A stretch of 64,000 nt of DNA from an uncultured Flavobacteriaceae bacterium. Lineage in GTDB: Bacteria; Bacteroidota; Bacteroidia; Flavobacteriales; Flavobacteriaceae. Under the pieces are notes generated by a model. It was not told where the DNA came from, did no database searches, and saw only the letters and a program-made list of their open reading frames with translations. The stretch is taken from NCBI GenBank assembly GCA_947494695.1, contig CANLWB010000005.1, positions 124,001-188,000 of the forward strand, read 5' to 3'. The position numbers and the translations under genes were made by a program. Shown here one piece after another: positions 1-64,000 of the stretch (positions within the stretch are counted from its first letter, which is position 1; every line of letters starts with the position of its first letter).

Positions 1-45
1 TTAAGCGAGTAATTCAGTATATTAGTAGCACTAATCGTTTCACTA

Positions 46-846
46 ATGTATAAATTACGTCATATATCAGTATTGATACTCATACTGATACCCTGTTTTT
101 GGAGTTGTAAACCCACGAACCAGGTTAATTCTGGTGAGGTTCACAAGTGGCAATCCCTTTTTAATGGTAAAAACTTAGAGGGGTGGATACCAAAGTTTTA
201 TCATCATGATCTGGGACAAAATTATGCCAATACCTTTCGGGTAGAACATGGAGCTATTCAGATTAACTACGATGGGTATAAGGAGTTTGGTGAGCGTTAT
301 GGCCATCTGTTTTATAATAAAACATTTTCATCATATCATCTCAAGTTTCAATATAGGTTTACCGAGCAATGGATGAAAGATGCCCCATCGTTTACATTTA
401 GGAACAGTGGTGTCATGTTTCATTCTCAAGCACCTGAAACAATACTTAAAGAACAGAATTGGCCTATTTCTGTTGAATATCAAATACTAGCAGAAGAAAA
501 AAGAGAAGAATCAAGACCTACCGGTAATATGTGTTCACCTGGGACAGAGGTCTTTATAAATAATGAGATGACACCTCGACATTGTGTTCCGTCTTCATCT
601 AAAACGTATAAATGGGACGAGTGGGTTAAAGGAGAGCTCGTTGTATATAAGGATTCATTAATTATACATATTGTAAATAACAAAGAAGTTCTTAGATACT
701 CAAGTCCACAGATAGGGGGAGGTACATCTAAAGGTTATGATGTCGCAATAAAAACCGATGGGAAACGTTTAACGGAAGGATATATAGGTCTTCAAGCTGA
801 AGGACAAGGTATTGAGTTCAAGGAAATAAAGATTATGGAATTATAA
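46..846 (+). CDS. DUF1080 (3-keto-disaccharide hydrolase-like) lipoprotein
   Basis: A 266-residue secreted lipoprotein. Residues 1-21 form a lipoprotein signal with the acylated Cys at 21 (context FWSC), so the protein is probably anchored in an envelope membrane. The rest resembles the DUF1080 / 3-keto-disaccharide hydrolase fold, a concanavalin-like beta-sandwich: it opens with the typical SLFNGKNLEGW stretch near residues 38-48 and closes with GYIGLQAEGQGIEFKEIKI. Known members act on oxidised disaccharides or bind glycans, but the substrate cannot be read here. It stands upstream of the kinase at 889 in the same direction, 42 bases apart, and no sugar-utilisation partners are visible. The fold is fairly sure; the function is not. 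Confidence 0.8.
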   Translation: MYKLRHISVLILILIPCFWSCKPTNQVNSGEVHKWQSLFNGKNLEGWIPKFYHHDLGQNYANTFRVEHGAIQINYDGYKEFGERYGHLFYNKTFSSYHLKFQYRFTEQWMKDAPSFTFRNSGVMFHSQAPETILKEQNWPISVEYQILAEEKREESRPTGNMCSPGTEVFINNEMTPRHCVPSSSKTYKWDEWVKGELVVYKDSLIIHIVNNKEVLRYSSPQIGGGTSKGYDVAIKTDGKRLTEGYIGLQAEGQGIEFKEIKIMEL

Positions 847-888
847 TCTCTAATATAATTTAAATAAGTTTGCTAAAAGATATTAAAA

Positions 889-2289
889 ATGAGTTTTTTC
901 TCACAACAGACTAACCCTGTGAAAAAAAGAAGACTTCTGTCTTTCTTTATTTTTATATCAATTGTCTGCATTTTATTGGGAGGTTATTTCTATCTCGAAA
1001 AGGAGATAGGACTAGAAGTTGTTGCTCTTTTTTTCTTTATTCAGTCTGTTATTCAGGTTTTTATATTACAATACTTTTTTAAAAATCAATTGAAAAATGT
1101 TGCCAGACAGGCCAATTTAAGAAAGCAAATAAAAGAATTAAAATTAAGCCTGGAAGGATCAGATCAAATAGCCGAGCACAAGTCCATTTATCTTGCAAAT
1201 ATGAGTTATGAGGTACGAACACCGCTAAGCACTGTTTTAGGAATGCTCAATATGTTGAAACGTACCAATCTTAATGACGATCAAAGAGCTCAGGTCGAGA
1301 TTGCCGAATATTCTTCAAAACACCTTCTACAACTGGTTAATATGGTGACAGATAATGCGAATGTAGAATTGGGTGACATTACGTTGAAATATGTGACTAT
1401 AGATTTAGTGGCAGATTTACGACATCTGTTCAAGGTATTTGAATATCAAGCCTGGGAAAAAGGTCTGGAGTTTGAGTTTGAGTTTTTGTACGAAGAAAAA
1501 GATAAATTTTCGGTTCTTGGCGATTCTGTGAGAATTCAACAGGTCTTGATTAACTTAATTAACAATGCCATTAAGTTTACAAATTCAGGAAAAATATCCA
1601 TTATAGTAGATCAAACTGTTGGTATCGATGATGACCAGATTGTTACGTTTTATATAAAAGATACAGGAATTGGGATGCGCCAGGAAGAGATTAAGCGTTT
1701 GTTTAATAATACGTCTACATTTTACGACGTACCAATGATGCGCGATTATAGAGGCGGTGGGATTGGACTTCATATATCTCGTGAACTTGTAAAGCTTATG
1801 GGAGGCGAACTAAAATTAGAAAGTAAGGAAAATGAAGGGTCTACCTTTTATTTTAGTTTACAACTAAAAAGAACTCTGGATGTGGAGGCTGAAGTTGTTG
1901 AATTAAAACCAATACTAAGAGAAAAGTTTAATGTGCTTATTGCAGAAGATAATCGTATGAATCAAAAAGCAATTAAGTTCCAATTGGAACGACAGGGCGC
2001 CGATTGTACGTTTGTGAAAAATGGTATCGAAGCCGTTGAACTATATAAAATTTTAGACTTTGATATGGTTTTTATGGATATTTATATGCCGAATATGGAT
2101 GGTTACGAGGCTACTAAAGCTATCCAGAAAACCGAAAAGTATATTGAAAATAAAACCCCCATCATAGCCGTTTCTGCGAGTGCCTTTGAAGAGGATATTA
2201 TAAATGCTAAACTTGTTGGGATTGATGAGTTTTTAGCCAAGCCCATTCAAATTGATAAATTAAAAGAACTCTTAATTAAGTATTCTTAA
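889..2289 (+). CDS. Hybrid sensor kinase-like protein with Tyr in place of the H-box His
   Basis: A 466-residue membrane protein. Two hydrophobic spans (about residues 17-35 and 43-60) and a short coiled coil lead into a HisKA-like dimerisation region, a HATPase domain and a receiver domain. The H-box reads MSYEVRTPL, so position 107 is Tyr where the phospho-accepting His belongs. The ATPase is otherwise intact: an N-box around 222-230, DTGIG at 258-262 and GGGIGL at 289-294. The receiver keeps its acidic pair E353/D354, phospho-acceptor D397, S429 and K451. By family knowledge such a protein cannot autophosphorylate on the usual His. It may be a pseudokinase that passes signals allosterically, or a partner phosphorylates D397. 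A single CAT-to-TAT change would explain it, so a recent mutation or read error is possible. Confidence 0.85.
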   Translation: MSFFSQQTNPVKKRRLLSFFIFISIVCILLGGYFYLEKEIGLEVVALFFFIQSVIQVFILQYFFKNQLKNVARQANLRKQIKELKLSLEGSDQIAEHKSIYLANMSYEVRTPLSTVLGMLNMLKRTNLNDDQRAQVEIAEYSSKHLLQLVNMVTDNANVELGDITLKYVTIDLVADLRHLFKVFEYQAWEKGLEFEFEFLYEEKDKFSVLGDSVRIQQVLINLINNAIKFTNSGKISIIVDQTVGIDDDQIVTFYIKDTGIGMRQEEIKRLFNNTSTFYDVPMMRDYRGGGIGLHISRELVKLMGGELKLESKENEGSTFYFSLQLKRTLDVEAEVVELKPILREKFNVLIAEDNRMNQKAIKFQLERQGADCTFVKNGIEAVELYKILDFDMVFMDIYMPNMDGYEATKAIQKTEKYIENKTPIIAVSASAFEEDIINAKLVGIDEFLAKPIQIDKLKELLIKYS

Positions 2290-2311
2290 ACAGATCTGTC
2301 TTCTATTTAGA

Positions 2312-2692
2312 TTACTTCACAGCAATCACACTAATTTCTACATTAACATCTTTAGGTAGTCGGGCTACCTGAACTGTTTCTCTTGCCGGGGCCGTTTCAT
2401 CATTAAAAAAACTACCATAAACGTCGTTTATTTGAGCAAAATTGTCCATATTACTAATAAAAATAGAAGCTTTTATAACGTGTTCGAAGGTCATATTAGC
2501 CGCCTCTAAAACAGCCTTAAGATTTTTCATAACTAGATTCGTCTCAGTTGCAATATCATCTATTACTAATGCGCCGGTTTTAGGATCTAATGCAATTTGC
2601 CCCGAAGTGTAAAGCGTGTTTCCAACCAAAACAGCCTGGTTATAGGGACCAATAGGTGCTGGGGCATGAGGTGTTGTAATTATCTTTTTCAT
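2312..2692 (-). CDS. ridA: RidA family reactive enamine/imine deaminase
   Basis: A 126-residue protein of the RidA (YjgF/UK114) family, which hydrolyses reactive 2-aminoacrylate and related enamines released by PLP enzymes. Family hallmarks are visible: an APIGPYNQAV stretch near the N-terminus, the TSGQIALDP segment around residues 29-37, and the C-terminal APARETVQVARLP block carrying the conserved Arg that binds the carboxylate. Length is exactly that of the family. It starts 7 bases after the LptD stop on the same strand, so the two are probably cotranscribed. It converges with the kinase gene, with only 22 bases between their stops. Confidence 0.95.
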   Translation of the reverse strand: MKKIITTPHAPAPIGPYNQAVLVGNTLYTSGQIALDPKTGALVIDDIATETNLVMKNLKAVLEAANMTFEHVIKASIFISNMDNFAQINDVYGSFFNDETAPARETVQVARLPKDVNVEISVIAVK

Positions 2693-2699
2693 AAGTTAC

Positions 2700-5489
2700 T
2701 TATCTACGTAATTGAGTATCGGGTTGTCTTCGTTTTTCGTACTTCAGGTCTTTTAAGATACTCGATCTAATTCCAATAAAGAAATTCCAAGAGCTTATAT
2801 CGCTAAAAGGAACCCAACTAAAATTCATACGCCAACTCAATAAATCGCGTTCAAAACGCAGTTGAGTGAATGTAAACCCGGCATTTTTTAGATCATAACC
2901 CGAGGACGCACCAATGGACCACTTGGGGGATAATTCAATATCTCCAGAAAACATTAAAGAATGCGAGGAAATTTCGTTTTGCCTTGCAGAATTCGAGTAG
3001 TTAACAGCATATGCCAGACGAAGACTCCAGGGGATTTTATAATTATAGAATTCACTGGGAGAAGCTTCTTCTTCCTTTTTGTCATCGCCATTAATTTGTT
3101 GATTGGCAAAATCCTCAGAAACGCCAAATAAATCATCTGCACGACCACCACTGCGCAAGTTTTCATCTAGATTTTTATCCTTGTCTTTTTTTGCACCATC
3201 TTTACTGGAAAGCGACCAGCTAGCTGTTAAATTAGCACTGGTTAATCGAAACAAACTTCCACCAGCATCTATATTGAATTTATCAATTTTTCTGTTATTA
3301 TTATCAAGTGCGTATGGATCTAATGTGGCTCCAAAATTCACACTCATTTTATTGTTAAATAATTGAGTTCCACCACTCATTCTTACCGGGCTCCATTGAA
3401 GCGAATCACCCGCAAAATTATAGGATGTCGAAAAGTTCAAATTGTTTAAAAGAACTACTTTTTTAGGTTCGGTCGCGGTACTATCTTTATCTCTTACTTT
3501 AGCCTCAATGTTATTAGAAAGCGAAATACCCATGGAACTTGAAAAGTTCCTTCCTGGTGGACTACCAACCGCAAGCTGATCGAAGCGCGTATATTCTAAA
3601 TTTTCTCCCTCCAGTATCGTTTCTAGTTCTCCTGCTGTTAAACCATCAGCGTTTACCACCTCGGCCGTTTCATAATACCTGTCGAAAGCCGGGTTGATGT
3701 TATAGCTTATCGAAGGCCTCATAACGTGTCTAATTGCCTTTATTTTTCGATCTTCGCCTTCCTTTTCAAAGGGAAACATCCCGTAAATCGTAGTTCCAAC
3801 GCTGGTACTAAAATTGTAAGTTCTAAACGCATCAAACCCATGAACCGTATCTTTTGCTATTAATTTGCGCTGCTCATAATCATATTCCTTTTTAGTGGTT
3901 TTAAACGTCCAGGTCTCATTAAAATTGGAGCTCGCACTAAGGCTAAAATATTTAAATACTTTAAAGTTCGTACTAAGCGGTATCGTGTGTTGAAATCCGG
4001 TTTTAAGATCATCGAACATCTCTTTTTTGAAGAAAAGAGAATCGGTAGTTCTAACACTGTTTTCACCTCTTAAATTATATTGAAAGTTAATATTTTGAAT
4101 GATTCCCTTTTTACTCCCATTTTTAGGGGCTAACGGGAACACTCTTCCAACACTCCCTTGAAAGGTAGGTAGGGTCATATTGATCGTTTCGGTTTGCGTG
4201 TTTTGAGAGTGGGTTGCGGTAAGGCTAAAATTCACTTGAGGCTCCCCTTGAAAGGTTTTAGAATAGGATACCGATGATGCCAGTGTGTTGTTAAGACGCG
4301 CTCCTAGGTTAACTTGGTTAACCGATTGGGTATAATAGTTACTACTACCTAAATTCACCGAAGCCGAGAATCTGGAGCTCGGATTCGCCTTGGCATCTTG
4401 ACTGTGAGACCAGCGCAGGTTATAAATCGTGCTTTTAGCATAGTCTGGAAAACCGCGCTCACTGGTAATAAGGTTTTCATATCTAAACCCAAAGTTACCT
4501 CTAAACTTATAACGTTTGGCATAGGTACTTTCAAAACGCATCCCATAACTACCATTGGTATAATAATCACCAATAACCGCTAAATCTATATAATCACTAA
4601 TAGCAAAATAATACCCTCCATTTTGTAAAAAGAACCCACGGTCGTTTTGCTCACCAAAAGAAGGAATAATAACCCCAGAAGTTTGTGTCTCACTTTGAGG
4701 GAAAAAACCAAACGGTAATCCAATAGGAGTGGGGACATCATAAATAAAGAGGTTCGCTAAACCCGTAACAATTTTTTTGCCTGGAACAATTTTGGCCTTT
4801 CTAAGTTTAATATAGTATTCTGGGTCTTCAAGATCTTCGGCCGTTGTGTATTTGGCATTCCTTAAGAAATATACAGAATCATTCTCTTTTTTGGTAATCT
4901 GTGCAATAACAGTACCTTCCCCTTGTTCTGTCTTAGAATTGAAGATAAGCGCCTTTTTTGTTTCTGTATTAAAAATAATAGAATCGGGCTCTACAACATT
5001 GTTTCCCTGAGTGAAAACGGGTTTTTGAGTGTATCCGTTCACAGAGTCTGTAATACCACGGGCGTAAACTGTATTTTTAGTATAGTCTATGGTAATATTT
5101 CCGGCAGTAATGTTCATATCACCGTAATCAATCTTCGCTTGATTATATAAATAAAGTTTTTGTTTTTTTTGATTAAATCTCGTATAATCTTCGGCATGGT
5201 AGGTAACGATATGCTCTAGCAATTCTTTCTTTGGAGGAACAGAATCTGTTACTGTAGTGTCCTGAACGACCTCATTAACTTCTGGAAACACAAGGCTGTC
5301 TGTGGTAATGGTAACACTATCTTTAACCGTTCTATCAATTGGTTTTCCCTTTTTAGGAATATCTTGGGCAAAGCTTAACATGTTAATAAACACTGTAAAA
5401 CTTACTGCAAAAAGTATTTTAAAGTTGTTTGTACGCAACGCTTTTAAATGTATTTTTGTAAAAGTATGGCTCGGTTTTTGAAAAGCCAA
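2700..5489 (-). CDS. lptD: LptD-like LPS-assembly outer membrane protein
   Basis: A 929-residue outer-membrane protein of the LptD/OstA type, which with LptE inserts lipopolysaccharide into the outer leaflet. After the signal sequence (cleavage probably after Ala 41, before QDIPKKGK) an OstA/LptA-like jelly-roll region (about 90-230) carries repeated segments such as YGDMNITAGNITIDY. The long remainder alternates aromatic and polar residues and describes a large beta-barrel ending near residue 929. The stretch before residue 18 is atypical: a TTG at 5438 (context LRTNNFKILF) would give a normal compact signal peptide, so the true start may be there instead of the ATG at 5489. It faces the amidase gene divergently across 163 bases. 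Confidence 0.88.
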   Translation of the reverse strand: MAFQKPSHTFTKIHLKALRTNNFKILFAVSFTVFINMLSFAQDIPKKGKPIDRTVKDSVTITTDSLVFPEVNEVVQDTTVTDSVPPKKELLEHIVTYHAEDYTRFNQKKQKLYLYNQAKIDYGDMNITAGNITIDYTKNTVYARGITDSVNGYTQKPVFTQGNNVVEPDSIIFNTETKKALIFNSKTEQGEGTVIAQITKKENDSVYFLRNAKYTTAEDLEDPEYYIKLRKAKIVPGKKIVTGLANLFIYDVPTPIGLPFGFFPQSETQTSGVIIPSFGEQNDRGFFLQNGGYYFAISDYIDLAVIGDYYTNGSYGMRFESTYAKRYKFRGNFGFRYENLITSERGFPDYAKSTIYNLRWSHSQDAKANPSSRFSASVNLGSSNYYTQSVNQVNLGARLNNTLASSVSYSKTFQGEPQVNFSLTATHSQNTQTETINMTLPTFQGSVGRVFPLAPKNGSKKGIIQNINFQYNLRGENSVRTTDSLFFKKEMFDDLKTGFQHTIPLSTNFKVFKYFSLSASSNFNETWTFKTTKKEYDYEQRKLIAKDTVHGFDAFRTYNFSTSVGTTIYGMFPFEKEGEDRKIKAIRHVMRPSISYNINPAFDRYYETAEVVNADGLTAGELETILEGENLEYTRFDQLAVGSPPGRNFSSSMGISLSNNIEAKVRDKDSTATEPKKVVLLNNLNFSTSYNFAGDSLQWSPVRMSGGTQLFNNKMSVNFGATLDPYALDNNNRKIDKFNIDAGGSLFRLTSANLTASWSLSSKDGAKKDKDKNLDENLRSGGRADDLFGVSEDFANQQINGDDKKEEEASPSEFYNYKIPWSLRLAYAVNYSNSARQNEISSHSLMFSGDIELSPKWSIGASSGYDLKNAGFTFTQLRFERDLLSWRMNFSWVPFSDISSWNFFIGIRSSILKDLKYEKRRQPDTQLRR

Positions 5490-5652
5490 AATTACATATA
5501 TTTTTCTGTGATTGATTTAATAATCAATTAAAAATTTAAAATTAAAATGAACCGAGTTTTTTAGTTGTTAAAATCATTGTGAAACATCAATAATTAAGCC
5601 AATAATTATATGATGTTACATAATATTCAATTAAAATTAAATTACACACCAC

Positions 5653-6768
5653 ATGAAAACGCATAGAGCATTACTTTTCGTATCCATTATAATAGTATTA
5701 ACATTTTCGTCATTTACAATGGATGACGAGGTTAGAGACAAGTTTGTAGTTGTACTTGATGCAGGGCATGGAGGGCATGACCCCGGTAACCGTGGTAATG
5801 GTTATAAAGAAAAAGATATTGCACTTAAAATTGTTCTTGAAGTTGGAAAACAATTAGAAAAGAATCCCAGTATTAAAGTGGTCTATACCAGAAAGAAAGA
5901 TGAGTTTATTGATTTGTTTGTAAGAGGGCAAATAGCAAATAAAGCCAATGCTGATTTGTTCGTTTCAGTGCATTGTAATGCTCATAGTTCAAAAGCTTAT
6001 GGTACAGAGACGTTTGTATTAGGAACTCATAGAAATCAAACAAACTTTGAAGTGGCAAAAAAGGAAAACTCGGTGATCTTTCTTGAAAGCGATTATGAGA
6101 AGAATTATGATGGTTTCGATCCCAATTCACCAGAGTCGGTTATGAGTATATTATTAAGCCAGGAAGAGTATTTAGATCAAAGTATTACTCTGGCTAGCTT
6201 AATTCAAAAGAAGTTTACAAACACATTAAAGCGTAAAAACAGGGGGGTTAAACAGGCCGGGTTTATCGTGTTGCATCAAACGGTTATGCCAAGTGTTTTG
6301 GTTGAGACCGGATTTTTGTCATATAAAAAGGAAGGCGCGTATTTAAATTCGAAAAAAGGACAACAACAAATAGCAATTTCCATAGCAAAAGCCATTTTAG
6401 AATATAAAAACAGCTTAGATGAAAATTTAAGTGACCATTCCAATGTGAAAGAAGAAAAAGAAGAAGAGAAGGTCGTTATCGAACCAATGGAATCGCCAAA
6501 TACCGATATCGTTTTTAAGGTTCAAATATCGGCAGGATCTAAGCCTTTAGACCCCAAACCACACAACTTTAATGGACTGGAAGGCATTTCCCGTTTAGAA
6601 GAAGGAGGGATGTATAAGTATTTCTATGGAGCTTCATCGAGTTATGATAAAATAAAAGAATTAGAAGCAGAAGCTGCGGAAAAGGGCTTTACCTCGGGGT
6701 TTGTTGTAGCATTTAAGAATGGTAAAAAGATAGCATTAATAGATGCATTAAAAACATTTGCCAATTAA
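5653..6768 (+). CDS. N-acetylmuramoyl-L-alanine amidase (Amidase_3) with C-terminal SPOR-like domain
   Basis: A 371-residue secreted zinc amidase that cuts the bond between N-acetylmuramic acid and the stem peptide during cell separation. A signal peptide covers about residues 1-22. The catalytic domain (about 30-255) shows the expected ligands H39 (in DAGHGG), E53 and H107 (in SVHCNA), and the catalytic E218 (in VLVETGFL). An acidic linker follows (about 258-280), then an approximately 80-residue domain resembling the peptidoglycan-binding SPOR fold (VFKVQISAGS to the C-terminus), which would target denuded septal glycan. The MCE gene lies 50 bases downstream in the same direction, so an envelope-maintenance operon is likely. 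Confidence 0.93.
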   Translation: MKTHRALLFVSIIIVLTFSSFTMDDEVRDKFVVVLDAGHGGHDPGNRGNGYKEKDIALKIVLEVGKQLEKNPSIKVVYTRKKDEFIDLFVRGQIANKANADLFVSVHCNAHSSKAYGTETFVLGTHRNQTNFEVAKKENSVIFLESDYEKNYDGFDPNSPESVMSILLSQEEYLDQSITLASLIQKKFTNTLKRKNRGVKQAGFIVLHQTVMPSVLVETGFLSYKKEGAYLNSKKGQQQIAISIAKAILEYKNSLDENLSDHSNVKEEKEEEKVVIEPMESPNTDIVFKVQISAGSKPLDPKPHNFNGLEGISRLEEGGMYKYFYGASSSYDKIKELEAEAAEKGFTSGFVVAFKNGKKIALIDALKTFAN

Positions 6769-6818
6769 ATCGGTTTCTTTTAAATTTATTTTAAATTTGT
6801 TTTTCAAAACATGTTAGT

Positions 6819-7751
6819 TTGAAAATATCTAGAGAAGTTAAAACAGGAGTATTGGTAATAGCAGGTATTGTCCTGTTCATTTTTGGTTTTAATTATTTAA
6901 AAGGTCAGAATTTATTCGATTCGAGTAGTGTTTATTATACTGAATTTGAATATAATGCCTTAACCCGATCTTCGCTAGTAACGGTTAAAGGAAACGCAGT
7001 TGGTAAAGTAAGAGACATTGTCTACGATTTTAAAACAGGAAAGACACGGGTCTCATTTTTTGTAAATGAAGAGCTTAAGTTTTCGAAAAATAGTACCGTT
7101 AGGTTATATGAAACAAGCTTAATGGGCGGAAATGCGATTGCCATTATTTTGGCAAAGGATGGTGATATGGCAAAATCTGGCGATGTGCTTAGATCTGAAG
7201 TAGAAGTAGGATTGGTTTCAAGTCTTTCAAAGAATTTTTCGGGAATAAGTAGTGAATTGAATTCAACATTAAAAGCTACAGATACCTTATTTACAAGCTT
7301 GAATACCTTTGTTAACGATGAGTCTGAAGCAGGACTAAAAAGTACAATAAAGGAATTAAACCAAACTTTAAGATCTTTTAAAAATACATCCAATAGAGTC
7401 AATGGACTGCTTGCCAAAAATGATAAAAACTTAGCAGAGCTTCTTGAGAATTTTAAAGAAACCAGCGGTAATCTAACTACAATATCGGCTGAGTTGAAAA
7501 CGTCTAATTTAGGTGCAACTGTTGGGAAATTAAATAAAACACTTGATAATTTAGGTGCCATACTTTCGGCTTTGAAAAAAGGCGAAGGCTCTATGGGAAA
7601 GTTGCTTAAAGATGAAGCACTTTATAATAACCTGGAGGGAGCTACCAAAGAAATGGAAGCTTTGCTTAAAGATATAAAACTACACCCAAAACGCTACTTC
7701 AGAATTTTATCTAAAAAAGAAATTCCTTATAAGGAAGAGAAATCTAACTAG
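6819..7751 (+). CDS. MlaD/MCE family lipid-transport protein
   Basis: A 310-residue single-span inner-membrane protein. Residues about 8-27 form the anchor (TGVLVIAGIVLFIFGFNYL). The MCE domain follows (about 38-115) with the usual VTVKGNAVGKV core and the ETSLMGGNAIAI stretch. A long helical region (about 130-290) is likely to form the tunnel-like needle of MCE hexamers. By family it carries phospholipids across the periplasm. The only in-frame start giving the normal N-terminus (KISREVKTG) is a TTG at 6819, so this gene uses a non-ATG start. It sits 6 bases ahead of the FeS gene at 7758. No MlaE/MlaF permease or ATPase is in the window. Confidence 0.9.
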   Translation: MKISREVKTGVLVIAGIVLFIFGFNYLKGQNLFDSSSVYYTEFEYNALTRSSLVTVKGNAVGKVRDIVYDFKTGKTRVSFFVNEELKFSKNSTVRLYETSLMGGNAIAIILAKDGDMAKSGDVLRSEVEVGLVSSLSKNFSGISSELNSTLKATDTLFTSLNTFVNDESEAGLKSTIKELNQTLRSFKNTSNRVNGLLAKNDKNLAELLENFKETSGNLTTISAELKTSNLGATVGKLNKTLDNLGAILSALKKGEGSMGKLLKDEALYNNLEGATKEMEALLKDIKLHPKRYFRILSKKEIPYKEEKSN

Positions 7752-7757
7752 ATATAT

Positions 7758-9071
7758 ATGCCATATTTGTCTAACATTTTGTTTGCAGCAATACTAATTT
7801 TTAGTATTAGCTTTTTTGTTAAAAATGTAAAAAAACTTACTAGAAACATAAAACTAGGTCGGGATGTAGATGTTAGCGATAACAAATCTCAACGTTGGAA
7901 AAATATGACCATGATTGCCTTAGGACAAAGCAAAATGGTGCGTCGTCCTGTTGCCGGTTTATTGCATATTATTGTTTATGTAGGATTTATTATAATAAAT
8001 CTAGAAGTATTAGAAATTATTATTGACGGCATTACTGGAAGCCATAGAATTGGATTAAAAGTTTTCCCACTATCTTTTTACGGAGGTTTAATTGGGGCTT
8101 TCGAAATTTTAGCCGTTCTAGTATTCATATCTGTTACTTTATTTTGGATTCGCCGAAATATAATAAGATTACAACGTTTTTGGAAAAGTGAAATGACCAG
8201 TTGGCCCAAAAATGATGGGAATAACATTTTGTATTTCGAAATGGTTTTAATGACCCTATTCTTAATAATGAACGCTACCGATGTTCATTTTCAGGGTATG
8301 AATTCGGGTAATGTGATTAGCCAGTTTATAGCATCCTGGTTTGGTGGTATATCTGGAGAAACATTACACGTTATAGAAAGAACCGCATGGTGGTTGCATA
8401 TAACAGGTATTTTGGTATTCTTGAATTACCTGTACTACTCAAAGCATTTGCACATTTTACTTGCGTTTCCGAATACCTTCTATGGTAAGTTAAAACCAAA
8501 AGGACAATTGGATAATTTAGAGGCTGTAACTAAAGAGGTTAAAATGATGATGGACCCAAATGTTGATCCCTTTGCAGCACCTGCAGAAGGCACAGAAGGG
8601 GATATGCCAGCTAAATTTGGAGCCAGTGATGTACAGGATTTAAGTTGGGTTCAGTTAATGAATGCCTATACGTGTACCGAGTGCGGACGTTGTACTAGTC
8701 AATGCCCAGCCAATCAAACAGGAAAAAAATTATCACCTCGTAAGATCATGATGGATACTCGTGATCGATTAGAAGAAGTTGGAAAAAATATTGATACGAA
8801 TAAGGGGGAGTTTAAAGACGATGGAAAGCAATTATTAGATAACTATATTTCTAGAGAAGAATTATGGGCATGTACGTCCTGTAACGCTTGTGTAGAGGCT
8901 TGTCCGGTAAGTATCGACCCCTTATCTATCATTTTAGATATGCGTCGTTATTTAGTTATGGAACAGTCTGCCGCTCCTGTTGAATTAAACAATATGATGA
9001 CCAATATTGAGAACAATGGTGCACCCTGGCCTTATAATCAAATGGATCGATTGAATTGGAAAGATGAATAA
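7758..9071 (+). CDS. Membrane-bound 4Fe-4S reductase subunit (HdrC/GlpC-like)
   Basis: A 437-residue protein with about five membrane spans in the first 240 residues (starting at LFAAILIFSISFF), resembling a NarI/HdrE-like b-type cytochrome module. A soluble ferredoxin module with two 4Fe-4S motifs follows: C306-C309-C312-C316 and C372-C375-C378-C382. Proteins of this kind hand electrons from a quinone-side membrane domain to a cysteine-rich CCG partner, and that partner is encoded nearby at 9746. The natural substrate is unknown; lactate, glycolate and disulfide systems use similar pairs. The small gene at 9064/9079 interrupts the pair. Confidence 0.88.
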   Translation: MPYLSNILFAAILIFSISFFVKNVKKLTRNIKLGRDVDVSDNKSQRWKNMTMIALGQSKMVRRPVAGLLHIIVYVGFIIINLEVLEIIIDGITGSHRIGLKVFPLSFYGGLIGAFEILAVLVFISVTLFWIRRNIIRLQRFWKSEMTSWPKNDGNNILYFEMVLMTLFLIMNATDVHFQGMNSGNVISQFIASWFGGISGETLHVIERTAWWLHITGILVFLNYLYYSKHLHILLAFPNTFYGKLKPKGQLDNLEAVTKEVKMMMDPNVDPFAAPAEGTEGDMPAKFGASDVQDLSWVQLMNAYTCTECGRCTSQCPANQTGKKLSPRKIMMDTRDRLEEVGKNIDTNKGEFKDDGKQLLDNYISREELWACTSCNACVEACPVSIDPLSIILDMRRYLVMEQSAAPVELNNMMTNIENNGAPWPYNQMDRLNWKDE

Positions 9072-9078
9072 TATATAT

Positions 9079-9714
9079 ATGAATTTAAAAAATTACTTTA
9101 AGGTTGTTTTGTGTTGTTTTTTTATGACAACGGTAAGTGTAAATGGAATTTCACAAGCAAAAACAACCGCTATAAAACAAGTAGAAGCTCTAGTTCTTAA
9201 GATGTTCAACGACGTAAATAACAGGGACTATGATGCGATGTTGAATATGTCTCACCCTAAGATATACGACATTGTGCCAAAAGAGAGCATGAAAGAGATT
9301 TTTAAGAGCATGTTTGAAGGGAATGAACAATTTTCTGTCGATCTACCTAAAATAGAACCAAAGTACAAGTTATCTAAAGTTTATAACGGGGCTAAGGACA
9401 ATTTGGAATATGCCTTCGTTTCTTACGATATGAATATGAGTATGACCTTTCATGATCAAGAATTCGATGAAGCATCAAAAAAGACCATGGTCGATATGAT
9501 GAAAGCTAAAGATATGGATGTCACCTTCGTTTCTAATAATACTTTAGACATTGCTATGAATGACAGAGTGACCATTGTACTTAAAGATGATTCTACAGAG
9601 AATAAATGGGTGATTTTGAATTATGACGAATCACCTTTACTTACTCAAATAGTATCCTCCGATTTGCTCCAAGCAGCCAAAACATATAAACAAGAATTGA
9701 TCGCTGGAAAATAA
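9079..9714 (+). CDS. Small secreted protein of unknown function between two FeS genes
   Basis: A protein of about 211 residues with a signal peptide (NYFKVVLCCFFMTTVSVNG). The mature part looks like a compact alpha/beta protein of NTF2-like size: a helix QVEALVLKMFNDVNNRDYDAML, then beta-rich segments with repeated Asp/Met. I choose the second ATG at 9079, because it gives a clean signal peptide and avoids the 8-base overlap that the ATG at 9064 has with the upstream stop. No catalytic motif is recognisable. Its place between two subunits of one redox system suggests cotranscription, and a role for that system in the envelope is conceivable but unproven. Confidence 0.7.
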   Translation: MNLKNYFKVVLCCFFMTTVSVNGISQAKTTAIKQVEALVLKMFNDVNNRDYDAMLNMSHPKIYDIVPKESMKEIFKSMFEGNEQFSVDLPKIEPKYKLSKVYNGAKDNLEYAFVSYDMNMSMTFHDQEFDEASKKTMVDMMKAKDMDVTFVSNNTLDIAMNDRVTIVLKDDSTENKWVILNYDESPLLTQIVSSDLLQAAKTYKQELIAGK

Positions 9715-9745
9715 AATAAAAGCGAGAACTAAATAAAACAACTAA

Positions 9746-10537
9746 ATGAGCGAATTACTAAAAGTACCAACCATGGCAGAATTTATGGCTCAGGGGAAAC
9801 AACCCGAGGTATTGTTTTGGGTTGGTTGTGCGGGTAGTTTTGATGATCGGGCAAAAAAAATAACCAAAGCTTTTGTTAAGCTATTAAACAAAGCTAATGT
9901 TGAGTTTGCCGTTTTAGGAACCGAAGAGAGTTGTACTGGTGATCCAGCAAAACGTTCTGGTAACGAGTTTTTGTTTCAAATGCAGGCTGTTACCAATATA
10001 GAGGTTTTAAATGCGTATGAAGTAAAGAAAATAGTAACGGCTTGTCCACATTGTTTCAATACAATTAAAAATGAATACCCTGAGTTGGGAGGTAATTATG
10101 AAGTGATGCACCATACTCAGTTTTTAAAAACCTTATTAAATGAAGGGCGTTTAACAATAGCAGGCGGACAATACAAAGGAAAACGTATTACGTTTCACGA
10201 TCCTTGTTATTTGGGAAGAGCTAATAATGTCTACGAGGCTCCGAGGGAACTCATACAAAAACTGGAAGCAGAGTTGGTTGAAATGAAGAATTGTAGACGT
10301 AACGGTTTGTGTTGTGGAGCAGGAGGGGCGCAGATGTTTAAAGAACCTGAAAAAGGGGATAAAGATGTGAATGTAGAGCGTACCGAACAGGCTTTAGAGA
10401 CTCAACCTCAAATTATTGCTGCCGGTTGCCCGTTTTGTAATACCATGATGACCGATGGCGTAAAAGCTAAAGAAAAGGAAGCCGATATTGAGGTTATGGA
10501 TATTGCTGAGTTAATTGCTAACGCTCAGGATTTGTAA
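9746..10537 (+). CDS. CCG-domain (HdrB-like) Fe-S oxidoreductase subunit
   Basis: A 263-residue soluble protein with two cysteine-rich CCG domains, as in HdrB, GlpC and LutA. The first is marked by LFWVGCAGSFDDRA near residues 24-37 and ACPHCFNT near 99-106. The second is marked by FHDPCYLGR and by NGLCCGAGGAQMF followed by AAGCPFCNTMM. Such domains bind a non-cubane 4Fe-4S cluster and carry out two-electron chemistry on a disulfide or hydroxyacid. With the membrane FeS protein at 7758 it should make a quinone-linked complex. The spacing from the preceding small gene is 31 bases, consistent with an operon running from the amidase at 5653 to here. Confidence 0.9.
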   Translation: MSELLKVPTMAEFMAQGKQPEVLFWVGCAGSFDDRAKKITKAFVKLLNKANVEFAVLGTEESCTGDPAKRSGNEFLFQMQAVTNIEVLNAYEVKKIVTACPHCFNTIKNEYPELGGNYEVMHHTQFLKTLLNEGRLTIAGGQYKGKRITFHDPCYLGRANNVYEAPRELIQKLEAELVEMKNCRRNGLCCGAGGAQMFKEPEKGDKDVNVERTEQALETQPQIIAAGCPFCNTMMTDGVKAKEKEADIEVMDIAELIANAQDL

Positions 10538-10860
10538 AACAAGCTATTCTTTTGGTTAGTATCTGGTTTTATATGTCTTGAAGCATTTTTTTAATATCCG
10601 GGATCACCAAAAATGAACCACGACAGACTTAAAACCTCTCATTAAAACTGTGTGTTTTGGCGATACTTCAAAATAAAATTTAATCGTAACGAGTTCTTAT
10701 ACTGGCGTTTTATTTTCACCCAAAAAAAAAATTACAATGGTTTATTTTAAGTAATTTTAAATAGGAACTGGTAATTGAATGCAATCACCATAGAAAGATT
10801 GAAAGTAAATCTTTATTTTTGTATTGTAATTATTGCACTTGAGGAAAACAAATAAGATAA
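10538..10860. other. Intergenic region with a probable promoter
   Basis: I see no coding sequence here beyond tiny open frames. The stretch is A/T-rich with a run of ten A near 10730. A Bacteroidetes -7-like element, TATTTTTG, lies at 10814-10821, about 40 bases before the next ATG, but a well-spaced -33 TTG was not found. This is probably the end of the envelope/FeS operon and the promoter of the gene at 10861. Confidence 0.4.
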
Positions 10861-11346
10861 ATGTTAGTAGATTTTAATATATTACCGGAAGAGTCACGTA
10901 TCTGGATTTATCAGGCCAATCGTTCTTTTACAGAGCAGGAGTTGGAGGAAATTCAGAGTAAATTAGATACATTTATAGAGAACTGGACGGCGCATGGAGG
11001 CGATTTACAGGCTGGATATAGCATTAAGTATAAGCGTTTTATTGTTATTGGCCTAAACCAGAGCCTAAATTCGGCAACAGGATGTTCCATTGACGCTTCC
11101 GTACACTTTATCCAACAGTTAGAAAAAGACTATAGCGTTGATTTAATGGATAAAATGAATGTTTCCTATAAACAAGGCGAATATGTGGCATACAAAACTC
11201 TTACAGATTTCAGGAAAATGGCGAAAGATAGAGCCATTTCTAAAAATACCATAGTCTTCAATAATCTGGTGACCAATATTTCAGAATTTAAAGAAAACTG
11301 GGAGGTGCCTGCCAGTGAAAGTTGGCATAGTAGGTTTGTAAAATAA
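10861..11346 (+). CDS. Conserved hypothetical protein (often mislabelled ABC transporter ATPase)
   Basis: A 161-residue soluble protein typical of Flavobacteriia. Its opening (VDFNILPEESRIWIYQANRSF) and its GYSIKYKRFIVIGLNQ, GCSIDASVHFIQQLE and KNTIVFNNLV stretches recur in a conserved family of this size. I recall homologs carrying an ABC-transporter ATPase label, but no Walker A, signature or Walker B motif is present and the length is too short for an ABC domain. No function is claimed. It is monocistronic or follows the FeS operon after 323 bases. Confidence 0.75.
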   Translation: MLVDFNILPEESRIWIYQANRSFTEQELEEIQSKLDTFIENWTAHGGDLQAGYSIKYKRFIVIGLNQSLNSATGCSIDASVHFIQQLEKDYSVDLMDKMNVSYKQGEYVAYKTLTDFRKMAKDRAISKNTIVFNNLVTNISEFKENWEVPASESWHSRFVK

Positions 11347-11635
11347 AGGATTACCAAATTATAATGACTCCTAATTCTGTTCGTATAACAAAATATGCTT
11401 TGAAAACTCATAGAGGTTTTCATTTAAAGAAAGTCGTATAGAGCATGAAATATCGTGTTAACAATTGCTATTCTGTTTGTTTTTTTTAAGAATGTCTAAT
11501 TAATTTTTAACAGTCAATCTTAAAATTTATCATAACAATAAAATTTAAGATTCCTCCTGTTATTAAATCCAGAAAAACTTTTATTTCTCAATTAGAATAA
11601 TGAATTTTATGCTTTAAAAGTGTAAACACATCAAT

Positions 11636-12859
11636 ATGGCTAATGATATTATCTTGTTAAATATTTCGGGGCAAGACAAACCTGGTTTAACATCAAGTTT
11701 AACAAGTGTTTTAGCAGAATATGGCGCTAAAGTATTAGATATAGGACAGGCAAATATTCATGATACATTATCTTTAGGGATTCTGTTTAAAATAGAATCT
11801 GGGAAGAAATCTGCAGCTGTATTAAAAGATTTGCTTTTTAAAGGTTATGAACTTGGAATTACAGTAAAATTTACGCCTATTACACTTGATGACTATGAAA
11901 ATTGGGTAACGCTCCAAGGAAAGGATCGTTATATCGTTACCATACTAGGTGAAAAACTTGCTGCTACACAGATATCGGAGGTTACAAAAGTCATTTCTGA
12001 GAAAAACCTAAATATAGATTCTATAAAAAGACTTACAGGGCGTTTGTCTCTTGTAAAAGAAGAAGAATACCCAAGAGCCTGTATCCAATTGTCTATAAGG
12101 GGAAAAATTGATGATAAAACTGAATTCACAGAGAAATTCATGGAGATTTCCAGAGCATTAGATGTAGATATTGCCTTTCAGGAAGATAATATTTACAGAA
12201 GAAACAGACGTTTAGTTTGTTTCGATATGGATTCTACCTTAATACAAACCGAAGTTATTGATGAACTGGCAGAATTAGCAGGTGTGGGTGACGAAGTAAA
12301 AGCCATTACCGAGTCTGCTATGCAAGGAGAAATAGACTTTAACGAGAGTTTCGAGAGACGGATGAAACTTCTAAAAGGCTTAAGTGAAGACGTGCTTCAG
12401 GAAGTTGCTGTAAATCTACCCATTACAAAAGGTGCTCAAAGACTTATAGATACCTTAAAGAGCTACGGATTTAAAACGGCTATTTTATCTGGTGGTTTTA
12501 CTTATTTCGGACACTACCTAAAGGAAAAGTTGGGAATGGATTATGTGTACGCCAACCAGTTAGAAATCAAAGATGGTGTTTTAACGGGCGGCTATATTGG
12601 AGATATCGTAGATGGCAATAAAAAAGCAGAATATCTTAGAGAAATTGCTAAAAATGAAGATATCGATATTAGTCAGACCATTGCAGTTGGAGACGGTGCA
12701 AATGATTTGCCTATGCTTAACTTGGCAGGTCTTGGTATTGCGTTTCATGCCAAACCAACCGTAAAAGACAATGCGCAAAACTCTATATCCAGTATTGGTC
12801 TAGATGGCGTTTTGTATTTACTAGGATATCACGACAGACATATTGACTTAATTGAATAA
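11636..12859 (+). CDS. serB: Phosphoserine phosphatase with N-terminal ACT domains
   Basis: A 407-residue enzyme for the last step of serine synthesis, O-phosphoserine to serine. Residues 1-175 hold two ACT-like regulatory domains (the first begins ILLNISGQDKPGLTSSL). The HAD phosphatase core follows: nucleophile D197 and general acid D199 in CFDMDSTL, ILSGGF near 277-282, and the metal-binding GDGANDLP with D353 and D357. The length and the ACT-HAD order match long-form SerB. It is separated by 289 bases from the gene upstream and appears to have its own promoter. Confidence 0.95.
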   Translation: MANDIILLNISGQDKPGLTSSLTSVLAEYGAKVLDIGQANIHDTLSLGILFKIESGKKSAAVLKDLLFKGYELGITVKFTPITLDDYENWVTLQGKDRYIVTILGEKLAATQISEVTKVISEKNLNIDSIKRLTGRLSLVKEEEYPRACIQLSIRGKIDDKTEFTEKFMEISRALDVDIAFQEDNIYRRNRRLVCFDMDSTLIQTEVIDELAELAGVGDEVKAITESAMQGEIDFNESFERRMKLLKGLSEDVLQEVAVNLPITKGAQRLIDTLKSYGFKTAILSGGFTYFGHYLKEKLGMDYVYANQLEIKDGVLTGGYIGDIVDGNKKAEYLREIAKNEDIDISQTIAVGDGANDLPMLNLAGLGIAFHAKPTVKDNAQNSISSIGLDGVLYLLGYHDRHIDLIE

Positions 12860-13077
12860 ATAAAAAGCTCAGTCTAAGCAAAGCCATGTCTATTACTCAA
12901 AATGACATGAGTCTATTTCAGTATACTAATAAATAACACTTCCTTAGAAATACTACCTTTTAAAAAAATGAGTTCTGATATGGATATGATTTGTTTTTTT
13001 TCAGAACATCACCTGAATGATTGATATTTCACTGAAAACAGCCTGGTTGTTAAGGTAACACCTTTGTATCTTTACGC
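12860..13077. other. Intergenic region upstream of the structured leader
   Basis: No gene is seen here. The region holds a weak inverted repeat (GTTCTGA at 12972 and TCAGAAC near 13000) with a run of T between the arms. Its 3' part carries the promoter described separately. Confidence 0.35.
13047..13074 (+). promoter_or_regulatory. Bacteroidetes-type promoter for the structured leader RNA
   Basis: TTG at 13047-13049 and TATCTTTA at 13067-13074 are separated by 17 bases and match the flavobacterial TTG / TAnnTTTG pattern except for the last base. The predicted start of transcription, about 13080, coincides with the 5' arm of the outermost helix of the RNA-like element that follows. That agreement is the main support. 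Confidence 0.5.
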
Positions 13078-13208
13078 CTAACCCAAAACTTAATAAAGCT
13101 GTGAAAGTGCCTAATACGTGCCAATATTAGAAGGTATACTAAAAATTGTACCTTCTAAGGAACCTGTTGTTGAAGAACAGGTAATCTAATATTGACGTAG
13201 CGGGTTAG
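13078..13208 (+). ncRNA. Candidate structured leader RNA (multi-branched, four helices)
   Basis: Nested perfect inverted repeats describe a compact fold of about 131 nucleotides. P1 pairs CTAACCC (13078-13084) with GGGTTAG (13202-13208). P2 pairs CAATATTAG with CTAATATTG, extended by ACGT on both sides. Inside P2 two hairpins stand side by side: AAGGTA/TACCTT (arms about 13130-13155) and ACCTGTT/AACAGGT (arms about 13162-13182). A promoter ends just upstream, and the element stops 26 bases before the ATG of the HEXXH gene, so a 5'-leader regulator or riboswitch-like element fits. I do not match it to a known RNA family, and an independent small RNA is the alternative. Confidence 0.5.
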
Positions 13209-13234
13209 ACTAATAATTATAAAATAATTAGAAC

Positions 13235-14542
13235 ATGTTTGGATTTAAAAAAAAGGTATCGTTAAGCGATTCTAAAATAAATTATTTAAATCATAGCCTA
13301 CTTTATCTTAATCAATTACTCGGAGAATCTGTAGTCGATGGTTTTGAAACTCAAAAAATGTCCTCATTTTCCGTTGGTTATAACCATAGCAAAGAAGATG
13401 CGATCCAGGTTTTCAAAAAAATAAAAGCCCTTATGAATATTGAGGAAGACTCAGTTTCAATCGATTTTTTTTGGGAAAAACCAGTAAAACAAAACAATGA
13501 GCTACAAATATTATCTACAAATGACCTTTTTAAGCTCGAGACCTTAACCTTAGGAACCTATCAGAAAAAAGAAGAACACTATATTGTCAATATAGAAATG
13601 TCTGTTCTTAAAAAACTAGATCTGCTCGTTTATACCATAGTACATGAACTTTCTCATTATATCCTTTTGGGACAGAAAAAGCTAGTTTTTAATGATGAAC
13701 AACTTACAGATATCTTGACATTTGTACTTGGTTTTGGAGAGTTTTGGATCTCTTTGAATACCAATAAACAACAAGACACCAAGAATGGTTATTTAACCAT
13801 AGAAGAAGGTATGTATGTAATGGCATGGTTACAATCATTTAAAAAGACAGCAGTATTACATGAAAATCTTACAGGAAGGATGCAACAAATTTTTAAACAG
13901 TGTTTATCGATCATTGAAAAAACAGATTTCGAAAAGCCAATTGCTCTAAAATACGCCTTCAATATCTTTCCCGATCTTATAAACTTCATTGTAAAATTCC
14001 TTATAAACGAAGCTATTGATTATGGTTTTAGCGATCAATTTCATCCCAATACCTTCCTCTATGAGACCCAACTAAAAAATGGGAGAATCGGACAGTTTAA
14101 AAAAAGTAGAAAGAAACTAGTACAAACCATGATTGACGAAATTGAAGCACATAGGAATAAAAATTTGTTGGAATTAAAATATGTTCAACAGGCTTTTTCT
14201 TCAATGATAACATATCACGTTGGTTATAAACAAGATCCTTTTTATGATAACATGAAGGCGCTATGGGAAGAGAATATCCAGGAACGCCTTACAGATATAG
14301 ATCAATACGTTGAAGACTTTAATAAAAACAGAAAATTAGCTTTCGAATTACTTAAGCGTAAAAGAAATGAATTTGAAGAAGCAATTCTTCCTTTTTTATT
14401 TGTGGGAATAAAACAACTGGACCAAAGCTCTAAAGCTTATGAGAATGCTTGCATTAACCTGGAACCTTACATAAGACGAAAACAAAGAGATAAGGAAGTT
14501 ACGAAAGAACTTCTGGCTTACCTTAAAGAGAAAAACTTATAA
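13235..14542 (+). CDS. Unknown protein with HEXXH zinc-protease motif
   Basis: A 435-residue protein without signal peptide or membrane span. Residues 137-141 read HELSH inside LVYTIVHELSHYILLG, a canonical HEXXH zinc-site helix, and mixed helical sequence follows to the C-terminus with a Lys/Arg/Glu-rich tail (about 330-435) likely to be coiled coil. I do not recognise the family. A third zinc ligand is not obvious; the E/D residues at 160-175 (QLTDILTFVLGFGEF) are candidates. The structured leader upstream makes it a gene worth attention. It is monocistronic. Confidence 0.75.
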   Translation: MFGFKKKVSLSDSKINYLNHSLLYLNQLLGESVVDGFETQKMSSFSVGYNHSKEDAIQVFKKIKALMNIEEDSVSIDFFWEKPVKQNNELQILSTNDLFKLETLTLGTYQKKEEHYIVNIEMSVLKKLDLLVYTIVHELSHYILLGQKKLVFNDEQLTDILTFVLGFGEFWISLNTNKQQDTKNGYLTIEEGMYVMAWLQSFKKTAVLHENLTGRMQQIFKQCLSIIEKTDFEKPIALKYAFNIFPDLINFIVKFLINEAIDYGFSDQFHPNTFLYETQLKNGRIGQFKKSRKKLVQTMIDEIEAHRNKNLLELKYVQQAFSSMITYHVGYKQDPFYDNMKALWEENIQERLTDIDQYVEDFNKNRKLAFELLKRKRNEFEEAILPFLFVGIKQLDQSSKAYENACINLEPYIRRKQRDKEVTKELLAYLKEKNL

Positions 14543-14899
14543 ATAGTTTTGAATATTTGTATTTATTCATAACATTGCGTTTTGTCATTCCTACAAAGGA
14601 GTCATGCTTGTCGATAGACAAGGAATCTTATGGATCATTAATAGATGCTTCATGTTGTTTCTCTCCATTCTAATGACGAAATCATTGGTTTTTTTGGTTT
14701 ATAGAAAAATACGGATATTCTTATAAATATTGATAAAAGTATAAGTCACTGACAGGGAACCTAGATATTAGTAAGTTTCAAAATAATAGTTAGTTATTTC
14801 TTTAAAAATCTATCTTAAAGTCTTTTTATCTTCTCTTTAAAAGTGTTATTTTGGCATTATTAGCCTAATGACAATTTAATGCCTCTAATTTAATCGTTT
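14543..14899. other. Intergenic region with degenerate repeat element
   Basis: No gene is visible. Around 14583-14685 lies a decayed inverted repeat. One end reads GTCATTCCTACAAAGGAG, and the other, CATTCTAATGACGAAA, is roughly its complement. It resembles the short GTCATTCC-type elements scattered between genes in many Bacteroidetes. The promoter of the GH3 gene should lie in the last 80 bases. Confidence 0.35.
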
Positions 14900-17818
14900 A
14901 TGCATCGTACTTTTACTATTGTAATATGTTTATTATCAGTATTTTCAATATTTGGACAAACCACCGAAAACCCACTATTGGCAGATCACCCGGAAGTACA
15001 AAAAAAATGGGTAGATAGTATCTATAATGCCATGACACTAGCCGAAAAAGTAGGGCAGTTGTATATGGTACAGGTAATGTCCAATCAAGATGCTGCTAAA
15101 AAGAACGACATTATAAAAGCTATAAAAGACCATCATATTGGGGGAATTATTTACTCAAATGGAGGTCCGGTTAAACAGGCTCAACTCAATAATGAGTTAC
15201 AACATTTTTCGAAACTTCCTTTGCTTATAGGTATGGATGCAGAATGGGGGTTAAGTATGCGTTTAGATTCTACTTATACGTTTCCATGGAACATGACATT
15301 AGGTGCTATTAAAGATAATGACCTGGTCGAACAAACAGGAAGAAAAATAGGCGAGCATTGTAAAAGACTGGGAGTTCATTTCAATTTTGCCCCTGTGGTC
15401 GATATTAATACCAATCCTAAAAACCCCATTATAGGAAATAGGTCTTTTGGAGAAGACAGAGATAATGTGACCGAGAAGGCCTTAGCTTTTATGAAAGGGA
15501 TGCAGGGCGCTGGAGTTCTTGCCAATGCGAAGCATTTTCCAGGACATGGAGATACAGATAAGGATTCACATAAAACTTTGCCAACTATAGGTTTTAGTGA
15601 GAAACGTATTGATTCTATTGAGTTATACCCATATAAAAAACTTATTAAAGAAGGCCTTTCTAGTGTGATGGTCGCTCATTTGAACGTACCAAGTTTAGAA
15701 TCCCGACCTGGATATCCATCATCTTTATCTAAACATATCGTAACCGATATTCTAAAGGATTCATTAGGGTTTCAAGGCCTTATTTTTACCGATGCCCTGA
15801 CTATGAAAGGTGCGTCAAACTTTAGTGAGACCGGAGATATTGATCTCGCTGCTTTTATGGCTGGAAATGATGTGATGCTCATGTCTGAAAATGTAGCCAT
15901 TGGAACATCTAAAATTATAGAAGCCTGCAATAAAGGGGATATTTCAGAACAACGTCTCGAACATTCAGTTAAAAAAATATTAATGGCTAAGTATAAGGTA
16001 GGCTTACATAATTATGAACCTATTGGATTATACGGACTCACAAAAGATTTAAACAGGCTGGAAGATGATATCTTGCATGAGGAATTAGTGGAAAATGCCA
16101 TTACTGTTGTAAAGAATGAAAATTACATTTTACCCTTGAAGCAGCTAGAAACCAAGTCCATTGCTTACGTTGAAATGGGAGATGATCAAGGAAATGTATT
16201 CTTTAATGAGCTAAGAAAATACGCAAAAGTACACCGTATTGAAGCCAATAATTTAAAGGATTTAACAACCAAACTTCGTGTATATAATACGGTCATTATT
16301 GGGTTACATCGTTCCAATGAATCTCCATGGAAAAAGTACCGATTTACTGAAGATGAATTAAAGTGGCTGGAAGAAGTAGCTCAAACGCACAACGTTATTC
16401 TGGATGTTTTTGTAAAACCTTACGCGCTTTCAGATTTAAAAAGTTTAGAACGTATTGAAAGTATTGTGGTAAGTTATCAAAACAGTGATATTGCTCAGAA
16501 AAAATCTGCACAGCTTATTTTTGGTGCCATACCCGCTAAGGGACACTTACCGGTATCTATTGGTGAGTTTTTTAATGTAGACGATGGATTTCATGTCAAT
16601 GCCATTAAAAGATTGGCATACAGTATTCCAGAACGTGTTGGAATGAGTTCTGAAAAATTAAAAAAAATAGATTCCATGGCGAATCGAGCTGTTAAGGGTA
16701 AAATGACTCCTGGGATTCAAATATTGATAGCCAGAAAGGGACAAGTGATTTACAATAAAAATTTTGGAAAACACACGTACCAAGGTAAAAACGAGGTGGA
16801 GTTTGACGATATTTACGATGTGGCTTCGCTCACCAAAATATTGGCAACCTTACCATTAGTAATGGAACTCGAAGAGAAGGGAATCGTGTCGTTAAATTCT
16901 AAATTATCCAGTATACTACCAGAATATAAAGGGTCTAATAAAGAGAATATTACAATAAAAAGTATGTTGTCCCATTATGCGAGATTGCGTCCATGGGAAC
17001 CATTTTATTATCATACGTTGGATACTATAACTAAGCGTCCAAGTAAAATTTATTATCGAGGTAAAAAAACGGCTAAATTTGATATTGAAGTTACAAAGAA
17101 CTTATTCTTGCGTTCTGATTATAAGGATTCTATAAATGTTATTATTAAAGATTCGGAGTTGTTAGATCGATTGCGATATAGATATAGTGACTTCCCTTAC
17201 TATATTTTAAAGAAATTTATTGAAGGTCATTACGACAAAACCCTTGATATGCTGGTACAAGATCATTTTTATCAATCATTAGGAGCAAATCATACGCTTT
17301 ACAACCCATATCATACCATTAGTAACAAAAAGATTGTTCCTACTGAGGTAGATGACTATTACAGATATCAAAAAGTGCATGGGTATGTGCATGATATGGG
17401 GGCAGCGATGCAAAATGGTATTGGTGGTCATGCAGGCGTTTTTAGTAATGCTAACGATGTTGCAAAAATATTACAAATGTATCTGCAAAAAGGATACTAT
17501 GGTGGCAAACGCTATTTAAAAGCAGAAACAATAGATAAGTTTAATACCTGTTATTACTGTAAAAGAGGAAATAGAAGAGGAGTTGGTTTTGATAAACCAC
17601 AGTTGGGAGAAGAAGGTCCAACATGCGGGTGTTTATCTAGGAAGAGCTTTGGACACTCCGGTTTTACTGGAACTTATGCCTGGGCAGACCCAGAAGAAGA
17701 GATTGTATACATATTCCTGGCTAACCGAACGTATCCTAAAGCAGGTAAAAACCTATTGTTAAAAGAAAATATTAGAACAGAAATACAGCGCTTTATTTAT
17801 GAGGCTATTGAGGAATAA
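14900..17818 (+). CDS. GH3 beta-N-acetylhexosaminidase fused to serine beta-lactamase-like domain
   Basis: A 972-residue secreted fusion. The signal peptide is residues 1-19 (ending IFGQ). A GH3 domain (about 40-360) has KHFPGHGDT at 211-219, with the H/D pair typical of NagZ-like enzymes, and the nucleophile D298 in FTDALTM. A GH3 C-terminal domain follows (about 375-560). From about 590 an esterase/beta-lactamase-like domain carries S643-L-T-K646, the SxxK catalytic motif, and ends with HSGFTGTYAWADP as the third motif region. The combination suggests peptidoglycan recycling or remodelling in the periplasm, with the hexosaminidase acting on glycan and the second domain on peptide or ester. 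This fusion is known from Bacteroidetes. Confidence 0.92.
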   Translation: MHRTFTIVICLLSVFSIFGQTTENPLLADHPEVQKKWVDSIYNAMTLAEKVGQLYMVQVMSNQDAAKKNDIIKAIKDHHIGGIIYSNGGPVKQAQLNNELQHFSKLPLLIGMDAEWGLSMRLDSTYTFPWNMTLGAIKDNDLVEQTGRKIGEHCKRLGVHFNFAPVVDINTNPKNPIIGNRSFGEDRDNVTEKALAFMKGMQGAGVLANAKHFPGHGDTDKDSHKTLPTIGFSEKRIDSIELYPYKKLIKEGLSSVMVAHLNVPSLESRPGYPSSLSKHIVTDILKDSLGFQGLIFTDALTMKGASNFSETGDIDLAAFMAGNDVMLMSENVAIGTSKIIEACNKGDISEQRLEHSVKKILMAKYKVGLHNYEPIGLYGLTKDLNRLEDDILHEELVENAITVVKNENYILPLKQLETKSIAYVEMGDDQGNVFFNELRKYAKVHRIEANNLKDLTTKLRVYNTVIIGLHRSNESPWKKYRFTEDELKWLEEVAQTHNVILDVFVKPYALSDLKSLERIESIVVSYQNSDIAQKKSAQLIFGAIPAKGHLPVSIGEFFNVDDGFHVNAIKRLAYSIPERVGMSSEKLKKIDSMANRAVKGKMTPGIQILIARKGQVIYNKNFGKHTYQGKNEVEFDDIYDVASLTKILATLPLVMELEEKGIVSLNSKLSSILPEYKGSNKENITIKSMLSHYARLRPWEPFYYHTLDTITKRPSKIYYRGKKTAKFDIEVTKNLFLRSDYKDSINVIIKDSELLDRLRYRYSDFPYYILKKFIEGHYDKTLDMLVQDHFYQSLGANHTLYNPYHTISNKKIVPTEVDDYYRYQKVHGYVHDMGAAMQNGIGGHAGVFSNANDVAKILQMYLQKGYYGGKRYLKAETIDKFNTCYYCKRGNRRGVGFDKPQLGEEGPTCGCLSRKSFGHSGFTGTYAWADPEEEIVYIFLANRTYPKAGKNLLLKENIRTEIQRFIYEAIEE

Positions 17819-17855
17819 CGCTTATTTTTGAGGGAAAACTAAAGAATAGAGGAAA

Positions 17856-18992
17856 ATGAAAATAGGAATTGTGTGTTATCCAACTTTTGGAGGAAGTGGA
17901 GTTGTAGCAACGGAATTGGGTTTGGAATTGTCTAAGCGTGGACATGAAGTTCACTTTATTACATATAATCAGCCCGTACGACTGGAATTATTAAGTAATA
18001 ATGTACATTATCATGAAGTAACGGTTCCCGAATATCCATTGTTTCACTATCAACCATATGAGTTAGCTTTATCCAGTAAACTGGTGGATATGGTAAAACT
18101 TCATAGGATTGAGATTTTGCACGTTCACTATGCCATTCCACATGCTTATGCGGCCTATATGGCGAAAAAAATATTAATAGAATCTGGAGTTTATGTTCCA
18201 ATAGTTACTACATTACATGGCACCGATATTACACTTGTTGGAAGTCATCCATTTTATAAACCAGCAGTTACATTTAGTATCAATAAATCTGATGCCGTAA
18301 CCGCAGTGTCACAAAGTTTAAAGGATGATACTATGCGATTGTTCGATATTAAGAATGATATTAATGTGGTTCCTAATTTTATCGATTTAGATAAGTATAA
18401 GTCAAGTTATACCGATTGTCAGCGTGCAATAATGGCCGATGACGATGAAAAAATTATTACCCATATAAGTAATTTACGCCCAGTAAAACGAGCTCAGGAT
18501 GTTATTTCCATTTTTTATAATATCCAAAAGGAGATGCCTGCAAAATTGATGCTAGTAGGAGAGGGGCCAGATCGCGAAAGTATTGAAGCGCGCTGCCTCG
18601 AACTTGGGATTATGGATAAGGTTATTTTCTTTGGAAAAAGTAATGAAATAAATAAAATACTGTGTTTTAGTGATTTATTCTTGTTGCCTTCTAAAACAGA
18701 GAGTTTCGGACTGGCAGCACTCGAAGCTATGGCATCTGGTGTACCCGTAATATCAAGTAATACAGGAGGAATTCCTGAAGTAAATGTTCATGGGGTTTCC
18801 GGGTATTTGAGTAATGCTGGCGATGTAGAGGATATGACCAAAAATGCACTTTATATTTTAAGTGACGAAAAACGACTGCAAACCTTTAAAGACAATGCCA
18901 GAAAAGAGTCTTTAAAATATGATTTACACATGATTGTACCTAAATATGAAGCCATTTATGAAGACACTTTAACGAAGTGTTTGGTGTTGTAA
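17856..18992 (+). CDS. bshA: N-acetyl-alpha-D-glucosaminyl L-malate synthase
   Basis: A 378-residue GT-B glycosyltransferase of family GT4 that joins UDP-GlcNAc to L-malate, the first step of bacillithiol synthesis. The N-terminus KIGIVCYPTFGGSGVVATEL is characteristic of BshA. The C-terminal nucleotide-sugar site is seen in SNLRPVKRAQDV, LVGEGPDR and the acidic block KTESFGLAALEAMASGVPVI. Length matches the family. It follows the GH3 gene by 37 bases, so the two may be cotranscribed, although no functional link is known. Confidence 0.93.
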   Translation: MKIGIVCYPTFGGSGVVATELGLELSKRGHEVHFITYNQPVRLELLSNNVHYHEVTVPEYPLFHYQPYELALSSKLVDMVKLHRIEILHVHYAIPHAYAAYMAKKILIESGVYVPIVTTLHGTDITLVGSHPFYKPAVTFSINKSDAVTAVSQSLKDDTMRLFDIKNDINVVPNFIDLDKYKSSYTDCQRAIMADDDEKIITHISNLRPVKRAQDVISIFYNIQKEMPAKLMLVGEGPDRESIEARCLELGIMDKVIFFGKSNEINKILCFSDLFLLPSKTESFGLAALEAMASGVPVISSNTGGIPEVNVHGVSGYLSNAGDVEDMTKNALYILSDEKRLQTFKDNARKESLKYDLHMIVPKYEAIYEDTLTKCLVL

Positions 18993-19529
18993 TAGTATTT
19001 AAGGGTTTAAATTTTAATGGTTTATAATTACAAAACAGTTTCTGTGGACTCTGCAGAACGACACGGCTTTGGCAATCTGTTTAATTAACAAAACTCTCAT
19101 CTTACTTTTAGTTTGTCTTTATAACTTTAGACTTCGCCTGTGTTGGTATAGTCAATAGGCCTGGTACCAGTAGCTAAGCTTGAGAGGTTTTAAGGTAAAC
19201 AAATTACAATGATATATTGCCCGTTTAATCATTTTTTATGTCTCCGGTCTCCAATTCGATAAAATTCTGTCACACTTGAAAATTGCGTTCAAATATCCAA
19301 AATTCACACCTACAACTTTTGTTTAGGGTCTAAAAACGCATTTATATAATAATATTTAGAATATTTTCAATCTTTTAAGTTTTGAATTATACTAATGGGT
19401 TTGAGGTATATGGAATTGGTACGACTATATTGTTAGAAGGTTATTTTTTATAATGTAAGAAAAATTAAGTAAGACTACACTTTCGGATAGTCAAAATTTC
19501 GTACAGAATATGTAGCTTTACGAGATCAA
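18993..19529. other. Intergenic region upstream of the RiPP locus
   Basis: 537 bases without a supported gene. The last 80 bases are very A/T-rich and contain TAGCTTTA (near 19511), a possible -7 element 11 bases ahead of the receptor ATG. A clear -33 partner was not found. This is the likely left boundary of the natural-product locus. Confidence 0.4.
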
Positions 19530-21947
19530 ATGAACTTTTTAATGAACCTACTAAAGAAGACGCTTCTTATGTTGCTTATTCCTTATTCATTTTATGCCCA
19601 AGTTGAAATCAAAGGAATAGTAAAGGATTCATCGAATATTGCCATTGAATTTGCAAACGTAGTTTTAGCATCGAAGGGCAAAGGTGATATCGTTTCTGGC
19701 ACTATAACCGATAAAAAAGGGTACTTCAAATTATTAGCTATTCCAGGAGAATACAAACTAACTATTAGTTATATAGGGCATGCAACGGAGTCCATTAATA
19801 TTCTTTTAAAAGAAAACAAAGATTTAGGTGTTTTTATTTTGAATGAAAGTAGCCGTACTCTAAAGGACGTTGTTATTACCTCACAAAAAAGAGTAATAGA
19901 AAAGAAGGTAGACAGGTTGATTTTTAATGTTGAAAACTCCATTTCGATTTCCGGTGGAGATGTTACAGATATTCTTAAGATAGCTCCATATGTTAGAGTT
20001 AAGAATGATGAAGTTTTGATGATTGGAAAAAGTAACTTGAAAATTCTTGTTAATGGGAACTTAGTGAGGGTGTCTAGAGATAATTTGACGAATTTTTTAA
20101 AATCAATTCCCGCTGATGATATTAAAAAAATTGAAATAATCACGAGCCCTCCGGCGAAGTATGAAGCTGAAGGTAATAGTGGTTTAATTAATATTGTATA
20201 TAAAAAAGGAATTACAAATAGCTGGAAAGCCAGTTTAAGAGGTACGTATACACAATATACGTATCCCGATGGTAGTCTTTCGGGAAGTTTTAGATATAGA
20301 GAAAATAAAACGTCTTTATATATAAATACATCCTATGGCAAAGGATCTAAGCAAATCACAGACACGAATATATTTGAATTTGATAGTCAGTTTTGGGATA
20401 GTAAAAACCCTAGACGTATTTTCTACGATAATAGTTTAAACACCAGAATTGCACTTGATTATCATTGGAGCGATCATTTAACCACAGGATTTCAATATCA
20501 AATAGGATATAATGAAATGAGAATCGAGAATAATAATGATGTAGCAAAAATTATAGACAAGAGCTTATCAATAATAGATTCTACCATAGTTTCTAAATCT
20601 AAGTTCAACCAAACGAACCCATTACATTCTATTAATTTTTATGCAGATTATAAATTAGATTCTATAGGAAAAAAAATCTCTTTCAATTTAGACTATTTTA
20701 CATTTTTAGATACAAGTGGCCGAATATATAACTCGTCTAATTTCTTGCCAAATGGACAGGAAACCCCAGATAGTTTTAGTTCTGGTCATAACACTGGCGA
20801 ACAAAACATTAATAATTATTCTTTTAGAGCAGATGTCGAATTTCCTTTAAAAGAAATTAACTTAAACTTTGGAGGGAAACTTTCTTTTATAAACTCAGAT
20901 AATGATACGCGCTTTTTTGATTTAACAACAGGAGTTCCAATATTAGATTTAAATCAAACCAATCAATTTGAGTATAAAGAAAATAATATAGCTTTTTATG
21001 TTTCAGGCAATAAAAGTTTTAATGAAAAATGGAATACAAAAGTAGGCTTTAGGATAGAAAGTACCCATTCAAAAGGTTTGTCATTTCAGCTTAACCAAAT
21101 AAATAAAAATGATTATATAAAGGTGTTTCCCAGTGGATATATTAATTATACTCCAAATAATAACCATAGTTTTTCTCTAAGCTATAATAAGAGAATATCC
21201 AGACCAGATTTTGAATATTTGAATCCCTTTAGAATTACACAGAATCCATATTTATTTGTAGAAGGTAACCCTTTTTTACAACCATCGTTTTCCGATAATC
21301 TTGAGTTTACATATCTAAATAGAGAGAAATGGATAAACAGTATTTACTTTTCTCATATAAAATCTGGGTTTGGTCAAATAGCGGTTGTAAATGTTGATAC
21401 AAGAGTTCGAGGTATAATTCCCCAAAATTATTATAACGGCTACACATTAGGATTAACAGAATCTTATACATTAAAAAAATGGAAAGGATGGGAAAGCATA
21501 AATACTTGTAATGTTAATTACAGTTATGCAGATGCTCTTTTAGATTATATAAATGATAGGCGTAACGGTACTAATGTATACCTATCTACCAATAATAATT
21601 TTACATTGAATAAAGACAAAACCATCATGTCCAGTATAGACGCATGGTACAATTTTGCAGGTGTTTACGATATTTATGAAACCTCATCTAGCTCTAACCT
21701 GAATCTCTCTTTCAAGTTTTTGTTCTTACAAAAAGATTTACAGTTAACTATTACAGGTAGTGATTTGTTTAAAAGTCAAATTACAGAAGTTACAGCATTT
21801 AGCAATAATGTTAAAACAACCTACGAAAACTATTATGATACAAGAAGACTTCGGTTTTCCTTGAGATATAATTTTGGAAATAAAAAAATTAAAGTGAATC
21901 GAAAAGATTTTGGCAACGAAGAAGAAAAAGGAAGAACTGGAAATTAA
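19530..21947 (+). CDS. TonB-dependent-receptor-like outer membrane protein
   Basis: An 805-residue outer-membrane protein. A signal peptide (KKTLLMLLIPYSFYAQ) precedes a carboxypeptidase-like regulatory beta-sandwich (about 22-105, with EIKGIVKDSSNIAIEFANVV and KGYFKLLAIPGEYKL). Next come a plug-like domain (about 110-215, with the conserved end PPAKYEAEGNSGLINIVYKK) and a large aromatic-rich barrel. This is the arrangement of the flavobacterial receptor family with an OMP_b-brl_3 barrel. A second ATG at 19542 gives a better signal peptide. It ends 132 bases before the first precursor and is codirectional. It may import a nutrient, release or re-import the RiPP product, or simply border the cluster. 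Confidence 0.85.
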   Translation: MNFLMNLLKKTLLMLLIPYSFYAQVEIKGIVKDSSNIAIEFANVVLASKGKGDIVSGTITDKKGYFKLLAIPGEYKLTISYIGHATESINILLKENKDLGVFILNESSRTLKDVVITSQKRVIEKKVDRLIFNVENSISISGGDVTDILKIAPYVRVKNDEVLMIGKSNLKILVNGNLVRVSRDNLTNFLKSIPADDIKKIEIITSPPAKYEAEGNSGLINIVYKKGITNSWKASLRGTYTQYTYPDGSLSGSFRYRENKTSLYINTSYGKGSKQITDTNIFEFDSQFWDSKNPRRIFYDNSLNTRIALDYHWSDHLTTGFQYQIGYNEMRIENNNDVAKIIDKSLSIIDSTIVSKSKFNQTNPLHSINFYADYKLDSIGKKISFNLDYFTFLDTSGRIYNSSNFLPNGQETPDSFSSGHNTGEQNINNYSFRADVEFPLKEINLNFGGKLSFINSDNDTRFFDLTTGVPILDLNQTNQFEYKENNIAFYVSGNKSFNEKWNTKVGFRIESTHSKGLSFQLNQINKNDYIKVFPSGYINYTPNNNHSFSLSYNKRISRPDFEYLNPFRITQNPYLFVEGNPFLQPSFSDNLEFTYLNREKWINSIYFSHIKSGFGQIAVVNVDTRVRGIIPQNYYNGYTLGLTESYTLKKWKGWESINTCNVNYSYADALLDYINDRRNGTNVYLSTNNNFTLNKDKTIMSSIDAWYNFAGVYDIYETSSSSNLNLSFKFLFLQKDLQLTITGSDLFKSQITEVTAFSNNVKTTYENYYDTRRLRFSLRYNFGNKKIKVNRKDFGNEEEKGRTGN

Positions 21948-22079
21948 ATATGAAAATATAACGACGAATTCTTAAAAATATATAAAAGTAAACTTGCAAG
22001 TTTAAATGTGTCCGAGAGAAGCTTTATGACAAGAAAATGCAGCTTAATTTGTTAATTAATATTATTAAAACCATTGATT
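21948..22079 (+). promoter_or_regulatory. Leader region of the first precursor gene
   Basis: 132 bases between the receptor stop and the first precursor ATG. Unlike the gaps before copies 2 and 3, it does not carry their conserved 55-base upstream sequence, except for a loosely similar TTAATTaatattattaaaa stretch just before the ATG. It may hold the promoter of the precursor array; no convincing TAnnTTTG match was found, so read-through from the receptor gene is also possible. Confidence 0.3.
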
Positions 22080-22226
22080 ATGAAAAAAATCAAATTGAAC
22101 AAAGGTTTACAGCTTAATAAAAAAGTAGTAAGCAAATTACAAGAAGAGCAGTTAGCCAATGTTAAGGGTGGAGCATTACCACCGGCTGGTTCATGTGGAA
22201 TAGCATCTTGTAATGGGAATGACTAA
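22080..22226 (+). CDS. Class I lanthipeptide-like precursor peptide, copy 1
   Basis: A 48-residue RiPP precursor. The Lys/Leu/Asn-rich leader (KKIKLNKGLQLNKKVVSKL) is of the Bacteroidetes natural-product type and ends in the double-glycine site G30-G31 within LANVKGG, which fits cleavage by the C39 exporter at 26320. The 17-residue core carries S38-C39-G-I-A-S43-C44 after a Pro/Ala stretch and ends NGND. Two Ser and two Cys allow up to two (methyl)lanthionine rings. It differs from copy 2 at core residues 33, 41, 47 and 48 and at a few leader positions. It was too short for a 60-residue ORF cutoff; the ATG was found from the repeat structure. Confidence 0.9.
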   Translation: MKKIKLNKGLQLNKKVVSKLQEEQLANVKGGALPPAGSCGIASCNGND

Positions 22227-22311
22227 TAGTTGATAAAAAAGACACCCCAAAACAACCACAGGTTAATTATTTAACCAAAATTAATTAGTAATAATTTTAA
22301 TATCATTTATT

Positions 22312-22458
22312 ATGAAAAAAATCAAATTGAACAAAGGCCTACAACTTAATAAAGAAGTAGTAAGCAAATTGCAAGAAGAGCAGTTATCTAATGTTAAAGG
22401 AGGAGCAAAACCACCAGCTGGTTCATGTGGAGTAGCATCTTGTAATGGGAAGGAATAA
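22312..22458 (+). CDS. Class I lanthipeptide-like precursor peptide, copy 2
   Basis: A 48-residue precursor. The leader is the same as copy 1 except K15 to E and A26 to S. The double-glycine site is G30-G31, and the core begins AKPPAGSCGVASC and ends NGKE. Its start lies 232 bases after that of copy 1 and 230 bases before that of copy 3, and the non-coding sequence is duplicated along with the gene. The substitutions are conservative and the Ser/Cys spacing is untouched, which indicates selection on the peptide rather than decay. Ring-forming residues are S38, C39, S43 and C44. Confidence 0.9.
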   Translation: MKKIKLNKGLQLNKEVVSKLQEEQLSNVKGGAKPPAGSCGVASCNGKE

Positions 22459-22541
22459 TAGTTGATAAAAAGACAACCTCGAATTACTACAGGTTAATTA
22501 TTTACCAAAATTAATTAGTAATAATTTTAATATCATTTATT

Positions 22542-22706
22542 ATGAAAAAAATCAAATTGAACAAAGGTTTACAGCTTAATAAAGAAGTAGTAAGCAAATT
22601 ACAAGAAGAGGAGTTATCTAATGTTAAAGGAGGGAAGGCTCCTGCTGGTTCTTGTGGAGTAGCATCTTGTAATACTAAGGCAGATAGACCTGTTGATCCC
22701 GATTGA
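22542..22706 (+). CDS. Class I lanthipeptide-like precursor peptide, copy 3 with longer tail
   Basis: A 54-residue precursor with the same leader and GG site (G30-G31). The core is one residue shorter before the motif (KAPAG) and then has S37-C38-G-V-A-S42-C43. The tail differs from copies 1 and 2: after CN it continues TKADRPVDPD and stops, adding an acidic, proline-containing extension. T45 offers an extra dehydratable residue. If made, its product would share the ring region and differ at the C-terminus. A terminator-like hairpin follows the stop by 46 bases. Confidence 0.9.
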   Translation: MKKIKLNKGLQLNKEVVSKLQEEELSNVKGGKAPAGSCGVASCNTKADRPVDPD

Positions 22707-22713
22707 TATTGTG

Positions 22714-22744
22714 TTTAAACTATGAATATTGTTTATAGTTTAAA
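22714..22744 (+). terminator. A/T-rich hairpin after the precursor array
   Basis: A perfect 10-base inverted repeat, TTTAAACTAT (22714-22723) and ATAGTTTAAA (22735-22744), with an 11-base loop, lies directly after the stop of copy 3. It is weak in G/C and lacks a following T run, so by itself it is more likely a processing or stability element than a terminator. It forms a tandem with the stronger hairpin 8 bases later. Confidence 0.5.
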
Positions 22745-22752
22745 GATAATTT

Positions 22753-22786
22753 AGTAGCTAGCTTGAATACTAGCTAGCTACTTTTT
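22753..22786 (+). terminator. Rho-independent terminator/attenuator between precursors and enzymes
   Basis: AGTAGCTAGC (22753-22762) pairs perfectly with GCTAGCTACT (22773-22782) around a 10-base loop, and five T follow from 22782. Its place after three precursor copies and before the biosynthetic genes suggests partial termination, giving much more precursor than enzyme mRNA, as in many RiPP operons. Confidence 0.8.
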
Positions 22787-22810
22787 CTGTAAAGGATCAA
22801 GTCAAATAAA

Positions 22811-22835
22811 TGACTTCATTGTCTATTTGAAGTCA
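22811..22835 (+). other. Third hairpin upstream of the divergent precursor
   Basis: TGACTTCA (22811-22818) and TGAAGTCA (22828-22835) form an 8-base perfect stem with a 9-base loop, 25 bases before the ATG at 22861. No T run follows. It could be an operator or an mRNA 5' structure that affects translation of the fourth precursor. Confidence 0.4.
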
Positions 22836-22860
22836 GAATGAAGAATAAATAACTTTAAGC

Positions 22861-23052
22861 ATGATAAGTTTAAATAAAAAATTACAATTGAATAAGGAGA
22901 TTGTTTCTCATCTTCAAGAAAGTTTATTGACTTTAGACCCTGAAAAAAAAGCAGTTGCCTCATGTCTATTGTACTCTTGCCGTACCGTAAAATGCACAGA
23001 AAATTCTTGTAAACCCAAATCAAATAATATTATTGATAACAAAAAGTATTAA
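22861..23052 (+). CDS. Divergent fourth RiPP precursor without double-glycine site
   Basis: A 63-residue peptide. Residues 4-20 (LNKKLQLNKEIVSHLQE) align with the leader of the three upstream precursors, which places it in the same family. It lacks the NVKGG end: the leader runs on as SLLTLDPEKKAVA. The core-like part has S34-C35-L-L-Y-S39-C40, the same SCxxxSC pattern as the triplicated peptides, then C45 and S49-C50, so the four Cys sit at exact five-residue intervals. T42, T46 and S54 are further candidates for dehydration. Its last 20 bases overlap the TTG start of the LanC-like gene, which suggests translational coupling. Whether the C39 exporter can mature it is doubtful. Confidence 0.8.
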   Translation: MISLNKKLQLNKEIVSHLQESLLTLDPEKKAVASCLLYSCRTVKCTENSCKPKSNNIIDNKKY

Positions 23053-24205
23053 CATAAAACCAAGATTGATTCGAGATGCTTTAATAAAAAATGATTCTAA
23101 GTTTATTAACATGGGGATCTTAGATGGATTGTTAGGAGCGTCATTATTTCATTATTATTATTTCTTATACACAAATAACAAAATTTATCTTAATGATGTT
23201 ACAAGGTATTTAGAAAAGTGTATAGACACTATAGGAGAAGCGTATAAAGGATCTAATATTATAAATGATATAATAGATTTAGGAAATTACATGTTTTTCT
23301 TATATAAGGAAAATTTTTTTGATAAAGATGATATTAATGAGTTCCTGTTTGATTCTGATGAGATAATTAAAGGTTTTTTATTGGAAGAAATTGAGAAAAA
23401 CAATCTTAACCCAATGTTTGGAGCTATTAAAGCTGGCTATTACTTTTTAAATAGGTTAGAGTTTAAAGACGTAAACTCAGAGCTTTTAAGTTTATTGAAG
23501 GGTATAGATAAACAGGCTCATAAATTTAAGGATTCGGTATATTGGGAATCGACACTTAAATCTCCTGAAAAACCGCTTGTTGAACTGGGAGGGATACATG
23601 GCGTATCTGGCGTTGTTAACTTTTTACTTCAAGCCTATTCAAAAGGAGTAAACTATCCAAATTTAAAATCTTTAATACAAAAAGGGCTTAATTTTTTATA
23701 TGAGTTCAATGAAAAAAAAGGAACAAACTGGTTTAGGGTAGAAGCTACAGAAAACAGGAAATTAAATTATCAGGATTTGGCTTATGGAGATATAGGAATA
23801 GGTTATACCTTTCTAAATGCCGGACAGATTTTACAAAATGATCGTTTTAGTTCAATAGGTAAAGAGATTATAGAAAATGCAGCAAAATTTAGAGATAATA
23901 GTAGACATCATATTAAAGATGCCAGTCTTTTTTATGGAGCTTCTGGTTTGTCTGCATTGATGAATAAACTCAATAAAACACTAAACAGTCCAATTTTAAG
24001 GGAATCTGAAGTGTATTGGACACAAATGACTTTAAAAATGGATGATAAAAAATCGATCTGGGCCGGTTATCTCTCAAACTATAACGCACAGCATGATTAC
24101 ACGCATTTGTCTTTTTCAGAAGGCATCTGTGGTATAGGAATTATGCTAATGGCTCAAGAAAAAGGCTTGGATCATGATTATTTGCGCTTTCTAAATTTTT
24201 ATTAA
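23033..24205 (+). CDS. LanC-like protein lacking all zinc ligands
   Basis: A 390-residue protein of the lanthionine-synthetase C fold, with repeated helical segments such as GILDGLLGASLFHYYYF and GIHGVSGVVNFLLQ. In LanC the catalytic zinc is held by Cys, Cys and His in the WCYGD and CHG motifs. Here these read LAYGD (A250) and FYG (F300-Y301), so every ligand is gone, while the active-site HG (H189) and the glycine motifs between helices remain. It probably cannot activate Cys thiols. A scaffold, leader-binding or regulatory role is possible, perhaps paired with the LanC at 28709 or devoted to the fourth peptide. The start is a TTG inside the preceding gene; no nearer ATG preserves the first helix (the next is 23111). 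Confidence 0.85.
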   Translation: MITKSINIKPRLIRDALIKNDSKFINMGILDGLLGASLFHYYYFLYTNNKIYLNDVTRYLEKCIDTIGEAYKGSNIINDIIDLGNYMFFLYKENFFDKDDINEFLFDSDEIIKGFLLEEIEKNNLNPMFGAIKAGYYFLNRLEFKDVNSELLSLLKGIDKQAHKFKDSVYWESTLKSPEKPLVELGGIHGVSGVVNFLLQAYSKGVNYPNLKSLIQKGLNFLYEFNEKKGTNWFRVEATENRKLNYQDLAYGDIGIGYTFLNAGQILQNDRFSSIGKEIIENAAKFRDNSRHHIKDASLFYGASGLSALMNKLNKTLNSPILRESEVYWTQMTLKMDDKKSIWAGYLSNYNAQHDYTHLSFSEGICGIGIMLMAQEKGLDHDYLRFLNFY

Positions 24206-24339
24206 GAGATTTTGAGGTGTAAAAAGACCTTCAAAATATATATTTAGAATTAATTCAGTTTATCTGGTCTAATTTTTTACTAATCAATATAAATGCAAGA
24301 ACTTAAACTACTTAAAATATAAATACGCGATGTGAAAAT

Positions 24340-25287
24340 ATGGGAAATATCAAATTAGGAATTATAGAATTAGGGTATAGAGAAGGTACAGATGGCTTGA
24401 GTATTCTTGAGCAAATTATAAACTATACCATAGAGGCAGAAGAAAAAGGCTTTTCCAGGTTTTGGTTAGCAGAACATCATTACACGCATTATAATCATCC
24501 TTTTTCAAATGGAGAGATACTGCTCACGATATTAGCCGGAATGACAGAAAAAATTAGAGTAGGTACTGCAGGAACATCTATTAGTTTGTATTCTCCTTAT
24601 TCTACAGCTACGAATTTTAAAATGCTTAATAATCTATATTCTAATAGAGTAGATTTAGGGCTATCAAAGGGAATTCCAGATAGTAAGCGTATCATAAATC
24701 TTGCTAATAAGGAATTAAGCGAAGATACATATTTTGACGTTTTCAATAAGAATTTAAGCGAAATTGTAGATCTGTTCCATAATGAAGAAAAGAATTTCAA
24801 AGAAGATAAACTTTTAATTCCGCCTTATGGCGGATCAATACCAGAACTATGGTATTTGTCAGGCTCATATCGCAATTTCAATACGATAATTGAGCACAAA
24901 CTAAATTTCTGTAGATCCATATTCCATGGTACTGGACAAAAAATGGAATATAACAAAGACGAACTTATAGCCTGTAAATCGAAATATTATGAAAAGAACG
25001 GTTTTTATCCAAAAATAGCAATCGCGCTAGCCGTTTATATAGATACAACGTTAGAAGAAGCGACCAAAAAGGTTAATAGTTTTATAGCGGAGACAAAATC
25101 AAGCAAACGTGAAGCTTTTAAAATAATACCTACAACCATTAATCTGTTTCATGAAATGCTTTTAACATATCAGGAAAATTTTGGTGTAGATGAGTTTATA
25201 ATTTACGATTTCGCTATAACTAATGAAATGAAAATTGAAAATTTAGAATTAATAAGTGAAAAGTTTAATTTATTAACACTGGTATGA
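24340..25287 (+). CDS. Luciferase-like flavin-dependent oxidoreductase, first of a pair
   Basis: A 315-residue TIM-barrel protein of the bacterial luciferase-like (LLM) superfamily. The N-terminus KLGIIELGYREGTDG, the LAEHH at 43-47 (matching the EHH of luciferase subunits), GTAGTSISLYSPY and VDLGLSKG are family landmarks. Members use FMNH2 or F420. No lux genes are near, so light emission is not implied. In lanthipeptide pathways an LLM-type reductase class (LanJC) hydrogenates dehydroalanine to D-alanine, so reduction or oxidation of the modified core is the leading inference. It overlaps the next gene by 4 bases (ATGA) and follows the LanC-like gene by 134 bases. Confidence 0.88.
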   Translation: MGNIKLGIIELGYREGTDGLSILEQIINYTIEAEEKGFSRFWLAEHHYTHYNHPFSNGEILLTILAGMTEKIRVGTAGTSISLYSPYSTATNFKMLNNLYSNRVDLGLSKGIPDSKRIINLANKELSEDTYFDVFNKNLSEIVDLFHNEEKNFKEDKLLIPPYGGSIPELWYLSGSYRNFNTIIEHKLNFCRSIFHGTGQKMEYNKDELIACKSKYYEKNGFYPKIAIALAVYIDTTLEEATKKVNSFIAETKSSKREAFKIIPTTINLFHEMLLTYQENFGVDEFIIYDFAITNEMKIENLELISEKFNLLTLV

Positions 25288-26252
25288 CAGATAATAACAT
25301 AAGAATAGGACTTTTAGAGTACGGTTATAGAATTGGTAAAGATGGGATGACAACGCTTGAGGAAATCATAGATTATGCCGTAGAGGCGGATAAACTTGGA
25401 TTTTCCAGATTTTGGATGGGAGAACATCATGGAGCACTTACCACAACTGCTTTTACAAATCCTGATTTATTGATTGGTATTATTGCAGGAATGACCGATA
25501 CTATTAAAGTTGGTTCTGCAGGCTCTACAATATTAATTCATAATGCTTACCCAGTAGTAACGAACTATAAGTTAATGAACAATCTTTTTTATGATAGAAT
25601 AGATTTAGGTTTAGCAAAGGGGAGAGGTCTTATTGAAACTGATGATGCTGTTAAGATGGTAGAAAACCCTAACATTATTAAAAATTTTATGGGGCATTTT
25701 AACAGTAAACTCAAATTAATTTACGATTTGCTTTACAATGAGAAGAAAAACTTCGAAGAGAATAAAATAGTAATACCTCCATTTGGTGGTAAGCCTCCGG
25801 AAATGTGGTGCTTATCAACTTCTTACAAGAATTTTGATACAGCAATTAAATACAAGTTAAACTATAGCAGGTCGTTATTTCATTCATTGCCTGGTGATGA
25901 TCAGTATAAAAAGGAAGAACTTTTAAAATTTAAGCAAGATTTTTTCAATACACACAAAATTTACCCAAAGATAAACCTAGGTATCTCCGTTTGTATTGGT
26001 AAAACTATGACAGATGCTCATAAAGAACTTGATAAATTATATCAGCATTATGGAAAGGGAGAAAATGAACCGTTCAAAATATTTCCTGTAACTATAGAGT
26101 CTTTACATGAATTATTGTTGGAGTATCAGTATTTATATGGTATTGATGAATTCATCATTCATGATTTAACAAATGATTCCAATAGAATGCTTACTAACAT
26201 TAGGGAAATAAGTGAAAAATTTAATCTAGAGAAAGTAGTTGCCGTTAATTAA
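25284..26252 (+). CDS. Luciferase-like flavin-dependent oxidoreductase, second of a pair
   Basis: A 322-residue paralogue of the preceding protein, with the same landmarks (RIGLLEYGYRIGKDG, MGEHH at 45-49, GSAGSTILIHNAYP, IDLGLAKG) and clear similarity along the whole length, so the two arose by tandem duplication. The ATGA overlap couples their translation, a usual arrangement for subunits made in equal amounts. A heterodimer like LuxA/LuxB is therefore plausible, with one subunit catalytic and the other structural. The residues after EHH differ (HYTHYNHPF versus HGALTTTAF), which points to divergent active sites. The exporter gene follows by 67 bases. Confidence 0.88.
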   Translation: MTDNNIRIGLLEYGYRIGKDGMTTLEEIIDYAVEADKLGFSRFWMGEHHGALTTTAFTNPDLLIGIIAGMTDTIKVGSAGSTILIHNAYPVVTNYKLMNNLFYDRIDLGLAKGRGLIETDDAVKMVENPNIIKNFMGHFNSKLKLIYDLLYNEKKNFEENKIVIPPFGGKPPEMWCLSTSYKNFDTAIKYKLNYSRSLFHSLPGDDQYKKEELLKFKQDFFNTHKIYPKINLGISVCIGKTMTDAHKELDKLYQHYGKGENEPFKIFPVTIESLHELLLEYQYLYGIDEFIIHDLTNDSNRMLTNIREISEKFNLEKVVAVN

Positions 26253-26319
26253 AATAGCTAATCTTTCTATATAAATACAATGTGATCTTATTATAAATAT
26301 TGAGACAGGGTAAAACTTT

Positions 26320-28524
26320 ATGAAATTAATTCCACAACATGATCAAATGGACTGCGGGCCCGCTTGTATAGCTATGATATCGTCCTATTTTGGAAAAAAA
26401 TATAGTATAGACTATATAAGGAATCTTTCATACTTAATGCGAGATGGAGTGAGTCTTCGAGGTATTTCTGAAGCAGCAGAGAAAATCGGCCTCAGTACTT
26501 ATGCCAGTATGTTAGATTTAAACACCTTAGATGTTGAAGGCACATTGCCATGTGTGTTGCATTGGAATCAAAATCATTTTGTAGTACTATACAATTATAA
26601 AAAGAATATCCTTACAGGAAAATATAAATACAAAATTGCAGACCCGGGTCACGGACTAATTGCTTTAGATAAAGAAGAGTTTAAATCAAGGTGGTTAACA
26701 GATAGTGGAAAAGGCGTAGCACTGTTTCTGCATCCAACAGAAGCATTCTATAAAAAGGAAGTTCTTAAAAAAAAGAGCATCGATTTTAAATTTCTTTTAG
26801 GTTTCCTAAAACCTTATAAAAAAGAAGTGTTTCAACTATTTTTAGGTTTACTGGCAGGAAGTTTATTTACATTAATATTCCCTTTTTTAACGCAATCGTT
26901 AATAGATAAAGGTGTAGAAAGTAAAAACTTAAATATTGTTTTTATCATTCTGCTCGCTCAAGTATTTCTCTTCTTAGGTTCGATTATTATAGAGGTTGTT
27001 CGAAACTGGATCATGCTATATGTTGGGACAAGAATTAATATTACTATTATTTCAGATTTCTTTAAAAAAATAATAAAACTGCCCATCAACTTTTTTGACT
27101 CAAAATTAATAGGAGATTTTAATCAAAGAATTCAGGATCATGAAAGAATAGAGACGTTTTTAACCTCTCAGAGTTTAATAACACTATTCTCAATAATTAA
27201 TTTTTCAATTTTCTTTTTTGTTTTACTCTACTACGATTTTAAGATCGTTATCACCTATTCTATTTTAACGTTAATAGCCATAGCTTGGTCTGTATACTTC
27301 CTTAAAAAAAGAAAGATTTTAGATTACCATCGTTTTCAAAGAAGAAGTGAAAATCAGGAGTCTATTTATGAAATGATAAATGGTATTCAGGAAATTAAAC
27401 TAAATAGTTTTGAGGACTTTAAAAGAAAAGAATGGGAAAAAATTCAGGTAAGGCTTTTTGGAGTTAATCTTCGGACTTTAAAGTTAGATCAATTTCAATT
27501 AATAGGTTTTAATTTTATTAATCAGATTAAAAATATTTTTGTGACATTTTTGGCTGCGAGAGAGGTGATTTTTGGCAATATTACTTTGGGGTCTATGCTT
27601 GCTATATCCTATATAATTGGTCAAATGAATTCCCCTGTAAACCAATTAATTAACTTCTTTAGGTCGTTGCAAGATGCGAGATTGAGTATGGAGCGTTTAA
27701 GCGAGGTTCAGGATCAGGAAGAAGAAGAAAAAGAGGGGCAAATAAAGCTTACTGAAAAGGATTTAAATTATCAAAATGGAATAAAAAGAGGAATTAGAAT
27801 TAATAACCTCGATTACCAATATGAAGGACCAAAATCTCCATTCGTACTAAAAGATATAAACCTATTTATACCCGAAGGGAAAACAACAGCAATTGTAGGG
27901 GCTAGTGGCAGTGGTAAAACAACTTTCATGAAGATACTGTTGAAGTTTTACAATCCCGTGAAAGGGAATATCCAGATAAATCAATATAATTTATTAGATA
28001 TCTCTCCTGGAAGCTGGCGAGATAATTGTGGTGTAGTGATGCAGGAAGGGTATATTTTTTCAGATACTATTGAACGGAACATCGCTACTGGCGACGAAGA
28101 AATTGACCAGTTTAGATTGCAATTTGCCATTAAAACGGCAAATATAATAGACTTTATTGAAGCACTTCCTCAAAAATTAAAAACTAAAATAGGAGCTTCT
28201 GGAAATGGTATATCGGGAGGTCAAAAACAGCGCATATTAATTGCTAGAGCTGTTTATAAAAATCCACATTATATCTTTTTTGACGAAGCAACAAGTGCTC
28301 TTGATGCCGAAAACGAAAAGATAATACATAACAATTTACAAACATTTTTCAAAAATAAAACGGTGGTTGTAATTGCCCATAGACTAAGTACAGTAAAGAA
28401 TGCAGATCAAATTGTAGTATTAAAAGAAGGGCAAATCGTTGAATTGGGGTCACATATAGATTTAGTTAATAACAAATCAAATTATTACAACTTAGTTAGG
28501 AATCAATTGGAATTAGGATCATAA
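26320..28524 (+). CDS. Peptidase-containing ABC transporter (C39 double-glycine protease exporter)
   Basis: A 734-residue bacteriocin-type exporter that removes double-glycine leaders and exports the core. The N-terminal C39 peptidase has Q6, the catalytic C12 (MDCGPAC), H86 (NQNHFVVL) and D108 (ADPGHG). Six membrane spans fill about residues 165-430. The nucleotide-binding domain shows Walker A GASGSGKT (527-534), signature SGGQ (632-635), Walker B with D655/E656 and the switch H687. All catalytic residues are intact. Precursors 1-3 carry matching GG sites. A Gram-negative system would normally also need an HlyD-type adaptor and an outer-membrane channel, and neither is encoded next to it; a 58-residue membrane protein follows after 2 bases. 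Confidence 0.95.
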   Translation: MKLIPQHDQMDCGPACIAMISSYFGKKYSIDYIRNLSYLMRDGVSLRGISEAAEKIGLSTYASMLDLNTLDVEGTLPCVLHWNQNHFVVLYNYKKNILTGKYKYKIADPGHGLIALDKEEFKSRWLTDSGKGVALFLHPTEAFYKKEVLKKKSIDFKFLLGFLKPYKKEVFQLFLGLLAGSLFTLIFPFLTQSLIDKGVESKNLNIVFIILLAQVFLFLGSIIIEVVRNWIMLYVGTRINITIISDFFKKIIKLPINFFDSKLIGDFNQRIQDHERIETFLTSQSLITLFSIINFSIFFFVLLYYDFKIVITYSILTLIAIAWSVYFLKKRKILDYHRFQRRSENQESIYEMINGIQEIKLNSFEDFKRKEWEKIQVRLFGVNLRTLKLDQFQLIGFNFINQIKNIFVTFLAAREVIFGNITLGSMLAISYIIGQMNSPVNQLINFFRSLQDARLSMERLSEVQDQEEEEKEGQIKLTEKDLNYQNGIKRGIRINNLDYQYEGPKSPFVLKDINLFIPEGKTTAIVGASGSGKTTFMKILLKFYNPVKGNIQINQYNLLDISPGSWRDNCGVVMQEGYIFSDTIERNIATGDEEIDQFRLQFAIKTANIIDFIEALPQKLKTKIGASGNGISGGQKQRILIARAVYKNPHYIFFDEATSALDAENEKIIHNNLQTFFKNKTVVVIAHRLSTVKNADQIVVLKEGQIVELGSHIDLVNNKSNYYNLVRNQLELGS

Positions 28525-28526
28525 TT

Positions 28527-28703
28527 ATGGAAAATGATAATCTGGAACAGGAGTTAGATAAAAATAAATTTGCTGTTGTAAAATATGGGCTAATCATTTT
28601 AAGCCTCGCTATTGTATTAATTCTATATGCTCTTACCATTCTCAAAATAGATGATAAGCCCATACTTTATATGGTAATAGATTATTATATCCACCAAAAC
28701 TAA
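28527..28703 (+). CDS. 58-residue single-span membrane protein in the RiPP operon
   Basis: A short gene starting 2 bases after the exporter stop and ending 5 bases before the LanC start, so it is part of the operon. The protein has an acidic N-terminus (ENDNLEQELDKNK), one hydrophobic span at about residues 20-39 (YGLIILSLAIVLILYALTIL) and a tyrosine-rich tail (LYMVIDYYIHQN). There is no Ser/Cys core and no leader motif, so it is not a precursor. Immunity peptide, exporter accessory or adaptor fragment are possible roles; nothing in the sequence decides between them. The tight packing on both sides supports it as a real gene. Confidence 0.75.
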   Translation: MENDNLEQELDKNKFAVVKYGLIILSLAIVLILYALTILKIDDKPILYMVIDYYIHQN

Positions 28704-28708
28704 AATTT

Positions 28709-29920
28709 ATGAAGAAAGAAATTATCGAGACCAAACTTAAGGAAATCGATAAAATTGTTAAAGAAGAATATCTTAATGAAATGAATATAGGAGTGTTATC
28801 AGGGCTTTCGGGAATGGCTTTGTTTCAGTTCTATTATTCAAAATATTTGAATGTAAATGAGCATGCCGATTTTGGAGCAAAAATCTTAGAACATATTATT
28901 AAAAAGCTAAATGAAGGTTACAGTACATCTCTGTATTGGAATGGAATGGCGGGATTTGGATGGACCATAGATTTTCTAGAATTAAATCATTTTATAGACG
29001 CTGGAAGTGATGATTTGCTTAAAGATATTGATGATTATTTATTTGAGGCTATGAGTATGGCTTTAAAACAGGGGAATTATGATCTTTTGCACGGAGCAAT
29101 TGGACATGCTAATTACTTTTTTAACAGATTTAAAAATACAACCTCCAAAGCGCTTAAGGAGAAGTATAAAGTCAACTTAAAGATGTTCATTTCGGCATTA
29201 GAAGTATTGTCTGAACAAGAAGAAGAAAAAACAAAATGGCTTTCTGTTTTAACATACCAACCTATAGAAAAAGGATATAATTTATGCCTGTCTCATGGTA
29301 TTTCAAGTATTGTTTCAATGCTATCTAAGCTTTATAATGAAGAAGAATTTAAACATAGCATAGAAGCTTTATTAAAAGGAGGAATTAATTACATTTTAAG
29401 TTTTAAAAATGCATTCAGCGAAAGTTTTGGAGCTTTTCCAAATTGGGTTTTACAAAATGGAAAACCTGAAGGTAAAGGTAGATTAGCCTGGTGTTATGGT
29501 GACTTAGGGGTTGGTGTAGCATTATTTCAGGCAGCGATTTCATTAAACGATATGAATTTAAAAAAAGAAGCCCTAACCATTTTGGAACAGGCTGCTAAAA
29601 GGAAAGCTAAAGAAAATACCATGGTTGAAGATGCCGGGATTTGCCATGGAGCCTTTGGAAATGCGTTGATATTTAAAAGGCTATATAAAGAAACAAAAAA
29701 GAAAGTTTTTAAAGATGCTATGGAGTTTTGGATGTCTGATGGCCTTCAAAAGGGCGATTTTAAAGATGGATTCGCCGGCTATAAAACGTGGAACCCAGAT
29801 GAAAAAGAATGGTATAATGATACCTCGTTACTAAATGGAATAACAGGTGTTGGTTTAGTAATGATTGCCTATTTAGGTGATTTTGATTTTGATTGGGATG
29901 CATGTTTAATGATTAATTAG
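28709..29920 (+). CDS. Lanthionine synthetase C family cyclase (zinc ligands intact)
   Basis: A 403-residue LanC. This enzyme class uses zinc to activate Cys thiols for addition to dehydroalanine or dehydrobutyrine, closing thioether rings. Zinc ligands C262 (in WCYGD) and C312-H313 (in ICHG) are present, as is the active-site H196 (LSHGISS). The N-terminal helices (MNIGVLSGLSGMALFQFYY) align with those of the zinc-less paralogue at 23033. It lies 8 bases before the LanB gene. It should be the functional cyclase for all four peptides. Confidence 0.95.
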   Translation: MKKEIIETKLKEIDKIVKEEYLNEMNIGVLSGLSGMALFQFYYSKYLNVNEHADFGAKILEHIIKKLNEGYSTSLYWNGMAGFGWTIDFLELNHFIDAGSDDLLKDIDDYLFEAMSMALKQGNYDLLHGAIGHANYFFNRFKNTTSKALKEKYKVNLKMFISALEVLSEQEEEKTKWLSVLTYQPIEKGYNLCLSHGISSIVSMLSKLYNEEEFKHSIEALLKGGINYILSFKNAFSESFGAFPNWVLQNGKPEGKGRLAWCYGDLGVGVALFQAAISLNDMNLKKEALTILEQAAKRKAKENTMVEDAGICHGAFGNALIFKRLYKETKKKVFKDAMEFWMSDGLQKGDFKDGFAGYKTWNPDEKEWYNDTSLLNGITGVGLVMIAYLGDFDFDWDACLMIN

Positions 29921-29928
29921 TTAGCCCT

Positions 29929-32184
29929 ATGAATAAAAGTATACCCTATAAGAATTTTTCTAACTACGTTTTAAGAAGCCCTTTATTAACCTTTGACTCA
30001 TACAAAGAAATAACGTCTGAGGAAGAAATTACAGACGAACAATTTAAAAGCTTTTATGAAAATAAATCTATAAAAGAGGCCATTTTTTTAGCCTCTCCAG
30101 ATCTGTCTAAAGTGGCAGACCAATGGATTAATGGGAACGTTGATAATAAAAAAGATATTTCGAGAATTAAATTTTCGTTACTAAAATATATTTCAAGAAT
30201 GTCTTCAAGGTGTACGCCTTTTGGTTTGTTCGCCGGGTGCTCCATAGGAGAGTTTAAAAATGAAACCAATATTTCCTTAAACCAACTTAATAAGCATAAA
30301 AGGCATACCCGATTAGATATGAATTATTTAGTCGCATTGTCTCAAGACCTTGTAAAGATAGATCATATTAAAGAGCAACTACTTTTTTTTCCAAATACAA
30401 GTATTTATAAAACAGGAGATCAATTACGGTATGTAGAATACAAATATATAAAGGGTAAACGTCATCATTATATCATATCTGTAGACAACACCACTTATTT
30501 GGATTATGTTTTAAAAAATGCCGAAAAAGGTGCCAAATTAAATGAGCTCACAAAAATTTTAGTTAATGAGGAGATTACCATAGAAGATGCTTCTAATTTC
30601 ATAGAACAATTAGTTTCCGATCAATTATTAGTTAGTGAATTAGAACCTTCGGTCTCTGGTCCCGAGTTTTTAGATCAAATATTTTCTGTATTGGAAAAAT
30701 TAGATAACGTTGAAACTATTATTCAAAAATTAGAAGCTGTTAGGTTTGAATTAAAAGAGATTGATAAAACAATTGGGAATGATATTTATAAATATGAAAA
30801 AATTATAAGCCTTTTAGAGGATTTTAGAACAGAGATTAATCCCAAATTTATGTTTCAAACGGATATGGTACTAAGCCAAATAACGAATACACTGGATCAA
30901 AAAATAATTCAAGATCTAAAAAGAGGGCTTCGATTGTTAAACAAGATTGCGGTTCAAAAAAGCCCTGATAGATTAACAGAATTTAAAGAAGCGTTTTATA
31001 AAAGATTTGAAGAGAACGAAATACCATTATCTCAAGCTTTAGATACAGAGATAGGGCTGGGGTATGTGCAAAACCAAGGTCATGGGGACGTTAACCCGTT
31101 AGTTGACGATTTAGTTTTAGAAACTAAAAAGACCAAACATAATATAAAAGAAATAAAGCAGTCCGACATCGATGCTTTTTTTCAAAGAAAACTAATTGAA
31201 GCCCATAAGAGCGGGGCATATTCAATTTCTATTTCAGAAAATGACTTTAAAGACATAGAGGAAGACTGGAATGATATACCAGATACCTTTTCTTGTATGA
31301 TAGAGCTTCTCGAAATTGAAGGCAAGCAAAAAATTAAATTTAGTGGGTATGGAGGGTCTAGTGCCACTAACCTTTTAGGTCGTTTTTGTCATGGTGATTC
31401 GGAATTAAAAAATCTGGTAAAAAAGATTGGAGATACGGAATCTAAGATAAATACCAATAAAATTGTTGCAGAGGTTGTTCATTTACCAGAATCCAGAGTT
31501 GGCAATATTTTAATGAGGCCTAGTTTGCGTGAATTTGAAATTCCGTATTTGGCTAAGTCTGTTAAACCAAAAACATATCAACTTCCAATAGATGATTTAA
31601 TGATTTCAGTTAAGAATAACAACCGCATTATGTTGAGATCAAAAAAATACAATAAAGAAGTCATTCCAAGGTTGTCAAACGCTCATAATTTCGCTCACAA
31701 TTCCTTACCCATCTATCATTTTTTATGCGACTTGCAGACCCAAAAGTTTAGAAGTGAAATGTGGTTCGATTATGGAGCTTTTAAGGGTGAATATGAATTT
31801 CTACCAAGGGTTGAATTTAATGATCTCATATTATCTGAAGCTACCTGGTATTTAAAAAAGAATAGGATAGAGGCATTAGTGAAAAATGAGAATAACAACG
31901 AAATCTTTGTTAAACAAATAAAACAATTTAGACAAGAATTGAATCTACCAAAATATGTTTTGCTGGTGGAAGGAGATAACGAGTTGTTAGTGAATTTAGA
32001 GAATCTAACCTCTGTAAGAATGTTGCTAAGTCTGGTTAATAAAAGATCTCAATTTAAATTAAAGGAGTTTTTATTTGCAGAAAATAATCTTGTAAAACGA
32101 AATTCTCATTACTTGACAAACCAGATCATAGTATCATTTTATAATGAAAGGAAACTGAAAAATTCAATTAACAAAAACACATGA
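29929..32184 (+). CDS. Lantibiotic dehydratase N-terminal (glutamylation) protein, split LanB
   Basis: A 751-residue LanB-type protein covering the glutamylation region. The hallmark R94-C-T-P-F-G-L-F-A-G103 stretch is present after SRMSS, and segments such as RHTRLDMNYLVALSQDL, GSSATNLLGRFCHGD and HNFAHNSLPIYHFLCDLQ match the family. Full-length LanB enzymes are about 1000 residues because they also carry an elimination domain; here that part is the separate next gene. The enzyme transfers Glu from charged tRNA-Glu to Ser/Thr of the core. The ATGA overlap with the partner gene implies stoichiometric production of a two-protein dehydratase, as known for other split LanBs. Confidence 0.93.
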   Translation: MNKSIPYKNFSNYVLRSPLLTFDSYKEITSEEEITDEQFKSFYENKSIKEAIFLASPDLSKVADQWINGNVDNKKDISRIKFSLLKYISRMSSRCTPFGLFAGCSIGEFKNETNISLNQLNKHKRHTRLDMNYLVALSQDLVKIDHIKEQLLFFPNTSIYKTGDQLRYVEYKYIKGKRHHYIISVDNTTYLDYVLKNAEKGAKLNELTKILVNEEITIEDASNFIEQLVSDQLLVSELEPSVSGPEFLDQIFSVLEKLDNVETIIQKLEAVRFELKEIDKTIGNDIYKYEKIISLLEDFRTEINPKFMFQTDMVLSQITNTLDQKIIQDLKRGLRLLNKIAVQKSPDRLTEFKEAFYKRFEENEIPLSQALDTEIGLGYVQNQGHGDVNPLVDDLVLETKKTKHNIKEIKQSDIDAFFQRKLIEAHKSGAYSISISENDFKDIEEDWNDIPDTFSCMIELLEIEGKQKIKFSGYGGSSATNLLGRFCHGDSELKNLVKKIGDTESKINTNKIVAEVVHLPESRVGNILMRPSLREFEIPYLAKSVKPKTYQLPIDDLMISVKNNNRIMLRSKKYNKEVIPRLSNAHNFAHNSLPIYHFLCDLQTQKFRSEMWFDYGAFKGEYEFLPRVEFNDLILSEATWYLKKNRIEALVKNENNNEIFVKQIKQFRQELNLPKYVLLVEGDNELLVNLENLTSVRMLLSLVNKRSQFKLKEFLFAENNLVKRNSHYLTNQIIVSFYNERKLKNSINKNT

Positions 32185-33086
32185 TTAATAAGGTTCAGAG
32201 TAAATATATATTAGGAGACCATTGGGTTTATTATAAAATATATTCAGGCCCCAAAACGTCAGATAATATTTTAACTCAAATTATTAAACCATTATCCGAA
32301 AAACTTATAAACGACAACATTATTGATAAATGGTTCTTTATACGATACGCTGACCCTGAATATCATTTAAGATTGCGCTTTTATTGTATTAAGAAAGAAA
32401 CAACGGGCGTTGTAATTAATAAATTTCATGAACATTTTAAAGAATATACAGATCAGGGATTGATTTGGAAAGTCCAATTAGACACCTATTTACGAGAATT
32501 AACTCGCTATGGTACAAATACCATTGAATTTGCTGAAAACTTATTTTATCATGAAAGCAAAATGGTTATTAAATTTATCGATATGATAGAAGGAGAAGAA
32601 GGTGAGGAGTTGCGTTGGCTTTTTGCACTAAAATCCACCGATTCTTTACTCGAAAGTTTTCACTATTCTACTTTAGAAAAAAAAGAATTATTAAATAATT
32701 TAAAGAGAGGTTTTGCTTTAGAGTTTGGAAAAACGAAGTTTTTAGGAAAGCAACTAAATGATAAATATAGAGAAGAAAGAGAGAAAATTGATGATTTTAT
32801 TTTATTTAAAGAGAATGAAAAACCGGAGTACGAACCGATTATTGAAGTTTTAAGAGAAAAGGAACATAATATAAAAGAAATCGTCTCTGAGATTTTAAAA
32901 ATTAAGGAAGATAATAATTTAGAGTTGGAAATAAACGATTTAATGGCAAGTTACATTCATATGTTAATGAACAGAATTTTTAAATCTAAGAATAGATTAA
33001 ATGAAATGGTTTGTTACGATTTTTTATGTCGTTTCTATAATTCTAAAATAGCTAGAGAAAAAAAGGTAGAGATTTTGAAAAAGTAG
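32181..33086 (+). CDS. Thiopeptide-type / SpaB C-terminal elimination-domain protein
   Basis: A 301-residue protein with the small LanB domain that eliminates glutamate from glutamylated Ser/Thr to leave dehydroalanine or dehydrobutyrine. The diagnostic motif R55-Y-A-D-P-E-Y-H-L-R-L-R66 is present, preceded by WVYYKIYSG near the N-terminus. Length fits a stand-alone domain. It overlaps the 751-residue protein by 4 bases and is the last gene of the operon; 297 bases follow with no cluster gene. In thiopeptide systems a similar protein catalyses cycloaddition, but the absence of YcaO and the presence of LanC argue for simple elimination here. Confidence 0.92.
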   Translation: MINKVQSKYILGDHWVYYKIYSGPKTSDNILTQIIKPLSEKLINDNIIDKWFFIRYADPEYHLRLRFYCIKKETTGVVINKFHEHFKEYTDQGLIWKVQLDTYLRELTRYGTNTIEFAENLFYHESKMVIKFIDMIEGEEGEELRWLFALKSTDSLLESFHYSTLEKKELLNNLKRGFALEFGKTKFLGKQLNDKYREEREKIDDFILFKENEKPEYEPIIEVLREKEHNIKEIVSEILKIKEDNNLELEINDLMASYIHMLMNRIFKSKNRLNEMVCYDFLCRFYNSKIAREKKVEILKK

Positions 33087-33407
33087 GTGAGATAGTTTGT
33101 GAATCTATGTGATTTTTTATAAATCAGTATTTTGGTAAAAAGATAAACATAGTAGGGATACACGTTCTAATTCATAAAATGAATTAACTTCATCAAAAAG
33201 AATATTACAAAGCTTGCATCGGGTTTTGGTTAAAGTTGTTATTCCATGTAGGTTGTTAAACTAAATTCGAAGTGCGGTCACTTAACGAAGTCGAAGTGAA
33301 AACAGGAATTAAAAACATCTATAATTTTTAAAAAATAATACCTACAAATACTAGAATAACATTAAAGTCTCATTTATATATCTTTGTACTTGAATTTAAA
33401 ATCATTT
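33087..33407. other. Intergenic region at the right edge of the RiPP locus
   Basis: No gene is seen. A segment around 33276-33298 (CACTTAACGAAGTCGAAGTG and the three bases before it) looks like the short GTCA-xx-CGAAGTCGAAG elements scattered in Bacteroidetes genomes, and a shorter related piece (TTCGAAGTGC) lies just before it. The promoter of the esterase gene lies at the end. Confidence 0.4.
33379..33386 (+). promoter_or_regulatory. TAnnTTTG -7 element that decides the esterase start
   Basis: TATCTTTG at 33379-33386 is an exact match to the Bacteroidetes -7 consensus, 22 bases ahead of the ATG at 33408. An in-frame TTG at 33384 lies inside the element and upstream of the expected transcription start, so it cannot be the start codon of this mRNA. 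The -33 partner is unclear. Confidence 0.55.
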
Positions 33408-34289
33408 ATGAAGACAAAAAACATACTTGTTTTGCTGATGGTGATTGGTTTTGAGTGTTTTATATATGCTCAAAACATACCAGCTGTGACCAAATTTGTA
33501 CCACATCATGTTAGCATCGTAGAAGATATTGAATATGTAAGTTATCAAGATAAAACATTATATCTTGATTTGTATCGTCCTGTTGGTAATAAAGAAAAAT
33601 TGGCAACTATAGTCGTTATTCGCGGTGGTGGATTTAGAATAGGAGATAAAAAGGGATTCGCCTCAATGTCGGCGGCTCTGGCAAATCAAGGGTTTGCTAC
33701 CGTTTGTATCTCTTATAGAACTATAGATGAAGCCTTATTTCCGGGGCCTGTTTTAGATTCGAAATCTGCAGTAAAATGGATTCATGATCATGCCGAAACC
33801 TATAACTTGAATACGAATGCTATTGGAGTAATAGGAGGTTCGGCGGGAGCACATTTATCTATGATGTTAGCCACATCTGGTGATGTTAAGTCATTAAATC
33901 CCAATGGGAGTTCCGAACGCTTTAAAGTAAACGCAGCGGTTGTTTTAGAGGCCGATGCCGACTTTTCAATGGCTACCGATGATCAAAATTTAATCGACTG
34001 GTTGGGGTGTACTTATGAAGAGAATAAAACAAAATGGAAACAGGCTTCACCAATAACACACATTGATAAAAACACCCCTCCAATACTTTTTATTCACGGA
34101 GCAGACGATCCCATTGTTCCTATAGAGCAATCTAAAATAAGTATGAATAAACTTATTGAAAACGAGGTATATTGTGAACTTATAGCTTTGCCTAAAGTAG
34201 CTCATGGGTTCTGGGCAAATAAGAAATGGTTCGAATTTACTGTAAAAAGAGCCGCGTTGTTTTTTAAAGAACAATTTAAATTGAATTAA
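33408..34289 (+). CDS. Secreted alpha/beta hydrolase (esterase/lipase)
   Basis: A 293-residue alpha/beta hydrolase. A signal peptide covers about residues 1-21 (ILVLLMVIGFECFIYAQ). RGGGF forms the oxyanion-hole region (HGGG-like), the nucleophile is S145 in GGSAG, the acid is in the ADDPIVP segment and the base is in VAHGFW near the C-terminus. The family resembles acetyl-esterases of the BD-FAE type that remove acyl groups from plant or algal polysaccharides. I reject the upstream in-frame TTG at 33384 because it overlaps a promoter element. It is convergent with the next gene and not obviously part of the RiPP cluster. Confidence 0.88.
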   Translation: MKTKNILVLLMVIGFECFIYAQNIPAVTKFVPHHVSIVEDIEYVSYQDKTLYLDLYRPVGNKEKLATIVVIRGGGFRIGDKKGFASMSAALANQGFATVCISYRTIDEALFPGPVLDSKSAVKWIHDHAETYNLNTNAIGVIGGSAGAHLSMMLATSGDVKSLNPNGSSERFKVNAAVVLEADADFSMATDDQNLIDWLGCTYEENKTKWKQASPITHIDKNTPPILFIHGADDPIVPIEQSKISMNKLIENEVYCELIALPKVAHGFWANKKWFEFTVKRAALFFKEQFKLN

Positions 34290-34310
34290 AAAACACAAAA
34301 ACTATAACCT

Positions 34311-34339
34311 AAAAAAAGGCCGGAATAAATTCCGACCTT
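34311..34339 (-). terminator. Rho-independent terminator for the outer-membrane barrel gene
   Basis: A hairpin with stem arms AAGG-C-CGGAA and TTCCG-A-CCTT and a 4-base loop is followed on the minus strand by seven T (the A run at 34311-34317). It stands 40 bases after the stop of the minus-strand gene ending at 34379. Confidence 0.75.
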
Positions 34340-34378
34340 AAATAGCCAATAAAGGCATATATATTTACTTTTTTTAGT

Positions 34379-34870
34379 TTAGAATTGATAACGAATGCCA
34401 AGCGCAATATCGAAATCTAAGTCATTATTGTTATAGACATCATCTCCAAAACCAATTTCGGGTCTAAAATCCAAAGACAATAATAATGGGATTTCAAAAT
34501 TATATTCAATACCTATATCACCAGCGGCAAAAAAGAACGTATCGGTTACATCTCTTCCTCCAGGAAGTTCAATCGTAAAAGAGCCAATACCTCCACCGGC
34601 TCCAACATACCAATTAAAAGATCCGTCTAAAGGAAATATCCATTGATATAAACCAGCAAGTTTAAAGCCATTATAGTTACTACCATCTCTCCAGCCCAGG
34701 TCCAATTCTAATCTATTGTTATCGCCTAACCCACGCTGATAAGATATTTCAGCACCAAAGCCGTCACTATCTCCTAAACGAAGCCCAAGCGCGTTTTCCG
34801 ATATGCTTTGAGCACCTGCCAGGAAAGAGAAGCCTAAAATTGCTGCTGATAATAAAAATAGTTTCTTCAT
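34379..34870 (-). CDS. Small outer membrane beta-barrel protein
   Basis: A 163-residue protein with a signal peptide (KKLFLLSAAILGFSFLAGA, cleaved before QS). The mature part is built of alternating glycine/aromatic strands (GFGAEISYQRGL, WYVGAGGGIGSF, IALGIRYQF) and ends with the C-terminal Phe typical of outer-membrane barrels. An eight-strand OmpX/OmpW-like barrel is the likely fold. No ligand can be inferred. It is monocistronic with its own terminator downstream and diverges from the dehydrogenase gene at 35023. Confidence 0.75.
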   Translation of the reverse strand: MKKLFLLSAAILGFSFLAGAQSISENALGLRLGDSDGFGAEISYQRGLGDNNRLELDLGWRDGSNYNGFKLAGLYQWIFPLDGSFNWYVGAGGGIGSFTIELPGGRDVTDTFFFAAGDIGIEYNFEIPLLLSLDFRPEIGFGDDVYNNNDLDFDIALGIRYQF

Positions 34871-35022
34871 AAGTAAAAATTTAAGTTTGATTAATGTGTT
34901 GCTTGATTAATGATATACGAGGTTTTTAATTGAAAAGATTATTCTCGGTTTAACAAAAATAACATCAAAAATGTATTTATATTTAGCATCTCATTTGATT
35001 TATAAACATATTTGTTAAACAT

Positions 35023-37944
35023 ATGGAGTTGGCTCCACAATTAAATAGACTCAAAGATAAACTTTCTGGGGAGTTATATTATGATAACCTGGTAAAATCG
35101 ATTTACGCCACAGACGCTTCCGTATACCGGATGTTACCTATGGCGGTTGCATACCCTAAAAATAAAGAAGATATAAAGTTGTTGATAGGGTTTGCAAAAG
35201 CCCATAACACATCATTAATTCCAAGAACAGCGGGGACATCTTTGGCTGGCCAATGTGTTGGATCGGGTATTGTTGTTGATGTTTCTAAACATTTTACAGA
35301 AATTATAAATGTTAATGAAAAGGAGCAAACTGTAACCCTGCAACCGGGTGTGGTACGTGATGCACTAAATAACTATTTAAAGCCTTTTGGTTTATTTTTT
35401 AGTCCAAATACATCGACATCGAATCGATGTATGGTTGGCGGAATGGTAGGTAATAACTCATCTGGGACAACTTCAATTCAATATGGTGTAACACGCGATA
35501 AGGTCATCGCCTTAGAAACCATTTTAAGTGATGGAAGCGAAGTCACTTTTAACACCATTTCCAGGGATGAATTTGAAAACAAAGTCAAAGAGAATTCTCT
35601 AGAAGGAAAGATCTATAAAACCATTCACAAAGAGCTAGTTTCGAAAGCGGTCCAGCAGGGTATAGTCGATAATTTTCCAAAACCGGATATTCACAGAAGA
35701 AATACGGGTTATGCGATTGATGAATTGATACAATCAGATGTTTTTACCGAAACGTCAGAGCCATTCAACATGTGTAAGTTACTTTCTGGAAGCGAAGGTA
35801 CACTGGCTTTTACAACCCAAATTACGCTAAAATTAGATAAGTTACCTCCAAAAGAAGGGATGATGCTAACAGCACATTTCGATAGCATTGAAAACTGCTT
35901 AAATGCCGTAGAGCCCGTAATGAAGCATAACCTTTATGCTTGTGAAATGATGGATAAAACCATTTTAGATTGTACAAAATATAATAAAACACAGCAGGAG
36001 AACAGGACTTTTATAGTAGGTGATCCCAAAGCTATTTTAATGTGTGAAGTGCGAGCCGAAAGTAAAGAAGAGGTTAACGTTTTAGCCAAAAGGCTTTTAG
36101 AGACTATTGAGCAGTCTGGATTGAGTTATGCTTGTCCTACGCTTGAAGGAACAGAAATTAATAAAGCCAATGATTTACGAAGTGCAGGATTAGGACTTTT
36201 AGGAAATATAATTGGAGATAAAAAAGGTGTGGCATGTATTGAAGACACTGCTGTGGTGATTCAAGATCTGTCAAATTATATTATGGATTTTGCTAAGCTC
36301 ATGGCAAATTATGGTCAGGATGCTATTTATTATGCACATGCCGGTGCGGGTGAAATACATTTACGCCCTATTTTAAATCTTAAAAAAGAAACAGATGTTG
36401 CGTTGTTTCGAAAAATAACCACCGATGTGGCCAATTTGGTTAAGCGCTATGGTGGCTCAATGAGTGGAGAACATGGCGATGGTATTGTACGATCGGAGTT
36501 CATCTCTATGATGATTGGTACCGAAAATTATGAGATTCTAAAACGTATAAAACAGGCTTTCGATCCGGATGCTATTTTTAATCCGGGAAAGATTATTGAT
36601 GCTTTGCCAATGGATACTTCACTACGGTATGTTCCTGAAAGAAAAGAACCTGAAATAGAAACGTTACTGGATTTTTCTAAGTCCGAAGGGATTCTGCGAG
36701 AAGCGGAGAAATGCAATGGATCTGGCGATTGTAGAAAACTTCCTGAATTTGGGGGGACCTTATGTCCCAGTTACAGAGCCACCAGGAATGAAAAAGATAC
36801 GACTAGAGCCAGAGCCAATGCACTAAGGGAATTTTTAACGAATTCTAACAAAACAAACAGATTTGATCACAAGGAGTTAAAAACGGTTTTTGACCTCTGT
36901 CTAAGTTGTAAGGCCTGTACTAGCGAATGCCCGAGTAGCGTGGATGTAGCCAGTCTAAAGGCAGAATTTCAATACCAATACCAAAAGGCAAATGGTAAAT
37001 CACTTAGAACTAAATTGTTTGCCTATAACAATACGTTTAATAAGCTAGGGCGTCAATGGCTTGGACTTACCAATTTCATGCTTTCTAACGGTTTTACATC
37101 ATCGATTTTAAAAACATCGTTTGGAATTGCTGCAGAAAGAAATCTACCACGTATTTCAAAAAACAGTTTAGAAAGGTATTATAAAGCGTATAAGAAGGCT
37201 GAAGGCACCTATATAAAGAAGGTTTACCTTTTTAATGACGAATTTACGAACCAACTGGATACTGAGATTGGAATTGATGCTTTAGAGCTTCTTAAAGGGC
37301 TGAATTACCGGGTGGAAGTTATTGATAGTGCAGAATCGGGGCGTTCATTCCTCTCAAAGGGATTGCTTGAGGAGGCAAAAGCTCATGCAAACAAAAATGT
37401 TGAAATTTTTAAAGATAAAATATCAGAAGATACACCGTTATTAGGAATAGAACCTTCAGCTATTCTAACATTTAAAGATGAATATTTGAAACTTGCGGAT
37501 GATAAGGGTGCTTCTGAAATGATTGCTAAATCTACCTTTTTAATAGAAGAATTTATTCAACAAGAGATAAAGGCGGGTCATATAACTTCAGAACAGTTTA
37601 CCAAGAAACCAAAAACGATTAAATTTCACGGACACTGCCATCAGAAGGCCATGAGCACTCAGTTATCCAGTTTTACAGTTTTAAACCTTCCAAAGCACTA
37701 CAAAGTTACCATGATACCCAGTGGTTGCTGTGGTATGGCGGGAAGTTTTGGGTATGAAAAGGAGCATTATAAGGTAAGTATGCAAATAGGAGAGCAGACC
37801 TTGTTTCCTGCCGTTAGAAACGCATCTTCAGAGGTTGTTATTTCTGCTAATGGAACGAGTTGTAGACATCAAATAAAGGATGGTACGGGGCGATTAGCGA
37901 AACATCCTATTTCTATTTTGAGGGAAGCTTTGGAGGCGGGGTGA
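35023..37944 (+). CDS. FAD-linked D-2-hydroxyacid dehydrogenase with fused FeS/CCG domains
   Basis: A 973-residue fusion resembling E. coli YdiJ. An FAD-binding PCMH domain (about 45-260, with PRTAGTSLAGQCVGSG) and an FAD-oxidase C-terminal domain (to about 530) oxidise D-2-hydroxyacids such as D-lactate or D-2-hydroxyglutarate. A ferredoxin module follows, with C626-C629-C632-C636 and a second cluster seeded by GSGDCRKL and TLCPSY. CCG domains come last (HGHCHQKA and PSGCCGMAGSFGYE). Electrons thus flow from FAD through FeS centres to an unknown acceptor. The exact substrate is uncertain. A 75-base tandem repeat starts right after its stop. Confidence 0.9.
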   Translation: MELAPQLNRLKDKLSGELYYDNLVKSIYATDASVYRMLPMAVAYPKNKEDIKLLIGFAKAHNTSLIPRTAGTSLAGQCVGSGIVVDVSKHFTEIINVNEKEQTVTLQPGVVRDALNNYLKPFGLFFSPNTSTSNRCMVGGMVGNNSSGTTSIQYGVTRDKVIALETILSDGSEVTFNTISRDEFENKVKENSLEGKIYKTIHKELVSKAVQQGIVDNFPKPDIHRRNTGYAIDELIQSDVFTETSEPFNMCKLLSGSEGTLAFTTQITLKLDKLPPKEGMMLTAHFDSIENCLNAVEPVMKHNLYACEMMDKTILDCTKYNKTQQENRTFIVGDPKAILMCEVRAESKEEVNVLAKRLLETIEQSGLSYACPTLEGTEINKANDLRSAGLGLLGNIIGDKKGVACIEDTAVVIQDLSNYIMDFAKLMANYGQDAIYYAHAGAGEIHLRPILNLKKETDVALFRKITTDVANLVKRYGGSMSGEHGDGIVRSEFISMMIGTENYEILKRIKQAFDPDAIFNPGKIIDALPMDTSLRYVPERKEPEIETLLDFSKSEGILREAEKCNGSGDCRKLPEFGGTLCPSYRATRNEKDTTRARANALREFLTNSNKTNRFDHKELKTVFDLCLSCKACTSECPSSVDVASLKAEFQYQYQKANGKSLRTKLFAYNNTFNKLGRQWLGLTNFMLSNGFTSSILKTSFGIAAERNLPRISKNSLERYYKAYKKAEGTYIKKVYLFNDEFTNQLDTEIGIDALELLKGLNYRVEVIDSAESGRSFLSKGLLEEAKAHANKNVEIFKDKISEDTPLLGIEPSAILTFKDEYLKLADDKGASEMIAKSTFLIEEFIQQEIKAGHITSEQFTKKPKTIKFHGHCHQKAMSTQLSSFTVLNLPKHYKVTMIPSGCCGMAGSFGYEKEHYKVSMQIGEQTLFPAVRNASSEVVISANGTSCRHQIKDGTGRLAKHPISILREALEAG

Positions 37945-37945
37945 G

Positions 37946-38020
37946 TATTTGGTATTAAGTATTAAGTATTTGGTATTAAGTATTTGGTATTAAGTATTTG
38001 GTATTAAGTATTAAGTATTT
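37946..38020. repeat. Short tandem repeat (14-base unit with 7-base half units)
   Basis: The unit TATTTGGTATTAAG occurs four times, interspersed with two copies of its 3' half TATTAAG, starting 2 bases after the dehydrogenase stop. It has the look of a slippage-prone variable-number repeat. There are no spacers of the CRISPR kind. Confidence 0.85.
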
Positions 38021-38075
38021 TTTAGTTTTGCCTATAAGGGGGTGTTCTAACATTCGGTCGAATTATTATATAAAA

Positions 38076-38106
38076 AGTCCTATCGTTGAAAATCAACAAT
38101 AGGACT
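38076..38106 (-). terminator. Terminator for the TPR-protein gene
   Basis: AGTCCTAT-C-GTTG pairs with CAAC-A-ATAGGACT around a 5-base loop, with one C/A mismatch. On the minus strand it is followed by a T run (the A run at 38072-38076), and it lies 113 bases beyond the stop at 38219. Convergent transcripts from the dehydrogenase may also end here. Confidence 0.6.
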
Positions 38107-38218
38107 AAAATAGTATTGCAAATTCATATTTAACGGGCTGTGCTAGCAAAGGTTAGGTGATTCGTAGAAATTGAACCAAGTCCTTTTGTTAAATATTACT
38201 TACTATTCTATAATATTA

Positions 38219-39232
38219 TTAAAACGTTCGTTCGTTCAGGCTTTCTTCTACTTTAAGTAATTCGGGATGAATTGGATCAATTTGTACACCTTCGTTATAA
38301 TATGTCTTTGCGTTTTCTATATCACTGTTGTCTAAGTGTAAACGACTTAAAACAGCATAGTTTAATGCCGATTTTTCGATCTCAGCACAGGTTGTCATGA
38401 CTTTTATAGCGCCTTCAAAATCTCCCCTGTTAGCTAGAAAACTACTAAACCCTCTCATGCCATTGGTATAATCAGGGTCAATTAAAAAAGACAACTGAAA
38501 AAAAGTCTCTCCTCTCTCCAAATAATCTCCAGTAGCCTGAGAAATCATTCCCAAATTATTATAGGGATTCGGATTTGTATAATCTGCTTGCATGGCGGCA
38601 TAAAACTTTTCAGCAGCAGCTTCAAAATCACCTTCGCCAAAATATGAATTGCCTTCTTGTTTTATGCTTTCGGAAAGCTGACGATCCGTTTCGTTTTTAA
38701 CAATGTTTAAGGCTTTAAAGTTATCAGCTAAACGCACGAGCTTGGCATTATCTTTTTTTACATGAAGCATGACAATGGGCATATCTTCAAATGGGGTATG
38801 ATTTTCTTCGAATCTGATGTTATTGGTTGCATCTAAAAACAAAACACCTTCATGGTCGTTAAAAGGACCTTTTTCTGCACCCTTGCCTATAAAAGCAAAA
38901 GGAACAAGCCCGTTACAATCCCAAAACCAAAACTTGCTATCATTTTCTAAAGAACTTAAATCTTCCGTTAGTATCTTGTCATAACCGTCTAGCCAAACCA
39001 TATCCAACGAACCAAATTTATACCCACAAAGCTCACAAGTACGAATGGATAGTCGGGTACGTAATGGCTTGCTCATTGCCATATAATCAAAAACAAAAAT
39101 TGGCATGGCATCCCGTAATTCTATCTCATTAGTCGTCTCTGCAAGATTAATTTGATGTAGACCTATGTGCTTACGGAGGTCTTCTATGCCTTTTACTCCC
39201 TTTAGTTCCTCAATTTCTTTTTGTACTTTCAT
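38219..39232 (-). CDS. TPR-repeat protein with a cysteine-containing N-terminal domain
   Basis: A 337-residue soluble protein when started at the ATG at 39232 (KVQKEIEELKGVKG). The 13 residues added by the ATG at 39271 (YIRISIHLKIEDM) are unlike a structured start and I reject them. The N-terminal half has a CELCGYKFGS segment, of which only the CxxC pair resembles a zinc-knuckle half. The C-terminal half (about 190-337) contains four tetratricopeptide repeats with motifs such as NPNPYNNLGMISQATGDY and ENAKTYYNEGVQIDP. The function is unknown; protein binding is likely. Confidence 0.7.
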   Translation of the reverse strand: MKVQKEIEELKGVKGIEDLRKHIGLHQINLAETTNEIELRDAMPIFVFDYMAMSKPLRTRLSIRTCELCGYKFGSLDMVWLDGYDKILTEDLSSLENDSKFWFWDCNGLVPFAFIGKGAEKGPFNDHEGVLFLDATNNIRFEENHTPFEDMPIVMLHVKKDNAKLVRLADNFKALNIVKNETDRQLSESIKQEGNSYFGEGDFEAAAEKFYAAMQADYTNPNPYNNLGMISQATGDYLERGETFFQLSFLIDPDYTNGMRGFSSFLANRGDFEGAIKVMTTCAEIEKSALNYAVLSRLHLDNSDIENAKTYYNEGVQIDPIHPELLKVEESLNERTF

Positions 39233-39408
39233 GTCTTCTATTTTTAGATGTATACTAATGCGAATATACAAGATAGCGTATGTGTCATTTACCCCTGAAT
39301 TCAGTGAAATTAATTATAAGGGTTTGGCGTTTAGAAAATAGATGATAGAATTAAGACAGGAGATATTGTATTATTTGCTTATTGTTAAAATATTAGGGCT
39401 TGCTTTTT

Positions 39409-40515
39409 TTAAACAAGCTCAAAATCCAAAATATCATTTAACTCTTGTCCGTTAATAATAATAGAAACCTGGTGTTTTCCAGGGTGAAATTTACGAGTAG
39501 TTATGACCTTAAACGATTGCTTTCTACGGATTTTAGCTGTAGACATTGAGGCATAGGTCTTTTCACTTATTTTAAATACTTTTCTAGATAAGGTACCGTT
39601 GGCTTTTAAGTAGTACAGCCCATATTCCAAACGAATTTTGGAATCTTTAGTGTCTAAATTAGTAAGTGTTAGTGAAAATTCGAGAGATTCTCCTATATTA
39701 ACCCTTGGGGTGAGTACCTCAAAATCACTGATCTTGATTTTATTAATCGCCCCAAAACCAAACAAAACCATAAGTTCTGTATTACCTTGCTTTAAAAGTG
39801 TCCTTGCGGCATGTTTTACTAACCAATCCGTTTCTTTTGTTTTGCCATACCATGTTTTTAGTAAACTAATAACTAGGTCTGGGTTATCTTTGGAAATATC
39901 GTTTAAATTATTCGCCACACTTCGTCTTACATATTCAGAAGGGTCGTTCTTAAGCTTTTTAAGAATCGAAATAACGGGTTTAGGGTCTTTTTTTAAAGCG
40001 GGGAGTGCCATAGCCCATGGAAGTCTAGGTCGACAACCTTCAGAAGATAGTCGTCTCACTGCTTTATGTTCATGATCTGCCCATAAAAGCATTTGTTTCA
40101 TAACCGCATCCTGATATTTTATAATGAATGGCCTAATTGCAAATTCACAAGACACAAATTTTGTGATGTCTTCCATGGCTTTTATTGATGTTTCGTAGTG
40201 ATCTAGACCATAGATTTCGATAAAATCGGGTAAAAAAGTGAATTCAAAATTATCATCTTTAAAACCATAATTTTTTAATGCAGGAATAAGTTTTAATAGC
40301 GTTGCTACATGCGTTGAGAAGTCGCCTGTAAGATGTGCTTTAAAGACCAAGGCAATGTGTCTTATGCGTTGTTTAAGTTCTTTATTATCCCATTCATCAT
40401 CAAACATCTGTTTTAAAAAAGCGGTGTCATCAAATTCAGGAATAATGTCCTTTATAGCAAGAACAAAACGATTAAAGAATTGGTCATTATATATGTTTTT
40501 TAGTAGTTCTGCCAT
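39409..40515 (-). CDS. AlkC-type DNA alkylation-repair glycosylase
   Basis: A 368-residue protein of the AlkC/AlkD HEAT-like-repeat family, which removes N3- and N7-alkylated bases. Residues about 1-260 are helical repeats (for example SEGCRPRLPWAMALPALKKDP and DPSEYVRRSVANNLNDIS). About 100 C-terminal residues are beta-rich (FEVLTPRVNIGESLEFSLTL to LDFELV) and look like the Ig-like domain that distinguishes AlkC from AlkD. I start it at the ATG at 40515 (AELLKNIYND); the 16 residues upstream (TWFYIIPLKTKIRNN) are not family-like. It lies downstream of a large inverted repeat. Confidence 0.85.
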   Translation of the reverse strand: MAELLKNIYNDQFFNRFVLAIKDIIPEFDDTAFLKQMFDDEWDNKELKQRIRHIALVFKAHLTGDFSTHVATLLKLIPALKNYGFKDDNFEFTFLPDFIEIYGLDHYETSIKAMEDITKFVSCEFAIRPFIIKYQDAVMKQMLLWADHEHKAVRRLSSEGCRPRLPWAMALPALKKDPKPVISILKKLKNDPSEYVRRSVANNLNDISKDNPDLVISLLKTWYGKTKETDWLVKHAARTLLKQGNTELMVLFGFGAINKIKISDFEVLTPRVNIGESLEFSLTLTNLDTKDSKIRLEYGLYYLKANGTLSRKVFKISEKTYASMSTAKIRRKQSFKVITTRKFHPGKHQVSIIINGQELNDILDFELV

Positions 40516-40581
40516 GTTATTTCTTATTTTGGTTTTCAAAGGTATTATATAAAACCATGTCATTCAATAGTTTTCAAAAAC

Positions 40582-40639
40582 AGGTCTCAAAAGCAGGCAT
40601 TTAAAGTCAAATAATTAACTATAAAAGCTTTTGAGACCT
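40582..40639 (-). terminator. Large perfect inverted repeat between two minus-strand genes
   Basis: AGGTCTCAAAAGC (40582-40594) and GCTTTTGAGACCT (40627-40639) are perfectly complementary over 13 bases with a 32-base spacer. On the minus strand the right arm is followed by GTTTTTG, so a terminator for the gene ending at 40691 is the simplest reading. The long loop is unusual for that, and an operator for the DNA-repair gene downstream is the alternative. Confidence 0.45.
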
Positions 40640-40690
40640 ATAAGGTACTTTATGAATTTTGATTACGTCTCAAGATTCATGTACATGGTA

Positions 40691-41440
40691 TTAATCTCGT
40701 TCTGTATCAATAACGATTTCGAGATGTGAAAAATCCATAGAGGATTCGTCGATCATTCCAAAAAACTGTCCAGCCGTTGGGTTTTTTAAGATATCCTCGG
40801 ATGCCTTTTTAGCACTTTCAAGATCAGTCCAATACACAACATCCATCCATTGTCCGTCCTCGGTTACGGCAAGCTTTCTTGTGATAAACCCTGAATAGTT
40901 TTCTAATACCGGGTTAATGGTCTTTGCAGCTTCAACCACTGTGTTTTTGGTAAACTCTGGCTTTGTTTTAAAGAGAACCAGTTCAACAATTTTAGGGTCT
41001 CCAGGTTTTGGAGCGGTTATAAATTGTGGTGTAGTGATTAGCATTTTACTCACTTCGGTATTAGGAATCATGGTATTAAAAAAGGTTAGACAGGTTTCGC
41101 TTTTCATTTCGATTTCAGTGGCTTTTTCGAAGGCTGCTACATCGGTGTAATAAACGATGTCTACCAGTTTGTCAGGTTCATTCGTGGCGAAGGTCATTTT
41201 TCGTCCTAAATACCCTTCAAAGGTGTCAACCATAGGGTCTATAGCCTTAGAGAGTTTTATAACCTCTTCACGAGAAAATTCTGGTTTGGTTTTTTCCATA
41301 ACCAGCACGATGGTTCCTACGTCTTCTTTTTTTACTTGTGTTGTCTCCATGTTTTTAGCTTGCATAGCTTCTTTTTTTTGTGAATTACAGCCTAATACAA
41401 TAGAAAAGGCCAATATTGTTGCTAGTTGTTTCATTTTCAA
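40691..41440 (-). CDS. Lipoprotein with two dimeric alpha/beta-barrel (ABM-like) domains
   Basis: A 249-residue protein. The lipoprotein signal ends at Cys 18 (IVLGC). Two similar repeats of about 95 residues follow, each opening with VLVMEKTKPEFSREEVIKLSKAIDP or VELVLFKTKPEFTKNTVVEAAKTINP in spirit, and each has a V(V/I)YYTD- or VVYWTD-type strand. This is the ferredoxin-like ABM fold, here as an internal duplication. Ligand and function are unknown. It belongs to a minus-strand group with the NTF2-like gene at 41464 and the WYL regulator at 41905. Confidence 0.75.
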   Translation of the reverse strand: MKMKQLATILAFSIVLGCNSQKKEAMQAKNMETTQVKKEDVGTIVLVMEKTKPEFSREEVIKLSKAIDPMVDTFEGYLGRKMTFATNEPDKLVDIVYYTDVAAFEKATEIEMKSETCLTFFNTMIPNTEVSKMLITTPQFITAPKPGDPKIVELVLFKTKPEFTKNTVVEAAKTINPVLENYSGFITRKLAVTEDGQWMDVVYWTDLESAKKASEDILKNPTAGQFFGMIDESSMDFSHLEIVIDTERD

Positions 41441-41463
41441 CTTCTATTTTATTGATAATTGGA

Positions 41464-41841
41464 CTATAAAATACTCTGCCATAGAATTTTGTCTATTAAC
41501 CAAGTCTTCTCTTTAACAAGAAAGATATAATCACAACCTTTCCGGTTTAAGGCCCAGTCCAGTTCGACTTTTACCACAGCAATTTTATCCTGGATATCGA
41601 GAACTTGAATTTTTGGTTCAGAATCGGGCATGATATTATTTGCATTGTACGTTTTGACCCAATCTTTAATTTCTGGTATTTCAACTGTAGAGATATCCAT
41701 CCATTTGTCAGATTCATAATCGTACATAAAACCTGTTTTCGAGGCATTTTTAGTGAAAAATTTGTCAATTAATGACGGGGCAAGATTTTTAAATGCCAAA
41801 GGGTACTGTTTAGAAGCTTCAATAACTTGATTGTGTTCCAT
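41464..41841 (-). CDS. NTF2-like (lumazine-binding-like) small protein
   Basis: A 125-residue protein with no signal. The features are those of the SnoaL/NTF2-like or lumazine-binding_2 family: an N-terminal helix (QVIEASKQYPLAFKN), SGYMYDY-like strands, a KVELDWALNRKGCDYIFLVKEKTWLIDKILW C-terminal sheet split by a hairpin, and a length of about 125. Members bind small ligands or act as isomerases. The role here is unknown. It sits between the lipoprotein and the WYL regulator, which may control both. Confidence 0.7.
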   Translation of the reverse strand: MEHNQVIEASKQYPLAFKNLAPSLIDKFFTKNASKTGFMYDYESDKWMDISTVEIPEIKDWVKTYNANNIMPDSEPKIQVLDIQDKIAVVKVELDWALNRKGCDYIFLVKEKTWLIDKILWQSIL

Positions 41842-41904
41842 GTATTTAATTTTATATTAATTATGGAACAAAAATAGGAGGGGAGTGTGACAGCCTTATG
41901 TCAA

Positions 41905-42591
41905 CTACGAATCCAAATATTGACTAAAGTATTTAGAAAGTGAGAAATCTTGCTGATAATCAAAGGTTTCGTGAGTGTATTTAAGATTTAAAATTCTATC
42001 TAATCGAAATTCTCGAGTTTCATTCCTTAATCTGCAATACGCAATCATGACCCAGGCTCTGTCTGTAAAGTAAACCCCTAAAGGCTCCACTTCTCGTTGC
42101 GTTTGCTCATCTTTATAAATGGAATGGTAATTCAAACTTAAAACATTAGCATTTGTAATGGATTTTTGAATTAAAGACAGCCAATTACTTTCAAAAACCT
42201 CTTCTTTAACAGGCGGAACAACACGGCTTTCCAGTTTAGTTACATTCTCCTTTTCAAAATTTCTTAAGACCGATTTAATTTTTATAAGTATGGAATTAAA
42301 ATCTTTTTTAAGGGAAGCATCGCCCTGAATGGAAATTAATTTTTCTGAAACAATGAGCGCATTTGCTTCTTCTTCGGTAATCGTAATGGGCGGTAAGGAA
42401 TACCCATCAACAACGAAATACCCCAAACCTTGTTCAGAGCCAATAGGAACGCCAGCCTCTTGTAACGTTCTAATATCTCTATAAACGGTACGCTGGCTAA
42501 TTTCGAATCTGTCCGCAATTTCTTTGGCAGTTACGACCTGTTTAGATTGTAGTTGGATAAGAATGGATGTTATTCGCGTAAGTCTATTCAT
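41905..42591 (-). CDS. WYL-domain transcriptional regulator (YafY/DeoR-like)
   Basis: A 228-residue regulator. An N-terminal winged helix (about 1-60: TRITSILIQLQSKQVVTAKE, then RFEISQRTVYRDI) binds DNA. The C-terminal half carries a WYL-like sensing domain (about 140-215, SLNYHSIYKDEQTQREVEPLG and EFRLDRI), which in this family senses nucleic-acid or nucleotide ligands. Its minus-strand neighbours at 41464 and 40691 are candidate targets. The gap of 63 bases before the next gene could hold an operator. Confidence 0.85.
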   Translation of the reverse strand: MNRLTRITSILIQLQSKQVVTAKEIADRFEISQRTVYRDIRTLQEAGVPIGSEQGLGYFVVDGYSLPPITITEEEANALIVSEKLISIQGDASLKKDFNSILIKIKSVLRNFEKENVTKLESRVVPPVKEEVFESNWLSLIQKSITNANVLSLNYHSIYKDEQTQREVEPLGVYFTDRAWVMIAYCRLRNETREFRLDRILNLKYTHETFDYQQDFSLSKYFSQYLDS

Positions 42592-42618
42592 TAAGAGATT
42601 AAAAGGATAAAGATATAT

Positions 42619-43743
42619 TTATTTTGCCATAAACCTATCAAATGATTGCCAGTACTTATCTTTATAGATATCAAACTCTATGTTGATTCTGTCTTTATAA
42701 TAGGTCTTTATATCATGTAAAATTTTTGAAGGTTTTCTAAATTCAATACAAGCAAAATATATGGTCCGTGTTGAGTCTACTGTTTGTCTCCCTATGTTCA
42801 GATACCCATCCGAATCTTTTAAATCTAATACTATTTTATCCTCAATGGCATTCAAAAGTTCGTATGTTGTAGTATTAGGCATACCATTATTATTTTGACC
42901 ATCATATTCAATATTAATAACAGAAATCCAGGGGTGAGAAGGCTTATTTTCCCAGCTTAATAAATCGGTGTTTATTATAGCTAACAAAGGCAACCCCTTG
43001 TTTGTTGTTGCTTCAAAGCTACTATAGTTAGCTTTTTGAGTATCATGCCTAAAACCATCATACTTTTCGATAAACTCTTTTTGTCTCCATATTAAGAAAT
43101 CCTTTAGTTTTCTTAAAGGGATAAGTTCTTCCTTAGTCTCTGCAGGGTTTATAATGTTTATATTGTCTATTGCGGTAATCGAATTTAATTCGCCTAACGA
43201 GTTGTCTAAAGCCAAATACACACCATTAGTTATTACCGTTCTATGCTCTTCATTAAAATCTTTATGTGTAATGGTGATGTCAATTTCATCTGGCATGGAT
43301 TCGTGAATGTTCGAAACGAAACTCATTGTGGTGTCATCGAAAGTGTAACCACCTATTTCAATTCCAAATTGATTTGACCCTACGGGCTGTTTTAGAGCAG
43401 TAATTTTCCAATTTTTGATTTTTGGAGCAGATTGAACCAATTCCTCAACAAAAACAATATTCTTAATTACTCCATCTGCAGTTAAGACCAACTCAACTGT
43501 ATCTTCATCACACATGCCTGTTAAAAACCAAATGCCTTCCTTTAACTCATTTAATTTTGGAGCAAGTCGACTAAAAAAGACCTTATCGATATTCCCACGC
43601 TCCTTGACTACTTTATAAAACTTCTGTTCCTTCTTAAGAAACCAATTCCAAAATTCGGTATATGACTTTACAGGTTGGTGTTTTAAATGAAGTACGGATT
43701 TAAAAAAACTCATGATAATCTTGGCGTTGATAGATTTACCCAC
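42619..43743 (-). CDS. DUF695-like protein
   Basis: A protein of about 374 residues, cytoplasmic. Residues near the N-terminus (KSYTEFWNWFLKKEQKFYKVV) and the C-terminal block (YYKDRINIEFDIYKDKYWQSFDRFM) are of the DUF695/DUF6348-like family found in Bacteroidetes. The middle region carries LPLLAIINTDLLSWENKPSHPW. The start is uncertain: an internal ATG at 43713 (SFFKSVLHLKHQ) may be the true one. No catalytic motif is visible. It lies upstream of the WYL regulator on the same strand but 27 bases apart, so cotranscription is possible. Confidence 0.6.
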   Translation of the reverse strand: MGKSINAKIIMSFFKSVLHLKHQPVKSYTEFWNWFLKKEQKFYKVVKERGNIDKVFFSRLAPKLNELKEGIWFLTGMCDEDTVELVLTADGVIKNIVFVEELVQSAPKIKNWKITALKQPVGSNQFGIEIGGYTFDDTTMSFVSNIHESMPDEIDITITHKDFNEEHRTVITNGVYLALDNSLGELNSITAIDNINIINPAETKEELIPLRKLKDFLIWRQKEFIEKYDGFRHDTQKANYSSFEATTNKGLPLLAIINTDLLSWENKPSHPWISVINIEYDGQNNNGMPNTTTYELLNAIEDKIVLDLKDSDGYLNIGRQTVDSTRTIYFACIEFRKPSKILHDIKTYYKDRINIEFDIYKDKYWQSFDRFMAK

Positions 43744-43850
43744 GTGTAAATTTTAACCCGATTACTGGTATTAAAGACATGGGGGCTATTACAACAAATC
43801 TAAAGAATTATGAGTTACGAAGGGGAAATGCTTCTAATTAAAGTAAGGAG

Positions 43851-44696
43851 CTACTTAGCTTTTTTGTGCTGTTCTACAATGGTAATCGCGGCAATTAAGT
43901 CTTTAACCTCCATGTTTTCAATGTCTTCATCAACATAAAAAGGAGCAAATTTATCCTTGTTGTAATTGTATATTTTCCAACGGTTAAACTGGTATTCTAA
44001 GGCTGTGAAGTTTTCTACCCAGTCCCCAGAATTTAAATAAACCGTATGTCCATGTTTATTCTCTCTGTATTCCATTTTAGGCTGGTGAATATGTCCACAA
44101 ACAACATAATCATAACTATTTTCAATCGCCAAATCTGAAATAACCTTTTCGAAATCGTTGATATATTTAATAGCTCCTTTCACGCCATTCTTAACCTTTT
44201 TAGATAACGAATAACGCTCTTTTCCGCGTCGTTCCAGATACCAATTCACCATACGATTAAGAAGCGTTAGCAAATCGTAACCATAGCCACCCAACTTAGC
44301 GAGCCATTTTGCATTTTGTATAGAAACATCGAACACATCACCATGAAAAAACCAGGCTTTTTTACCATTTAGTTCTAAAACCAATTTATCGACTATGGAG
44401 ATGTTACCAATGGTTGTATTACTAAATTTACGCAACATTTCATCATGATTACCAGTAATGTATATAACTTCCACACCATCTGAAGCGAAATCCATGATTT
44501 TTTTAATAACTTTTAAATGAGATTTCGGAAAGTAACGTTTATTGAACTGCCATATATCAACAATATCTCCATTTAAAATGAGTTTTTTAGGCTCGATACT
44601 ATTCAAATAAGTAAGCAGATGTTTGGCATGACATCCATAGGTTCCCAGATGTACATCTGAGATGACTGCGATTTCTATTTTACGTTTGATTTTCAA
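43851..44696 (-). CDS. UDP-2,3-diacylglucosamine pyrophosphatase-like metallophosphoesterase
   Basis: A 281-residue metallophosphoesterase. The ordered metal motifs are DVHLG (near 14-18), NGDIVD (near 42-47), TGNHDE (near 80-85), FHGD (near 117-120) and GHIHQP (near 200-205). The pattern and length match the LpxH-like family, which hydrolyses UDP-2,3-diacylglucosamine to lipid X in lipid A synthesis; a general cytoplasmic phosphoesterase remains possible. It diverges from aroC, with 253 bases between them. Confidence 0.85.
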   Translation of the reverse strand: MKIKRKIEIAVISDVHLGTYGCHAKHLLTYLNSIEPKKLILNGDIVDIWQFNKRYFPKSHLKVIKKIMDFASDGVEVIYITGNHDEMLRKFSNTTIGNISIVDKLVLELNGKKAWFFHGDVFDVSIQNAKWLAKLGGYGYDLLTLLNRMVNWYLERRGKERYSLSKKVKNGVKGAIKYINDFEKVISDLAIENSYDYVVCGHIHQPKMEYRENKHGHTVYLNSGDWVENFTALEYQFNRWKIYNYNKDKFAPFYVDEDIENMEVKDLIAAITIVEQHKKAK

Positions 44697-44949
44697 AAAT
44701 GATCTTGTTTTTTACAAATTACCGTTTTTTATATTATGTAAGTATTATGTTATAATTATTTAAATATGAGTATAGTGTTAAACAATTGTTACTTATGAGA
44801 CCGATTTAGACTAATTTCAACAGATAATATCATGTGATTTTTAGTTTCAATAAGAAAATAAAACCAGTTATAGGATAAAATGGTAGTGTTTGCCCTTTTT
44901 ACTTTCGTATCTCTAAGAATAGATTTATTTTAGCAGCAAAATTTCACTT

Positions 44950-46011
44950 ATGGCAGGTAATTCCTTTGGAAAACTATTTAATTTAACGACTTATGGAGAA
45001 TCTCACGGACCAGCTTTAGGGGGTGTTATTGACGGATGCCCACCGGGAATTGAACTAGATTTAGAAGCAATTCAGCAGGAACTTGATAGAAGAAGACCGG
45101 GACAGTCTGCCATAGTAACTCAGCGTAAAGAACCCGATACGGTTAAATTTTATTCTGGTATTTTTGAAGGTAAAACAACAGGAACTTCCATTGGATTTGT
45201 TATTGAAAATACCAACCAGAAATCTCACGATTATAGTCATATAAAAGATAGTTATAGACCAAGTCATGCTGATTATGTATACGATAAAAAATATGGTTTT
45301 AGAGACTATCGTGGTGGCGGAAGAAGTTCTGCAAGGGAAACAGCATGTAGGGTAGTGGCAGGAGCTATTGCCAAACAATTACTTAAAGATATTGAAATCA
45401 TTGCTTACGTTTCAGGGGTGGGGACTATGAGACTTGATAAGCCTCATACCGAATTAGATTTAACACAGATAGAATCGAATATTGTTAGGTGCCCAGATCA
45501 GGACATGGCATCAGATATGGAATCGTACATCAAAGGTGTACGCAGTAAAGGAGATACCGTTGGAGGTATTGTTAGTTGTGTTATTAAAAATGTTCCTGTT
45601 GGTTTAGGTGAACCCGTATTTGATAAATTACATGCCGAATTGGGTAAGGCCATGCTTTCTATTAATGCCGTAAAAGGTTTTGAATATGGTAGTGGGTTTG
45701 AAGGAAGCACCATGTATGGTAGCGATCATAATGATGCCTTTAATAATGATGGATCTACCAAGACGAACTATTCTGGTGGAATTCAAGGAGGCATTAGTAA
45801 TGGAATGGATATCTATTTTAACGTGGCTTTCAAACCTGTGGCAACGCTTATTCAGAAATATGAGACCATCGATAAGCATGGAAATACTGTTGAAATGCAA
45901 GGTAAGGGACGTCATGATCCCTGTGTAGTGCCTAGAGCTGTACCTATAGTAGAAGCTATGGCAGCATTGGTTTTAGCAGATTTTTACCTCATAAATAAAA
46001 TGTATCAATAA
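44950..46011 (+). CDS. aroC: Chorismate synthase
   Basis: A 353-residue enzyme that converts 5-enolpyruvylshikimate 3-phosphate to chorismate with reduced FMN, the last common step of aromatic amino-acid synthesis. The signature [18 protein letters not shown] occurs at about residues 17-34, [25 protein letters not shown] in mid-sequence, and [18 protein letters not shown] near the C-terminus. The length is as expected. It is monocistronic, with the promoter in the upstream A/T-rich gap. Confidence 0.97.
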
Positions 46012-46211
46012 GAGATAAGTTCTCTCTTTCTGAAGACTTTCAATCGCAGTTTTTAATCATAATTCAAAGGACTTAATGTATAATGATATGGTTAGGAATA
46101 ATATTGATGTTGTAGGATATTAAATCATTTAGTTTTTCTATTTAGTTTTAAAAGTTAAGGCTAAAAAATACTTATATTGCTCTAAAATTCACAATTAGTT
46201 TTATAGATAGT

Positions 46212-47534
46212 ATGAAGAAATTGGCATTACATTGGAAGATTATTATAGGAATGATTTTGGGGATCATTTTTGGGTTTATAATGAATTCCGTTGAAGGAAA
46301 AGACTTTGTTAACGATTGGGTATCGCCCTTCGGTACCATTTTTATAAATCTCCTTAAGCTTATTGCTGTTCCTTTAATTTTGGCGTCTTTAATAAAAGGG
46401 ATTTCCGATCTAAAAGATATTTCCAAGATTAAAGCTATGGGATTACGAACCATAGGCATCTATATAACGACAACGCTGGTTGCTATTATTATAGGGTTGA
46501 GTATTGTAAATACGGTGAAACCAGGAGATGGGATGCCGGAACATACTATAGAAAAGATAAAAACAAAATATGCGAATGACAAAGGCGTGTCGGATAAACT
46601 TGATAAAGCTGCCGCTCAAAAGGATGCAGGTCCGTTGCAACCATTGGTCGATATTTTTCCAAGTAATATATTTAAAGCATTTGGTGAAGCAAAAATGCTT
46701 CAGGTGATATTCTTCGCTTTATTCGTTGGTATTTGTTTGCTGTTAATTTCTGAAGACAAAGCAAGACCTTTAGTAAATTTCTTCGATTCATTAAATGAGG
46801 TCATTATGAAAATGGTGGACTTGATCATGCTATTTGCTCCTTATGCCGTTTTTGCTTTAATGGCAAATGTTATTGTAGCTTTTGATGATGTCGAAATACT
46901 TTTAAAACTATTAAATTACAGTTTATGTGTGGTTGTAGGGTTAATACTCATGATTGGGTTCTATCTGCTTTTAGTAAGTTTCTATACTAAAAAATCGCCT
47001 TTATGGTTTTTGAAACAAATTAGTCCGGCACAACTTCTGGCCTTTTCAACAAGTAGTAGTGCCGCTACTTTACCAGTTACCATGGAGCGCGTTGAGGAGC
47101 ATTTGGGAGTAGATAAAGAGGTGTCTGGGTTTGTGTTACCTGTTGGGGCAACGGTAAATATGGATGGTACAAGTTTGTATCAGGGCATTGCGGCTGTATT
47201 TATTATGCAAGTGATTTGGCCAGAAGGGTTAACATTTACCAATCAATTAGTTATCATTCTAACAGCACTATTAGCATCTATAGGGAGTGCTGCAGTGCCA
47301 AGTGCAGGTATGGTTATGTTAGTGATTGTTTTAGAATCTATTGGGTTTCCGGCAGAATTATTACCCATAGGATTAGCACTTATTTTTGCGGTGGACCGGC
47401 CATTAGATATGTGTAGAACTGTTGTTAATGTAACTGGAGACGCTACGGTTTCGATGTTAGTTGCTAAGTCTTTGGGAAAACTACATGAACCACGGCCTAA
47501 AGAATGGGATGATAATTATGAAAAAGTAAAATAA
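46212..47534 (+). CDS. Dicarboxylate/amino acid:cation symporter (DAACS family)
   Basis: A 440-residue inner-membrane transporter related to GltP/DctA and eukaryotic EAATs. About eight helices plus two re-entrant loops are expected. Motifs seen are LLKLIAVPLILASL in helix 2 and the serine-rich hairpin FSTSSSAATLPVT (near 277-289). The NMDGTSLYQGIAA region follows (near 316-328), and finally DRPLDMCRTVVNVTGD (near 396-411), the substrate and cation site. By family it imports glutamate, aspartate or C4-dicarboxylates with Na+ or H+. It is monocistronic. Confidence 0.92.
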   Translation: MKKLALHWKIIIGMILGIIFGFIMNSVEGKDFVNDWVSPFGTIFINLLKLIAVPLILASLIKGISDLKDISKIKAMGLRTIGIYITTTLVAIIIGLSIVNTVKPGDGMPEHTIEKIKTKYANDKGVSDKLDKAAAQKDAGPLQPLVDIFPSNIFKAFGEAKMLQVIFFALFVGICLLLISEDKARPLVNFFDSLNEVIMKMVDLIMLFAPYAVFALMANVIVAFDDVEILLKLLNYSLCVVVGLILMIGFYLLLVSFYTKKSPLWFLKQISPAQLLAFSTSSSAATLPVTMERVEEHLGVDKEVSGFVLPVGATVNMDGTSLYQGIAAVFIMQVIWPEGLTFTNQLVIILTALLASIGSAAVPSAGMVMLVIVLESIGFPAELLPIGLALIFAVDRPLDMCRTVVNVTGDATVSMLVAKSLGKLHEPRPKEWDDNYEKVK

Positions 47535-47768
47535 TATATGTAACTTTAAAATGAGATAATAATCTTAGAATTGATGTGGTTTTGGTTAATAATGTGCCCA
47601 CCAAATTAAAACCAAATGCTATGAAAAGCTTATATGTTTTTTAGAAATAAAAGTAATTCAAACCTCAAAATTTTCTATAAAGGTACGTATCCAAAAAGAG
47701 GCTCTAAATGTCTTAGCTAGTTGGGCATATTCAAATTTAAGAATGTAGTAATCTTTATCTATAAAACA

Positions 47769-48593
47769 ATGAACTCTCATATTTCAAAGTTATCACCCGT
47801 AGTTTCTGTTGATTGGCTTCATGATCATATGAAAGCAAACAACCTTATTATATTAGACGGTACGATAGGCAAGGTGTTCGATTTAGAACACATTCAAATT
47901 CCGAATTCCCGGTTTTTTGATATCAAGAAAAAATTTAGTGATGTTGATTCCCCTTTTCCCAGTACATGTCCTTCGCCAAAACAATTTCAAAAAGAGGCCA
48001 GGGCTTTAGGGATAAATAAAGATAGCGCAGTGGTAGTTTATGACGATAAAGGAATTTATTCAAGTGCACGCGTTTGGTGGTTATTTAAAACTTTTGGACA
48101 TGATCGGGTTGCGGTTTTGAATGGCGGACTTCCGGCATGGCAAAATAAAGAATATATTACGACGAAAATGTCAATGTATTCCGGTGAACCAGGGAATTTT
48201 GAAGCCAGATACAAACCTGAAAATATGGTCTTTTTTGAAGAGACAAGACAAGCTTCGAAAAATAAATCTCATTATATTATCGATGCCAGATCTAAAGGGA
48301 GATATAATAGCCAGGAACAAGAGCCAAGAGCAGGTTTACGTATGGGGAATATCCCTAACTCTGTGAATTTACCATTTGTGGATTTGATGGATCAAGGCGT
48401 GTTAAAATCAAATGAAACTATAGAAAGACTATTTGCAAAATTAGCAAGGAAAGAAGATCCTATAATCTTTTCTTGTGGTTCGGGAATAACAGCATGCGTT
48501 TTGGCACTTGGAGCTCATATTTCAGGGTATAACAACATTGCTGTTTATGATGGTTCCTGGACAGAATGGGGGACTTTGGTAGCTGATGATTAA
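47769..48593 (+). CDS. Sulfurtransferase (two-domain rhodanese)
   Basis: A 274-residue rhodanese of the thiosulfate or 3-mercaptopyruvate type. Two rhodanese domains are visible: the first around VSVDWLHDHMKANNLIILDG and NSRFFDIKKKFSD, the second around YIIDARSKGRYNSQE. The catalytic C236 in FSCGSGITAC is the 3-mercaptopyruvate-type loop (CGSGxT). I start it at the ATG at 47769 (NSHISKLSPV). The TTG start at 47721 adds 16 non-family residues and is preceded by no ribosome-binding signal. Confidence 0.9.
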   Translation: MNSHISKLSPVVSVDWLHDHMKANNLIILDGTIGKVFDLEHIQIPNSRFFDIKKKFSDVDSPFPSTCPSPKQFQKEARALGINKDSAVVVYDDKGIYSSARVWWLFKTFGHDRVAVLNGGLPAWQNKEYITTKMSMYSGEPGNFEARYKPENMVFFEETRQASKNKSHYIIDARSKGRYNSQEQEPRAGLRMGNIPNSVNLPFVDLMDQGVLKSNETIERLFAKLARKEDPIIFSCGSGITACVLALGAHISGYNNIAVYDGSWTEWGTLVADD

Positions 48594-48791
48594 TTATAGA
48601 AAGGAGTGCTCTAAAAGCTATCATTGCTAAAATCTGTAAAGAAGAGTGATTTGAAGTTGTGGCTTTAGATTATTCGTTTACTGTTAAAATTGATTCTTGC
48701 TAACCTTGTCATAGTGGGGGGACTCTAAATTCGAATACGATTTAAACAAGCCAACCAAGGAAGCCGTTTTTGAAACTGCTGTCTCAGATAA

Positions 48792-49208
48792 TTATCCTAA
48801 AAACTTACTCTTTAATTCCGGAGTAGGAATCATACAGGCATCCTTTTTCCCGTACCATTTATAACGATTTTTTGCAATAAAATCGTAGACCCAATTTCGA
48901 ATAAAGGGAGGAATTATAAAGAATATACCCATTAAATTCTGCGGAAATCCTAATCCAACTGCTATTTTTAAAGCGGCAGTAGATTTTGATACCAGGCTAT
49001 TTTCAGGAGTGAATAATAGAATGGAATCTATCTTTTTGGTATCTATATCGAACTGTTTAATAATATTTTTTCCAACCTCACTTTGCAACGCAGCAAACAT
49101 AAACGTATTCTTTCTATCACGTTTTATAACATATTGTACTGTGCTGTCACATAGATTACAGACACCATCAAACAGAATAAGTTTTTTATGTTTTGGAATG
49201 TTTATCAT
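48792..49208 (-). CDS. DCC family thiol-disulfide oxidoreductase (DUF393)
   Basis: A 138-residue protein whose FDGVCNLCDSTV at about residues 13-24 is the DxxCxxC-type signature of the DCC family, proposed to have thioredoxin-like redox activity. The helical middle and GFPQNLMGIFFIIPPFIRNWVYDFIAKNRYKWYG also match the family. It is cytoplasmic or membrane-attached. Physiological partners are unknown. Confidence 0.9.
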   Translation of the reverse strand: MINIPKHKKLILFDGVCNLCDSTVQYVIKRDRKNTFMFAALQSEVGKNIIKQFDIDTKKIDSILLFTPENSLVSKSTAALKIAVGLGFPQNLMGIFFIIPPFIRNWVYDFIAKNRYKWYGKKDACMIPTPELKSKFLG

Positions 49209-49252
49209 ATCTCAGTACAAAGATACCACTTTATGGACTATTAAACTTTATT

Positions 49253-49351
49253 CTATTTTAAGGTGAACACCCTTTTTAGAAAAGAAGTGAGTTCTTCTCC
49301 GGTCTTGAACTGTTTTAAAAATTCGTCGTTTAATAAATCTTCTTTTTTCAT
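49253..49351 (-). pseudogene. N-terminal remnant of an IS256-like transposase
   Basis: Thirty-two codons on the minus strand read KKEDLLNDEFLKQFKTGEEL, then TSFLKRVFTLK and a stop. The first 25 codons look like the start of flavobacterial IS256-type (Mutator family) transposases, and then similarity breaks. The piece just upstream on this strand contains paired GTGTGTAAAATTT and TTTGCACACT segments that may be a decayed IS end. Only the 5' tip survives, so the element cannot move. Confidence 0.55.
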
Positions 49352-49443
49352 TGTGTGTAAAATTTAAAATTAATCAAAAAATTAACTTTGCACACTTAGT
49401 GAGATACTACCTTAAAAAAGCAAAGAATTAGTTTTGTAACGGT

Positions 49444-49480
49444 CAACACCTAAAGTTGTAGATTCAACAACTTGGTGTTG
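49444..49480 (-). terminator. Hairpin just downstream of mutS2
   Basis: CAACACC-TA-AAGTTGT pairs with ACAACTT-GGTGTTG (49467-49480) around a 7-base loop with a 2-base bulge. It sits 5 bases beyond the mutS2 stop. On the minus strand no strong T run follows, so it may act as an RNA-stability hairpin or a weak terminator. Confidence 0.5.
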
Positions 49481-49484
49481 GCTT

Positions 49485-51650
49485 TTACTTTTTTGCTTCC
49501 ACCAATTCTAATTGTTCCAAACTTACGTTGGTCGTAAATATGCCGTAATTAACGACCGCTTTGTTTTTCTCTATTTTATCAATACTTCCAACTGCACGTC
49601 CGTCCTCTAAACGAACCCGATCGCCAATTTTTAAAACAGGCCTGGGTTTTGGTGTTTCGATCTGTTTCTTCTTGGCTTCTTTTTTCTTTTTACGAATCAC
49701 GGTTACCTGCTTCTCGACTTCCTTCTTTACTTCCTCTTCCTTAACTTTTTTAACCTTTTTCTGTTTAGCAGAAACCTTTTTACGCTTAGAGTTTTCTATT
49801 TGAATTAGTTTAAAAAGCTCATCCATTAGCTCGCGTTTACGCTTGTTTTCAAAGTATTTTTCGCCAATATCGTTTACTTTTTGTCCCAGATATATTAAGC
49901 GCTGATTGCTGTCGTAAAGCTCTTGATAACTCTCTAATTTTTTTTGGATTTTAGCATTGATCTCTTCCAACTTATCGGCTTCCTCAATTTTCTTTTTCTC
50001 GTTTAGTTTTAGAGACTGTCCCGTTTTTTCAAGTCTGGAACGTTCCTTTTGAAGTTTTGCAATGGTCGCATCAAAACGTACTTTACTACGTTCAATCTTC
50101 TTTTTAGCACGGTTTATTAAACTATATGGAATACCATTCTTTTGGGCTACTTCGAATGTAAATGAACTTCCGGCCTGACCAATTACCAGTTTATACAAAG
50201 GTTCTAAAGTACGTTCGTCAAACAACATATTGGCGTTTATCATATGAGGTAGTTCGTTAGCCAAAATTTTCAGGTTTGAATAATGCGTGGTTATAATTCC
50301 AAAAGCTTCTCTATGATAAAACTCTTCCAAAAAAGTTTCAGCTAGGGCGCCGCCCAGTTCCGGGTCACTTCCTGTACCAAACTCATCAATTAAGAAAAGT
50401 GTATTCTTATTGCATTTTTTTAGAAAATAATTCATCTGTTTTAGACGATAGCTATAAGTACTTAAGTGATTTTCAATCGATTGATTGTCGCCAATATCGC
50501 TTATAATTCTATCGAATAAACAAATTTTACTACGTTCATGCACTGGAATTAACATGCCACTTTGTAACATCACCTGTAACAGCCCTACTGTTTTAAGCGT
50601 GATACTTTTTCCTCCAGCATTAGGTCCCGAAATAACTATAATTCGACTATCCTGTTTTAGTTTGATAGTTTGTGGAAAAGTGGTTGCTTTTGTTTCTAAA
50701 TTATTCAGATATAATAAAGGATGATAGGCATCTCTTAAATACATATGGCGCTCTTGCGAAATCTCTGGAAGAATAGCATCCATAGACTGCGCGTATTTTG
50801 CTTTCGCTGAAATAACGTCAATATCTATAAGAAAGGATTGGTAATCTTCCAAGAGCGGTAGAAAAGGACGGATGTAATTGGTTAGATCCTTTAAAATACG
50901 AATAACTTCCTCATGCTCTTCATATTCCAGATTATTGAGCTCCCTGGAATACTGTAAGGTCGTTTCGGGTTCTATATAAACGATACTACCCGTTTTACTC
51001 CCACCCATAATCGCACCTTTTACTTTCCGACGATACATGGCTTTTACAGCAAGTACACGCTTGTTGTCAACCACAGACTCCCGAATATCATCTAAATAGT
51101 CCAGGCCGTGATATGTATTAAGTGCAGATGAAAAACTAGCGTTTATTTTTCCTTTTATCTTATGAATAGATTGGCGTAATTCATAAAGCAGGTCTGAAGC
51201 ATTATCCTTTATATCTCCAAAACGATCTATAATGGCGTCTACTTTTTCAATGATAACCTTAGTCACTTCAATATGAGAGGCGTATGCGCACAATCCGGGA
51301 TAATATTCCTCGAATTTCTTTAAAAAGGTAATGATATCGTTTACTGTAATAGAAATAGATACAATTTTTTTTAAAGCATGTACTTCAAGGTATGTGTTCT
51401 CTATATTTAGGAGTTTGAGCTCCTTGGTAATGGTATCGAAGCCATGATTTGGGATCCGATTATCATTGTAGAAAGAAGATACATACTCGTTGGTTAACTG
51501 TAAAGCATTAAGAAGTTCCTCCTTAGTTTTATAAGGAGTAATTGCAAGTACTTGTTCGTTTCCCAGGGGTGTTATACAGTGTTCGCTTAATTGTTGTAGA
51601 ACTGTGAAAAACTCCAGGTCTTTTAGTGTTTTGTCATGAATGTTTATCAT
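49485..51650 (-). CDS. MutS2-family ATPase without Smr domain
   Basis: A 721-residue MutS2-type ATPase. The core helices and lever region lead to the ATPase domain with Walker A G342-PNAGGKS349, a Walker B region (FLIDEFGTGSDPELGG) and the THYSNLK motif. A Lys/Glu-rich coiled segment follows (about 515-660), then a small KOW-like end (GDRVRLEDGRAVGSIDKI). Textbook MutS2 ends in an Smr nuclease domain; this one stops at EQLELVEAKK without it. Such shortened versions occur in Bacteroidetes, where a role in stalled ribosome or recombination control is possible. It is monocistronic. Confidence 0.88.
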   Translation of the reverse strand: MINIHDKTLKDLEFFTVLQQLSEHCITPLGNEQVLAITPYKTKEELLNALQLTNEYVSSFYNDNRIPNHGFDTITKELKLLNIENTYLEVHALKKIVSISITVNDIITFLKKFEEYYPGLCAYASHIEVTKVIIEKVDAIIDRFGDIKDNASDLLYELRQSIHKIKGKINASFSSALNTYHGLDYLDDIRESVVDNKRVLAVKAMYRRKVKGAIMGGSKTGSIVYIEPETTLQYSRELNNLEYEEHEEVIRILKDLTNYIRPFLPLLEDYQSFLIDIDVISAKAKYAQSMDAILPEISQERHMYLRDAYHPLLYLNNLETKATTFPQTIKLKQDSRIIVISGPNAGGKSITLKTVGLLQVMLQSGMLIPVHERSKICLFDRIISDIGDNQSIENHLSTYSYRLKQMNYFLKKCNKNTLFLIDEFGTGSDPELGGALAETFLEEFYHREAFGIITTHYSNLKILANELPHMINANMLFDERTLEPLYKLVIGQAGSSFTFEVAQKNGIPYSLINRAKKKIERSKVRFDATIAKLQKERSRLEKTGQSLKLNEKKKIEEADKLEEINAKIQKKLESYQELYDSNQRLIYLGQKVNDIGEKYFENKRKRELMDELFKLIQIENSKRKKVSAKQKKVKKVKEEEVKKEVEKQVTVIRKKKKEAKKKQIETPKPRPVLKIGDRVRLEDGRAVGSIDKIEKNKAVVNYGIFTTNVSLEQLELVEAKK

Positions 51651-51851
51651 TCGCCTTTCTCTTGGGGAAATAAAAGGACAAAGTTAAAAATTCTATTGGA
51701 TTATGGTAAGGTTTTGCAAGAAGTATGCTGTGAAAATAAAACTCTTAAAAAGTGTTAATTAACAGTCGGGAACCATTCTTTAACATAATGCTAACACCTG
51801 TAAATCAGATTTGTATATACCTTGGAAATCCAATCGAAAACATAATTTAAA

Positions 51852-52955
51852 ATGAAAATTAAGTACCTTTCCTTATTATTTTTATGCCTCACACTTTCTT
51901 TTAGCCCTACAATTTCTGCTCAATTAGATGTACCTCGAGGTAGTCAAAAAGCAATGGTGTCACAACGTGTTGGGATTACCGATATATATGTAAAGTACTC
52001 CAGGCCGAGTGTGAACGATCGAGAAATTTGGGGGAAATTAGTTCCATATGGCATGAATAATCTTGGGTTTGGAACAGCTAAAGAATCTCCATGGCGTGCG
52101 GGAGCCAATGAAAATACTATTATTAAGTTCACAGACGATGTGAAAATAGAGGGAGAAGCTCTTAAAGCCGGAAAATACGGTTTTCATATTATTGTGAAGG
52201 AAGATAACACAGCCACGCTTATTTTTTCTAAAGATCATTCGGCATGGGGAAGTTATTTTTACGACCCGGCGAACGATGTACTTCGAGTAGATGTTACTAC
52301 AGAAACCGTTTCTCATACCGAGTTATTGACGTATAGTTTTATTAGTGCAGATGCGACTTCTACAACCTTGGCCTTGCAATGGGAGAAGAAGCAAATACCT
52401 TTTAAAATTGAGGTAGATGTACCTACGGTTGTTTTAGCCAGCTTTAAAGAGGAATTTAAAGGACAGAGTGGGTTCCAAAGGCAAAACTGGGAGCAAGCAG
52501 CAAATTACGCTCTTAACAATGGTGGTGATTTAAAGGAAGCCCTGGGATGGGTTAATGGTGCGATTTCCGGACAATTTTTTAGTCAGAAAACATATAACAA
52601 TCTTCAAATAAAATCTCAAATCCTATCTAAACTAGGACGAGAAGACGAAGCGGTAGCTGTTATGGATGATGCTTTAAAACTCGGGACTGTTTTTCAAGTC
52701 CATCAATATGGAAGAACTTTGATTGGGCAGGGGAAAAAAGATAAGGCCATGGAAATCTTTAAACTAAACGCTAAAAATAATAAGGATACATGGCCTGTAC
52801 ACTATGGTTTAGGTCGGGGGTATTCTGCTTTGGGAAATTACCCAAAAGCATTAACACATTTAAAGAAAGCTTTGGAAAATGCTCCAAACGAAGCGTCTAA
52901 AGGACGGGTGCAAGCTAATATTGAAAAATTAGAAAAAGGAACAGATATTAACTAA
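51852..52955 (+). CDS. Secreted DUF2911 protein with TPR repeats
   Basis: A 367-residue secreted protein. The signal peptide ends at SAQ (about residue 24). The DUF2911 domain (about 28-200) is marked by RGSQKAMVSQRVGITDIYV and WGKLVPYG, and by the WRAGANENT and GKYGFHII stretches found in nearly all members. A TPR tail (about 245-365) shows KTYNNLQIKSQILSKLGREDEAV and GRGYSALGNYPKALTHLKKALENAP. DUF2911 is abundant in Bacteroidetes and its function is unknown. A strong terminator follows the stop. Confidence 0.9.
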   Translation: MKIKYLSLLFLCLTLSFSPTISAQLDVPRGSQKAMVSQRVGITDIYVKYSRPSVNDREIWGKLVPYGMNNLGFGTAKESPWRAGANENTIIKFTDDVKIEGEALKAGKYGFHIIVKEDNTATLIFSKDHSAWGSYFYDPANDVLRVDVTTETVSHTELLTYSFISADATSTTLALQWEKKQIPFKIEVDVPTVVLASFKEEFKGQSGFQRQNWEQAANYALNNGGDLKEALGWVNGAISGQFFSQKTYNNLQIKSQILSKLGREDEAVAVMDDALKLGTVFQVHQYGRTLIGQGKKDKAMEIFKLNAKNNKDTWPVHYGLGRGYSALGNYPKALTHLKKALENAPNEASKGRVQANIEKLEKGTDIN

Positions 52956-52997
52956 ATGGTATAGACATCAATCAAGCTACTAATAATAATGTGATTG

Positions 52998-53032
52998 GAG
53001 AGGTTGTCCCTAAAAGACAGCCTCTCTTTTTT
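52998..53032 (+). terminator. Rho-independent terminator after the DUF2911 gene
   Basis: GAGAGGTTGTC pairs with GACAGCCTCTC (one G/T wobble) around a 7-base loop, and six T follow directly. It lies 43 bases after the stop at 52955. Its orientation suits the plus strand. Confidence 0.9.
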
Positions 53033-53188
53033 AATACGTTATGCTTGAAAACCTTTTAAGAGGTTTCTTTTAACAGAATATATTAAGAATGCCATTATTG
53101 TGCTGGTTCAAACAAAAGAATGGCACAGTTTCTTAAGTTTATTTGTTCCATGTATAAAATAGAAGGACTTAAAACGAGTTCACTATAG

Positions 53189-55348
53189 TTATGAGATGTA
53201 ATTCCAAATATTTTTGTACCTACCCAATGCTTTATAAGTGTCTAAAATAACTTGGTTTTCTAAAGCAGTAAGTGTTGGATCGTTTTTAAGAATATGCTTT
53301 GCATGATGTCTTGCAAGGTTCAGAATATCATTATCTTTAATAATATCGGCAATTTTAAGATTTAGTACACCACTTTGCTGTGTTCCCATAATATCTCCTG
53401 GGCCTCTTAAGCGAAGATCTACTTCGGCAATTTCGAAACCATCACTGGTTCGAACCATGGTTTCTAACCGTGTTTTACTATCGTTACTAAGTTTATGTCC
53501 GGTCATTAAAATACAATAGCTTTGTTCGGCACCACGTCCAACGCGTCCCCGAAGTTGATGCAATTGCGATAAACCAAAGCGTTCGGCACTTTCAATAATC
53601 ATAACCGAAGCATTGGGGACATTAACCCCCACCTCAATAACCGTTGTGGCAACCATGATTTGAGTTTCCCCTTTTATAAAACGTTGCATTTCATAATCTT
53701 TGTCTGCAGGTTTCATCTTTCCATGAACAATAGAAATTTGGTAATCGGGTAGCGGGAAATCCCTGGAAATACTCTCATAGCCATCCATTAAATCCTTATA
53801 ATCCATTTTTTCATTTTCCTGAATTAAAGGATATACAATATAAATTTGACGCCCTTTTGAAATTTCATCACGAATAAACTTAAAAACATTCAATCTATTT
53901 TTATCATAGCGATGTACGGTCTTTATAGACTGTCTTCCAGGCGGTAATTCGTCTATAATAGAAATATCCAGATCGCCATAAACAGACATGGCTAGAGTTC
54001 TTGGAATAGGGGTTGCTGTCATAACTAAAACATGAGGAGGGATATGAGATCCGTTAGTGTTTTCGGAATGTTTTTCACCTTCTTTTTGAGAGGATTGAAG
54101 CGGCCCTTTTTTCCATAATTTACTTCTTTGAGCCACCCCAAATCGATGCTGTTCATCTATAATAGCAAGTCCTAAATTTTTAAATTTCACCTTGTCTTCA
54201 AGTAAGGCATGCGTACCAATAAGGATTTTCAGATCACCATTTTCTAAGTTTTCGTGAATTCGCTTTCTATCTGAAGTTTTGGTTGATCCAGTTAGCTTCT
54301 CTATGCTGATATTCAGTGTTTTACAGTATTTTAGTAATCCGTTATAGTGTTGGACTGACAAAATTTCAGTCGGAGCCATTAAACACGCTTGAAAACCGTT
54401 GTCAAGTGCGATTAACATTGACATAAGTGCGACTATGGTCTTGCCAGAACCTACATCGCCTTGCAAAAGGCGATTCATTTGTGCATAACTTCCCAAATCG
54501 GATCGAATTTCCTTTAAAACTCGTTTTTGAGCACCGGTTAATTGAAACGGTAAGTGCTCTTTATAAAAGGTGTTAAAATAGAAGCCAACGTTTTCAAATG
54601 GTAGTCCTTTTATTTTGGCTTTATTGGTTAAATTTTTAATAATAAGCTGAAGCTGAATATAAAATAACTCTTCGAATTTTAATCGAAATTGAGCCCTTGA
54701 AAGCCATTCTAAACTTTTGGGAAAATGAACATTAAAGAGGGCTTCTTTTTTAGGAATTAGTTTAAGCTCACTTAGCAAATCGTTAGGTAATGTCTCTTTA
54801 AATTTATGACCAGTTTCAATAAAGAGTTGTTGCATGATTTTACTAACTACCCGATTTGTAATCCCTTTATTTGAAAGTTTTTCGGTTGAAGGGTATACCG
54901 GTTGCATGGCAGAACGTAAGTTCTCTTTATGATCTTCCAATAGCTCCATATCTGGGTGAGGCATGCTAAACTTACCACTAAACCAGTTGGTTTTTCCGAA
55001 AATAACATAGGGTTTATTTACTTTTATACTTTCCCGAATCCATTTTTGTCCACGAAACCAAACCAATTCCATGGTACCCGTTTCGTCTTGAAATGTTCCA
55101 ACCAGACGTTTACCTCGCTTTTGAGCAACTTCTTTAAACCCGGTAATCTTACCAATTATTTGAACATCGGCGTTATTGCGATTTAATTGGTTGATTTTAT
55201 AGTATTGAGTACGGTCTATATACCGGTTTGGAAATAGATTAATGAGATCTTGATATGTATGAATACCAAGCTCCTTACGTAACAAATTGGCTCTGTTGGG
55301 GCCTACGCCTTTTAAGTAATCTATTGGTGTTTGAAGTATTTCAGACAT
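53189..55348 (-). CDS. recG: ATP-dependent DNA helicase RecG
   Basis: A 719-residue branch-migration helicase that reverses stalled forks. The wedge/OB domain fills the N-terminal third (GVGPNRANLLRKELGI at the start). The helicase core has Walker A G297-DVGSGKT304, the DEQH box in IIDEQHRFGV, TATPIPRT and QLHQLRGRVGRG. A small insert (about 418-437, polar EGEKHSENTNGSH) sits just after the DEQH region and makes it slightly longer than usual. It is monocistronic and minus-strand. Confidence 0.96.
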   Translation of the reverse strand: MSEILQTPIDYLKGVGPNRANLLRKELGIHTYQDLINLFPNRYIDRTQYYKINQLNRNNADVQIIGKITGFKEVAQKRGKRLVGTFQDETGTMELVWFRGQKWIRESIKVNKPYVIFGKTNWFSGKFSMPHPDMELLEDHKENLRSAMQPVYPSTEKLSNKGITNRVVSKIMQQLFIETGHKFKETLPNDLLSELKLIPKKEALFNVHFPKSLEWLSRAQFRLKFEELFYIQLQLIIKNLTNKAKIKGLPFENVGFYFNTFYKEHLPFQLTGAQKRVLKEIRSDLGSYAQMNRLLQGDVGSGKTIVALMSMLIALDNGFQACLMAPTEILSVQHYNGLLKYCKTLNISIEKLTGSTKTSDRKRIHENLENGDLKILIGTHALLEDKVKFKNLGLAIIDEQHRFGVAQRSKLWKKGPLQSSQKEGEKHSENTNGSHIPPHVLVMTATPIPRTLAMSVYGDLDISIIDELPPGRQSIKTVHRYDKNRLNVFKFIRDEISKGRQIYIVYPLIQENEKMDYKDLMDGYESISRDFPLPDYQISIVHGKMKPADKDYEMQRFIKGETQIMVATTVIEVGVNVPNASVMIIESAERFGLSQLHQLRGRVGRGAEQSYCILMTGHKLSNDSKTRLETMVRTSDGFEIAEVDLRLRGPGDIMGTQQSGVLNLKIADIIKDNDILNLARHHAKHILKNDPTLTALENQVILDTYKALGRYKNIWNYIS

Positions 55349-55531
55349 AAAAGCGAATTTAGGGCATTTGCTTAAATTTTAAAAGTAAACGTTTACCATT
55401 TAGAGGTTCTTTTCATAAAGAATCCTAAAAGAAAACGATATTAGAAGTTGTGTAATATTGTATTTCTATGACTGCATTTTGCATTTTATAACTTATATGT
55501 ATATTTACAGAATACATTAAGCCCCAAAGAC

Positions 55532-56923
55532 ATGAAACCTTATCTAACCCTAATTTTGTTCATGTGTATGTTAAGTGCATGTGAAAAATCTAGTATTGAA
55601 AACATCGATCTTCCTGGTCCATCCTCTTCTAATGAGATTGTATATGAGGACAAAGTTTGTTCCTCCTGCGATTTTGTAGTGCAGGAAAGTGCATGGCAGG
55701 TTGATGGAAATATAGAACAGCTTAGAACAGATGGTACCATGGGAAAAATTAAACCCGGAGATACCATTGGAATAACTGGGAGCAGAGGCGGTATTCAATT
55801 TATAAATATTACTGGTACTCAAGAAAACCCTGTTGTAATTACAAATTGTGATGGAACAGTAAGGCTAGGTACTACCATAAATGAGTCTAAGGCCCTTCAT
55901 TTTATAAATTCAAAACATTTTGTAATATCCGGAGCCGGAAGTACTTCAGAAAAATATGGTATGAAGCTTATTGGATATTTTGGTATTGAAATAACAGATT
56001 ATTCGACCGATTTCGAGATTTTCGCAGTGGAAGTTCTTGCGGCCGGATATGTTGGTATTGCTGCCAGAACGAGTCCTCCTCCATACCCTGATTGTGTTAA
56101 TGCAGATAATACGAGAGATATATTTACTCAAAAAAATACCCGAATACATCATAACTATGTTCACGATACCGAAGGAGAAGGCTTTTATATTGGAGGGTCT
56201 CACTGGCACGTGTTGTGGGATGAAAAATGTCCGGGTGTCTATGAGCCAGAACTTCATGGTGTTAGAATCCACCATAACATCCTGGAGAATATTGGTATGG
56301 ACGGTATTCAAGTGGGGAGTGCTTCAAGAGATGTGAAAATATATAACAATACCATCAATAACTTCGGAACGAGAAGTATAGGTGGTCACATGACCGGTTT
56401 TCAAATTAATCCCGGAACAACCGGAGAACTATATAACAATGTTATAAATGGCGGGAATGGTTTTGGCATTTTCGTATTGGGTAGAGGTGATAATCTTATA
56501 TACAACAATCTAATTATTAAACCGTCTTACGACGGTATTTATACACAAGATAGAAGTCCAACAGCAGATGCAGGTTTTTATATAATTAACAACACAATTA
56601 TTGAGCCCGGAAAAGGGATAGGATGGAATTCTCTTGATACAAGCAATAATGAAATTGTTAATAATATAATCTATAAACCACGCATCGCTTTTATCGATAG
56701 CGATGGCCATAACAATAATTATATTTACGAAAATAACCTGGAGATACGTACAGATGGTCATTTTGAATTCGGTGAAAATTATCGATTACTTAAAGGTGCC
56801 ACCGATGCTATCGATAAAGGGAAGGATGTCTTTGAGAGATACGGTATTGAGTTTGATATTGTTGGAAATAAAAGGCCTTTTGGATCTGGATACGATATTG
56901 GTGCTTATGAGTATAAAGAATAG
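55532..56923 (+). CDS. Right-handed parallel beta-helix lipoprotein
   Basis: A 463-residue lipoprotein. The signal ends at C17 (LSAC). A Cys-containing region (KVCSSCDFVV, about 43-52) precedes a beta-helix of repeated short strands with N/D-rich turns, for example NTRIHHNYVHDTEGEGFYIGG, GVRIHHNILENIGMDGIQVG and YNNTINNFGTRSIGGHMTG. The fold is that of polysaccharide lyases and carbohydrate-binding surface proteins. The family and substrate are not identified, and no PUL genes are nearby. C-terminal GNKRPFGSGYDIGAYEY is a common end of such secreted repeat proteins in Bacteroidetes. Confidence 0.8.
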   Translation: MKPYLTLILFMCMLSACEKSSIENIDLPGPSSSNEIVYEDKVCSSCDFVVQESAWQVDGNIEQLRTDGTMGKIKPGDTIGITGSRGGIQFINITGTQENPVVITNCDGTVRLGTTINESKALHFINSKHFVISGAGSTSEKYGMKLIGYFGIEITDYSTDFEIFAVEVLAAGYVGIAARTSPPPYPDCVNADNTRDIFTQKNTRIHHNYVHDTEGEGFYIGGSHWHVLWDEKCPGVYEPELHGVRIHHNILENIGMDGIQVGSASRDVKIYNNTINNFGTRSIGGHMTGFQINPGTTGELYNNVINGGNGFGIFVLGRGDNLIYNNLIIKPSYDGIYTQDRSPTADAGFYIINNTIIEPGKGIGWNSLDTSNNEIVNNIIYKPRIAFIDSDGHNNNYIYENNLEIRTDGHFEFGENYRLLKGATDAIDKGKDVFERYGIEFDIVGNKRPFGSGYDIGAYEYKE

Positions 56924-57375
56924 CTTTTGGGGATCCAAAATATTTTGATGTATTATCCACAAATAAAAATCGCAACAAACAATATTTCAGCCTGTTGCGA
57001 TGTTGTTATAGCTATTAATTAGCTTACTCTCAAGGCATAGCTATAAACTCTTTATTGTTTCGACATATGAGAGCATGTGTTTCTTTATTTAGAGAAACTG
57101 TCGTTATTATCCGTAAATCATAGTTTGAACAAAAAGTAGCATTTTTAATATTAGAAAGACAAGTTGAGAGCGTTTGTTGAGTAGTAATCTTTCTAACTAT
57201 AAATAATTACTTTTCTTACTTCAAAGAAAATGGTTTCTTATGTAATATTGTGATATTTTCGTTTAACTGTTTATAAAATAAGATAAAGGGGGTTTATTTT
57301 GAAAAACAGCTTTTTGTAAGAAAACCGAGATGTCTAATTTGAAAATTTTGGATCGAAGTTTGTTATATTCGATAT
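56924..57375. other. Intergenic region with a conserved-looking hairpin
   Basis: No gene is seen in 452 bases. A perfect 9-base inverted repeat, ATCGCAACA (56969-56977) and TGTTGCGAT (56993-57001), lies 45 bases after the beta-helix stop; with no T run on the plus strand it is a weak terminator candidate. The remaining sequence is A/T-rich, with a possible promoter just ahead of the M1 peptidase start (TTTG near 57338 and TATATTCG at 57364). Confidence 0.45.
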
Positions 57376-59331
57376 ATGGAATTAAGACTTGTAATTTTAC
57401 TAGTATTGGTAACCTTTACCACATTTGCTCAACAAATAGATGTTGTTGATTTTAAAACAGCAAAGGCCGATATCTTTTTCGGAGATCTTTCAAAGAAAGA
57501 CGTTTCGGGAACCGTTACGTATACCTTCAAAGTTTTAAAGGATATTGATTCGGTATACATAGATGCCAGGTCGTTTGAGCATATTGAATACATATTGGAT
57601 GGAGAATATACTGGTAACTTGTATAATGATAAACACCTTATTATTAAACACCCTTTTAAAGCCAATATGGAACATCGTTTACAAATTGCTTGGAAAACAC
57701 GTCCTAAAAAAGCCATGTACTTTATCGACTGGGGATTTGAAGGTGGTAATAAACAAATTTGGACGCAAGGCCAGGGTAAATATACGAGCAACTGGTTACC
57801 GAGTATCGATGACATGAACGACAAAATAGAATTCGATTTAACCATAACATTTCATAAAGGTTATGAAGTCATCTCGAATGGTAAACTTATTCAAGTAAAA
57901 GATTTTGAAGACCTTAATACCTGGCATTACGACATGAAACAACCTATGTCGAGTTATTTAGTGGCATTAGCCATTGGTAAATACCAAAAAGTGGTGGAAT
58001 ATTCTAAAAATGGTATTCCATTGGAAATGTACTTCTATCCAGAAGACTCCTTAAAAGTGGAACCTACCTATCGTTATACAAAACGAATGTTTGATTTTCT
58101 CGAAGGTGAAATCGGAGTTGCTTATCCATGGCAGAATTATAAACAGATTCCTGTAAAGGACTTTTTGTATGCCGGGATGGAAAACACAGGAACGACCATT
58201 TTTTCGGATGGATTTGTGGTTGATTCTATTGCTTTTATCGACAAAAATTATGTGAATGTCAATGCTCACGAATTAGCGCATCAATGGTTTGGTAATTTAG
58301 TTACGGAAACTTCAGGAACACATCATTGGTTACAGGAAGGTTTTGCAACATATTATGCACTATTGGCAGAGCGCGAGGTGTTTGGTGAAGATTACTACTA
58401 CTGGCGGCTTTATGAATATGCTCAGGAACTTCGAGAGCAGGATAAGGGTGGAAAAAGTACGATGTTGTTAGATCCCAAATCTAGTAGCATAACCTTTTAT
58501 AAAAAGGGCGCTATGGCCTTACACATGTTAAGAGAGAACGTTGGAGATGTTGCTTTTAAAACAGCAGTGAAGCGTTATTTAGAAGACCATCGCTTTGAAA
58601 ATGTTGAAAGCAACGACTTTATTGATATGGTGGAGCAGGAGCATGGTAAAAGTTTAGATGCTTTTGTTACCCTTTGGTTGAAAACTAAGGCATTTAATTA
58701 TGATGTGGTTCTGGAAAGTCTGAAGAAATCGGTGTTCATTCAGGAATACCTAATGGTCGATTGTGAGGCCTACACCTCTAAATGTAAAGGATACTTATCT
58801 TCAGGGATTTCAGATGAGGCTAAAATAAAAGTGGTCTCCCAAATGCCGAATCGATTGGAGAAAGAAGATTTTAAGAACCCTTTAAAGGTACGTCAGGCCA
58901 TTGCGCAAGCTCTAAATAAAGTACCTTTAGAGCTAAAGGAAGATTATGAAACATTGTTAGATGATAAATCGTATGAGACTATTGCGGCCGCTTTATTTGG
59001 GCTTTGGAATAGCTTTCCAAAGGACCAGCCAAAATACTTAGATGCTACCAAAAATAGTATTGGATTTAGAGATAAAAATGTTAGAATACTATGGTTAACA
59101 TTAGCATTAATCACAGATGATTATGAGCCTGAGAATAATACCATATATTTTAATGAGCTTCTTGATTATACAAGCTCAAAATATGGCTTTGAGGTTCGAA
59201 TGAATGCGTTTAGTCATTTAAATTGGATACGCTCTTGTGGTGCACCGTGTCAAACGAATCTAAAGGAAGCAACTAAACATCATAATTGGAGGTTTTCTAA
59301 ATTTGCAAAAGAGATGCTTAAAAGCAAATAA
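57376..59331 (+). CDS. M1 family aminopeptidase (gluzincin)
   Basis: A 651-residue secreted zinc peptidase. A signal peptide lies before about residue 19 (FTTFAQ). The substrate-gating motif G267-MEN270 (YAGMENTG) and the zinc site H298-E-L-A-H302 with E321 (WLQEGFATYYA) are intact. A C-terminal helical region with repeated Lys/Glu patterns resembles the armadillo-like domain of larger M1 enzymes. It trims N-terminal residues from peptides. An ATG at 57376 immediately follows the putative -7 element, so the start could be a little downstream. Confidence 0.9.
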   Translation: MELRLVILLVLVTFTTFAQQIDVVDFKTAKADIFFGDLSKKDVSGTVTYTFKVLKDIDSVYIDARSFEHIEYILDGEYTGNLYNDKHLIIKHPFKANMEHRLQIAWKTRPKKAMYFIDWGFEGGNKQIWTQGQGKYTSNWLPSIDDMNDKIEFDLTITFHKGYEVISNGKLIQVKDFEDLNTWHYDMKQPMSSYLVALAIGKYQKVVEYSKNGIPLEMYFYPEDSLKVEPTYRYTKRMFDFLEGEIGVAYPWQNYKQIPVKDFLYAGMENTGTTIFSDGFVVDSIAFIDKNYVNVNAHELAHQWFGNLVTETSGTHHWLQEGFATYYALLAEREVFGEDYYYWRLYEYAQELREQDKGGKSTMLLDPKSSSITFYKKGAMALHMLRENVGDVAFKTAVKRYLEDHRFENVESNDFIDMVEQEHGKSLDAFVTLWLKTKAFNYDVVLESLKKSVFIQEYLMVDCEAYTSKCKGYLSSGISDEAKIKVVSQMPNRLEKEDFKNPLKVRQAIAQALNKVPLELKEDYETLLDDKSYETIAAALFGLWNSFPKDQPKYLDATKNSIGFRDKNVRILWLTLALITDDYEPENNTIYFNELLDYTSSKYGFEVRMNAFSHLNWIRSCGAPCQTNLKEATKHHNWRFSKFAKEMLKSK

Positions 59332-59386
59332 TTTTATAACCTCGTTACAGTTAAACACCACAAATCAAATGACAATAATCTGAAAT

Positions 59387-60388
59387 TTACTTTCTACGTT
59401 TATTATGGTAACAATCTATATCGTGATTTGAATAGGTTGCTGATAGTTCGTATAGCGCTTCCGTTTGATCGGTACTTGCAGTATTAAAATCGCGAGAAAA
59501 CCCTAAGCGCAAACGGTCTAATTCAAACCCTATAAACGCATTTACAGATGTTAGAAACTGTTCATTTAAGTTGTTTTTATTTAGATTTGAAACAGCCGAA
59601 ATTCCAATAAACAAACCGTTAAGATTTATAGTAGAACCAAGGTCTAAACGCTTAAATTCACCCTGCCCCGTATAGTTTAAAGCGAGTAGTATGTCGTGTG
59701 CATTAAGGTACTTGAATCTATAAGCGGCATGAATAGAATAGAGGAGGTTTAAACGAACATTATTATTTAAAAATGAAATTGGAGGTCTGCTCAAGTGTTT
59801 TACGGTAACCCCTCCCCAAAAACTAGGATCACGGTCCTTGTATCCTTTTTTGTCGATTACAAATCCAGCAGTAATATCTTCATATCTTCGGGTAAAATAA
59901 ACTTGAGAAGTCGATGGGTCAATAGTATCTCCAGTTAGTGCTCCCAGATATGTATTAATAGGATCTCCTAAAACCAGATTTCCAAAATTAAGATTTCTCC
60001 AGGCATAACCGGCTTCAATTGCAGGTCTGAAAAACCAATTGTTTTTCAGTTCTATGCGATACGTATAGTTAACATTTAACTGACGGTAAAAGTATTTGGT
60101 TTTATTTTCAATTAAAGTCATGCCATTAACTCCAAAGGAATGTTTTGAGTCTTTATGAACAGGTCTACTCATAAAAGCATGAAACATATCTATGTTTAAG
60201 CCAAGTTTAGGCCATTGTCTTCTATATGTAATTCCACCATATAGCGCGTTTTCAAAGCCAGAAAAACCAGGGTTTAAAGTTTCGGGTACCATAAAGTATT
60301 GCGAAAAAGCAGGATCTTGAGCATAAGTTTTAAAGAAAAGGCAGGTTAATAATAAAAAGGTAACTGTATTTACTTTCATTCTTATCAT
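59387..60388 (-). CDS. PorP/SprF family type IX secretion membrane protein
   Basis: A 333-residue outer-membrane protein. A signal peptide (FLLLTCLFFKTYA) precedes DPAFSQYFMVPETLNPGFSGF, the conserved start of PorP/SprF proteins. The rest is aromatic-rich barrel sequence ending near YSNHDIDCYH. These proteins assist surface display of gliding adhesins or other type IX cargo. No SprB-like giant cargo gene is in the window. It overlaps the upstream small gene by 4 bases, so the two are cotranslated. Confidence 0.85.
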   Translation of the reverse strand: MIRMKVNTVTFLLLTCLFFKTYAQDPAFSQYFMVPETLNPGFSGFENALYGGITYRRQWPKLGLNIDMFHAFMSRPVHKDSKHSFGVNGMTLIENKTKYFYRQLNVNYTYRIELKNNWFFRPAIEAGYAWRNLNFGNLVLGDPINTYLGALTGDTIDPSTSQVYFTRRYEDITAGFVIDKKGYKDRDPSFWGGVTVKHLSRPPISFLNNNVRLNLLYSIHAAYRFKYLNAHDILLALNYTGQGEFKRLDLGSTINLNGLFIGISAVSNLNKNNLNEQFLTSVNAFIGFELDRLRLGFSRDFNTASTDQTEALYELSATYSNHDIDCYHNKRRK

Positions 60389-60630
60389 GTTAAAAGTAAA
60401 GGACCTTCAGTTGTTATGGTGCCTAAATAAAAAGTCTCGTAAGAATATTTAAAATGATAACTTCCGTTTTTGGCTTTGAGTGTATTTACTTTTTTATTCC
60501 AGCCTTCAATATAGCTTTCAGTAGTTTGGAAGTTTATTGTTTTGGTTGATTCATTAGCTTTTTCAAATTCATTAGGAAGAAAGCAAACACTAACTAAGAA
60601 TAGTGTTGAGATGAAGTAGATCTTGCCCAT
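60385..60630 (-). CDS. Small secreted protein preceding the PorP/SprF gene
   Basis: An 81-residue protein with a signal peptide (FISTLFLVSVCFLP). The mature 60 residues contain TKTINFQTTESYIEGWNKKVNTLKAKNGSYHFKYSYETF and have no recognisable domain. The ATGA-type overlap (stop to start) with PorP/SprF makes it a translationally coupled partner. It could be a cargo-like or assembly peptide; nothing proves this. Confidence 0.6.
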   Translation of the reverse strand: MGKIYFISTLFLVSVCFLPNEFEKANESTKTINFQTTESYIEGWNKKVNTLKAKNGSYHFKYSYETFYLGTITTEGPLLLT

Positions 60631-60817
60631 GTACTGCCATTTTGTTGCTTATTAATGCATTAAGCTAAAGTAATTATTCTTTTCAATGAAGCTTTATCAA
60701 AACATGCTTTTCATCGGCTTTTTCTTTAAAATACACTTTAATGGGTATGAAATGCAAATTGTAAGGGAATATCTTATATCTTTAATTTTTCATACTATAA
60801 TTTATAATAAAGGAGAA

Positions 60818-61732
60818 TTGAAGGCATTAGTAATTTCAGGAGGAGGAAGTAAGGGTGCATATGCAGGAGGCGTGGCTCAATATCTAATTCAGGAAGAAGG
60901 CAAGAATTACGATTTGTTTTTAGGGACTTCTACAGGGAGTTTATTGGTACCTCACCTGGCAGCCGGAAAGATAGATAAAATCAAGGACGTATTTACGAAC
61001 GTTAATCAGAGTAATATTTTTAGTGTAAACCCTTTTGTGCATCGCAAAAAAGGAAATAGGGAATTTGTTTCGATAGACTTTATAAATACCCTTTGGCAAT
61101 TCATCAAAATGAAACGAACTTTTGGAGAAAGTAAAGCACTAAAGCGTCATCTAAAAAAGCACTTCATAGAAGAAGAATACAATATAATAAGAGAAACCAA
61201 AGAGGATGTTGTGGTTACTGTATCAAATTTATCTAAAAATAGAGTAGAGTATAAATCGATAAAAGATTTTAGCTATGACGAATTTTGTGATTGGATTTGG
61301 ATTTCCTGCAACTATATTCCGTTTATGTCTTTAGTTAAAAGAAATGGATTCGAGTATGCCGATGGTGGACTAGGGTGTGTTGTGCCTATACGAGAAGCCA
61401 TTTTACGAGGTGCTACAGAGGTGGATGCGGTTATTTTGGAATCCGAGAATATGGAATATAATAAAGTACTCGGGAAAAACCCGTTCTCCTTGATGATTAA
61501 TCTATTTAGTCATTTGCTAGATCAGGTAGAGCGTAGCGATATTACTATTGGAAAGTTAGCAGCTAAGAATAAAGATGTTCAGCTCAATCTATACTATACG
61601 CCTTCAAAACTTATTGAAAACTCTTTAATTTTTAATAAAAAGTTAATGACCTCTTGGTGGGAACAAGGTTTCCATTATGCTAAGTCCAAATGTGAGGAGG
61701 AAGCACGTTCCAATGAATTGCGTATTGACTAG
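60818..61732 (+). CDS. Patatin-like phospholipase
   Basis: A patatin of about 304 residues when started at the TTG at 60818, preceded at 7 bases by AGGAGA, an unusually good Shine-Dalgarno sequence for this phylum, and giving KALVISGGGSKGAYAGGV directly. Longer ATG starts at 60686 or 60749 add unlike-family sequence (KLYQNMLFIGFFF). The oxyanion G-G-G-x-K/R-G motif and the nucleophile S38 in GTSTG (S82 if counted from 60686) are present, and YADGG near 225 supplies the Asp. It is a serine/aspartate lipid acyl hydrolase, probably cytosolic. Confidence 0.85.
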   Translation: MKALVISGGGSKGAYAGGVAQYLIQEEGKNYDLFLGTSTGSLLVPHLAAGKIDKIKDVFTNVNQSNIFSVNPFVHRKKGNREFVSIDFINTLWQFIKMKRTFGESKALKRHLKKHFIEEEYNIIRETKEDVVVTVSNLSKNRVEYKSIKDFSYDEFCDWIWISCNYIPFMSLVKRNGFEYADGGLGCVVPIREAILRGATEVDAVILESENMEYNKVLGKNPFSLMINLFSHLLDQVERSDITIGKLAAKNKDVQLNLYYTPSKLIENSLIFNKKLMTSWWEQGFHYAKSKCEEEARSNELRID

Positions 61733-61736
61733 GCTT

Positions 61737-62258
61737 TTACCAGATGTCGGATACCTCTTTTTTAATAAAAGAAAGCGCAGTATCACTGGGAGAATGTCGT
61801 TCTATCATTTCCTCCAAAACAACTTCTCTTAGTCTATTGGCACTATCGGTTTTTTCAAGCAGGTTGGCCTTTCTTATAAGCTGTATGGTCGCGTTTTTCG
61901 CTGTTGTGATGATATTCCAGCATTCATCACTAATATAGATTTGTTGTGATAAATTATGCTCAAATTCCTGTTCGATATTTTGAATAAGCAAAGCTTCATA
62001 AGCTTCCTTGTCTGAAGATAGAGGTGCTGTTCTTATAAGGAGTTTAGAAGGTGTAATACGTTCTAAGAACAATGCCATTCTTTCATAGGCCTGAAGGCGT
62101 AAAGGCATGGCATTGACCTGTAAATCTTTTTTTAACAAAAACCGTCTGCGACCATCTTCATTTTTAGTATGTGCTTTAAAAAAGTAATAGGCAATAACAC
62201 CAGTAATTAATGAAGGGATTGCAAATAAAAATAAGTCTAAAATTCTTTGTACATCCAT
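61737..62258 (-). CDS. Small membrane-anchored protein of unknown function
   Basis: A 173-residue protein with one N-terminal span (FLFAIPSLITGVIAYYFF, about 10-27). A soluble helical region follows, with NAMPLRLQAYERMALFLERITP (about 49-70) as the most distinctive part. Homologs of this size and layout exist across Flavobacteriia without a known function. It starts 9 bases after the stop of the glutamate-synthase-like gene at 62267, so the two are probably transcribed together. Confidence 0.65.
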   Translation of the reverse strand: MDVQRILDLFLFAIPSLITGVIAYYFFKAHTKNEDGRRRFLLKKDLQVNAMPLRLQAYERMALFLERITPSKLLIRTAPLSSDKEAYEALLIQNIEQEFEHNLSQQIYISDECWNIITTAKNATIQLIRKANLLEKTDSANRLREVVLEEMIERHSPSDTALSFIKKEVSDIW

Positions 62259-62266
62259 AGTATATA

Positions 62267-63841
62267 TTAGTCGATTTGGGTTTTGTTATAATGTGCTCCC
62301 AAATATAAACAATCTTTTAAATCTTGCATGCCTGTAAATGGTACAAGTGTTTTCTCATACATATATGTCTTATCCAGTTCTTTGGAGAGGTTATGGTCAT
62401 CTACATTCATATCGATATCACTCATTTTAAACTGACAAGGGTGTTCATATCCAGCGGCATGGGTAATTTCTATGAGTTCTTTTTTAAAGGTTTTAAAGTA
62501 CTGCGCTAATCGTTCAGATTTTAATGGAATATTGATACCATTTTGCAACCATTTGCTCTGCGTGGCAATACCAGCAGGGCATCTGTTAGTATGACATATT
62601 TGTGCCTGAATACAACCAATACTCATCATGGCCTCGCGAGCTACATTGATACAATCAACCCCCATGGCAAAGGCCATGGCTGCTTTGGCTGGAAATCCAA
62701 GCTTACCACTACCTATAAAAACAATACGTTCAGACAGTCCTTTGTGCTTAAAAAGCTTGTATAAATCGCTAAACCCATATACCCACGGTAAGGATACATG
62801 ATCTGCGAAACTTGGAGGTGCAGCTCCGGTGCCACCTTCACCACCATCAATCGTAATAAAATCAGGGCCTTTTCCCGTTTTTAGCATGATATCTGCAAGT
62901 TCTTCCCATTGATCCAGTTTCCCAATGGCGGCTTTAATACCCACAGGTAATCCGGTGGCATTGGCAATGGCTTCTATAAAATCTACCATTTCTGGAACAT
63001 TAGAAAAGGCTTTATGAGTGGGAGGAGAGAGTACATCTTTTCCCTTTTCAACACCTCTAATAGCCGCTATTTCTGACGTTATTTTAGCACCAGGAAGTAC
63101 TCCTCCTTTACCAGGTTTTGCGCCTTGTGATAGCTTTACTTCAATGGCTCTTATAAAAGGATTTTCTTCAACCATTTTCTTCATTTTCTCCATAGAGAAA
63201 CCACCATCCTTCGATCGTACGCCAAAATACCCAGTACCAAAATGAAACACAACATCCCCACCATTACTATGATAAGACGATAAGCCTCCTTCACCGGTAT
63301 TGTGATAGGCTCCCGCTATTTTAACACCTTGGTTTAATGATGATATGGCCTTGGCTGAAAGCGAACCGTAACTCATAGCAGATACATTTATAATAGAGGC
63401 CGGGCGATATGGTCTTTTGCGCTTGTTGAATTCACCAATAACCTTGGCACATGGCAAAAATGTTTTATCGATACTATTAGGGTGGTCTTTGTCAATTTTA
63501 AAAGGCATCATAGCATTATTGATAAATACATGCTGATGTTCATAAATATTGCGATCGGTACCAAAACCTTCATAGTTGTTTTCTTTTTTTGCTGAGGCAT
63601 AAATCCAACCGCGTTCAATACGATTAAAAGGTAATTCTTCCCTGTTATTGGCAACAAAGTACTGGCGCATTTCGGGGCCAATACTTTCCAGTAAATAGCG
63701 TAAATGACCAACGATAGGGAAGTTATGACTAATGGTATGTCTTTTTTGAAAGAAGATGTCCCGGATAGCAATTAACGTTAGACCCATTATGATCCAGCCC
63801 CACCAGGGGATATTTGAGAGAAAATCTAAAATGGTGTTCAT
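62267..63841 (-). CDS. FMN-binding glutamate-synthase family protein
   Basis: A 524-residue protein. One N-terminal span (WWGWIIMGLTLIAI) precedes a glutamate-synthase alpha-type FMN barrel. Landmarks are INVSAMSYGSLSAKAI (about 145-160), IDGGEGGTGAAPPSF, GFPAKAAMAFAMGVDC and the FeS-binding cysteines in CIQAQICHTNRCPAG. It lacks the glutaminase domain of GltB, so it is a stand-alone FMN/FeS oxidoreductase, substrate unknown. It ends 9 bases ahead of the gene at 61737 and begins 1 base after the stop of the partial amidohydrolase. Confidence 0.88.
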   Translation of the reverse strand: MNTILDFLSNIPWWGWIIMGLTLIAIRDIFFQKRHTISHNFPIVGHLRYLLESIGPEMRQYFVANNREELPFNRIERGWIYASAKKENNYEGFGTDRNIYEHQHVFINNAMMPFKIDKDHPNSIDKTFLPCAKVIGEFNKRKRPYRPASIINVSAMSYGSLSAKAISSLNQGVKIAGAYHNTGEGGLSSYHSNGGDVVFHFGTGYFGVRSKDGGFSMEKMKKMVEENPFIRAIEVKLSQGAKPGKGGVLPGAKITSEIAAIRGVEKGKDVLSPPTHKAFSNVPEMVDFIEAIANATGLPVGIKAAIGKLDQWEELADIMLKTGKGPDFITIDGGEGGTGAAPPSFADHVSLPWVYGFSDLYKLFKHKGLSERIVFIGSGKLGFPAKAAMAFAMGVDCINVAREAMMSIGCIQAQICHTNRCPAGIATQSKWLQNGINIPLKSERLAQYFKTFKKELIEITHAAGYEHPCQFKMSDIDMNVDDHNLSKELDKTYMYEKTLVPFTGMQDLKDCLYLGAHYNKTQID

Positions 63842-63842
63842 G

Positions 63843-64000
63843 CTAATGATTTAAATAATCTAAAGTCATATGAGTTAGTGTTTTTACCCCTAAAAGCATA
63901 CCGTTATCGTCAATTTTAAAATCGGGGGTGTGATGCGGATAAGATTCTGTGGTGCCTGGAGTCATGCCTCCAAGATAGAAATAAAACCCAGGAACTAATT
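63843..64000 (-). CDS. M20 amidohydrolase, C-terminal end (start lies beyond the window)
   Basis: The last 52 codons read on the minus strand include VPGFYFYLGGMTPGTTESYP, then the TPDFKIDD and GVKTLTHMTLDYL parts and a TAG stop at 63843. This is the conserved end of M20-family amidohydrolases, with the HHTPDF zinc-site region. The rest is outside. The 1-base gap to the FMN protein suggests a three-gene operon. Confidence 0.85.
   Translation of the reverse strand, partial: LVPGFYFYLGGMTPGTTESYPHHTPDFKIDDNGMLLGVKTLTHMTLDYLNH

Follow-up and report, generated by a model that had tools for sequence, protein, structure and literature searches.

A flavobacterial class I lanthipeptide cluster with a zinc-less LanC of a conserved clade and two luciferase-like flavoproteins

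INTRODUCTION

Class I lanthipeptide clusters of the pinensin type in Bacteroidota, as outlined by Walker et al. (2020, PMC7268733), combine a split LanB, a LanC and a C39 protease with LanA precursors whose leader has the pattern LxLxKx5L and often ends in GG. The same outline places luciferase-like reductases, termed LanJC, in lanthipeptide clusters such as that of birimositide. In ThurKC, a class III LanKC enzyme, the LanC domain is described as cyclising without zinc, its ligands being replaced by Ser, Phe and Asp (PMC10604976). Zinc-less LanC-like proteins are also described in Bacteroidales rSAM clusters from genomes without LanB, where the authors favoured a likeness to carbohydrate enzymes (PMC10352776). 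For the class I LanA/B/C set ChmABC of Chryseobacterium, dehydration and cyclisation are reported in E. coli supplied with the native GluRS/tRNA (PMC9993889).

We analysed a locus in a window of 64,000 nucleotides (the whole stretch of DNA under analysis). It resembles the pinensin-type clusters, as outlined, in its LanA leader type, split LanB, LanC and C39 protease, but differs from them in a second, zinc-less LanC, two luciferase-like flavoproteins (PF00296; LLM), an outer-membrane barrel, SC-x3-SC cores and a LanA4 without GG. It shares with the described Bacteroidales rSAM clusters a Bacteroidota LanC-like protein lacking C..CH, but here LanB, LanA and a zinc LanC adjoin it. Like ChmABC it is a Bacteroidota class I LanA/B/C system; unlike ChmABC it has two LLMs and a second LanC, neither of which is named in the consulted part of the ChmABC account (PMC9993889). 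What stands out as apparently new is the zinc-less LanC clade; a split LanB and an LLM in a lanthipeptide cluster were already known. From the gene content we infer that the cluster probably makes a lanthipeptide in which leftover dehydroalanine is reduced by an FMN-dependent, LanJC-like LLM pair, assisted by a metal-independent LanC, and that it sits on a gained island.

RESULTS AND DISCUSSION

An intact cluster carried on an island

The class I lanthipeptide cluster at 22080-33086 is intact and every named part is present: four LanA, two LanC, two LLM, a C39 exporter, a 58-aa membrane protein and a split LanB (Table 1). Matches to the PF00296 profile (both LLM) and to the exporter domain profiles exceeded their cut-offs. 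The class assignment of the preliminary description was borne out by matches above cut-off to the LanA, LanB-N, LanB-C and LanC profiles, with full-length LanB domains, a LanC2 with zinc ligands and four LanA having a leader and a Ser/Cys core. Its C39 exporter contains peptidase, membrane and ATPase domains, and its division of LanB at the border between glutamylation and elimination agrees with the location of PF04738 and PF14028 on two proteins, whose genes overlap by 4 bases. Neither YcaO nor azole-forming enzymes, which beside a split LanB would mark a thiopeptide cluster, were found among the cluster ORFs scanned.

Table 1. Positions in the window and profile matches of the cluster genes
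Feature	Coordinates	Strand	Match or remark
Outer-membrane beta-barrel / TonB-dependent-receptor-like protein	19530..21947	+	PF14905, carboxypeptidase-regulatory N-terminus
LanA1 precursor, GG leader, SCGIASC in core	22080..22226	+	NF038153 46.7 bits
LanA2 precursor, GG leader, SCGVASC in core	22312..22458	+	NF038153 51.0 bits
LanA3 precursor, GG leader, SCGVASC in core	22542..22706	+	NF038153 48.8 bits
LanA4 precursor, no GG, SCLLYSC and Cys-containing tail	22861..23052	+	NF038153 26.8 bits
LanC1, zinc-less LanC-like protein	23033..24205	+	PF05147 76 bits
LLM1, luciferase-like flavoprotein	24340..25287	+	PF00296 68 bits
LLM2, second luciferase-like flavoprotein	25284..26252	+	PF00296 60 bits
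C39 peptidase-containing ABC exporter	26320..28524	+	PF03412, PF00664, PF00005
58-aa protein, one likely membrane span	28527..28703	+	relative in L005
LanC2, zinc-competent cyclase by ligand motifs	28709..29920	+	PF05147 141 bits
LanB-N, glutamylation part of dehydratase, 751 aa	29929..32184	+	PF04738 2-649/649, 485 bits
LanB-C, elimination part of dehydratase, 301 aa	32181..33086	+	PF14028 1-255/255, 241 bits; TIGR03891 244 bits

The cluster lies within an island of about 15 kb and the site is empty in 7 of 11 congeners; a gained island is the best explanation. Psychroserpens luteolus (locus L005) has an identical gene order. Ten genes were compared between the two loci. Their dN was 0.43 for LanA4 and 0.07-0.26 for the other nine; dS mostly exceeded 1.4, with 0.97 for the 58-aa gene and no computable value for LLM2. 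Because L005 shares the gene order and dN is far below dS, the cluster is not a chance assembly. The 58-residue membrane protein noted previously is matched in L005 by a 55-aa relative in the equivalent position (84% identity), which rules out a chance open frame.

Precursors and the core motif

All four precursor-like genes named in the preliminary description exceeded the 22-bit cut-off of the LanA test (NCBIfam NF038153, lant_leader_L1a), the first of them starting with the ATG at 22080. Its SCxxxSC cores were recovered as SCGIASC, SCGVASC (twice) and SCLLYSC in LanA1-4, and the fourth precursor, which it called divergent, is the one without GG and with the lowest score. LanA4 overlaps the start of LanC1, and an SCLLYSC precursor with a similar overlap is also present in L005.

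In the pathway that we propose, LanB-N would glutamylate core Ser using Glu-tRNA, LanB-C would eliminate glutamate to give dehydroalanine, and LanC2 would close the S1-C7 thioether in each SC-x3-SC unit. Because no ring is expected between a Ser and the Cys next to it, each unit would retain one dehydroalanine and one Cys. The C39 exporter would cleave LanA1-3 after GG and then export them. LanA4 would be matured by another route or retained inside the cell.

The [ST]C-x3-[ST]C core was found in 39 of 44 LanA candidates of zinc-less-LanC/LLM loci and in 0 of 26 candidates of loci without LLM, a count made with a start-codon filter that dropped true precursors (L008 and most Chryseobacterium loci) and admitted spurious ORFs (two of five Chryseobacterium candidates, one of L008 and several of the 26). 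The count left out second copies of Chryseobacterium loci (L072-L075) and, like the locus counts given below, included kin sequences within groups that are not independent trials. When read by eye, the L008 precursors lost to the filter have the strict motif, and the Chryseobacterium precursors carry DC-x3-TC. An earlier count (41/45 versus 0/17) was discarded as biased because it admitted GG-less precursors outside the window only if they had the motif; its GG filter also excluded Chryseobacterium. The strict motif occurs in two of 19 loci with a zinc LanC alone (L180 and L196), is absent from L016, which has a zinc-less LanC and an LLM, and is shortened to C-x3-SC in the precursors of L178, which has a zinc-less LanC. 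By these comparisons the core appears linked to zinc-less LanC loci, with exceptions both ways.

The zinc-less LanC clade

One zinc-competent LanC and one without ligands had been described before, and both assignments held in a ligand comparison that left out L072-L075: LanC2 retains the C and C-H ligand motifs (CYG and CHG), and the ligand places of LanC1 hold A250, F300 and Y301, with H189 retained. LanC1 is a stand-alone LanC of 390 aa, and its predicted structure (pLDDT 78.1) retains the LanC fold and is closest to NisC (2g02). In the LanC tree, from which ten near-copy rows (eight Chryseobacterium and two of L069) and the truncated L194 were dropped, the zinc-less LanCs (14 rows) group as a single clade with a support of 100/100. 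In these rows the third ligand place was Tyr in 14/14 and the His matching NisC His212 was kept in 13/14; the first place was A, S, L, M, P or still C (C in four) and the second F, I, L, T, Y or N. Twelve of the 14 come from loci with an LLM; L174 and L178 have none within the 20 kb examined. LanC1 is 71% identical to its L005 counterpart, compared with 63% for LanC2, and its dN is 0.20 against a dS near 2.0, ruling out a recently decayed gene. The zinc-less LanC is, as judged by these alignments, a member of a conserved clade and not a lone decayed copy. This Tyr-bearing clade was not described in any of the titles and abstract openings searched.

Compared with ThurKC as described (PMC10604976), LanC1 likewise has a LanC fold with replaced ligands, including Phe at the second ligand place, but it is a separate protein encoded next to a zinc LanC within a LanB cluster, has Tyr rather than Asp at the third place and keeps the equivalent of NisC His212. 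The absence of zinc ligands from the LanC fold is a class III-like trait. LanC1 is not a class III fused lyase-kinase-cyclase, its score on the LanKC model NF038151 being 29 bits against a cut-off of 575.

We propose that LanC1 is a maintained metal-independent LanC that would act on the same core, as a cyclase or as a substrate-holding partner. LanC1 may also be an inactive scaffold: in that case it would be catalytically dead and kept for assembly or leader binding, LanC2 would make all rings, and the LLM pair would be the sole extra step. We consider this possible but rather unlikely. The replacement of all three zinc ligands in both the window and L005, with the fold kept and the first two ligand places drifting, is what it would predict; the invariant Tyr and mostly kept His of the clade argue against it. 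So do the genomes G226 (locus L066) and G100 (L067), in which both LanCs lack zinc ligands and no further PF05147 match was found. Both genomes carry LanB, LanA and LLM. On the evidence of that search, which found zinc-less LanCs only, any ring made there would have to be closed without a zinc LanC. These two genomes offer a natural test of the zinc requirement of class I lanthionine formation.

The paired flavoproteins

Both luciferase-like proteins reported earlier match PF00296, and by sequence the redox step ascribed to them is possible; their presence in a lanthipeptide cluster, taken then together with the divergent fourth precursor as a departure from standard nisin-type clusters, has a precedent in LanJC of the birimositide cluster (PMC7268733). 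LLM1 and LLM2 are 43% identical, fall in the same clade of the tree and are 78% and 73% identical, respectively, to their L005 counterparts. Their best NCBIfam match was the MsnO8 family TIGR03558, at 106.1 and 115.6 bits and thus below its cut-off of 166.95 bits. The predicted structure of LLM1 is closest to MsnO8 (4us5), and the nearest structures of the LLMs are monooxygenases (MsnO8 and bacterial luciferase). A 17-row LLM alignment has 22 invariant columns, which both window LLMs, being among the rows, share by construction; it gave no sign of a dead subunit within the pair.

LxmJ of lexapeptide, a LanJC luciferase-like reductase, uses the cofactor F420. No match to CofD of F420 synthesis, a single marker, was found in the genome of the window. 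Because of this result and because the nearest solved structure is MsnO8, FMN is likelier than F420, which suggests FMN as the LLM cofactor. The window LLMs thus resemble LanJC, as outlined in PMC7268733, in being PF00296 proteins within a lanthipeptide cluster that has surplus Ser, and differ in the class I setting, the two copies, the host without a CofD match and MsnO8 as best family.

Among the 21 of 43 LLM loci whose neighbourhoods were examined (L005-L022, L034, L035 and L044), the nearest 18 (L005-L022) all adjoin LanB and LanC, and L034, L035 and L044 have no lanthipeptide enzymes nearby. In a second search, 10/10 strong LLM rows outside the own genome adjoin LanB and LanC. In twelve Chryseobacterium LLM loci the only LanC is a zinc LanC and the strict motif is absent, and the LLM is therefore independent of LanC1.

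On the pathway proposed above, LLM1 and LLM2 with FMN would reduce leftover dehydroalanine to D-Ala in the manner of LanJC. Alternatively, though we regard this as doubtful, the pair could oxidise, the two proteins forming a flavin monooxygenase that attacks the sulfur of Cys or of a thioether (giving a sulfoxide) or another core residue. The monooxygenases nearest in family and structure point in that direction, as does the retention of both LLMs in two genomes, like the alpha and beta subunits of luciferase. Against oxidation, the LLM function outlined for a lanthipeptide cluster is reduction (PMC7268733), and the LLM loci examined other than the window and L005 have one LLM each. If reduction is correct, the pair may provide a dehydroalanine reductase of the FMN type that could be used in E. 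coli with no need for F420.

The outer-membrane barrel

Sequence comparisons indicate that the upstream barrel gene belongs to the cluster. The barrel is 69% identical to its L005 counterpart, and the next copy in its own genome is 28% identical. In G100, G151, G287 and G336 the best match to it lies within a lanthipeptide cluster. A PF14905-type barrel is strong in the window, L005-L007, L067-L071, L174 and L178, weaker in L008, L016 and L020, and lacking in L066. It was present in 0/19 class-wide loci with a zinc LanC alone, several of which are shortened by contig ends. The preliminary description had not counted this gene as a cluster member.

We propose that the barrel would serve passage or recognition of the product. 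It is improbable that the product re-enters through the barrel and serves in metal binding or signalling instead of as an antibiotic. In favour of this reading, the barrel is found in most zinc-less LanC loci as opposed to those with a zinc LanC alone, the best barrel of G226, on another contig (L126), has two LanA genes after it, and the cores of Aquimarina contain many Cys and His residues. However, many barrels occur in these genomes, where they could act in export or immunity, the comparison loci include the shortened ones, and in G139 the best barrel and a split LanB are 7 kb apart, with no zinc-less LanC there.

It is also unlikely that this is an ordinary pinensin-like class I cluster whose extra genes are tailoring add-ons with no common logic. 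Bacteroidetes class I clusters are indeed outlined as having a split LanB, a GG leader and a C39 exporter (PMC7268733), and each association above has exceptions, but the zinc-less LanC clade, the motif and the barrel co-occur in distant loci of the class. At the other extreme stands a speculative scheme, to which we give little weight, of a distinct Bacteroidota class I line in which the Tyr-bearing metal-independent LanC would add a cross-link that the zinc LanC does not. In each (S/T)C-x3-(S/T)C unit one thioether would then run from S1 to C7 and a second, nested within it and of opposite polarity, from C2 to S6, giving a double-stapled hairpin that is tuned by the FMN LLM and taken up or recognised by an outer-membrane receptor dedicated to it. 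In the lanthipeptides of Gram-negative bacteria, of which few products are known, the locus connects a core pattern with a redox enzyme and an outer-membrane receptor.

Lineage of the split LanB and LanC2

A split LanB, noted in the preliminary description, is known from the pinensin clusters as outlined (PMC7268733) and is the commoner form in the order (55 of 85 LanB-N rows), so that it is no novelty. With at most three candidates scored per genome and the LanB of L071 not among them, the open frames of the 85 rows had 722-778 aa in 55, 981-1090 aa in 26 and were fragments in four. In the LanB-N tree, which omitted L071 and L072-L075, LanB-N of the window and L005 joins other split LanBs (97/93 with L116 and 99/98 with L124), and a separate 100/100 clade unites seven fused LanBs from the nearest LLM relatives. 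Because of this grouping, an origin of the window split LanB by fission of the family's own fused LanB was rejected. By the LanB-N and LanC trees, the window LanB and LanC2 come from a different cluster lineage than the remaining genes. This separate lineage of the pair had been overlooked in the preliminary description.

Gene content of the cluster

The gene set named in the preliminary description is real: all four precursors score above the NF038153 cut-off, and the other named parts were found within 19530-33086, where every gene lies on the plus strand. The 5.49 Mb genome encodes one PF04738 protein and two PF05147 proteins, all within the cluster. The assignment to class I lanthipeptides also held, but the novelty had been sought in the wrong place. 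The cluster is a new form of the class I lanthipeptide type known from Bacteroidota, and its chief interest lies in the clade of LanC proteins without zinc ligands and in the core pattern of that clade.

Features of the window cluster and its borders, in gene order
Feature	Position	Strand	Remark
Glycosyltransferase	17856-18992		edge of island; presumably resembles bacillithiol synthase BshA
Low-G+C island	19000-34300		
Outer-membrane beta-barrel	19530-21947	+	
LanA1-LanA3		+	leader ends in GG
LanA4	22861-23052	+	no GG cleavage site; 20-base overlap with TTG start of LanC1
LanC1	23033-24205	+	no zinc ligands
LLM1, LLM2		+	luciferase-like flavoproteins (PF00296)
C39-ABC exporter		+	
58-aa membrane protein		+	
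LanC2	28709-29920	+	zinc-competent
LanB-N, LanB-C		+	halves of split LanB
BD-FAE-type hydrolase	33384-34289		directly 3′ of LanB-C, within island

The gene order from barrel to LanB-C is repeated in a Psychroserpens luteolus locus (L005), with six LanA genes, a 55-aa membrane ORF and 63-89% identity in the larger genes. The final LanA of L005 (8601-8780) carries SCLLYSC, lacks GG and overlaps the LanC1 start as in the window. Among the LLM loci examined, the LLM pair was confined to these two, the others having one LLM each. The BD-FAE-type hydrolase was not seen in L005, whose stretch ends 2 kb past its cluster.

A clade of LanC proteins without zinc ligands

None of the LanC1 relatives compared has the full C..CH set, and the second LanC at those loci keeps it except in L066 and L067. 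A tree was built from 53 LanC sequences, including 25 gathered across the class with LanC1 relatives and no LLM as query. In it, 14 zinc-less LanCs form a single clade (100/100), which marks LanC1 as part of a lineage rather than a lone decayed copy. Tyr occupies the third ligand place throughout the clade; the first ligand Cys is still there in four, and the equivalent of NisC His212 is kept in 13, with Asn in L174. In class III, a LanC domain whose ligands are replaced by Ser, Phe and Asp is described as still making rings (PMC10604976), so a LanC need not lose its function with its zinc.

L174 and L178 have no LanC other than the zinc-less one within the examined stretch. In L066 and L067 the second LanC is zinc-less too, with an origin separate from the clade; both clusters contain LanB, LanA and LLM, and a search of the two genomes (G226, G100) gave no further PF05147 protein, hence no zinc LanC. 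G226 also has a second, split LanB (L118, C54:1316101-1336100). The zinc LanCs of L068, L069 and L071 (G287, G336, G151) retain the ligands but have Tyr at the His212 equivalent, a mirror image of LanC1. A further zinc-less LanC, long, highly divergent and standing alone in the tree, adjoins an LLM in L177 (15430-17492, G793), in a region with a zinc LanC and a fused LanB.

The core pattern of the precursors

Zinc-less LanC loci yielded 44 distinct LanA-like candidates, and 39 of these, at 10 of the 12 loci with candidates, carry the motif [ST]C-x3-[ST]C. It was present in 0/26 candidates from loci without LLM (18 split-LanB and one fused, of which 13 yielded candidates) and in 0/5 from Chryseobacterium LLM loci. 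The counts were made with a start-codon filter that dropped true precursors (L008, most Chryseobacterium loci) and admitted some spurious ORFs. The values expected from shuffled tails are 0.13, 0.08 and 0.09, respectively. In the class-wide set, L174 carries the motif and L178 just C-x3-SC; among loci with a zinc LanC only, it occurred in 2/19 (L180, L196), in one precursor each.

Dehydroalanine is not expected to form a ring with an adjacent Cys, and therefore S1-C7 alone would be possible in the usual direction, so that the second Ser and the first Cys would require another fate. The dehydroalanine could be reduced, or a C2-S6 bridge could form in reverse.

Luciferase-like flavoproteins

LLM1 and LLM2 group by tree with those of L006, L007 and L066-L070 in a single clade (98/99). 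Among 43 loci found in a scan for relatives, each of the 18 nearest (L005-L022) has LanB and LanC no more than 10 kb away, and neither was found in three examined of the 25 remoter ones. Across 395 genomes of the order, 12 had a match at E 1e-30, and all ten matches at E <1e-80 outside the window's own genome lie in LanB/LanC clusters; a further six matches are weaker (about 1e-31 to 1e-33). Judged by genomic neighborhood, this LLM group is tied to lanthipeptide clusters. The LLM1 model (pLDDT 89.5) is closest to MsnO8 (4us5) among solved structures, and no CofD match was found in the window's genome, which together suggest FMN as the cofactor. For a class II lanthipeptide, D-Ala has been proposed to arise from dehydrated Ser through reduction by a luciferase-like protein, named LanJC (PMC7268733).

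Two lineages joined in one cluster

The LanB-N proteins of the window and L005 group with the split LanBs of L116 and L124 (97/93, 99/98), apart from the fused LanBs of other LLM/zinc-less LanC clusters. LanC2 falls outside the clade (97/89) formed by the second LanCs of L006, L007, L016, L066-L068, L070 and L071; it is 46% identical to a LanC outside this tree, the one adjoining the L116 LanB. LanC1 and LLM belong by tree with the other LLM/zinc-less LanC clusters, where exporter and barrel were placed by identity only (exporter, 58-65% to L006, L007 and L066-L071, also 51-52% to L105, L107, L115 and L124). On the simplest reading, a LanC-LanB cassette within an older module was exchanged, with the join where the small membrane gene meets LanC2.

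Relatives of the barrel were sought in nine genomes. The best match lies within the zinc-less LanC cluster in the window's own genome, G100, G151, G287 and G336, with a second match in the second such cluster of G151; in G226 it is followed by two LanA genes at a contig end. In G061, G040 and G139, where no zinc-less LanC cluster was found, it lies elsewhere, in G139 about 7 kb from a split LanB. In the class-wide set the barrel was present in 2/2 zinc-less clade loci vs 0/19 zinc-LanC-only loci. Its sole solved-structure match is a SusC-homologue domain (E 0.0068), so the description as TonB-dependent-receptor-like rests on PF14905 and a carboxypeptidase-regulatory domain.

Probable gain of the island

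Distances between flank genes were computed from match coordinates in eleven congeners. Genes 17856 and 35023, 16 kb apart in the window, have relatives 0.7-0.8 kb apart on one contig in seven (G001, G002, G006-G009, G011). In G004 they are separated by 8.5 kb of other content and in G005 they lie on separate contigs; G003 and G010 have just one relative of gene 35023 (63%), and none of gene 17856 was found there. The eleven yielded neither a LanC above cut-off nor, at E 1e-20, a relative of LLM1; the single LanC match under cut-off, in G005, carries a stop. G+C is 29-33% over 20-36 kb vs 34-36% to either side. None of five window flank genes was found in 21 kb of L005 (5 kb before to 2 kb after the cluster). 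Most simply read, the cluster would have been acquired as one unit.

Precursor-rich loci

In L122 (14803-17969, G183), 15 short GG precursors in tandem, 12 near-identical, adjoin a fused LanB and an ABC transporter. Three class I loci, L179 (2087-10903, G479), L180 (11606-17136, G733) and L185 (5483-9268, G725), have 9-13 diverse LanA-like precursors each.
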